A stretch of DNA of 21,352 bases from the IMG/VR virus record IMGVR_UViG_3300020205_001242, positions 1-21,352 of that record. The stretch is one strand, 5' to 3'. Shown here piece after piece: positions 1-21,352 of this stretch. Position 1 is the stretch's first letter. The number at the start of each line of letters is the position of its first letter. The notes below the pieces were generated by a model that worked only from the letters and a program-made list of their open reading frames with translations, had not been told where the DNA came from and made no database searches. Source of the stretch: a virus. Made by a program: the position numbers and the translations under genes.

Positions 1-227
1 CACTTACACTTACGGAACTTGGTTGTATTCAAACCTTTTGAAATCAGTTCCAGTTTGCCATCAGCAAGGCAGAAGATTCCATATCGTGAGTTATGAAAAA
101 TGTTGTTAATCCAGGAATCTTGAGTATCAGCACTGACCTTAAAAAAGATCGAAGTGTGACTACCAAGAGTGCTAGTATCAGTGTGAAGATAAGGGAATGA
201 CATTGTGGTTTCAGTGGAAGTGCTCAT
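1..227 (-). CDS. Hypothetical protein, C-terminus cut by window edge
   Basis: Open frame from an ATG inside promoter-element copy 1 (MSTSTETTM...) running off the left edge without a stop. A second in-frame ATG at 203 (MSFPYLHTDTS) is preceded by ACTGAAACCACA, the same leader seen before the gene ending at 810, so 203 is an equally plausible start. No motif recognised. It is the only gene visible in its transcription unit. Confidence 0.6.
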   Translation of the reverse strand, partial: MSTSTETTMSFPYLHTDTSTLGSHTSIFFKVSADTQDSWINNIFHNSRYGIFCLADGKLELISKGLNTTKFRKCK

Positions 228-263
228 ACTATAGGTCCAGTTTGGAGGTGAGTAACTTTAATT
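222..263 (-). promoter_or_regulatory. Repeated early-type promoter element, copy 1
   Basis: Minus strand reads AATTAAAGTTACTCACC, then TCCAAACTGGACC, then TATAGT (-10-like), then ATGAGC. It precedes the gene at 1-227. The spacing from GTTACT (candidate -35) to TATAGT is 17 nt, and it is the same in all copies. Confidence 0.75.
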
Positions 264-274
264 CAATCGTTCAG

Positions 275-430
275 TTATAGACACCAATCAGCACCTTCAG
301 GATCAAACAATGTCCAATTAACTAGGTCCTCTTGAATGATATTTTCTTGGGCAAAATCTCTGGCATCTTGTTCAGTCTCGAACTCGTGAAAGTTGAGAAT
401 ATCGTCGTCATTTTGTAGAATAAAAGTCAT
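275..430 (-). CDS. Small acidic hypothetical protein (51 aa)
   Basis: ATG at 430 overlaps the TGA of the upstream gene (TGATG), which suggests translational coupling; it ends at a TAA at 275. The product begins MTFILQNDDDILNFHEFETE and ends GADWCL. It is acidic, with no TM segment and no motif I recognise. It is the second and last gene of the unit started by element copy 2. Confidence 0.7.
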   Translation of the reverse strand: MTFILQNDDDILNFHEFETEQDARDFAQENIIQEDLVNWTLFDPEGADWCL

Positions 431-747
431 CAGTTAAGCACCATACCTTCAGTGAAAGGAACTGTGTTGCCATTATCAATCACAAACCATTCAAAGTCAC
501 GTTGAAAGATACGGGCATCATTTCCGTGCTCTTTCAATAGAGCATTGAGACGTGATTTGGTGGTTGGAGTTTTATACCCACAGGTGTAAAGTTCAAGGAA
601 GGTATCACCAATCGTTGCGATATGATTGCCATGCAGCATAACATATGAAGCGTCACGTTCGGTCGAATAAGTTACCTCCGTGTTGTCATTTTTCCAGTCA
701 GTGCAATCAATGATTGCTTTATTCATTTGGAGTTCAATCTTTCGCAT
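430..747 (-). CDS. Conserved-type cyanophage hypothetical protein (105 aa)
   Basis: Starts at the ATG at 747, about 22 nt beyond the -10-like box of element copy 2. Here the element's own ATG is mutated to ATA, so this gene shows that the element does not have to supply the start. The C-terminal half (GYKTPTTKSRLNALLKE, then an aromatic FEWFVIDNG and FTEGM) resembles a small phage protein family I have seen in cyanophages and podoviruses; function unknown. An internal ATG at 726 is an alternative start. Confidence 0.8.
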   Translation of the reverse strand: MRKIELQMNKAIIDCTDWKNDNTEVTYSTERDASYVMLHGNHIATIGDTFLELYTCGYKTPTTKSRLNALLKEHGNDARIFQRDFEWFVIDNGNTVPFTEGMVLN

Positions 748-763
748 GGTAGGAAGTTTCAGT

Positions 764-805
764 GCTTATACTATAGGTCCAGTTTGGAGGTGAGTAACTT
801 TAATT
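764..805 (-). promoter_or_regulatory. Repeated early-type promoter element, copy 2
   Basis: Same element, with TATAGT followed by ATAAGC instead of ATGAGC. It drives genes 430-747 and 275-430. Confidence 0.75.
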
Positions 806-809
806 GTGA

Positions 810-992
810 CTACAGAGAGAATACTTTATATGTCACAAGTTGGGAATCTTGATCATACTTTTCATAGGACCAAGTTCCCTCAGTTTGTTCAACATAAGAG
901 TGAACATTGTCGTTGGAATCTTCTTTCCAAAATGCCCCAGTTTCAGGTTGGAAGAAATAACCAGAAGCGATAAGTGCGTCAGTGAATGTCAT
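810..992 (-). CDS. Hypothetical protein, paralogue of 3374-3607 (60 aa)
   Basis: Begins MTFTDALIASGYFFQPETG. The gene at 3374-3607 begins MMTFTEALIASGYVFDDEN, so the two are paralogues sharing a short N-terminal signature. The ATG at 992 is preferred to an upstream in-frame TTG at 1016 because the leader ACTGAAACCACA before it recurs elsewhere. Rich in Asp, Glu, Tyr and Trp; function unknown. Second gene of the unit started by element copy 3. Confidence 0.75.
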   Translation of the reverse strand: MTFTDALIASGYFFQPETGAFWKEDSNDNVHSYVEQTEGTWSYEKYDQDSQLVTYKVFSL

Positions 993-1019
993 TGTGGTTT
1001 CAGTGTTAAGTGACAATAA

Positions 1020-1229
1020 TCAGGCAGCGATTGCAGACTCTAGACATACCTCACGGGTTTCTAGGATAGCATAATCAAAACCCTCAAATTCTTCTAGGTG
1101 CTTTTGATAAGCAACAGCAGTAGAGAAACAATCAAACAAGCGGAGAGATTTGAAGTTTTCACCTTCATAATCAATTCCACCGATTACAGCGTAGACTTTA
1201 GACATTTCAGGCATTTGGGAAGCGTTCAT
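1020..1229 (-). CDS. Hypothetical phage protein (69 aa or 61 aa)
   Basis: Three in-frame ATGs: 1229 (inside element copy 3), 1214 and 1205. The product from 1205, MSKVYAVIGGIDYEGENF, looks like the natural N-terminus of a small family common in phages (VYxVxGxxxYEGE...). It continues FDCFSTAVAYQKHLEE and ends with a Tyr/Ile-rich strand. Function unknown. First gene of a two-gene unit. Confidence 0.75.
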   Translation of the reverse strand: MNASQMPEMSKVYAVIGGIDYEGENFKSLRLFDCFSTAVAYQKHLEEFEGFDYAILETREVCLESAIAA

Positions 1230-1265
1230 ACTATAGGCTCACTTTCAAGGTGAGTAACTTTAATT
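1224..1265 (-). promoter_or_regulatory. Repeated early-type promoter element, copy 3 (divergent)
   Basis: Most divergent full copy: the spacer reads CCTTGAAAGTGAGCC and the start is ATGAAC. The -10-like TATAGT and AATTAAAGTTACTCACC are intact. The TAA in AATTAAAG ends the upstream gene at 1260. Confidence 0.7.
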
Positions 1266-1400
1266 GACCTCTACATCTGGTCCTTCAACATCGCAAAACT
1301 CCATCAAAAAATAATCAATACTTAGACCAAGTTTCGATGCTTCAGTGTTACATTCGTCATATTGTGCTTGCGAAAGAATGTAGAAATCAGTCTCAATCAT
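1260..1400 (-). CDS. Small hypothetical protein with YFLMEF motif (46 aa)
   Basis: ATG at 1400, overlapping the end of the upstream gene by 8 nt (ATGATTGA). The stop TAA lies inside element copy 3. Product: MIETDFYILSQAQYDECN, later LGLSIDYFLMEF and an acidic tail. The SIDYFLMEF stretch resembles TVEYFLAEF in the protein at 16926-17063, suggesting distant paralogy. Fourth gene of the unit from element copy 4. Confidence 0.7.
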   Translation of the reverse strand: MIETDFYILSQAQYDECNTEASKLGLSIDYFLMEFCDVEGPDVEVN

Positions 1401-1545
1401 TGGGTGAGATAATGTCTGCTACGGTGTGCAATGTGCTTGAGGTTATGTTGCGAACTCCAGGCGAGAGTATAAACGCAACGATGAAGATAAGTGCGATTGT
1501 TCTCACTTTATCTGGTGACTTGAATGTTAGACTTTTGCGTGACAT
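1393..1545 (-). CDS. Small single-TM membrane peptide (50 aa)
   Basis: Begins MSRKSLTFKSPDKVRTIALI with a hydrophobic run (IALIFIVAFIL, about residues 17-27) after a basic N-terminus, so it probably sits in the host inner membrane or thylakoid. It overlaps the next gene by 8 nt. Plus-strand frames over this stretch are weaker candidates because all neighbours are on the minus strand. Function unknown. Confidence 0.65.
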   Translation of the reverse strand: MSRKSLTFKSPDKVRTIALIFIVAFILSPGVRNITSSTLHTVADIISPND

Positions 1546-1550
1546 TCAAA

Positions 1551-1766
1551 CTAAGATCCACCGTACACATATTCGATTACACCTGCCTCATCAAGTCCTA
1601 CAGATTCGATGACAGTGAATCGTGCATAGTTATCAAACTCATCTGCATAGTAATCTCCAACCTCTTTGATAAACAATTCGCGGCACTGATCTTTAGACTC
1701 TGCAGCAATAACTACCATTCCAGAGGTATAATCAGAGAGGACGTTGTTGATGATAAACAGTTTCAT
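1551..1766 (-). CDS. Hypothetical protein, MKLFIINNVLSDY type (71 aa)
   Basis: Begins MKLFIINNVLSDYTSGMVVI, then AAESKDQCRELFIKEVG and ends VIEYVYGGS. It shares layout with the protein at 16547-16780 (MKYLYIVDHF..., VIAKDDNECFDLIKEY..., VVESFTT), which suggests a small phage family present twice here. Leader AACTGAAACC precedes the ATG. Function unknown. Confidence 0.8.
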   Translation of the reverse strand: MKLFIINNVLSDYTSGMVVIAAESKDQCRELFIKEVGDYYADEFDNYARFTVIESVGLDEAGVIEYVYGGS

Positions 1767-1781
1767 GGTTTCAGTTAAGTT

Positions 1782-2012
1782 TCAGTCGAAGCGAGAGGAT
1801 AGATCAGGACCAGGATTCTCAAGGTGTGCGACACTATCAGCAACACCTTCAGCAGTTAGTGCAAACTGTACTTTTTTGCCTTCGTGATAGATGTCAAAGA
1901 CAGATTGTACATAAGGTGTCAGATTGCCTTGCGAATCCCAGGCATTTCGTGTATGCGAAGTCTCAACGATTTGGTAGACTTTAAAGGTGAGGGGAGAAGT
2001 GTAAGTGCTCAT
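1782..2012 (-). CDS. Hypothetical protein (76 aa)
   Basis: The only in-frame ATG is the one inside element copy 4 (MSTYTSPLTFKVYQIVETS), so here the element appears to provide the genuine start codon. Product ends HLENPGPDLSSRFD. No motif recognised. First gene of a four-gene unit (2012 to 1260). Confidence 0.75.
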   Translation of the reverse strand: MSTYTSPLTFKVYQIVETSHTRNAWDSQGNLTPYVQSVFDIYHEGKKVQFALTAEGVADSVAHLENPGPDLSSRFD

Positions 2013-2048
2013 ACTATAGGTCCACTTTGAAGGTGAGTAACTTTAATT
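2007..2048 (-). promoter_or_regulatory. Repeated early-type promoter element, copy 4
   Basis: Spacer CCTTCAAAGTGGACC, -10-like TATAGT, start ATGAGC. Its AATTAAAG supplies the TAA of the upstream gene ending at 2043. Confidence 0.75.
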
Positions 2049-2231
2049 CAACTTGATGTTCCAGTCAACATCTGCAGTAAGATTGACCCAAAAGTGATTC
2101 TTACCGTTAGCAGAGGTTAGAAACACTTTGTCTCCCTTATGTTGTTCTACAATACATTCACTATTGCGATTCATTAAGTTACAGAAACGATTGGTAGATT
2201 TCTTGCTCTTGGGAGTTACAAATGCAGTCAT
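2043..2231 (-). CDS. Conserved-type cyanophage hypothetical protein (62 aa)
   Basis: The ATG at 2231 lies 4 nt after the upstream TGA and is preferred to the ATG at 2264, which would overlap the upstream gene by 29 nt. Product: MTAFVTPKSKKSTNRFCNLM, then ECIVEQHKGDKVFLTS and NGKNHFWVNL. The SKKSxNRF...VEQ...NGKxxFWV pattern is one I recognise from many cyanophage hypotheticals; function unknown. It ends on the TAA inside element copy 4. Confidence 0.8.
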   Translation of the reverse strand: MTAFVTPKSKKSTNRFCNLMNRNSECIVEQHKGDKVFLTSANGKNHFWVNLTADVDWNIKLN

Positions 2232-2235
2232 TGGT

Positions 2236-2463
2236 TCAGTTATAGAAACGATCGGCAATCTCATTGCGGAGACGATTTAGAGTTGTCACATTTGAAATAT
2301 AACCAATCTCAGAGTTAAGATTATCTTCAAAGGTCGCATATCCAAGAATGTTGACAATATCACTCACATACAGTTTGCCATAAGATTGCAGTTCTTCTTC
2401 GTCAAACTGGTTGAAATAACGAACCAGAAAGTTGAGTGCTTCAGTGTAAGTATCTTGAGTCAT
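2236..2463 (-). CDS. Hypothetical protein (75 aa)
   Basis: ATG at 2463 preceded by ATACTGAA. Product begins MTQDTYTEALNFLVRYFNQF and is helical and acidic, ending NEIADRFYN. No motif recognised. Second of three genes downstream of element copy 5. Confidence 0.75.
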   Translation of the reverse strand: MTQDTYTEALNFLVRYFNQFDEEELQSYGKLYVSDIVNILGYATFEDNLNSEIGYISNVTTLNRLRNEIADRFYN

Positions 2464-2499
2464 TTCAGTATCAAATAGTGGTAAAACAGTTAGTGAGAA

Positions 2500-2691
2500 T
2501 CAGTTGCCGAAGAAGGCATCAAACTCGTCTGCAATCTGATCAATTAGTTCATCAGTTGCGTTAATGTCAAAGACATTACAAACCCAGTCTACACAATCAT
2601 TCAGATCGGTGTGATTGTCACGCATAAAAGAACGCAGACAGGGAGAGATAACAGTCTCGAAGTAGGTTTCGGTCATTTGGGAAGTGCTCAT
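2500..2691 (-). CDS. Hypothetical acidic protein (63 aa)
   Basis: Start in element copy 5 (MSTSQMTETYFETVISPCL) or at the second Met (2676). The remainder is acidic and helical (DLNDCVDWVCNVFDINATDELIDQIADEFDAFFGN in part). No TM segment, no motif. First gene of the unit. Confidence 0.75.
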   Translation of the reverse strand: MSTSQMTETYFETVISPCLRSFMRDNHTDLNDCVDWVCNVFDINATDELIDQIADEFDAFFGN

Positions 2692-2727
2692 ACTATAGGT
2701 CCAGTTTGAAGGTGAGTAACTTTAATT
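2686..2727 (-). promoter_or_regulatory. Repeated early-type promoter element, copy 5
   Basis: Spacer CCTTCAAACTGGACC, TATAGT, ATGAGC. Drives genes 2691 to 2043. Confidence 0.75.
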
Positions 2728-2738
2728 GACGGAGAGTT

Positions 2739-3092
2739 TCAGTTGCTCATCAGTGTGAGATAACCATCCTCAGAGAGAGTATCTTCAGACATTTGGACAT
2801 TGCGAGCACAGGCAACTGCATCAACAAAGTTATCAAAACTACCGAAGTTCTTTTGATTACCAACCCAGCAACCTTTGTACTCATAAATCATAGCTTCGAC
2901 AGTAAATACATCGTTTTTGAAGTTACGATCTACACTGTGCTTGATATAAACTTTCCCGTCATTTCGGGTGTACTTGTCAAAGATGGAGGACTTGAAAGTA
3001 AGAGTGAAATCAGTGATAAAATCACCAGTCAGGTTGATGCTTTTGTGGAAGAGAGTTTCAGTCATTTTTGTGGTTTTGGTATTATTGCTCAT
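2739..3092 (-). CDS. Hypothetical protein (117 aa)
   Basis: Start in element copy 6 (MSNNTKTTKMTETLFHKS) or the second Met at 3065. The middle looks like beta strands (KVYIKHSVDRNFKNDVFTV), followed by YEYKGCWVGNQKNFGSF and NFVDAVACARN, a layout like a small single-domain fold. No catalytic motif seen. Only gene of its unit. Confidence 0.8.
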   Translation of the reverse strand: MSNNTKTTKMTETLFHKSINLTGDFITDFTLTFKSSIFDKYTRNDGKVYIKHSVDRNFKNDVFTVEAMIYEYKGCWVGNQKNFGSFDNFVDAVACARNVQMSEDTLSEDGYLTLMSN

Positions 3093-3128
3093 ACTATAGG
3101 TCCAGTTTCGAGGTGAGTAACTTTAATT
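3087..3128 (-). promoter_or_regulatory. Repeated early-type promoter element, copy 6
   Basis: Spacer CCTCGAAACTGGACC, TATAGT, ATGAGC. The TAA in AATTAAAG ends the gene at 3123. Confidence 0.75.
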
Positions 3129-3347
3129 GGTTGCCTCTTGTGTTACACTTTCCACCAGTTCTTGCAGTTCATCGTCATCATAATAGTGCGACAGTTCTTC
3201 CATCAATTCACTCTCTTTATAGTCAATCATACTATCACAAATCGTGTCAATCGCAAATGCACACAAATCGCGCACGTCCATATTATCAACAACTCGTTCA
3301 GCATAAAGTTGAACAATCTTGGAAAGTTGGTCTTGAGAAAGTGTCAT
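3123..3347 (-). CDS. Conserved-type cyanophage hypothetical protein (74 aa)
   Basis: Start at 3347 gives MTLSQDQLSKIVQLYAERVV, then NMDVRDLCAFAIDTI and ESELMEELSHYYDDDELQ. This matches a small acidic helical family I recognise from cyanophages. A start at 3377, overlapping the upstream stop (ATGA), would add ten residues and cannot be excluded. Function unknown. Last of four genes after element copy 7. Confidence 0.8.
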   Translation of the reverse strand: MTLSQDQLSKIVQLYAERVVDNMDVRDLCAFAIDTICDSMIDYKESELMEELSHYYDDDELQELVESVTQEATN

Positions 3348-3373
3348 TTTGTTTGTGAAGTTAGGAAGGGAAA

Positions 3374-3607
3374 TCATTGTGCAGAATTGGGAACGCAAGT
3401 ATCATCGACGTTCACAGTAGTTTCGATGAGAACATCAAAATCATCACTCATCTTGATATAATTCCAGAGAGTGTCAGTCTCATCATCCACATTTTCCTGA
3501 TAAAGATGAATGAAACCGTCATCATCTTGTTTTACATAACAACCATCATAATTCTCATCATCAAATACATAACCAGATGCAATCAGTGCTTCAGTAAATG
3601 TCATCAT
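3374..3607 (-). CDS. Hypothetical protein, paralogue of 810-992 (77 aa)
   Basis: MMTFTEALIASGYVFDDENY matches MTFTDALIASGYFFQPE of the gene ending at 810. Both have a conserved N-terminal signature followed by acidic, aromatic sequence. Start by TGATG overlap with the upstream gene (ATG at 3607 or 3604). Function unknown. Confidence 0.75.
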   Translation of the reverse strand: MMTFTEALIASGYVFDDENYDGCYVKQDDDGFIHLYQENVDDETDTLWNYIKMSDDFDVLIETTVNVDDTCVPNSAQ

Positions 3608-3738
3608 TTGCAGTAGTTAGGGTTAATTTGGCAGAACTGATCTGCTTGGCGTTCTTGATACTCACTAGTCGTTGCGTGTGCAATCAAACCAAAGCGAAGA
3701 CCGAGTGCCAGAGTAGCAATCAAAAAAGCAATTCGCAT
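3604..3738 (-). CDS. Small protein with signal-peptide-like N-terminus (44 aa)
   Basis: MRIAFLIATLALGLRFGLIA is a basic N-terminus plus hydrophobic core, then HATTSEYQERQADQFCQ and two Cys near the end. This suggests export or membrane anchoring. Its stop overlaps the start of the next gene. No lipobox is evident. Function unknown. Confidence 0.65.
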   Translation of the reverse strand: MRIAFLIATLALGLRFGLIAHATTSEYQERQADQFCQINPNYCK

Positions 3739-3744
3739 TACTAA

Positions 3745-3915
3745 TCAATCAACGACAGAGTAACAAGCAACCCAGGAAGGAATCCCAGAGAGTGATAACG
3801 AACCATTGCGGGCATCGCAATAGTCTTGTGCGTCATCTTCAGTGTAGAAAGGTCCAATATACTCGGGAGAATTGAGTGCATTGGAATCAAAACGGACGGT
3901 GAAAGTGTTGCTCAT
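3745..3915 (-). CDS. Hypothetical protein (56 aa)
   Basis: MSNTFTVRFDSNALNSPEYI, then GPFYTEDDAQDYCDARNG. The only in-frame ATG is the one in element copy 7, again pointing to real use of the element's start codon. No motif recognised. First gene of the unit. Confidence 0.7.
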   Translation of the reverse strand: MSNTFTVRFDSNALNSPEYIGPFYTEDDAQDYCDARNGSLSLSGIPSWVACYSVVD

Positions 3916-3951
3916 ACTATAGGTCCAGTTTCGAGGTGAGTAACTTTAATT
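3910..3951 (-). promoter_or_regulatory. Repeated early-type promoter element, copy 7
   Basis: Spacer CCTCGAAACTGGACC, TATAGT, ATGAGC. Upstream gene stop (AAGTAATTAAAG) abuts it. Confidence 0.75.
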
Positions 3952-4093
3952 ACTTGAAACTTACGTTCACTCCTACTACCTTTGCTGTAGGATTTCGTGC
4001 TGTTGCTGTCTCGCGGGCATCTTTGGGAGAGTTAGCATACACTTCCTCCTTGAAGACTTTGCCACCAACGTATAGATCAACGATGTACTTCAT
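3950..4093 (-). CDS. Conserved-type cyanophage hypothetical protein (47 aa)
   Basis: MKYIVDLYVGGKVFKEEVYA, then NSPKDARETATARNPTAKVV and GVNVSFK. This is a short beta-alpha-beta-like protein that I recognise as a common cyanophage hypothetical (MKYxVDLYVGGK...ARNPxAKVxGxNxSFK). Function unknown. It follows the ~87-nt repeat at 4135-4221 and is the last gene of the unit from element copy 8. Confidence 0.8.
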   Translation of the reverse strand: MKYIVDLYVGGKVFKEEVYANSPKDARETATARNPTAKVVGVNVSFK

Positions 4094-4134
4094 GAGTTTG
4101 TTTGTATTTTGAGAAAAGTTGATGATTTCACTGC

Positions 4135-4221
4135 AGTGGATGACCTTTGACCCGTGTGCAGTAGAATTGAAGAAAAAACAGGTTTTTGCTTCAGTGGTGG
4201 ACTGGGTTCTCAGCGAGACTC
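4135..4221 (-). repeat. Dispersed ~87-nt intergenic repeat, copy A
   Basis: Matches 9950-10037 over GGATGAC, TGTGCAG, AGAAAAA-CAGGTTTT, CAGTGGTGGAC and GTTCTCAG. On the minus strand both copies follow a gene stop and can form a short hairpin (here CAGT/ACTG around CCACC) plus an A5-CCTG-T5 hairpin, so the repeat may act as a terminator or processing site. The gap from 4094 to 4230 holds nothing else I can see. Confidence 0.55.
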
Positions 4222-4230
4222 AAGTGAGAC

Positions 4231-4422
4231 TCACAGGGTCTGCCAGTCTTGTGCCTCTTTCAAGTTAGAGTTAAAGAACTTTTGTAGGATAGACTCAATT
4301 ACTGGTTGCCACTGTTTATCTTTAATTGAGTCACGATTCTGTGCTTCAACAAGAAACTTAAGAATGCAAGTCTCCTCATTGGCAGTGAAGTCAACGCGAG
4401 TGAAAGTGTAACCGTCGGTCAT
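4231..4422 (-). CDS. Hypothetical protein (63 aa)
   Basis: The ATG at 4422 overlaps the upstream TGA (TGATGA); a longer frame would need a TTG. Product MTDGYTFTRVDFTANEETCI, then LKFLVEAQNRDSIKDKQWQP and FFNSNLKEAQDWQTL. No motif recognised. Confidence 0.75.
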   Translation of the reverse strand: MTDGYTFTRVDFTANEETCILKFLVEAQNRDSIKDKQWQPVIESILQKFFNSNLKEAQDWQTL

Positions 4423-4580
4423 CAATCATCTCCAAAGTTGTTAGCAAGAAAGTCTTCAAGTTCAGCGAGTTTGGTAGGAGTTAATGTCCAAACATATTCG
4501 CTGATGATTGTAGCGAGAAGGTCAGGATCTTCACGACATTTCTCATTCAGAAAGAACTCAAGTTCAGTGAGTTTGTTCAT
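4422..4580 (-). CDS. Hypothetical acidic helical protein (52 aa)
   Basis: MNKLTELEFFLNEKCREDPD, then YVWTLTPTKLAELEDFLANN. It holds two similar leucine-rich helices (LTELEFFLNE and LAELEDFLAN), suggesting an internal duplication or a helical hairpin. Function unknown. Third of five genes after element copy 8. Confidence 0.7.
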   Translation of the reverse strand: MNKLTELEFFLNEKCREDPDLLATIISEYVWTLTPTKLAELEDFLANNFGDD

Positions 4581-4582
4581 AA

Positions 4583-4750
4583 TCAAACAGGAAAAACTTC
4601 TACAGAACGAATAAGATTTGTGCGATCTTGTGCTAGGTAATCATCAGCGATTTTACCACAAGATGAACGAGATTGAATAATCTTTTCCTCATAGAGATTC
4701 TCATCTTCATCAGGAACCCAATACTCAATCAGCATACGGTAGTTGTTCAT
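4583..4750 (-). CDS. Hypothetical protein (55 aa)
   Basis: The ATG at 4750 overlaps the stop of the upstream gene (TGATG). Product MNNYRMLIEYWVPDEDENLY, ending NLIRSVEVFPV. Predicted mixed alpha/beta; no motif recognised. Confidence 0.7.
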   Translation of the reverse strand: MNNYRMLIEYWVPDEDENLYEEKIIQSRSSCGKIADDYLAQDRTNLIRSVEVFPV

Positions 4751-4998
4751 CAGTAGTGTGCCTCAGAGTAGTCAAGAACTTCGCTGTACTTAGCGATACC
4801 ATCATAGCAACGCTTTGCCATTTCAGAGTCACCTTCAGCAACGTAACCTTTCAGAAACTCAAAGCAGTATTTGATACGCTGCTCAGGAGTAACTTTAGCG
4901 AGTTGTTGTTGCTTACGCTCATAAGCGGCGTTGTATGCAAACATTTCACGATCTTCGAGGGAGATGTTGTGAAACTTGCGGTCAGTAGTGTTGCTCAT
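4750..4998 (-). CDS. Hypothetical protein (82 aa)
   Basis: MSNTTDRKFHNISLEDREMF, then a charged helix ERKQQQLAKVTPEQRIKYC and GIAKYSEVLDYSEAHY. There is no other Met near the N-terminus, so the ATG in element copy 8 is the likely start. No motif recognised. First gene of a five-gene unit. Confidence 0.75.
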   Translation of the reverse strand: MSNTTDRKFHNISLEDREMFAYNAAYERKQQQLAKVTPEQRIKYCFEFLKGYVAEGDSEMAKRCYDGIAKYSEVLDYSEAHY

Positions 4999-5034
4999 AC
5001 TATAGGTCCACTTTGAAGGTGAGTAACTTTAATT
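4993..5034 (-). promoter_or_regulatory. Repeated early-type promoter element, copy 8
   Basis: Spacer CCTTCAAAGTGGACC, TATAGT, ATGAGC. Drives genes 4998 to 3950. Confidence 0.75.
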
Positions 5035-5039
5035 GGTCG

Positions 5040-5303
5040 TTACCAAGTACCTCTTTGAACGTGAATGTTACGGATTTCAGTATAAATGAACTCTTTTAGT
5101 TTCTTGTCGTCAGTATTATCAAAAGCATAATAAAGACGATTCAAATACTCATCTTGCGTTGCACATTTGATTGTTTCTTTGCTGCTCATTCCAATCTCAT
5201 TCAGTGTAGAACCTGCCTTAACTTTGCTCTTGCCGAAGTTACCAGATATGCGACCTTCAGTACGAAGTTTGGGACGAATCTTTGAAAGGTTAGAGTATGT
5301 CAT
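5040..5303 (-). CDS. Basic hypothetical protein (87 aa)
   Basis: MTYSNLSKIRPKLRTEGRIS is strongly basic, followed by GNFGKSKVKAGSTLNEIG, and the C-terminus is mixed charge (DEYLNRLYYAFDNTDDKKLK). The basic N-terminus could bind nucleic acid, but that is a guess. Its ATG overlaps the upstream stop by 4 nt (ATGA). Last gene of the unit from element copy 9. Confidence 0.75.
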   Translation of the reverse strand: MTYSNLSKIRPKLRTEGRISGNFGKSKVKAGSTLNEIGMSSKETIKCATQDEYLNRLYYAFDNTDDKKLKEFIYTEIRNIHVQRGTW

Positions 5304-5485
5304 TCTTCCCCCAGTTCTTCATCGTCAACAGGGAACATTTCAGTATATTCTTCATCAGTCAAAGTAAGGAACTGAACATCAGCATCTTTGTGGTCTTCGG
5401 CATACATCAACTGATAATGTGCAAAGTGACTCAAACTGGTGCTGCCATACTCTACAACACCATCAACAAGGCAAAGGTAGTTCAT
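5300..5485 (-). CDS. Acidic hypothetical protein (61 aa)
   Basis: MNYLCLVDGVVEYGSTSLSH, then MYAEDHKDADVQFLTLTDEE and a very acidic tail (DDEELGEE). Overlaps both neighbours by 4 nt. Function unknown. Confidence 0.75.
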   Translation of the reverse strand: MNYLCLVDGVVEYGSTSLSHFAHYQLMYAEDHKDADVQFLTLTDEEYTEMFPVDDEELGEE

Positions 5486-5721
5486 CGTGCAACAATATCC
5501 ACGGATTCCAACAGCATCATCGCAAGTTCCATCTGATTGTCTTCATCAATCACAGGAATGTTTGCATCTACAAACTCACTTGCAAGTTGCCCCAAAAGTT
5601 CAATGGTTCGCTCATCCGCAAATACAGCAGTCGCAAACTCATTTTTGAATCCATCACGCAGAAGTTTAAGGGACTTTGTTACAGTGACTTCGTTAATTGT
5701 GTTGTTCATTGTGTAACTCAT
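5482..5721 (-). CDS. Hypothetical protein (79 aa)
   Basis: Start at 5721 overlaps the upstream stop (ATGA); a second Met at 5709 (MNNTINEVTVTKSL) is possible. Helical and acidic (ADERTIELLGQLASEFVDAN, then QMELAMMLLESVDIVAR). No motif recognised. Confidence 0.75.
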   Translation of the reverse strand: MSYTMNNTINEVTVTKSLKLLRDGFKNEFATAVFADERTIELLGQLASEFVDANIPVIDEDNQMELAMMLLESVDIVAR

Positions 5722-6149
5722 TTCGCGTACAAATAACCACCCGACCAGTCTGCATTTTCCAGCAGATACTCACGATCAGCAATTAATCGTAGGTCATAAC
5801 GAAAACCTTTAGCAGGTGCTTTCCAACTGGCAGACTTGTAAATCTGCCCTGTCTGCTTATCAATGAAGCAATGAACACTGCGGGAACCGCCACCATTAAC
5901 CAGAATCACTTTGTGATACTTTTTACCAGACTCAATAGTATAATCAATGTCACACTTGCCAGACTTGAGTTCATCAACCTTGCGAAGGTGATGCTCTACA
6001 TTCTCACCACGCTCAGCAGAATGCTGATGACCGCGAATAGAATACTGACGATAGTTGTCTTTCAGTGCTTCAATCAGCAGCAGAGTGTTCTTATACACAT
6101 TCTCTGCGATAGTTTGTTGTGCTTGTGCTTGCATTGTAGGAGTGCTCAT
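5718..6149 (-). CDS. Conserved-type phage hypothetical protein (143 aa)
   Basis: Start in element copy 9 (MSTPTMQAQAQQTIAENVYK) or at the Met at 6134. A helical N-terminal half with His-rich GHQHSAERGENVEHHL is followed by a beta domain with GGSRSVHCFIDKQTGQIYKS, then ASWKAPAKGFRYDL and GGYLYAK. The SVHxFIDxxTGxIYKxAxWKAPAKGxRYxL pattern is widespread in phage hypotheticals I recognise. Function unknown. First gene of a four-gene unit. Confidence 0.8.
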   Translation of the reverse strand: MSTPTMQAQAQQTIAENVYKNTLLLIEALKDNYRQYSIRGHQHSAERGENVEHHLRKVDELKSGKCDIDYTIESGKKYHKVILVNGGGSRSVHCFIDKQTGQIYKSASWKAPAKGFRYDLRLIADREYLLENADWSGGYLYAK

Positions 6150-6184
6150 ACTATAGGTCCACTTTGGAGGTGAGTAACTTTAAT
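6144..6184 (-). promoter_or_regulatory. Repeated early-type promoter element, copy 9
   Basis: Spacer CCTCCAAAGTGGACC, TATAGT, ATGAGC. GATTAAAG supplies the TAA of the methyltransferase-like gene at 6180. Confidence 0.75.
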
Positions 6185-6731
6185 CCAGTGGTAGTTTTGC
6201 TTCTGATGTACTCTTGGGGATCATAAGTTCTTCCATAATGATCTGCTTTGGTAGAAAGTTCCAACAATAGTAGCTAGAACTGAACGTAATCTTGTCGTTT
6301 GGTCTACCATCGGGACTGTGAAACTTCATACGCTTGTCAAACATTAACAGTTGCAAATCCTTATCCCTGAACAACTGCTTGGGAGCACTATCATTCAACC
6401 AGGTGTTAGTCATAATGAGAGCAAAAGGTTTCTCAAATGATAGTGCTCGCTCAAAGAACTTACGCTTGTTTGTGAACGGTGGATTGGATACAATTACATC
6501 CCAGTGGAATGGTTCATAGGTGAAGAAATCTTTACCTTCACTGATGTGCGAATGAACTACACTATTTTGTTGAGAGATTTGCTTTACAAACTCACTCTCT
6601 TTAGTATCAAATGGACACCAAACCTTTGCATCTTTGGGAATGTATTTAAGGATTGGAGTTACACCGTAAACGGGTGTATATGCTTCATCTCCACCACCAG
6701 AGGAGAACATTATTTTTTTGGAGTCAATCAT
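6180..6731 (-). CDS. Methyltransferase-like protein with NPPF motif (183 aa)
   Basis: The catalytic-type motif SNPPF (about residues 82-86, NPPFTNKRKFFERAL) is the amino-methyltransferase motif IV. The preceding YTPVYGVTPILKYIPKDAKV and WCPFDTKESEFVKQI match a phage/Firmicutes family of adenine-N6-MTase-like proteins. In these the usual SAM-binding DPxxGxG is replaced by WCPFDTxxS. Expected substrate is DNA adenine, but activity is uncertain without classical motif I. ATG at 6731 with AAGGAG 12 nt upstream. It overlaps the end of the HNH gene by 8 nt and lies downstream of the nuclease-like gene 7152-7649. Confidence 0.75.
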   Translation of the reverse strand: MIDSKKIMFSSGGGDEAYTPVYGVTPILKYIPKDAKVWCPFDTKESEFVKQISQQNSVVHSHISEGKDFFTYEPFHWDVIVSNPPFTNKRKFFERALSFEKPFALIMTNTWLNDSAPKQLFRDKDLQLLMFDKRMKFHSPDGRPNDKITFSSSYYCWNFLPKQIIMEELMIPKSTSEAKLPLD

Positions 6732-7101
6732 TTAATTGCAAATCTCCTTTGTGAAGTTTACGGTGACAACAAGCACACAGAACAATACATTTTTTAATCT
6801 CTTCATCAATCATAGCATAAGATTTGTGGGTTGCTTCTCCCATTTTGAAAGATTTTGTTGATGGATCAATATGGTGAAAATCGAGACAATATGGTGGAAA
6901 TGATTGACCACAACCAGGACAGGGTTTTTGCTTAAAACTATCAATATAATTCCACTTTTTTTGGTTTGCCTTTCTTTGCGACTCTGCCCTTTTTTCTAAA
7001 TTATTTTTTCTCCATTCTGCGTGAGTTTTACTACAATGTTCTTTTTTATCATACCATCTCTTGCGATCATATTCTCTTTTCTTGTCTAAATCTCTTCCCA
7101 T
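6724..7101 (-). CDS. HNH homing endonuclease (125 aa)
   Basis: Basic helical N-terminus (MGRDLDKKREYDRKRWYDKK) then a zinc-binding HNH core: CPGCG, LDFHHIDP (catalytic His pair), a variable loop, and CIVLCACCHRKLH. Probably a free-standing homing endonuclease that cuts DNA at a specific site. The start at 7101 is chosen because the longer frame to 7155 runs through the regulatory hairpin. Inserted between the nuclease-like gene (7152-7649) and the MTase-like gene, ending in an 8-nt overlap (ATGATTGA) with the latter. Expression is likely late, from the octamer in the hairpin loop. Confidence 0.88.
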   Translation of the reverse strand: MGRDLDKKREYDRKRWYDKKEHCSKTHAEWRKNNLEKRAESQRKANQKKWNYIDSFKQKPCPGCGQSFPPYCLDFHHIDPSTKSFKMGEATHKSYAMIDEEIKKCIVLCACCHRKLHKGDLQLND

Positions 7102-7105
7102 AGTT

Positions 7106-7146
7106 AAAAGACGAATGTTATATTTATTTATAAATATTCGTCTTTT
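7106..7146 (-). promoter_or_regulatory. Hairpin with late promoter in loop, upstream of HNH gene
   Basis: Perfect 11-bp inverted repeat AAAAGACGAAT/ATTCGTCTTTT (7106-7116 and 7136-7146) around a 19-nt loop. The loop contains TATAAATA on the minus strand (7125-7132). The 3' arm ends 4 nt before the ATG at 7101, so RNA read through from upstream would hide the start region, while RNA started in the loop would lack the 5' arm. Confidence 0.8.
7125..7132 (-). promoter_or_regulatory. T4-like late promoter octamer TATAAATA
   Basis: Exact T4/cyanophage late consensus on the minus strand, 24 nt upstream of the HNH start and inside the hairpin loop. An overlapping AATAAATA lies at 7121-7128. Confidence 0.7.
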
Positions 7147-7151
7147 AAGTA

Positions 7152-7649
7152 TCATAGAACTCGCGCACCGTACTTATAAATTTCAGTTTTGCATAGATTA
7201 ACCGAAAGACGGGGATCGCGATGATTTCCTTTAATCTTACGTTCCCAGTCTCTTTTAAGTTTAGGAAGAAGAATCATCAGTACATCATCGCCAGTAAGTT
7301 TCCAGATTTCTACAACCTTTGCCCCCTCATAACGTCCGATGTAATGATTAGTATATTTGCCAAGTTTTTCTTCAATCAAATAACGTTCTTGCTCTTCCCA
7401 AGTTTTTTCAACACTAATACCATTATACGTTCCATTGATACGTTTGGCAATAGTAGATTTATATTCACATTCACCCTCTTCATCAACAGCATCAGCACCG
7501 GAGTAGGTCTTTGCTATTTCATGACCAAGAATACTAGCAAGATGAATCTCACGGGAGCGAGCATAAGAGAATGGATCTCCCCAACCTTGTTCTTCACAAA
7601 GTTGATACATTTGCTCGAAAAGTTCTTGAAATTTCTGTTCAGGAGTCAT
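7152..7649 (-). CDS. Putative PD-(D/E)XK restriction-endonuclease-like protein (165 aa)
   Basis: Contains helix ASILGHEIA (Glu44) and then GADAVDEEGECEYKS, which gives D53 and E62-Y-K64. The spacing and GxDAxxxxGxxxEYK context fit the PD-(D/E)XK nuclease core seen in many type II restriction enzymes. Later HYIGRYEGAKVVEIW and NHRDPRLSVNL are unassigned. First gene after element copy 10. It would adjoin the MTase-like gene 6180-6731 if the HNH gene were removed, so a restriction-modification-like pair is inferred. Fold assignment is by eye only. Start ATG 7649. Confidence 0.6.
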   Translation of the reverse strand: MTPEQKFQELFEQMYQLCEEQGWGDPFSYARSREIHLASILGHEIAKTYSGADAVDEEGECEYKSTIAKRINGTYNGISVEKTWEEQERYLIEEKLGKYTNHYIGRYEGAKVVEIWKLTGDDVLMILLPKLKRDWERKIKGNHRDPRLSVNLCKTEIYKYGARVL

Positions 7650-7663
7650 TGATTTCTCAGTGG

Positions 7664-7702
7664 TTATACTATAAGTCCAGTTTAGAGGTGAGTAACTTTA
7701 AT
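7664..7702 (-). promoter_or_regulatory. Repeated early-type promoter element, copy 10
   Basis: Variant: TTAAAGTTACTCACCTCTAAACTGGACT, -10-like TATAGT, then ATAACC, so no ATG. The ATA is in frame with the ATG 18 nt downstream at 7649. The usual GGACC is GGACT. Confidence 0.7.
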
Positions 7703-8079
7703 CAACCCCAAGTCTTTTTCTTTTTATACTTCCCGAAGTCATTACCTTTCATTCTCTCACTTATCTTTTTGCAGTGCTCTTCACTTCTTTGTTTATATTT
7801 TTTACCCTTCAGTGCTTCACTAATCTTTCTTTTTTCCTCTTCAGTTCTTGGTCTTCTTTTTCTACCTTTTAGAGTTTCGCTACGTTTCTTATTACTTTCA
7901 GGTGTGCGGGGAAATGTCTTCATAAACTCACTATGTTCTGGACTTGGAATACCAAAATTGACAGGTTTTATGTTTGGTTTGTAAATCAAATCTTCCTTTG
8001 AGATTTCTTCACATTCCATAAAATCCTGCCAAGATACGTTGAAACATTCGTTCAACGATTGAACGCTTACTTTATTCAT
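7702..8079 (-). CDS. NUMOD3-repeat protein without a nuclease domain (125 aa)
   Basis: The N-terminal half (MNKVSVQSLNECFNVSWQDF, then EEISKEDLIYKPNIKP) is not a GIY-YIG or HNH domain. The rest is a run of about three NUMOD3-type helices: SPEHSEFMKTF, TPESNKKRSETLKGRKR, TEEEKRKISEALKGKKY and SEEHCKKISERMKGND. NUMOD3 is the DNA-binding module of GIY-YIG homing enzymes. This could be a decayed homing gene or a DNA-binding protein derived from one. It keeps an intact hairpin/late-promoter leader (8083-8166) homologous to that of the GIY-YIG gene at 17693-18265. It ends at the TGA before element copy 10. Confidence 0.75.
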   Translation of the reverse strand: MNKVSVQSLNECFNVSWQDFMECEEISKEDLIYKPNIKPVNFGIPSPEHSEFMKTFPRTPESNKKRSETLKGRKRRPRTEEEKRKISEALKGKKYKQRSEEHCKKISERMKGNDFGKYKKKKTWG

Positions 8080-8103
8080 AACTGCTTTATGTTTGGTCTT
8101 GAT

Positions 8104-8111
8104 TATTTATA
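8104..8111 (-). promoter_or_regulatory. T4-like late promoter octamer TATAAATA
   Basis: Exact late consensus on the minus strand inside the outer hairpin, 25 nt upstream of the start at 8079. Confidence 0.7.
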
Positions 8112-8116
8112 TCAAA

Positions 8117-8138
8117 AGAGGGACATTTCTGCCCCTCT
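8117..8138 (-). terminator. Nested rho-independent-like terminator
   Basis: Minus RNA AGAGGG-GCAGAAATGT-CCCTCT followed by TTTT. It would end transcripts of the ligase-like gene 8170-9090 or early read-through RNA before the homing-type gene. Confidence 0.65.
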
Positions 8139-8169
8139 AATGTGCTTGTGCGACCAAACATAAGCATTA

Positions 8170-9090
8170 TTATTTAGACCAACTCTTTGGAATCACAAAG
8201 TTATTATAGGAGAAAACTTCTCTATCAACGACTTTATAAATGCCGTATTTGTTGGAGATACAATAACCTTCGTGGAAGGAATCAATGCCGTCGATAGAAC
8301 ATTCGATGTCGTCCTCTTCGTGAATGAACAGGAACAAATCGTCCTTGATTGTCTTCACCAACTTCCACAAAGAGATCAGGTATTTGTCACAATCACATTT
8401 TTCTGCAATTTCATCTTCATCAATGACCCTTTGCTCGCGGATGCAGGCATTGATCTCTTTTTTGATTTGTGATGCCTTACGGTCACTCACAAACTCACAT
8501 AGAGTGCTCATTTGCTTGGCAAACTTACACACATCCTCCAGATCCTCACGATAAGGATTCAGAGACACGTTAGGTTGCACAAACAGAACGTGCTTAGTGC
8601 TCACAAACTTGCTGGTGATAGGGTGTGCTACCATTTCAGGCAGACGCTCACCAGTGTAGTAAGTGTGAGGACAAATGATAATCTCCTGACGCACAATCTC
8701 AGGAAACTTGTAGGCAATCGTATTGGGTTTGAATGTATCAAGACCCTTACCAAAACCAATAAAATCTCCTTGATACACTTGTTTAGTGCGAGGCAGGAAA
8801 TCTAGACAATAGAGAAGGATTTGAGTTACACTTGGTTGATGTCCAAAGTGTGTAAAAATGTCATCTTGGTTATAGCAGAGGCGAATCTTTTGCTTGTTAA
8901 ATGCTGCTTTGGTACAGACAAAAAACTTACCATTCTCGGGATTAGTGCCCCACACAATAGCAGGAGCACCGTCCATCTTGACACTGATAGTAGAATCAGC
9001 ACTGAACCAATCGAGCACCGAAAGATCACCATTAAGGATGGCATCTTCTGGGTGCTCAAGATGTTTGTTCTGCATTGGTTGTTTGCTCAT
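8170..9090 (-). CDS. Ligase-like nucleotidyltransferase (KxDG protein, 306 aa)
   Basis: ISVKMDGAPAIVWGT (K38, D40, G41) is motif I of covalent nucleotidyltransferases (DNA/RNA ligases, capping enzymes), where the Lys carries the AMP. Further signatures are FVCTKAAFN, YQGDFIGFGKG, FKPNTIAYKFP and, near residue 275, FHEGYCISNKYGIYKVVDRE. The last resembles motif IV (EG) followed by motif V (K). I recognise this layout as a phage ligase-like family (DUF6267-type) found in cyanophages; the substrate is unknown and no OB domain is evident. Start at the ATG in element copy 11 (MSKQPMQNKH) or the Met at 9075. Followed by the nested terminator at 8117-8138. Confidence 0.75.
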   Translation of the reverse strand: MSKQPMQNKHLEHPEDAILNGDLSVLDWFSADSTISVKMDGAPAIVWGTNPENGKFFVCTKAAFNKQKIRLCYNQDDIFTHFGHQPSVTQILLYCLDFLPRTKQVYQGDFIGFGKGLDTFKPNTIAYKFPEIVRQEIIICPHTYYTGERLPEMVAHPITSKFVSTKHVLFVQPNVSLNPYREDLEDVCKFAKQMSTLCEFVSDRKASQIKKEINACIREQRVIDEDEIAEKCDCDKYLISLWKLVKTIKDDLFLFIHEEDDIECSIDGIDSFHEGYCISNKYGIYKVVDREVFSYNNFVIPKSWSK

Positions 9091-9126
9091 ACTATAGGTC
9101 CAGTTTGAAGGTGAGTAACTTTAATT
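9085..9126 (-). promoter_or_regulatory. Repeated early-type promoter element, copy 11
   Basis: Spacer CCTTCAAACTGGACC, TATAGT, ATGAGC. Drives the ligase-like gene. Confidence 0.75.
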
Positions 9127-9129
9127 AGG

Positions 9130-9333
9130 TCAAACTTGCACCAGTTTAGCAAGACGATTGCGAATATCAAAGATCTCCATTTCATCCATATCTACGGCAT
9201 CCAAATCTACAGGAGCAAACTCCTCAAGATTTACATTACCGTCAGCATAGATGGGTGCATAATACAACTCATCGCCGTCTTCTTGCGACAGAGTATAGAC
9301 GCAACCGTGACCAGGAACAGTGAGAAAAATCAT
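9130..9333 (-). CDS. Acidic hypothetical protein (67 aa)
   Basis: Start at 9333: MIFLTVPGHGCVYTLSQEDG, then DELYYAPIYADGNVNLEEFA and DLDAVDMDEMEIFDIRNRL. An upstream Met at 9351 would add six residues. A compact beta protein with an acidic middle; no motif recognised. It follows the strong hairpin at 9363-9392, so its expression depends on read-through or on processing there. Confidence 0.75.
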   Translation of the reverse strand: MIFLTVPGHGCVYTLSQEDGDELYYAPIYADGNVNLEEFAPVDLDAVDMDEMEIFDIRNRLAKLVQV

Positions 9334-9362
9334 TGGAGTTTTTAGGAACAAAGGTACAATAA

Positions 9363-9392
9363 AGGAGCACCTGCTAAATTACAAGTGCTCCT
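9363..9392 (-). terminator. Strong hairpin, likely terminator (possibly bidirectional)
   Basis: AGGAGCAC and GTGCTCCT form an 8-bp stem around a 14-nt loop, followed on the minus strand by TTTATTGT. It lies just after the stop of the membrane protein gene 9404-9670. Confidence 0.7.
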
Positions 9393-9403
9393 GTGACAAT
9401 TTA

Positions 9404-9670
9404 TCAAGCGGCAACGCGCTTGCGAGTTTTGGTAACTTTTACTGCTTGAGTGTTAGTGGTAGGCAACACATTTGCATTGACTGCACTATAAACAAAAGCA
9501 GTAAAACGATTCACAATGAAGAGAGTTTGATTGACAAACTTGCGAACTTTATTTGCACCATCGTTCTCATTAAAAGCACGAATCATGAACTGACTCACAC
9601 CAACGATGATAGCACTGATGGTAGCAACATTGCGAACAAGAGTGTCAACGAACTTCCAGAAAAAAGTCAT
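9404..9670 (-). CDS. Small membrane protein with basic tail (88 aa)
   Basis: MTFFWKFVDTLVRNVATISA, then IIVGVSQFMI: one probable TM segment at about residues 15-31. A second, weaker hydrophobic stretch is TLFIVNRFTAFVYSAVN. The C-terminus is basic (VKVTKTRKRVAA). Probably a host-membrane protein. First gene after element copy 12, with an unusually long leader of about 33 nt. Confidence 0.75.
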   Translation of the reverse strand: MTFFWKFVDTLVRNVATISAIIVGVSQFMIRAFNENDGANKVRKFVNQTLFIVNRFTAFVYSAVNANVLPTTNTQAVKVTKTRKRVAA

Positions 9671-9702
9671 GGTTTGAGTTAGAAACTTCTGTGAGTGCGG
9701 TG

Positions 9703-9744
9703 CCTCACACTATAGGTCCACTTTGGAGGTGAGTAATTTTAATT
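9703..9744 (-). promoter_or_regulatory. Repeated early-type promoter element, copy 12
   Basis: AATTAAAATTACTCACC (one G to A change), spacer CCTCCAAAGTGGACC, TATAGT, then GTGTGAGGC, so no start codon. TAA of the gene at 9739 lies inside it. Confidence 0.7.
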
Positions 9745-9915
9745 CACAGGAAGTTTTGCCATTGATTTACCCTTTTTGTGGTCATCAATGAACTTCCTAG
9801 CTGATGCTTCGGTCCTGCACACTTTGAGTTGCTCTCCGTTGTGAATGACCATCAGTTGATTGCCAAAAGGAATGGCAGCATAGGTGTCTTTGAACATCGT
9901 AAATCCTTCTTTCAT
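9739..9915 (-). CDS. Hypothetical protein (58 aa)
   Basis: MKEGFTMFKDTYAAIPFGNQ, then LMVIHNGEQLKVCRTEASAR and KFIDDHKKGKSMAKLPVN. A start at 9897 (MFKDTY) has AAGGA 7 nt upstream and is a good alternative. Small beta-beta-alpha type; function unknown. Ends on the TAA inside element copy 12 and follows repeat copy B. Confidence 0.75.
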   Translation of the reverse strand: MKEGFTMFKDTYAAIPFGNQLMVIHNGEQLKVCRTEASARKFIDDHKKGKSMAKLPVN

Positions 9916-9949
9916 AGTTACACTTTCAAAAAAATCGTAATTTTGATTG

Positions 9950-10037
9950 CGGCGGATGACTCATAGCACCTGTGCAGTGAAATTGCAGAAAAATCAGGTT
10001 TTCAGTCCAGTGGTGGACAGCGTTCTCAGTGGGTCTC
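9950..10037 (-). repeat. Dispersed ~87-nt intergenic repeat, copy B
   Basis: Homologous to 4135-4221. On the minus strand it starts inside the last codons of the GIY-YIG gene (AATGAGACCCACTGAGAAC) and contains GTCCA-CCAC-TGGAC and AAAA-CCTGA-TTTT hairpins. The hairpin stem differs from copy A but a stem is still possible. Likely a terminator or structured spacer. Confidence 0.55.
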
Positions 10038-10613
10038 ATTTGAGATTTGATATTTTTCTGCTCGCCATCCTTTATGTTTTCCATAGTTATAAAATGCAGA
10101 AGGATTAAAGTGGTTTACTCTACACCATTCTGTTAAGTTAGATACTATTAGCGTTTCTCCTGTGGGTGAAGTTACCTTCCACATTAGAGAGTGAGAGTCT
10201 TTCAACTTGCAAATATGTTCCTTTGAAAGTTTCTTTCCCTTCCTTGCTTTACTAACCTTTTCCCTTGCTTCTTTATCATGAGTTCTTCCACTCCATATTT
10301 TATTTCCCATCATTCTACTACTTCTTAATGAGCATACTTCTGGGGGTGTAATATAACCAGAAGCACCTCCAGTTCCACCTTCAGATAAGTTTTGTAGGAT
10401 GCCTGTTCCCAAATCTTTCCTACCAAAAATAGAAATCATATACATTTCGTGTTTGAGAGCATCACTTTCATTTACAAATTTTTTCAAGATAAGTATCCTA
10501 TCTTTAGGTGGTAGATTTATTCTGTGGTTGAGAGAATATGCTCTTCTACCTGAACCTTTTCCAATATAATAGGGAGTTCTATCTTCCCGCAAATAAGCGT
10601 AAGTGTAATACAT
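10026..10613 (-). CDS. GIY-YIG homing endonuclease with NUMOD3 (195 aa)
   Basis: Residues 1-90 are a GIY-YIG nuclease domain: MYYTYAYLREDRTPYYIGKG, GRRAY (catalytic Arg), HEMYMISIFGRKDLGTG (metal-binding Glu) and LQNLSEGG. Then come NUMOD3-like helices (DKEAREKVSKARKGKKLS, EHICKLKD) and a C-terminal NUMOD1/helix-turn-helix-like region (TLIVSNLTEWCRVNHFNPSA). The start at 10613 is set by the paralogue at 18265 (MEYYTYAYLRED) and by the hairpin ending at that ATG; a longer frame to 10655 runs through the hairpin. Sits after the helicase gene; its 3' end overlaps the repeat at 9950-10037. Confidence 0.9.
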   Translation of the reverse strand: MYYTYAYLREDRTPYYIGKGSGRRAYSLNHRINLPPKDRILILKKFVNESDALKHEMYMISIFGRKDLGTGILQNLSEGGTGGASGYITPPEVCSLRSSRMMGNKIWSGRTHDKEAREKVSKARKGKKLSKEHICKLKDSHSLMWKVTSPTGETLIVSNLTEWCRVNHFNPSAFYNYGKHKGWRAEKYQISNETH

Positions 10614-10695
10614 TTGTGTCCTGGCAAGACTATATCTATTTATCCATAATAGCATAAAAGTGGGACTTATGCAACTTAAATCTGCCAGGACACAA
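10614..10695 (-). promoter_or_regulatory. Hairpin leader with late promoter, GIY-YIG gene
   Basis: Perfect 13-bp inverted repeat TTGTGTCCTGGCA/TGCCAGGACACAA (10683-10695 with 10614-10626). The 3' arm contains AGGA and ends directly at the ATG. Inside lie a small hairpin GCATAA/TTATGC (10652-10672) and GATAAATA (10637-10644). Confidence 0.85.
10637..10644 (-). promoter_or_regulatory. T4-like late promoter octamer GATAAATA
   Basis: Matches the cyanophage late consensus NATAAATA, 24 nt upstream of the GIY-YIG start and between the hairpin arms. Confidence 0.65.
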
Positions 10696-10715
10696 GTTGC
10701 TGCCCACTCTATGAT

Positions 10716-11963
10716 TTAGCGGTTCACAGTAGAGATGCAGGGTTCACCTTTAGTGAAGATGGTGTCAACAACTGCTTGAACTTTACGAGCAGTTGAAATA
10801 CCAGCAGAAGTATAGACTGGAATCACACAGAGAGCAAAAGATTTGGTATATTGACCAAGTGCTCCAGGTGTAATCTTACCATCAGCAATACCTTTAGCGT
10901 CATCGTGGTGAAGGCGAACAATGCGACCAACAGATTGTGCAATTCCAATATAATCCATAGGACGCATAAAGATTACTGCATCAAGACCAGAGACCGAAAT
11001 ACCTTCACAGATAATAGAGTGGTGAATGACAACAAACTTCTTATCATTGTCCTTACCCCACTCATTTAGAACATCAAAAAATACCTCACGATTGACTTTT
11101 TTACCATCAATAATTGCACCTGTACGACTTGTAATCACCATCCAAGAGTAACCACGATCCTCCAGTTCTTTGCAAAAGTCAGTCTCAGAAATCAGACCAA
11201 TGATTTGCTTAGTAGTCTTAGCACAGATGAGTGCTTTAGTTACACCATAATCATCAATAGTCTCCATCAGATTCTCTGCATCTCGGTCAAAGATAACCTG
11301 ACGACCTTTAACCATAGGAAGTTGCTTAACTTCTACTTTAGGAGGAACAATGTAACCTCCACGAACCATCTCAGGACCAGAGACATTTGCAATGATTTGT
11401 CCATACACTTCACCCCAGTTCATACCAGGTTTGCCAACAACATTAGAGTTTTTGGGAGTTGCAGTGTAGGAATAAAATCGCTTGGCAGTTTTGGAGAAAT
11501 ACTCTACAGCAGGGAAGAAATGTTTTTGCACACTATTATGTGCCTCATCCATATGAATCGTATCAACATCAATCCCTGCCTGCTGAAGGCGAGAAAGAGA
11601 ATGATAGGTGGTGAAGATAAGTTTGTGAGAATCCTTATGAGTATTCATCCAGTTACGAATCTCATAAGGACGAGTAGAAGATTCCCAGTGAGTTTCTCCA
11701 CTGTGGCAGTGAAATACCTTTGCATTAGTGATAAACTCCAGATATTCGTGTGAAAGTTGCTCTGCCAGCAGAATCCGAGGACTAACTACAACAACAGTTT
11801 TAGGAGTTTCTGATGCAAACTCACGAACAGTATCAGCAACACCAACAAGAGTTTTACCTGCACCCGTAACAGCACAGATGATACCTTTGTTGTGCTTCTG
11901 CATAGCAGCAACGCCACGTTCTTGGTGCGGACGGAGTTGGATTTGCATTGAAGTTGTGCTCAT
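10716..11963 (-). CDS. DEAH-box SF2 DNA helicase, UvsW-like (415 aa)
   Basis: QIQLRPHQERGVAAM (Q-motif-like), Walker A AVTGAGKT (31-38), motif Ia VVVSPRILLAEQL, motif II MDEAH (138-142), motif III TATP (167-170), and motif VI AQSVGRIVRLHHDD. The layout is of the RAD3/XPB/UvsW type; T4 UvsW (587 aa) unwinds branched recombination intermediates, and this protein is shorter. It probably acts in phage replication and recombination in the cytoplasm. Start in element copy 13 (MSTTSMQIQLRPHQ); the Met at 11948 is also plausible. First gene of its unit, followed by the homing gene. Confidence 0.88.
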   Translation of the reverse strand: MSTTSMQIQLRPHQERGVAAMQKHNKGIICAVTGAGKTLVGVADTVREFASETPKTVVVVSPRILLAEQLSHEYLEFITNAKVFHCHSGETHWESSTRPYEIRNWMNTHKDSHKLIFTTYHSLSRLQQAGIDVDTIHMDEAHNSVQKHFFPAVEYFSKTAKRFYSYTATPKNSNVVGKPGMNWGEVYGQIIANVSGPEMVRGGYIVPPKVEVKQLPMVKGRQVIFDRDAENLMETIDDYGVTKALICAKTTKQIIGLISETDFCKELEDRGYSWMVITSRTGAIIDGKKVNREVFFDVLNEWGKDNDKKFVVIHHSIICEGISVSGLDAVIFMRPMDYIGIAQSVGRIVRLHHDDAKGIADGKITPGALGQYTKSFALCVIPVYTSAGISTARKVQAVVDTIFTKGEPCISTVNR

Positions 11964-11999
11964 AATATAGGTCCACTTTGGAGGTGAGTAACTTTAATT
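11958..11999 (-). promoter_or_regulatory. Repeated early-type promoter element, copy 13
   Basis: Spacer CCTCCAAAGTGGACC, -10-like TATATT, ATGAGC. The TAA in AATTAAAG ends the methyltransferase gene at 11994. Confidence 0.75.
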
Positions 12000-12665
12000 A
12001 ATGAAAGATAAAATACTTTCAGTTTGACTGTCTATGCGGTTTTTTGTTAAATCGAAATATTCCTGGTTTAGCTCTATTCCGATAAAGTTTCTGCCACATT
12101 GTTTAGCAGCAACACCAATAGCACCGCTACCCATACAGGGATCTAGAACTATGTCTCCTGGGTTTGAACTTGCTTCAATCAATCTGGACATTAGTTTGAC
12201 TGGTTTTGGTGTGGGGTGATCTTTGTATCTTTCAGTCGCACAACGCCAAACTGCAGATTTACAATGCTCATTAAATGTTGCACCAGACTTCTTTGCGAAT
12301 ACACAGTTTTCTATGCTGGATAACCATATGTGCTGTCCATTCATTGGGGAAGGATTTGTTTTTTCCCACACACAATGCCGTACAGATAAACCTTTTTCGA
12401 TCAATCTATTGCGAATGTGTGAGACTTGAACTGATCCACAAAAAATATAAATGCTCCCAGAAGTCACGCGCACAACCTCATCAATAAAATTATCTAGAGG
12501 AAATGTGATAATGTCTGCGTGACTTTTATCAAGATTTCTTAAACCACCACTCTTACGATTTACCTCATCATATGGTATATCAGTGAGAGTAAGTGAAACA
12601 CTCCCATCAGCAAGTGAAGGGAGTACATTCATACAATCGTCGTTATAAAGTTTTACATTAGTCAT
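11994..12665 (-). CDS. Beta-class DNA amino-methyltransferase (223 aa)
   Basis: Motif IV TDIPY (D29-Y32, a DPPY variant) comes before the SAM-binding motif I LDPCMGSGAIGVAA (174-187), with HPTPKPVKLM and FIGIELNQEYFDL also present. This order defines beta-class N4-cytosine/N6-adenine MTases; the variable middle (about 40-140) would read the target. IPY in place of PPY is unusual. Starts by an 8-nt overlap (ATGACTAA) with the upstream nuclease-like gene. It may modify phage DNA or protect it from the partner. Ends on the TAA in element copy 13. Confidence 0.88.
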   Translation of the reverse strand: MTNVKLYNDDCMNVLPSLADGSVSLTLTDIPYDEVNRKSGGLRNLDKSHADIITFPLDNFIDEVVRVTSGSIYIFCGSVQVSHIRNRLIEKGLSVRHCVWEKTNPSPMNGQHIWLSSIENCVFAKKSGATFNEHCKSAVWRCATERYKDHPTPKPVKLMSRLIEASSNPGDIVLDPCMGSGAIGVAAKQCGRNFIGIELNQEYFDLTKNRIDSQTESILSFIN

Positions 12666-13293
12666 AATTGAATATAATTGTACTTGGACATACTTTAGTT
12701 AGTCTATCCCAACTAACGGGTACACTAATTGTAGTCCATCCATTGTTTTTTGCATACTTATGATTTCTCATTGGAAATTTATTATTTTCAAATCCAGATT
12801 TCAATTCTTTACGCATAATCAATGCTGCTTTTTTGTGATAGGGGAGAATGTAAAGAATAGCATCATTGATTTTGTGATTACAGACTGCCCAACCAGGAAC
12901 AGGCATTTTGTTAGAATAAGGTCCAAAATCTTGACTTACAATTTCTGCGAGAAAATCATCATAGTACAGATTTTTATCCCTGAACTTGTAGTCTAAAGTA
13001 AATCCCTTACGCTTTACTATTCTTGATTTGAACTCAACCAGATCAAAGGTACAATCAACTCCTGCTTTATTTTTGAATTGAGAAAGGTTATCTTTTCCAT
13101 AGTTATCTTCAAAACTATCATAATCTATAGACAAACCGAACTTACTCTCCAGTTCAACATTTAGTTGGTGAATAACAGAAAGATGTTCGCCTCTTTCAAT
13201 AATTTGCTTTTCCTTTTCAAGAGATTGTTGGAAGTTGTGAAGTTTATGATTTTTAAGATAGGGTTTTGAGACAGAATAGGAAGTTTTTTTCAC
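12658..13293 (-). CDS. Putative PD-(D/E)XK endonuclease, partner of the MTase (211 aa)
   Basis: The core KAGVDCTFDL (D80), TLDYKFR (D101-Y-K103), YYDDFLAEIVS (E117) and PGWAVCNHKINDAILYI fits a PD-(D/E)XK fold of the type found in some restriction enzymes (GVD...xxxYKxR...DFxxEIVS...GW). Alternative reading: E87-F-K89. The N-terminus (1-75) is helical and charged. Start is a GTG at 13293 (GTG AAA AAA). It overlaps the MTase by 8 nt, so the two are probably translated together, as in a compact type II restriction-modification pair. First gene after element copy 14. Assignment by eye; specificity unknown. Confidence 0.65.
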   Translation of the reverse strand: MKKTSYSVSKPYLKNHKLHNFQQSLEKEKQIIERGEHLSVIHQLNVELESKFGLSIDYDSFEDNYGKDNLSQFKNKAGVDCTFDLVEFKSRIVKRKGFTLDYKFRDKNLYYDDFLAEIVSQDFGPYSNKMPVPGWAVCNHKINDAILYILPYHKKAALIMRKELKSGFENNKFPMRNHKYAKNNGWTTISVPVSWDRLTKVCPSTIIFNYD

Positions 13294-13329
13294 TTTGAAT
13301 AATAAGATTGAGTTGAGTTTGGTGGTGTA

Positions 13330-13370
13330 CCTACATTATAGGTCCACTTTGGAAGTGAGTAACTTTAATT
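13330..13370 (-). promoter_or_regulatory. Repeated early-type promoter element, copy 14
   Basis: Spacer CTTCCAAAGTGGACC, canonical -10 TATAAT, then GTAGGT with no start codon. TAA for the gene ending at 13365 is in AATTAAAG. The leader to the GTG at 13293 is about 35 nt. Confidence 0.75.
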
Positions 13371-13562
13371 CTCTGCCTGTTTGTAACAGTTTAGTCGATC
13401 AATTACACTCTGCATTGTAGCACGACTGTAACCATTTGCAAAGTAAGGGGACTTCTCAGTTTCTTCGGAGAGAGAATCAACATTCAAGCACACATCAACA
13501 CCTTGTTGAAGAGTCTGAATGATACTATTGAAGACATAATCAGGGACTTGAACGTAATTCAT
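13365..13562 (-). CDS. Conserved-type hypothetical protein (65 aa)
   Basis: Start at 13562 (MNYVQVPDYVFNSIIQTLQQ); the longer frame would run through the terminator hairpin at 13597-13626. Then GVDVCLNVDSLSEETEKSPY and YSRATMQSVIDRL. I recognise the pattern VPxYVFxSIxxxLxxGVD...EKSxYxxGYSRxxM from phage hypotheticals; function unknown. Confidence 0.8.
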   Translation of the reverse strand: MNYVQVPDYVFNSIIQTLQQGVDVCLNVDSLSEETEKSPYFANGYSRATMQSVIDRLNCYKQAEN

Positions 13563-13596
13563 TGTTTTCAGTGGTTTGGTATCTAAAGACAAAAAT

Positions 13597-13626
13597 AGCA
13601 CACTTAGAGGTCAATCTGAGCGTGCT
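13597..13626 (-). terminator. Rho-independent terminator
   Basis: Minus RNA: AGCACGCTCAGA / TCTAAGTGTGCT (12-position stem with one mismatch and one G-U) around a 6-nt loop, followed by ATTTTTG. Lies just after the 51-aa gene 13639-13794. Confidence 0.75.
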
Positions 13627-13638
13627 GGTGGGGGTTAA

Positions 13639-13794
13639 TCAACCGCCGAACATTTCATCAAAAAGCCAATCACCAGAACGCTCTTTTTCTTCCCAGACTT
13701 TGTTAGCGTTTGCTTCAATCATTGCTCGTTCAATCTTCATATCAAGGGCAGATTTGGTGCTGAACCAGTTACCGTTGCGATCTTGCCAGAGCAT
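13639..13794 (-). CDS. Small hypothetical protein (51 aa)
   Basis: MLWQDRNGNWFSTKSALDMK, then IERAMIEANANKVWEEKERS and GDWLFDEMFGG. The ATG at 13794 lies about 20 nt after the element copy 15 (which has ATA instead of ATG) and is out of frame with it, so the element only supplies transcription here. Ends before a terminator. Function unknown. Confidence 0.75.
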   Translation of the reverse strand: MLWQDRNGNWFSTKSALDMKIERAMIEANANKVWEEKERSGDWLFDEMFGG

Positions 13795-13808
13795 TGTTTG
13801 AGTGTCGT

Positions 13809-13850
13809 GCTTATACTATAGATCCACTTTGGAGGTGAGTAACTTTAATT
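13809..13850 (-). promoter_or_regulatory. Repeated early-type promoter element, copy 15
   Basis: Spacer CCTCCAAAGTGGATC, TATAGT, ATAAGC (no ATG). Confidence 0.75.
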
Positions 13851-13854
13851 GGAC

Positions 13855-14544
13855 TCAACTTCCAGATGCTTGTGCTGCTGCTTTTGCTTTTGCTCTCATT
13901 TGAACAGCAACTTTACTGTTCCACTTTCCACCTTTCTCCTCATATTCTCTACGCATTTGTGCAAGAATCTCAGTAGAAGATTTCTTAGTCTTTTGTGCTG
14001 CTGCTGTCTTTTCTTTATTTCTTGCTTGATCTCTTTCTTGGCGTGTCATACCACCACCACCTTCATGTTCCCACTTTTTGCGTGGTTTTGCTGGTGTTGA
14101 TTTTGGTGCTTCAGGTTTCTTTGTAGAAAGAAGTTTACTTGCTTGCTTCTCAACGTCTCTTGCCTTTGGTTTTTCTGCTTCAGGTTTTGCACCTCCTTTC
14201 TTTGCAGCAATTCTAGCGAGTGCTGCTTTCTTTCTTTCTTCTTTTGCTGCTGCTGCTGCCTTTGCTTTTACATCAGCAGATCCGCGTTCTTGTTCTGGTT
14301 GCTGAACTCTTGTAGATGCTTGACGTTGAGAACCAATATCTTTGCGTGGTTTGTAACTACTGACGGGTTCCATTTTACCCCCACCAACTGCTCTCATTCG
14401 ACGTATTTCAGGAGTTGTCTTCTTACGCTCAGGGCGAACTCTACCGCCCGCCTGAGCACGTTTGATAGTTGCAGCAAATCCTAATGCTTTGGACTTGTCT
14501 TCAACTTCTTCACAAAGAGACATAAACTCCTGAAATGTTTTCAT
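13855..14544 (-). CDS. Ala/Lys-rich protein, possible internal head protein (229 aa)
   Basis: The N-terminus MKTFQEFMSLCEEVE resembles the capsid-targeting sequence of T4 internal head proteins (MKTYQEFIAEA). The rest is low-complexity and very basic: ADVKAKAAAAAKEERKKAAL, ARIAAKKGGAKPEAEKPKA and PKSTPAKPRKKW, with a C-terminal helix REYEEKGGKWNSKVAVQMRA. A DNA-condensing or packaged internal protein is plausible; scaffold-type is another option. It follows an inverted repeat (14548-14576), and a near-consensus late octamer TCTAAATA lies in its 5' arm. Start ATG 14544. Confidence 0.7.
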   Translation of the reverse strand: MKTFQEFMSLCEEVEDKSKALGFAATIKRAQAGGRVRPERKKTTPEIRRMRAVGGGKMEPVSSYKPRKDIGSQRQASTRVQQPEQERGSADVKAKAAAAAKEERKKAALARIAAKKGGAKPEAEKPKARDVEKQASKLLSTKKPEAPKSTPAKPRKKWEHEGGGGMTRQERDQARNKEKTAAAQKTKKSSTEILAQMRREYEEKGGKWNSKVAVQMRAKAKAAAQASGS

Positions 14545-14547
14545 TGG

Positions 14548-14576
14548 TATCTAAACACTACTTTTTAGTATTTAGA
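14548..14576 (-). terminator. Hairpin between 14572-14772 and 13855-14544
   Basis: ATCTAAA ... TTTAGAT with inner ACTA/TAGT forms a long A/T stem. The upstream gene's TAA lies in the 5' arm. It could be a terminator or a regulatory stem for the downstream gene, like the homing-gene leaders but without an exact late octamer. Confidence 0.5.
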
Positions 14577-14772
14577 TGTCATCTTCCTTTGCTTTATAGG
14601 AACCTTTGAATACGCGACCTTCTGCATAAAATTGCTTCACACGTTCGCGGCGAGTAGCAAGAAGCAAATCATACTCTTCTTGTTGTTGTTTAGTGAACAC
14701 AAAATCTTGACGCCGCCAAGCATCTTTCAGTTCTTTAATGTGAGGCAGCACGTTAGGGATTTGTTCAGTCAT
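14572..14772 (-). CDS. Hypothetical protein (66 aa)
   Basis: MTEQIPNVLPHIKELKDAWR, then FTKQQQEEYDLLLATRRERV and KQFYAEGRVFKGSYKAKEDD. Helical and charged; the FTxxQQxxYDxLLAxRRERVxxFY stretch looks like a conserved phage family, function unknown. Ends within the hairpin at 14548-14576. Confidence 0.8.
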   Translation of the reverse strand: MTEQIPNVLPHIKELKDAWRRQDFVFTKQQQEEYDLLLATRRERVKQFYAEGRVFKGSYKAKEDDI

Positions 14773-14776
14773 TTGT

Positions 14777-14962
14777 TCAGGATACAGTAGAATCGGGGTC
14801 AGTAGAAGTTTGAGTGGACACTTGTTCAGGTGTCACACGAAGATTGTAAGGAGAATTGAAGAACCTGCGAAAAGCAGTAGAAACAATAATAAACGCTGAG
14901 ATAACACCAACCAAACCAAGGATGGTAACAGCATCGCCTCCAAAAGTATAAGTTTCAGGCAT
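14777..14962 (-). CDS. Small single-TM membrane protein (61 aa)
   Basis: MPETYTFGGDAVTILGLVGV, then ISAFIIVSTAF: one TM segment at about residues 12-31, followed by a basic RRFF and a Thr/Ser-rich soluble tail. Probably N-out/C-in by the positive-inside rule. Function unknown. Second gene after 14965-15117. Confidence 0.75.
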   Translation of the reverse strand: MPETYTFGGDAVTILGLVGVISAFIIVSTAFRRFFNSPYNLRVTPEQVSTQTSTDPDSTVS

Positions 14963-14964
14963 AA

Positions 14965-15117
14965 TCAGTAATCATAGTTTCCGTTAATGTATTCATTCAA
15001 GTTAAACTTTGAAGGTTGCTCACTCCCTTCATCTTCATCAAAGAGACCTTCATTCATTTCCTCAACAAAATCAAAAGAAGAAAACTCTTCGATTTGAATG
15101 TCGTCGAAGCGATCCAT
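14965..15117 (-). CDS. Acidic small protein (50 aa)
   Basis: MDRFDDIQIEEFSSFDFVEE, then MNEGLFDEDEGSEQPSKFNL and NEYINGNYDY. Strongly acidic. ATG at 15117, 18 nt beyond the -10-like box of element copy 16. Function unknown; a DNA mimic is conceivable from the charge but not shown. Confidence 0.7.
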   Translation of the reverse strand: MDRFDDIQIEEFSSFDFVEEMNEGLFDEDEGSEQPSKFNLNEYINGNYDY

Positions 15118-15129
15118 AATTTGTTTCGT

Positions 15130-15170
15130 GCTTACATTATAGGTCCACTTTGGAGGTGAGTAACTTTTAT
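15130..15170 (-). promoter_or_regulatory. Repeated early-type promoter element, copy 16
   Basis: AAAAGTTACTCACC, spacer CCTCCAAAGTGGACC, canonical -10 TATAAT, then GTAAGC. This is the last copy; none is seen from 15171 to the right edge. Confidence 0.75.
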
Positions 15171-15583
15171 CAGCGACTCATTATTGCTTTCATTCTTGCT
15201 TTCTTTGCCGACAGTTCAGCACCTGCTTCGTGTTCCATTTCTCCGTGTGCCTGACGGATTTGCATCCCCTTCCAACGTGCAGATTGTTTCGCAACTTGCT
15301 TGTTATATTCACTTGGTTGCATTGTTGGATGCTGTTCCTGAATCTTCTTAACGGATTTTGCTAACTTCTTCAGTCTCTTTGTTACTTCCTTTCCACCACT
15401 ACGCTTTACAACTAACTTATCAATTTCTTTTTTCTTTGGTTTACCTAATGGACCATCATATTTCTGAAGAGTATAAGAAATATTCCCTTCACTATCTCTA
15501 TTATAAGTTCCAGGAACTGCGTGTGGAGGAGTATCAGGTTTCTTTCCTTCACAGATTTGATAGAACTCTCTAAATGTCAACAT
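15170..15583 (-). CDS. Basic protein with capsid-targeting-like N-terminus (137 aa)
   Basis: MLTFREFYQICEGKKPDTPP has the xTFxEFxxxCE pattern of T4-type internal head proteins and of the neighbour at 13855-14544. The rest is basic: GPLGKPKKKEIDKLVVKRSG, VTKRLKKLAKSVKKI and SAKKARMKAIMSR. It has its own exact late octamer (15603-15610), so it is probably expressed late and packaged or structural. Function inferred only from N-terminus, charge and promoter. Confidence 0.75.
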   Translation of the reverse strand: MLTFREFYQICEGKKPDTPPHAVPGTYNRDSEGNISYTLQKYDGPLGKPKKKEIDKLVVKRSGGKEVTKRLKKLAKSVKKIQEQHPTMQPSEYNKQVAKQSARWKGMQIRQAHGEMEHEAGAELSAKKARMKAIMSR

Positions 15584-15602
15584 TTTACTTATACTTTTTT
15601 AT

Positions 15603-15610
15603 TATTTATT
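15603..15610 (-). promoter_or_regulatory. T4-like late promoter octamer AATAAATA
   Basis: Exact NATAAATA on the minus strand, 20 nt upstream of the ATG at 15583. Confidence 0.7.
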
Positions 15611-15877
15611 TTACTCAAACTCAAGCGTTCTATTTGATACTTTCATAGGTGCAGTTTGATAGTCTGGGCTTGATGAAGTTTGCACAAATACTTCTATCTT
15701 AGTCTCATCATTCCAATGACGGATTGCATTTGCCACAATGAAACAGTTAGTAATGAGAATGGATAGAAACATCAAAAGGCGGATAAGTGCTACCTTATCC
15801 GCTTCTTTATCACATTTACTTGCTTTTTCACCCAATGCTTTAGCAAGCAGTCGCCAGACAGTTTTGTTCTTCTTCAT
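15611..15877 (-). CDS. Single-TM hypothetical protein (88 aa)
   Basis: Start at 15877: MKKNKTVWRLLAKALGEKAS, then a TM segment IRLLMFLSILITNCFIVANA (about residues 33-52) and a soluble tail. An upstream ATG at 15901 would lengthen the overlap with 15840-16112. Likely a membrane protein with a basic cytoplasmic head. Function unknown. Confidence 0.75.
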   Translation of the reverse strand: MKKNKTVWRLLAKALGEKASKCDKEADKVALIRLLMFLSILITNCFIVANAIRHWNDETKIEVFVQTSSSPDYQTAPMKVSNRTLEFE

Positions 15878-16112
15878 AGACCGATTCTCTTGATTTAACA
15901 TACTCCAACTGATTCCATTGATTATTGTAACAAATTACAAGCAATCTTTCATTTGCGTGAATAGAGCAAGCACGATAGTTAAGTTCATCTTTGGGGCGAA
16001 CATTATATTCAATAGTAATGTATTCTTCGCACTTGAAATAAACCCAACCCTCAACACCTTTTCCATTATCCCATAAAACATAGTCATTAGTGTTTGGACT
16101 GTAGTTGGTCAT
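15840..16112 (-). CDS. Conserved-type cyanophage hypothetical protein (90 aa)
   Basis: NDYVLWDNGKGVEGWVYFKC, then EEYITIEYNVRPKDELNYRA, a Cys/His stretch (CSIHANERLLVICY) and WNQLEYVKSR. I recognise YVxWDNGxxVEGWVYFKCEEYITIE from cyanophage proteins. The Cys and His residues could bind a metal. The ATG at 16112 overlaps the upstream stop by 4 nt. Confidence 0.8.
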   Translation of the reverse strand: MTNYSPNTNDYVLWDNGKGVEGWVYFKCEEYITIEYNVRPKDELNYRACSIHANERLLVICYNNQWNQLEYVKSRESVYEEEQNCLATAC

Positions 16113-16390
16113 ACAAAGAACTTTTCGACTCCTTGATATTTAATAGGCATTGAAGTGTAGTTTCTTGTGTCACTAATATCTACACGAGCACCGATTGTCT
16201 TGCTGTTGATTGGGGCAAAGTATTCTCTGGTCTTGGATTTGTAAAATCCCCAGATTGTTTTTGTTGCAGCACCGTTATTGTAATCAAACTTACGATTGCA
16301 ATGCAACCATATAGCAATAACTCCCCGCTTGAACTCTTCAAACTCATAATAATACCCAGTTGGTGCTTTGTGCGGAAACTCAGCAATCAT
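16109..16390 (-). CDS. Hypothetical protein (93 aa)
   Basis: Start at 16390 (MIAEFPHKAPTGYYYEFEEF); a longer frame would need a TTG. Then KRGVIAIWLHCNRKFDYNNG and TIWGFYKSKTREYFAPINSK. A beta-rich small domain; function unknown. Overlaps the coiled-coil gene upstream by 11 nt and the next gene by 4 nt. Confidence 0.75.
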   Translation of the reverse strand: MIAEFPHKAPTGYYYEFEEFKRGVIAIWLHCNRKFDYNNGAATKTIWGFYKSKTREYFAPINSKTIGARVDISDTRNYTSMPIKYQGVEKFFV

Positions 16391-16517
16391 AGAACTTGTC
16401 TCGCGACATATACTCAATTTGCTTCTGCAGTTGTGAGATTTCGTGTTCTTGTTCTACAATTTTATTTTGCAGTTGTTCAATACGTTCTTGATACTGTTCT
16501 TTCAAATCAAACACCAT
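16380..16517 (-). CDS. Short coiled-coil protein (45 aa)
   Basis: MVFDLKEQYQERIEQLQNKI, then VEQEHEISQLQKQIEYMSRD: hydrophobic residues recur every 3-4 positions, typical of a coiled coil. Could oligomerise or bind another phage protein. Function unknown. Confidence 0.7.
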   Translation of the reverse strand: MVFDLKEQYQERIEQLQNKIVEQEHEISQLQKQIEYMSRDKFYDC

Positions 16518-16546
16518 TTTATTAGTGTGAGCAACGTGGTGAGTCA

Positions 16547-16780
16547 TCAGGTTGTGAAAGATTCAACTACTGCAGATTCTACATCTTCAGCAAGAGCATA
16601 GGTCCTTGCACTGACTACTTTTTCACGAAGATTTACATAATAATCATCATTGAATCCATTGTCATATTCTTTAATCAAATCAAAACATTCATTATCGTCT
16701 TTAGCAATTACATTCCAGATTCCCCCATATTCTGAACGGGGAAAGTTTGCAAAGTGATCAACGATATACAGATACTTCAT
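16547..16780 (-). CDS. Hypothetical protein, MKYLYIVDHF type (77 aa)
   Basis: Start at 16780: MKYLYIVDHFANFPRSEYGG, then VIAKDDNECFDLIKEY and VESAVVESFTT. Similar layout to 1551-1766 (MKLFIINNV..., VIAAESKDQCRELF..., VIEYVYGGS). Function unknown. Confidence 0.75.
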   Translation of the reverse strand: MKYLYIVDHFANFPRSEYGGIWNVIAKDDNECFDLIKEYDNGFNDDYYVNLREKVVSARTYALAEDVESAVVESFTT

Positions 16781-16806
16781 TTGTGTTTGTAAATTACCTC
16801 TCAAGT

Positions 16807-16926
16807 TTAGTTGTTAATGTTTTTTTCGTCAAGTGGGGTAGAGTTATTTTTAATAACAGTCCCAACAATAGGTGCAAGAATTATAGAAAGTATAATCCAT
16901 ATTGTAAAAAACCCCAATAAGGACAT
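16807..16926 (-). CDS. Single-TM peptide (39 aa)
   Basis: MSLLGFFTIWIILSIILAPI is almost entirely hydrophobic, followed by VGTVIKNNSTPLDEKNINN. A short membrane peptide, N-terminal TM. Its ATG overlaps the upstream TGA (TGATG), which supports it being real. Confidence 0.65.
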   Translation of the reverse strand: MSLLGFFTIWIILSIILAPIVGTVIKNNSTPLDEKNINN

Positions 16927-17063
16927 CAATAAAACTCCGCCAAAAAATATTCAACTGTAACTTCTTTTTCACTGGCAAGTCGTTCAACTTCTTTCCAGAA
17001 CTCTTCTGCTACTTTGTCCATTTCTGCTTGTTTAATAAGGTCGCGGAGTCGTTTCGGAATCAT
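16926..17063 (-). CDS. Small helical protein with YFLAEF motif (45 aa)
   Basis: MIPKRLRDLIKQAEMDKVAE, then EFWKEVERLASEKEVTVEYF and LAEFY. Amphipathic helix with a C-terminal motif like that of 1260-1400. Function unknown. Confidence 0.7.
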   Translation of the reverse strand: MIPKRLRDLIKQAEMDKVAEEFWKEVERLASEKEVTVEYFLAEFY

Positions 17064-17068
17064 TTGAT

Positions 17069-17221
17069 TTAGTTACTGTGAGGATTTTTGAGATTCTCTA
17101 CCGCTTGAGTGCGATAGTAAGCATCATACATTTGTTCGTCTCGCTGGATTAGAAAGACATTCCATCCAAGAATAAAGGCAAAACCAATCAATCCAGCGAC
17201 AACATACTTGCGGTTAATCAT
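17069..17221 (-). CDS. Signal-anchor membrane peptide (50 aa)
   Basis: MINRKYVVAGLIGFAFILGW, then NVFLIQRDEQMYDAYYRTQA: one TM at about residues 6-25 followed by a polar tail. Overlaps the upstream gene by 4 nt (ATGA). Function unknown. Confidence 0.7.
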   Translation of the reverse strand: MINRKYVVAGLIGFAFILGWNVFLIQRDEQMYDAYYRTQAVENLKNPHSN

Positions 17222-17643
17222 ACCATCAGTGCTCCGTTAGGGATTTCAACGATTTCAGGGAGTTTAGCATCATCGAACTGATTCATATTATAGCACACCC
17301 ACTCACCATTACGGAAGACATAAGCATACTCTTCGCTGTTATTGGGCAGCAGATACTCACACAGGTCATCATCAAGACGAGGGGGAGAATCTTCACCTCT
17401 TTCGCTATAATGAAGAGGTCCATAATAACCGCGTTGAGTTTTACCTTCTGAAGTATAAAATCCATCATCAGTCCAAAGGCAACTTACATCTCCACCATCC
17501 ACAAGTGCCTCAACTTTCTCACGGGTGTTGTAGTGAGTGCGAAGAATCCTACCTGCCCATTCAGGATAATTATCGTAATGGCTATAAATGCTGAGGATAC
17601 TTCCATCAGCAAGTTCCAAACCAACTCGTCCTCTTGTAGACAT
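17218..17643 (-). CDS. Conserved-type cyanophage hypothetical protein (141 aa)
   Basis: MSTRGRVGLELADGSILSIY, then SHYDNYPEWAGRILRTHYNT, VSCLWTDDGFYTSEG, YYGPLHYSERGEDSPPRLDD, EYLLPNNSEEYAYVF and WVCYNM. I recognise this as a strongly conserved cyanophage/phage family (YPEWxGRxLxxHYNTREKV...YSERGEDxPPR). Function unknown. A sigma70-like TATAAT lies 29-34 nt upstream within the inverted repeat at 17663-17701. Confidence 0.85.
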   Translation of the reverse strand: MSTRGRVGLELADGSILSIYSHYDNYPEWAGRILRTHYNTREKVEALVDGGDVSCLWTDDGFYTSEGKTQRGYYGPLHYSERGEDSPPRLDDDLCEYLLPNNSEEYAYVFRNGEWVCYNMNQFDDAKLPEIVEIPNGALMV

Positions 17644-17662
17644 TTAAGGTGTTTTGTTGAAT

Positions 17663-17701
17663 ACCTTGTCATTATAGGGCATCCAGAGCGTCCTACAAGG
17701 T
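17663..17701 (-). promoter_or_regulatory. Inverted repeat enclosing a TATAAT promoter-like box
   Basis: ACCTTGT and ACAAGGT flank CCCTATAATG on the minus strand, with TTGTAG 16 nt upstream of TATAAT. The 5' arm overlaps the stop codon of the GIY-YIG gene. Probably the promoter of 17218-17643; the hairpin may terminate the homing-gene transcript. Confidence 0.45.
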
Positions 17702-18265
17702 CTCATGAGACACTTCTTCTACTGTCACAAGGTCTTTGTAAGTTTTCCATTTACCATATGCTATATTTTTTATTCCTGATGCCGAGTAACCATTATTTAC
17801 TGCCCAACGTTGTAATGCTTTTATGATAATTTCTCTTCCGTCATTATAAACTATCCTCCAAGTTTTTGCTCTTGGATTATTCACACCACTAACATCTAAA
17901 CCATTTTCATATCTTTCCTTCATCATTTGTCTGTTTATTTCTTTTTGGTGTTCTGGTATTGTTCCACCCTTATTCCAAGCAGGAACACCTTTACCACCTT
18001 TACCACCGTCGCTCATATTTCTCAAAATACCTGTCCCCAAATCTTTCCTTCCAAGAATAAAAATCATATAGGTTTCGTGTCTATATGCTTCATCTTCTGT
18101 TAGATTATTTTTAAGAATAACTATTCTATCTTTTTCTGGGGGAGCAAAATATCCACCTTTGGTTTTACTTCTCCAGTGTTTTACATACGCTCTATTTCCT
18201 TTCCCCTTACCAATATAATAAGGCGTCCCATCTTCACGCAGGTAAGCGTAAGTGTAGTATTCCAT
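17693..18265 (-). CDS. GIY-YIG homing endonuclease (190 aa)
   Basis: GIY-YIG domain at residues 1-90: MEYYTYAYLREDGTPYYIGK, GNRAY (Arg), HETYMIFILGRKDLGTG (Glu), LRNMSDGG. This is followed by a linker (GVPAWNKGGTIPEHQKE) and a C-terminal DNA-binding region (TWRIVYNDGREIIIKALQRW, AVNNGYSASGIKNIAYG). Paralogue of 10026-10613: nuclease domains are close, DNA-binding parts differ, so the targets should differ. It lies between 18358-18522 and 17218-17643. The leader is the nested hairpin at 18267-18347. Confidence 0.9.
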   Translation of the reverse strand: MEYYTYAYLREDGTPYYIGKGKGNRAYVKHWRSKTKGGYFAPPEKDRIVILKNNLTEDEAYRHETYMIFILGRKDLGTGILRNMSDGGKGGKGVPAWNKGGTIPEHQKEINRQMMKERYENGLDVSGVNNPRAKTWRIVYNDGREIIIKALQRWAVNNGYSASGIKNIAYGKWKTYKDLVTVEEVSHETL

Positions 18266-18287
18266 CTGCTTTATCCGTGGTTACACT

Positions 18288-18295
18288 TATTTATA
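18288..18295 (-). promoter_or_regulatory. T4-like late promoter octamer TATAAATA
   Basis: Exact late consensus on the minus strand, 23 nt upstream of the start at 18265, inside the outer hairpin. Confidence 0.7.
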
Positions 18296-18299
18296 TAAG

Positions 18300-18322
18300 A
18301 AAGAGGTCATAAAGACCCCTTT
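18300..18322 (-). terminator. Nested terminator-like hairpin
   Basis: Minus RNA AAAGGGGTC / GACCTCTTT (one G-U pair that pairs only on the minus-strand RNA), followed by CTTATAT. Equivalent to 8117-8138. Confidence 0.6.
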
Positions 18323-18351
18323 CCGCTTAAACAACCACGAATAAGCATCAT

Positions 18352-18359
18352 TATTTATC
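18352..18359 (-). promoter_or_regulatory. Possible late octamer GATAAATA just outside the hairpin
   Basis: NATAAATA formed across the TGA of the 54-aa gene (GGTTGATAAATAATG). A transcript from here would include the whole hairpin, so it would not free the start; it may be coincidental. Confidence 0.4.
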
Positions 18360-18522
18360 AACCACCTTTCTCTCTCAAACTACGCACAAGGTATTCAGTA
18401 AACTCTTCCATTTTTTGAGGAACTACAGAAGAAGGTTGCTGATTGATTACATTTTTAAGTGCAGTCATTTCATTAAACTCTTCATCTGTCAAATTTGCGT
18501 TTCCTTTTGAAGGAAGGGTCAT
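18358..18522 (-). CDS. Hypothetical protein (54 aa)
   Basis: MTLPSKGNANLTDEEFNEMT, then ALKNVINQQPSSVVPQKMEE and FTEYLVRSLREKGG. Helical and acidic. GGGAG lies 9 nt before the ATG at 18522, one of the few clear Shine-Dalgarno sites here. It is followed at once by the homing-gene cassette. Function unknown. Confidence 0.75.
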   Translation of the reverse strand: MTLPSKGNANLTDEEFNEMTALKNVINQQPSSVVPQKMEEFTEYLVRSLREKGG

Positions 18523-18611
18523 ACTCTTGCTCCCGAATACTCTAATATGTTAGCATATCTCTATAAAATATCTAGACACTTAACAATCTCTTCGGGATTG
18601 CTTTACAGTTC

Positions 18612-18842
18612 TTAACCAAAGAAAGTTCCGAAAGAACCTTTATCTTCACCGAAACCCTTCATTCGGTCTTCCAGTTTATCTAGAAGTTGATCTGTCTTGA
18701 TTAGACTATCAATACGACAAATCATTTCTGAAATCTCACGCGAAACAAAGGGTTTCTCTTGGCGTGCAGAGTATGCCAAGGCATTTCGTAGATTTGATTC
18801 TGCTTCCTTCAAACTTTGTTCAACTGATTCACTTAATGCCAT
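18612..18842 (-). CDS. Conserved-type cyanophage hypothetical protein (76 aa)
   Basis: MALSESVEQSLKEAESNLRN, then ALAYSARQEKPFVSREISEM, RIDSLIKTDQLLDKLED and GSFGTFFG. I recognise this alpha-helical family from cyanophages (MALSESVEQSLKEAxxxLRNALAYSARQExPFV). Function unknown. A weak hairpin CAATC/GATTG follows its stop. Confidence 0.85.
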   Translation of the reverse strand: MALSESVEQSLKEAESNLRNALAYSARQEKPFVSREISEMICRIDSLIKTDQLLDKLEDRMKGFGEDKGSFGTFFG

Positions 18843-19008
18843 TTAATCGGTCCTCACATTTAATATAAAAAGTCCCGTTGACATAACAGGACTTCCCAGG
18901 TTCATAGTATTTTACCACAGAAGGGTTTGGTGGGTCAAGGGTGCATAGATTTCCACTTGCCATAAGTATTCCATTCAAACAATATGTCAATATCTGTGGA
19001 AGTAACAT
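18829..19008 (-). CDS. Small hypothetical protein, possibly the 3' half of a frameshifted gene (59 aa)
   Basis: ATG at 19008 overlaps the upstream TGA (TGATG). The first third (MLLPQILTYCLNGILMASG) looks unnatural, whereas the rest (PPNPSVVKYYEPGKSCYVNG, TFYIKCEDRLNGIK) looks like real protein. The other frame (18935-19018) looks more natural for the first third, and the two join at CCT TGA C. It may be one protein made by +1 frameshifting, a broken gene, or a sequencing error. Confidence 0.55.
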   Translation of the reverse strand: MLLPQILTYCLNGILMASGNLCTLDPPNPSVVKYYEPGKSCYVNGTFYIKCEDRLNGIK

Positions 19009-19018
19009 CAACACTCAT
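18935..19018 (-). CDS. Short frame, possible 5' part of the gene at 18829 (27 aa)
   Basis: MSVDVTSTDIDILFEWNTYG then KWKSMHP, stop TGA at 18935. Codon use resembles the neighbours better than the overlapping frame does. It ends CAC CCT TGA C, and a +1 shift there continues into DPPNPSVVKYYEPG. Overlaps the AbrB-like gene by 11 nt. Confidence 0.4.
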   Translation of the reverse strand: MSVDVTSTDIDILFEWNTYGKWKSMHP

Positions 19019-19547
19019 CCATTCCAAGTGGTTTAGTTACCTTTCTCAACTCAAAACTACCGTCTCCACGATCAATCCATTCTACAGTGTCTCCTTCTTT
19101 TAGATTTGCTGCTTCTAACAAATCATAGGGGAAAGTTACAAAGTATTCTGTTTCATCCGTGTCAGAATCTTTACATTCTTCAATGGGAAGTTGCCACTTT
19201 ACAACTTTATCTTCTTTTTTTACAACATAGTCAGGAATCCACATATCACCATCTTCACTTACATAGAGAGGATACGGTGAATCTTTCTGAAAGTTAGTCC
19301 AAGACTTTTTAGTAGAAGGTTCATAATATTCTTTTTCTTTCATTACATCTTCATATGACTGACCATTGCCATTCAACAATGCAAGGAGTTCATATGCTTG
19401 AGATGTTTGATGTTTGTATAGGTAATAGTTTTCTTTTACGACACCAACAATTACATCATAAATCTCTTGCGGCGTTGCTTCACCAGCAGACATTGCATCG
19501 TGCATCCAGTTTTCAAGATTCTCAAGAGAATACTTTTTATAATCCAT
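19008..19547 (-). CDS. Phage protein with AbrB-like C-terminal domain (179 aa)
   Basis: The N-terminal helical part (MDYKKYSLENLENWMHDAMS, EIYDVIVGVVKENYYLYKHQ) matches a cyanophage family I recognise. The C-terminal part, TFPYDLLEAANLKEGDTVEW, IDRGDGSFELRKV, has the SpoVT/AbrB swapped-hairpin pattern found in antitoxins and transition regulators (here preceded by TEYFVTFP). It could bind DNA as a dimer and act as a regulator, or be a phage relic of an antitoxin. ATG at 19547; the longer frame needs a TTG. Confidence 0.8.
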   Translation of the reverse strand: MDYKKYSLENLENWMHDAMSAGEATPQEIYDVIVGVVKENYYLYKHQTSQAYELLALLNGNGQSYEDVMKEKEYYEPSTKKSWTNFQKDSPYPLYVSEDGDMWIPDYVVKKEDKVVKWQLPIEECKDSDTDETEYFVTFPYDLLEAANLKEGDTVEWIDRGDGSFELRKVTKPLGMDEC

Positions 19548-19549
19548 AA

Positions 19550-19753
19550 TCAATCTTTGGGTTTAGGTTTAGAGCAATCGTGGCAATAGTAAGAGAAACC
19601 ATCACGGAAGTATTTTACAACCTGATAGTGGTCTTTGTCAAGTGGTTTTTCCACTCCACACTTATCACAAATCCTGGTCTTTCTTGATGGACTTTCGGAC
19701 TCGTTTGAGTTCTTTGAGTTCCATTTTAATATTTTTGTAAGCAGCGTCAGCAT
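19550..19753 (-). CDS. Small zinc-ribbon-like protein (67 aa)
   Basis: CDKCGVEKPLDKDHYQVVKY, then FRDGFSYYCHDCSKPKPKD: two CxxC pairs about 24 residues apart form a zinc ribbon like the small phage/HNH-associated CxxCG...CxxC proteins. The ATG at 19753 overlaps the upstream gene by about 89 nt, which is unusual. A start nearer the first Cys (non-ATG) is possible. Confidence 0.65.
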   Translation of the reverse strand: MLTLLTKILKWNSKNSNESESPSRKTRICDKCGVEKPLDKDHYQVVKYFRDGFSYYCHDCSKPKPKD

Positions 19754-19844
19754 CTAATTTGCCTCCAATCTCCATTGCAATGATAATATCTACTCGTGTA
19801 CCAAAATGAGCTAATGCCTTTTCAAAATCGTCTAATTCATACAT
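19665..19844 (-). CDS. Small helical hypothetical protein (59 aa)
   Basis: Start at 19844 (MYELDDFEKALAHFGTRVDI), overlapping the upstream stop by 8 nt; an ATG at 19865 would overlap more. Then IIAMEIGGKLDADAAYKNIK and a Lys/Arg-rich end (MELKELKRVRKSIKKDQDL). Function unknown. Confidence 0.7.
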   Translation of the reverse strand: MYELDDFEKALAHFGTRVDIIIAMEIGGKLDADAAYKNIKMELKELKRVRKSIKKDQDL

Positions 19845-20061
19845 CTTTTTTGTTCCAATTTTCAAGAGTCAGAATATCTATACGAGCATCAACTGCATCA
19901 ATAGAATTAGATAGTTCATAGAAACAATTACTATTCTCTACATTCTCTGCCTCAAGTGCTTCAATACGTTCCTCAAGTTCAAGTAACTTTGAATAAACAT
20001 CATCTTCAACATCAAATTTTTCTGATGGTGTAATAAACCATCCAATAAACTTTCTAATCAT
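19837..20061 (-). CDS. Conserved-type cyanophage coiled-coil protein (74 aa)
   Basis: Start at 20061: MIRKFIGWFITPSEKFDVED, then YSKLLELEERIEALEAENVE and SNSIDAVDARIDILTLEN. The N-terminal amphipathic WFI stretch could touch a membrane; the rest is a coiled coil. I recognise the family from cyanophages. Overlaps the upstream gene by 8 nt (ATGATTAG). Confidence 0.8.
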   Translation of the reverse strand: MIRKFIGWFITPSEKFDVEDDVYSKLLELEERIEALEAENVENSNCFYELSNSIDAVDARIDILTLENWNKKDV

Positions 20062-20233
20062 TATCAAGAAGTCCAACAGATTTTAAGTAACGTCTATATG
20101 ACATAAAACGCCCCAGAGATGGTTGTCCTGGAGCATTTAATTGGTGACAGATTTCACAGTAACATAACCACTCATACCAAGGAGTAGTTTTATCAAGAAC
20201 GTGATATGGATACTCTACAGTAGTTCTTTCCAA
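20054..20233 (-). CDS. Small Cys-containing hypothetical protein, TTG start (59 aa)
   Basis: Frame TTG GAA AGA ACT ACT GTA: (M)ERTTVEYPYHVLDKTTPW, then YEWLCYCEICHQLNAPGQPS and LGRFMSYRRYLKSVGLLDND. No ATG until deep in the frame. The TTG at 20233 has AGGAG 7 nt upstream, a strong Shine-Dalgarno. CYCEICH may bind metal. Overlaps both neighbours (19 nt and 8 nt). Confidence 0.7.
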   Translation of the reverse strand: MERTTVEYPYHVLDKTTPWYEWLCYCEICHQLNAPGQPSLGRFMSYRRYLKSVGLLDND

Positions 20234-20382
20234 AATTGCTCTCCTTTTTGTAGTGCCAATACAACAGTTGTGTGCTCTCGTGCGTGTCTATCAAGGTCTT
20301 TTTCTTGAAAGTAAATGTTAGACCTCTCAACAGCACAGCGAAAGATATTTGCCCAGAACTGTTGATTAGATGTTAGACGCAT
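20215..20382 (-). CDS. Hypothetical protein (55 aa)
   Basis: MRLTSNQQFWANIFRCAVER, then SNIYFQEKDLDRHAREHTTV and VLALQKGEQFWKELL. Helical, charged; no motif recognised. ATG at 20382 overlaps the upstream gene by 17 nt. Confidence 0.7.
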   Translation of the reverse strand: MRLTSNQQFWANIFRCAVERSNIYFQEKDLDRHAREHTTVVLALQKGEQFWKELL

Positions 20383-20560
20383 TTTCATTCTTTAGGTCAG
20401 GATGTGGAGCATAAAGGGGTCCAGGATAATTACCAGCAAACTTTCGTTCATTTACACTTTTTACAGTTTCGTGAAGTTGTTTGAGTGCTTCAATAGTTTC
20501 TGGAGTTTCTTCCCAATTCCAAGAATTTCCGTTTTTATCTACAAAATTACGTTCAGTCAT
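20366..20560 (-). CDS. Hypothetical protein (64 aa)
   Basis: MTERNFVDKNGNSWNWEETP, then ETIEALKQLHETVKSVNERK and FAGNYPGPLYAPHPDLKNEN. Ten nt downstream of 20570-21079. No motif recognised; the N-terminal DKNGNSWNWEETPE looks conserved-family-like. Confidence 0.75.
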   Translation of the reverse strand: MTERNFVDKNGNSWNWEETPETIEALKQLHETVKSVNERKFAGNYPGPLYAPHPDLKNENASNI

Positions 20561-20569
20561 AGTTTTATT

Positions 20570-21079
20570 TTATGCTAAAGATTTAGAAAGTTCTGCGTTA
20601 ATGGTAAGTGCTACATCAGCAGGAACATTTGTATATTCACTTCTAAAATTAGGATGATTGATAATAATCACAGCACATCCTTCATTTCCCTTTACTTTTT
20701 TTTCTTCAATCACACTCATTACATCAGGAACACCGTTTTCATCCTCAAACCAATTAATTTTTCCAATGGATTTTTCAGGAAACATATTTGGAAGGCGGTC
20801 TCTCCATTCATCCCAATCAGATGAAAGTTTGCGAGTGTTAAATCTACTTGAAATCATATCAACAACTTTGTTTAGTTCTTGGTCCTCAAGTAAAATTGTA
20901 AAGTGATTGCGTGTGATGTCTTTAATTCCACGAAGAGATTTGCTATTAGCATTTTTGGAAACTTGTTCTGATAATGCTTTTCTTACAATCTTCCTCCAAT
21001 GTTTATGGAATTCTCCCTCAAAAGTAGGATACTTTTGAACTAAATCTTCAACTCTAACTTTAGTATTACTAGGTGCCAT
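20570..21079 (-). CDS. Hypothetical protein (169 aa)
   Basis: Basic N-terminal half (MAPSNTKVRVEDLVQKYPTF, HKHWRKIVRKALSEQV, SLRGIKDITRNHFTILLED), then DWDEWRDRLPNMFPEKSIGK and VIIINHPNFRSEY. No family recognised. The ATG at 21079 overlaps the stop of the upstream gene by 1 nt. Possibly nucleic-acid binding from its charge; not shown. Confidence 0.75.
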   Translation of the reverse strand: MAPSNTKVRVEDLVQKYPTFEGEFHKHWRKIVRKALSEQVSKNANSKSLRGIKDITRNHFTILLEDQELNKVVDMISSRFNTRKLSSDWDEWRDRLPNMFPEKSIGKINWFEDENGVPDVMSVIEEKKVKGNEGCAVIIINHPNFRSEYTNVPADVALTINAELSKSLA

Positions 21080-21297
21080 TAAAGTTTTCCTCCAACTTCA
21101 CCAGAATAACTCTTTTCAGGTGATTTGTCAAACTCACCCTCTTGTTTTGCTTTCAAATACCAACGAGTAGCAGTTACGCATTGGTCTTCAGTGAGTGATG
21201 TAATAATACCCTTTCCATCGGGATAATGTGATTGCCATAGACCATACTTCTTTTGCTCCACATAGAAAGCATTGTCGTCATAAAATTGTTTATCCAT
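21079..21297 (-). CDS. Conserved-type cyanophage hypothetical protein (72 aa)
   Basis: MDKQFYDDNAFYVEQKKYGL, then GIITSLTEDQCVTATRWYLK, AKQEGEF and SYSGEVGGKL. The EQKKYGLWxS...SLTExQCxxATRWYLKAxQEG pattern is one I recognise from cyanophage hypotheticals. Function unknown. Confidence 0.8.
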   Translation of the reverse strand: MDKQFYDDNAFYVEQKKYGLWQSHYPDGKGIITSLTEDQCVTATRWYLKAKQEGEFDKSPEKSYSGEVGGKL

Positions 21298-21352
21298 AAT
21301 GACTCAATTGCCTCTGCAATTCTACTTGTGTTGAAATCAATTTACTGTATAG
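21290..21352 (-). CDS. C-terminal end of a gene cut by the window edge
   Basis: One minus frame stays open from 21352 to a TAA at 21290 (LYSKLISTQVELQRQLSHYG) and overlaps the next ATG by 8 nt, as elsewhere in the window. The other two frames stop at once. Confidence 0.45.
   Translation of the reverse strand, partial: LYSKLISTQVELQRQLSHYG

Follow-up and report, generated by a model that had tools for sequence, protein, structure and literature searches.

A predicted nuclease-methyltransferase gene pair of T4-like marine cyanophages and its probable role in restriction-modification

The IMG/VR virus record IMGVR_UViG_3300020205_001242, analyzed here over its whole length of 21,352 bases (the window), carries two overlapping genes, REA and MT, which probably constitute a Type II-like restriction-modification pair. 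Short stretches of the window are shared with the Synechococcus phages S-SZBM1, S-SRM01 and S-PM2, and further phage genes, e.g., those for a helicase and DUF6267, are encoded in it. The literature searched describes phages as bearing orphan methyltransferases and as being attacked by restriction, and reports complete pairs for large eukaryotic viruses, namely chloroviruses and marseilleviruses. As far as the searched papers (few subscription-only ones among them) and databases show, the recurrent use of REA-MT by T4-like cyanophages is new.

REA (211 aa, GTG start) extends over 12658-13293 and MT (223 aa, ATG start) over 11994-12665, both on the minus strand; the two overlapping frames proposed by the sequence-only reading are indeed open over these positions. 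The description of REA draws on its ORF, its IMG/VR relatives, an AlphaFold2 model, structural matches and dN/dS values, that of MT on Pfam, PHROGs, PADLOC and PDB matches. The stop codon of REA and the start codon of MT share 8 nt (12658-12665, minus strand) in an ATGAnTGA-type arrangement, which recurs in 30 of the 31 related loci listed, among them loci that are only 35-40% identical and a few near-copies. The overlap makes translational coupling of the two genes likely.

An intergenic repeat of about 41 nt (minus-strand sequence AATTAAAGTTACTCACCTCCAAAGTGGACCTATAGTATGAG) occurs in the window in 16 copies, from 223 to 15201. Copy 14 (13330-13370, minus strand) lies upstream of the pair, and copy 13 (11959-12000, minus strand) starts at the MT stop codon and closes the REA-MT module, both copies being defined by alignment of the repeat family. 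Because these two copies flank REA-MT, the pair forms a separate module. Of the earlier proposal that the genes make up a promoter unit of their own behind copy 14, the separate module thus stands; the promoter is only a possibility, a sigma-70 scan of the repeats having found no site inside the copies. The repeat does contain a TATAAT-like hexamer, and copy 14 is possibly a promoter or a recombination seam. In many copies an ATGAG at the end of the repeat provides an apparent start codon; for the gene at 10716-11963, helicase homologues suggest that the true start is located five codons downstream. The repeat is also present on both sides of REA-MT in L011 and L012, the contigs closest to the window, and was not found at the loci of seven other contigs checked. 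In L012 the REA-MT module is placed differently among the same small neighbor genes than in the window, with repeats flanking it in each. The layouts of L011 and L012 compared with that of the window suggest that the repeats may be sites of shuffling.

By its sequence, MT is clearly assigned to the beta-class amino-methyltransferases (N6-adenine or N4-cytosine). It matches Pfam N6_N4_Mtase (1.6e-30), phrog_67 (4.3e-63) and PADLOC MTase_II (1e-45) as well as the PDB sequences 5hek (1.3e-26) and MboIIA 1g60 (2.6e-22), and about 2,000 phage records match it. Motif IV (DIPY, residues 29-32, 12570-12581, minus strand), which is invariant in the MT alignment, precedes the AdoMet-binding motif I (DPCMGSG, residues 175-181, 12123-12143, minus strand; located by alignment). 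This is the order of the beta class and agrees with the class named in the sequence-only reading.

Relatives of REA were detected in IMG/VR scans on 39 other contigs with about 35-97% identity; every one of them is a metagenomic contig, and none comes from a cultured phage. Relevant matches were absent from Pfam, PHROGs, NCBIfam, PADLOC and the PDB sequences, as well as from 50,697 phage records, plasmids and two GTDB genome scans, and no sequence match to a characterized restriction enzyme appeared in the databases searched. A phage search with the divergent proteins of L129 and L081 likewise yielded no match. Weak matches of REA such as La (0.039) were set aside as chance, and matches in BFVD were mostly to proteins of unknown function. 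As far as the searched databases show, REBASE lying outside the search, REA appears to represent a new nuclease family. Three residues, D80 (codon 13054-13056), D101 and K103 (codons of D101-Y102-K103 at 12985-12993, all minus strand), do not vary in any of the 29 sequences of one alignment or in L129, i.e., down to about 36% identity. The same holds for E117 (codon 12943-12945, minus strand), an additional acid within DFLAE on the next strand, and all four residues are also constant in a second alignment, of 18 sequences. Regarding selection, the median dN/dS is 0.24 for REA and 0.064 for MT, both values indicating purifying selection.

The AlphaFold2 model of REA (pLDDT 86, pTM 0.82) gave I-Ssp6803I (E 8.5e-3, prob 0.97) and BglI as its first Foldseek matches. 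In VIA-align, the first 18 rows were all PD-(D/E)XK nucleases (Z 5.0-6.4), including Eco15I (Z 6.4, rmsd 4.6, 118 aligned), NhoI, ThaI, HinP1I, PvuII, DpnI and RecU. A separate model of a 40% identical relative (L075; pLDDT 90.5) has largely the same structural neighbors, almost all leading rows again being PD-(D/E)XK nucleases. The structural matches of the two models lie at Z 5-7, none strong singly, and the assignment to PD-(D/E)XK follows from their consistency together with the conserved residues. Both models show the core alpha-beta restriction fold of the superfamily, at Z 5-7, values that place REA at superfamily level and do not tell a restriction enzyme, a homing endonuclease and a Holliday-junction resolvase apart. 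In the REA model D80 lies just before the strand 81-87, while D101 and K103 close the neighboring strand 93-104, so that the acids and the lysine, invariant in 30 sequences, are arranged as D...(D/E)-X-K. REA is accordingly predicted to have a PD-(D/E)XK nuclease fold with the candidate active site D80...D101-X-K103, D80 being the first candidate catalytic acid and D101-Y102-K103 the (D/E)-X-K element. BglI and EcoRV likewise have D...D-X-K in place of E-X-K. The sequence-only reading had called the 211-aa protein PD-(D/E)XK-like and had singled out D80, D101, Y102 and K103; the residues are found at these positions, and the AlphaFold check it proposed returned the fold.

The structural neighbors also include RecU and Hjc, as would be expected if REA were a structure- or lesion-specific nuclease (a RecU/Hjc-like resolvase, or an enzyme of nicking or repair) sharing a transcript only by chance with an orphan methyltransferase that serves in anti-restriction, and orphan phage methyltransferases can indeed protect from host restriction (PMC4190342). 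We regard this explanation as improbable: obligate pairing and patchy presence in close relatives, both described below, are unexpected for a replication or repair enzyme, and REA occurs in none of the cultured phages among the phage records searched. The structures of Eco15I and NhoI, among the highest VIA-align rows, contain methylated target DNA, and the two belong to methylation-dependent enzymes (BisI family; PMC11347163), which would fit a modification-dependent (Type IV-like) nuclease. Such a nuclease would attack the phage's own MT-marked DNA if both proteins had the motif in common, and for the related idea that REA is a non-catalytic partner of MT, the invariant active-site residues make a dead enzyme unlikely; we give these two possibilities very little credence.

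The distribution of the genes argues for restriction-modification. Among 38 checkable contigs, from which L126 and L128 were excluded because they end inside REA, REA directly precedes the same MT clade on 36 (35 relatives and the window), an amino-methyltransferase gene thus adjoining the nuclease gene as in Type II systems. On the remaining two (L129 and L130) a divergent REA, about 36-39% identical, overlaps a different upstream gene by 11 nt, whose matches to methyltransferases, though weak, are significant (PADLOC 1.6e-7, phrog_498 1.8e-6). Among complete cases, REA without a methyltransferase gene alongside was never observed (0 cases), i.e., the nuclease was not seen apart from a methyltransferase, while MT genes of the same clade (at least 73% identity) stand without REA on 25 contigs that cover the upstream region. 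A nuclease that is always accompanied by a methyltransferase, and a methyltransferase that is often alone, is the pattern predicted by restriction-modification. The pair postulated by the sequence-only reading is therefore supported by the predicted fold, this one-way dependence, the 8-nt overlap and the swap of partner in the divergent relative. That REA is a random ORF beside a lone methyltransferase was rejected in view of its conservation, dN/dS and pairing.

The divergent REA and the 400-aa methyltransferase-like gene (CPPYYDLELYGG) are located at 1085-1651 in L129 and 927-2685 in L130, among replication genes of a different type of phage. They are possibly a second restriction-modification lineage.

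A protein of about 335 aa with ParB/Srx-like features (phrog_27790, unknown function) is encoded about 20-440 nt downstream of most MT genes that lack REA. It was recorded at L031, L034, L044, L062, L064, L065, L066, L071, L076, L077, L079, L080, L083 and L084, also at L073, and at L075, L078 and L132. At REA-carrying loci it is absent save for three with a divergent REA, giving 3 of 29 REA-carrying against 14 of 19 REA-less loci (Fisher 1e-5, with too few independent changes behind the counts). It was considered as an alternative nuclease partner of MT, but its relatives in the cultured phages MED4-213, S-CAM3, P-SSM2 and S-MS29 have no adjoining gene of the MT clade, so that the partnership is not obligate.

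REA-MT has the pattern of a mobile cassette of T4-like marine cyanophages. It follows gp23 in four contigs (L005, L009, L018 and L021), lies between regA and the following replication genes in four others (L014, L117, L120 and L132) and after a helicase gene in L040 and L121, and is found elsewhere in early-gene islands. In the cultured phage Bellamy only 157 nt separate regA and hsp20. Two natural near-isogenic pairs differ at precisely this place: behind a nearly identical gp23, L009 carries REA-MT and L088 carries MT, and behind a nearly identical regA and leader, REA is present in L128 and MT in L079. On the MT tree REA is patchy, with 10 changes in the best reconstruction, at least 4 of which are forced by well-supported branches. 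Distances between REA sequences correlate with those between MT sequences (Spearman 0.41), a value reached by 3 of 2000 permutations.

Presence and absence of REA beside MT in near-isogenic phages would be equally expected if REA were a free-standing homing endonuclease of the PD-(D/E)XK type invading MT-carrying phages, with MT as its target or neighbor and not its partner. This is the main rival to the restriction-modification reading and a serious one, although we consider it unlikely. The top Foldseek match of REA is a homing endonuclease, I-Ssp6803I; free-standing homing nucleases are employed by T4-like cyanophages, F-CphI of S-PM2 being one (PMC6083498); and the window itself encodes GIY-YIG-like and HNH types. 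A homing enzyme would be expected to have one long flanking site and no obligate partner; the upstream sequences at the insertion points vary (gp23, regA, helicase, early islands), and a paired gene accompanies REA in every case. Because these upstream contexts vary, the homing target would have to be within MT, where insertion of REA leaves it intact, and carrier phages would be cutting their own DNA. The exact overlap of 8 nt is moreover retained down to 35% identity, degenerate REA copies were not seen, and in L129 and L130 REA stands beside a different methyltransferase-like gene, all of which speaks against homing.

Other nuclease-like genes of the window were noted on the minus strand. 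A 165-aa protein (7152-7649) with a DAVD...EYK stretch has a weak PvuII endonuclease match (Pfam 8.6e-4, under the gathering score) and relatives in the cultured phages P-SSM2 (64%) and P-TIM68 (55%), with no methyltransferase annotated alongside in P-SSM2. An HNH-like gene (6724-7155) overlaps this PvuII-like gene by 4 nt and, by 8 nt, a gene for a 183-aa methyltransferase-like protein (6180-6731; phrog_799, NPPF motif), so that 6180-7155 is a second nuclease and methyltransferase-like cluster in the window. Two related GIY-YIG-type homing-endonuclease-like proteins are encoded at 10026-10655 and 17693-18265, with 70-77% DNA identity over parts.

For the restriction-modification reading we infer cleavage by REA, a specificity shared with MT, the targets and the timing as follows. 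MT would methylate a short DNA motif in the phage genome, and REA, a small PD-(D/E)XK nuclease, would cut the same motif when unmethylated. Packaged phage DNA would carry the methylation from the previous round; as incoming phage DNA would then already be marked, REA would be harmless to it even though made at once, before MT. The coupled MT would re-methylate newly replicated phage DNA, and unmarked DNA, whether of the host chromosome or of a phage co-infecting the cell, would be cut, supplying nucleotides, excluding rivals, or both. A more far-reaching scenario, which we put forward as speculative, is that cyanophages fight one another by restriction-modification: phages with REA-MT would destroy unmarked co-infecting phages, their MT-only relatives would be 'immunity-only', and REA would come and go in an arms race. 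If the restriction-modification reading is true, the phage is a user of restriction, for consumption of host DNA or exclusion of competitors, and REA founds a new family of restriction enzymes, with no relative in any database searched here. The near-isogenic phages with and without REA are natural material for testing the question.

Several known systems resemble REA-MT in part. F-CphI of S-PM2 (PMC6083498) is likewise a mobile nuclease gene from the same phage group, and I-Ssp6803I has the same predicted fold, but for both enzymes pairing with a methyltransferase is not obligate and the target is one long site. The orphan methyltransferases of phages, such as those of lactococcal 936 phages (PMC4190342), are of the same broad class as MT, and the MT relatives without REA are orphans of this kind; MT of the window differs in being coupled to a nuclease gene. 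The GATC restriction-modification system of Marseillevirus (PMC7253447) is also a clade-restricted pair of a large virus and has been proposed to act against co-infecting viruses lacking the pair, host DNA not being degraded; it belongs to an amoebal virus, and its GATC specificity and cutting have been demonstrated. The chlorovirus (PBCV-1) systems share virus-encoded adjoining nuclease and methyltransferase genes, with orphan methyltransferases in relatives, and an early role in degrading host DNA is assumed for their nucleases; in contrast to REA-MT, which is known from sequence, they are proven biochemically, belong to viruses of eukaryotic algae and have the nuclease in the virion (PMC7019647). 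With Type II systems such as PvuII, HinP1I, BglI and MboII, REA-MT has in common the separate, adjoining nuclease and methyltransferase genes, the predicted PD-(D/E)XK fold with D...D-X-K and an N6_N4_Mtase methyltransferase. Unlike these systems, it is carried on contigs of T4-like cyanophages, REA has no sequence similarity to any of the four, and the nuclease gene comes first, with an 8-nt overlap. In the defining features that can be tested from sequence, all of which are present, REA-MT appears to work like a Type II system.
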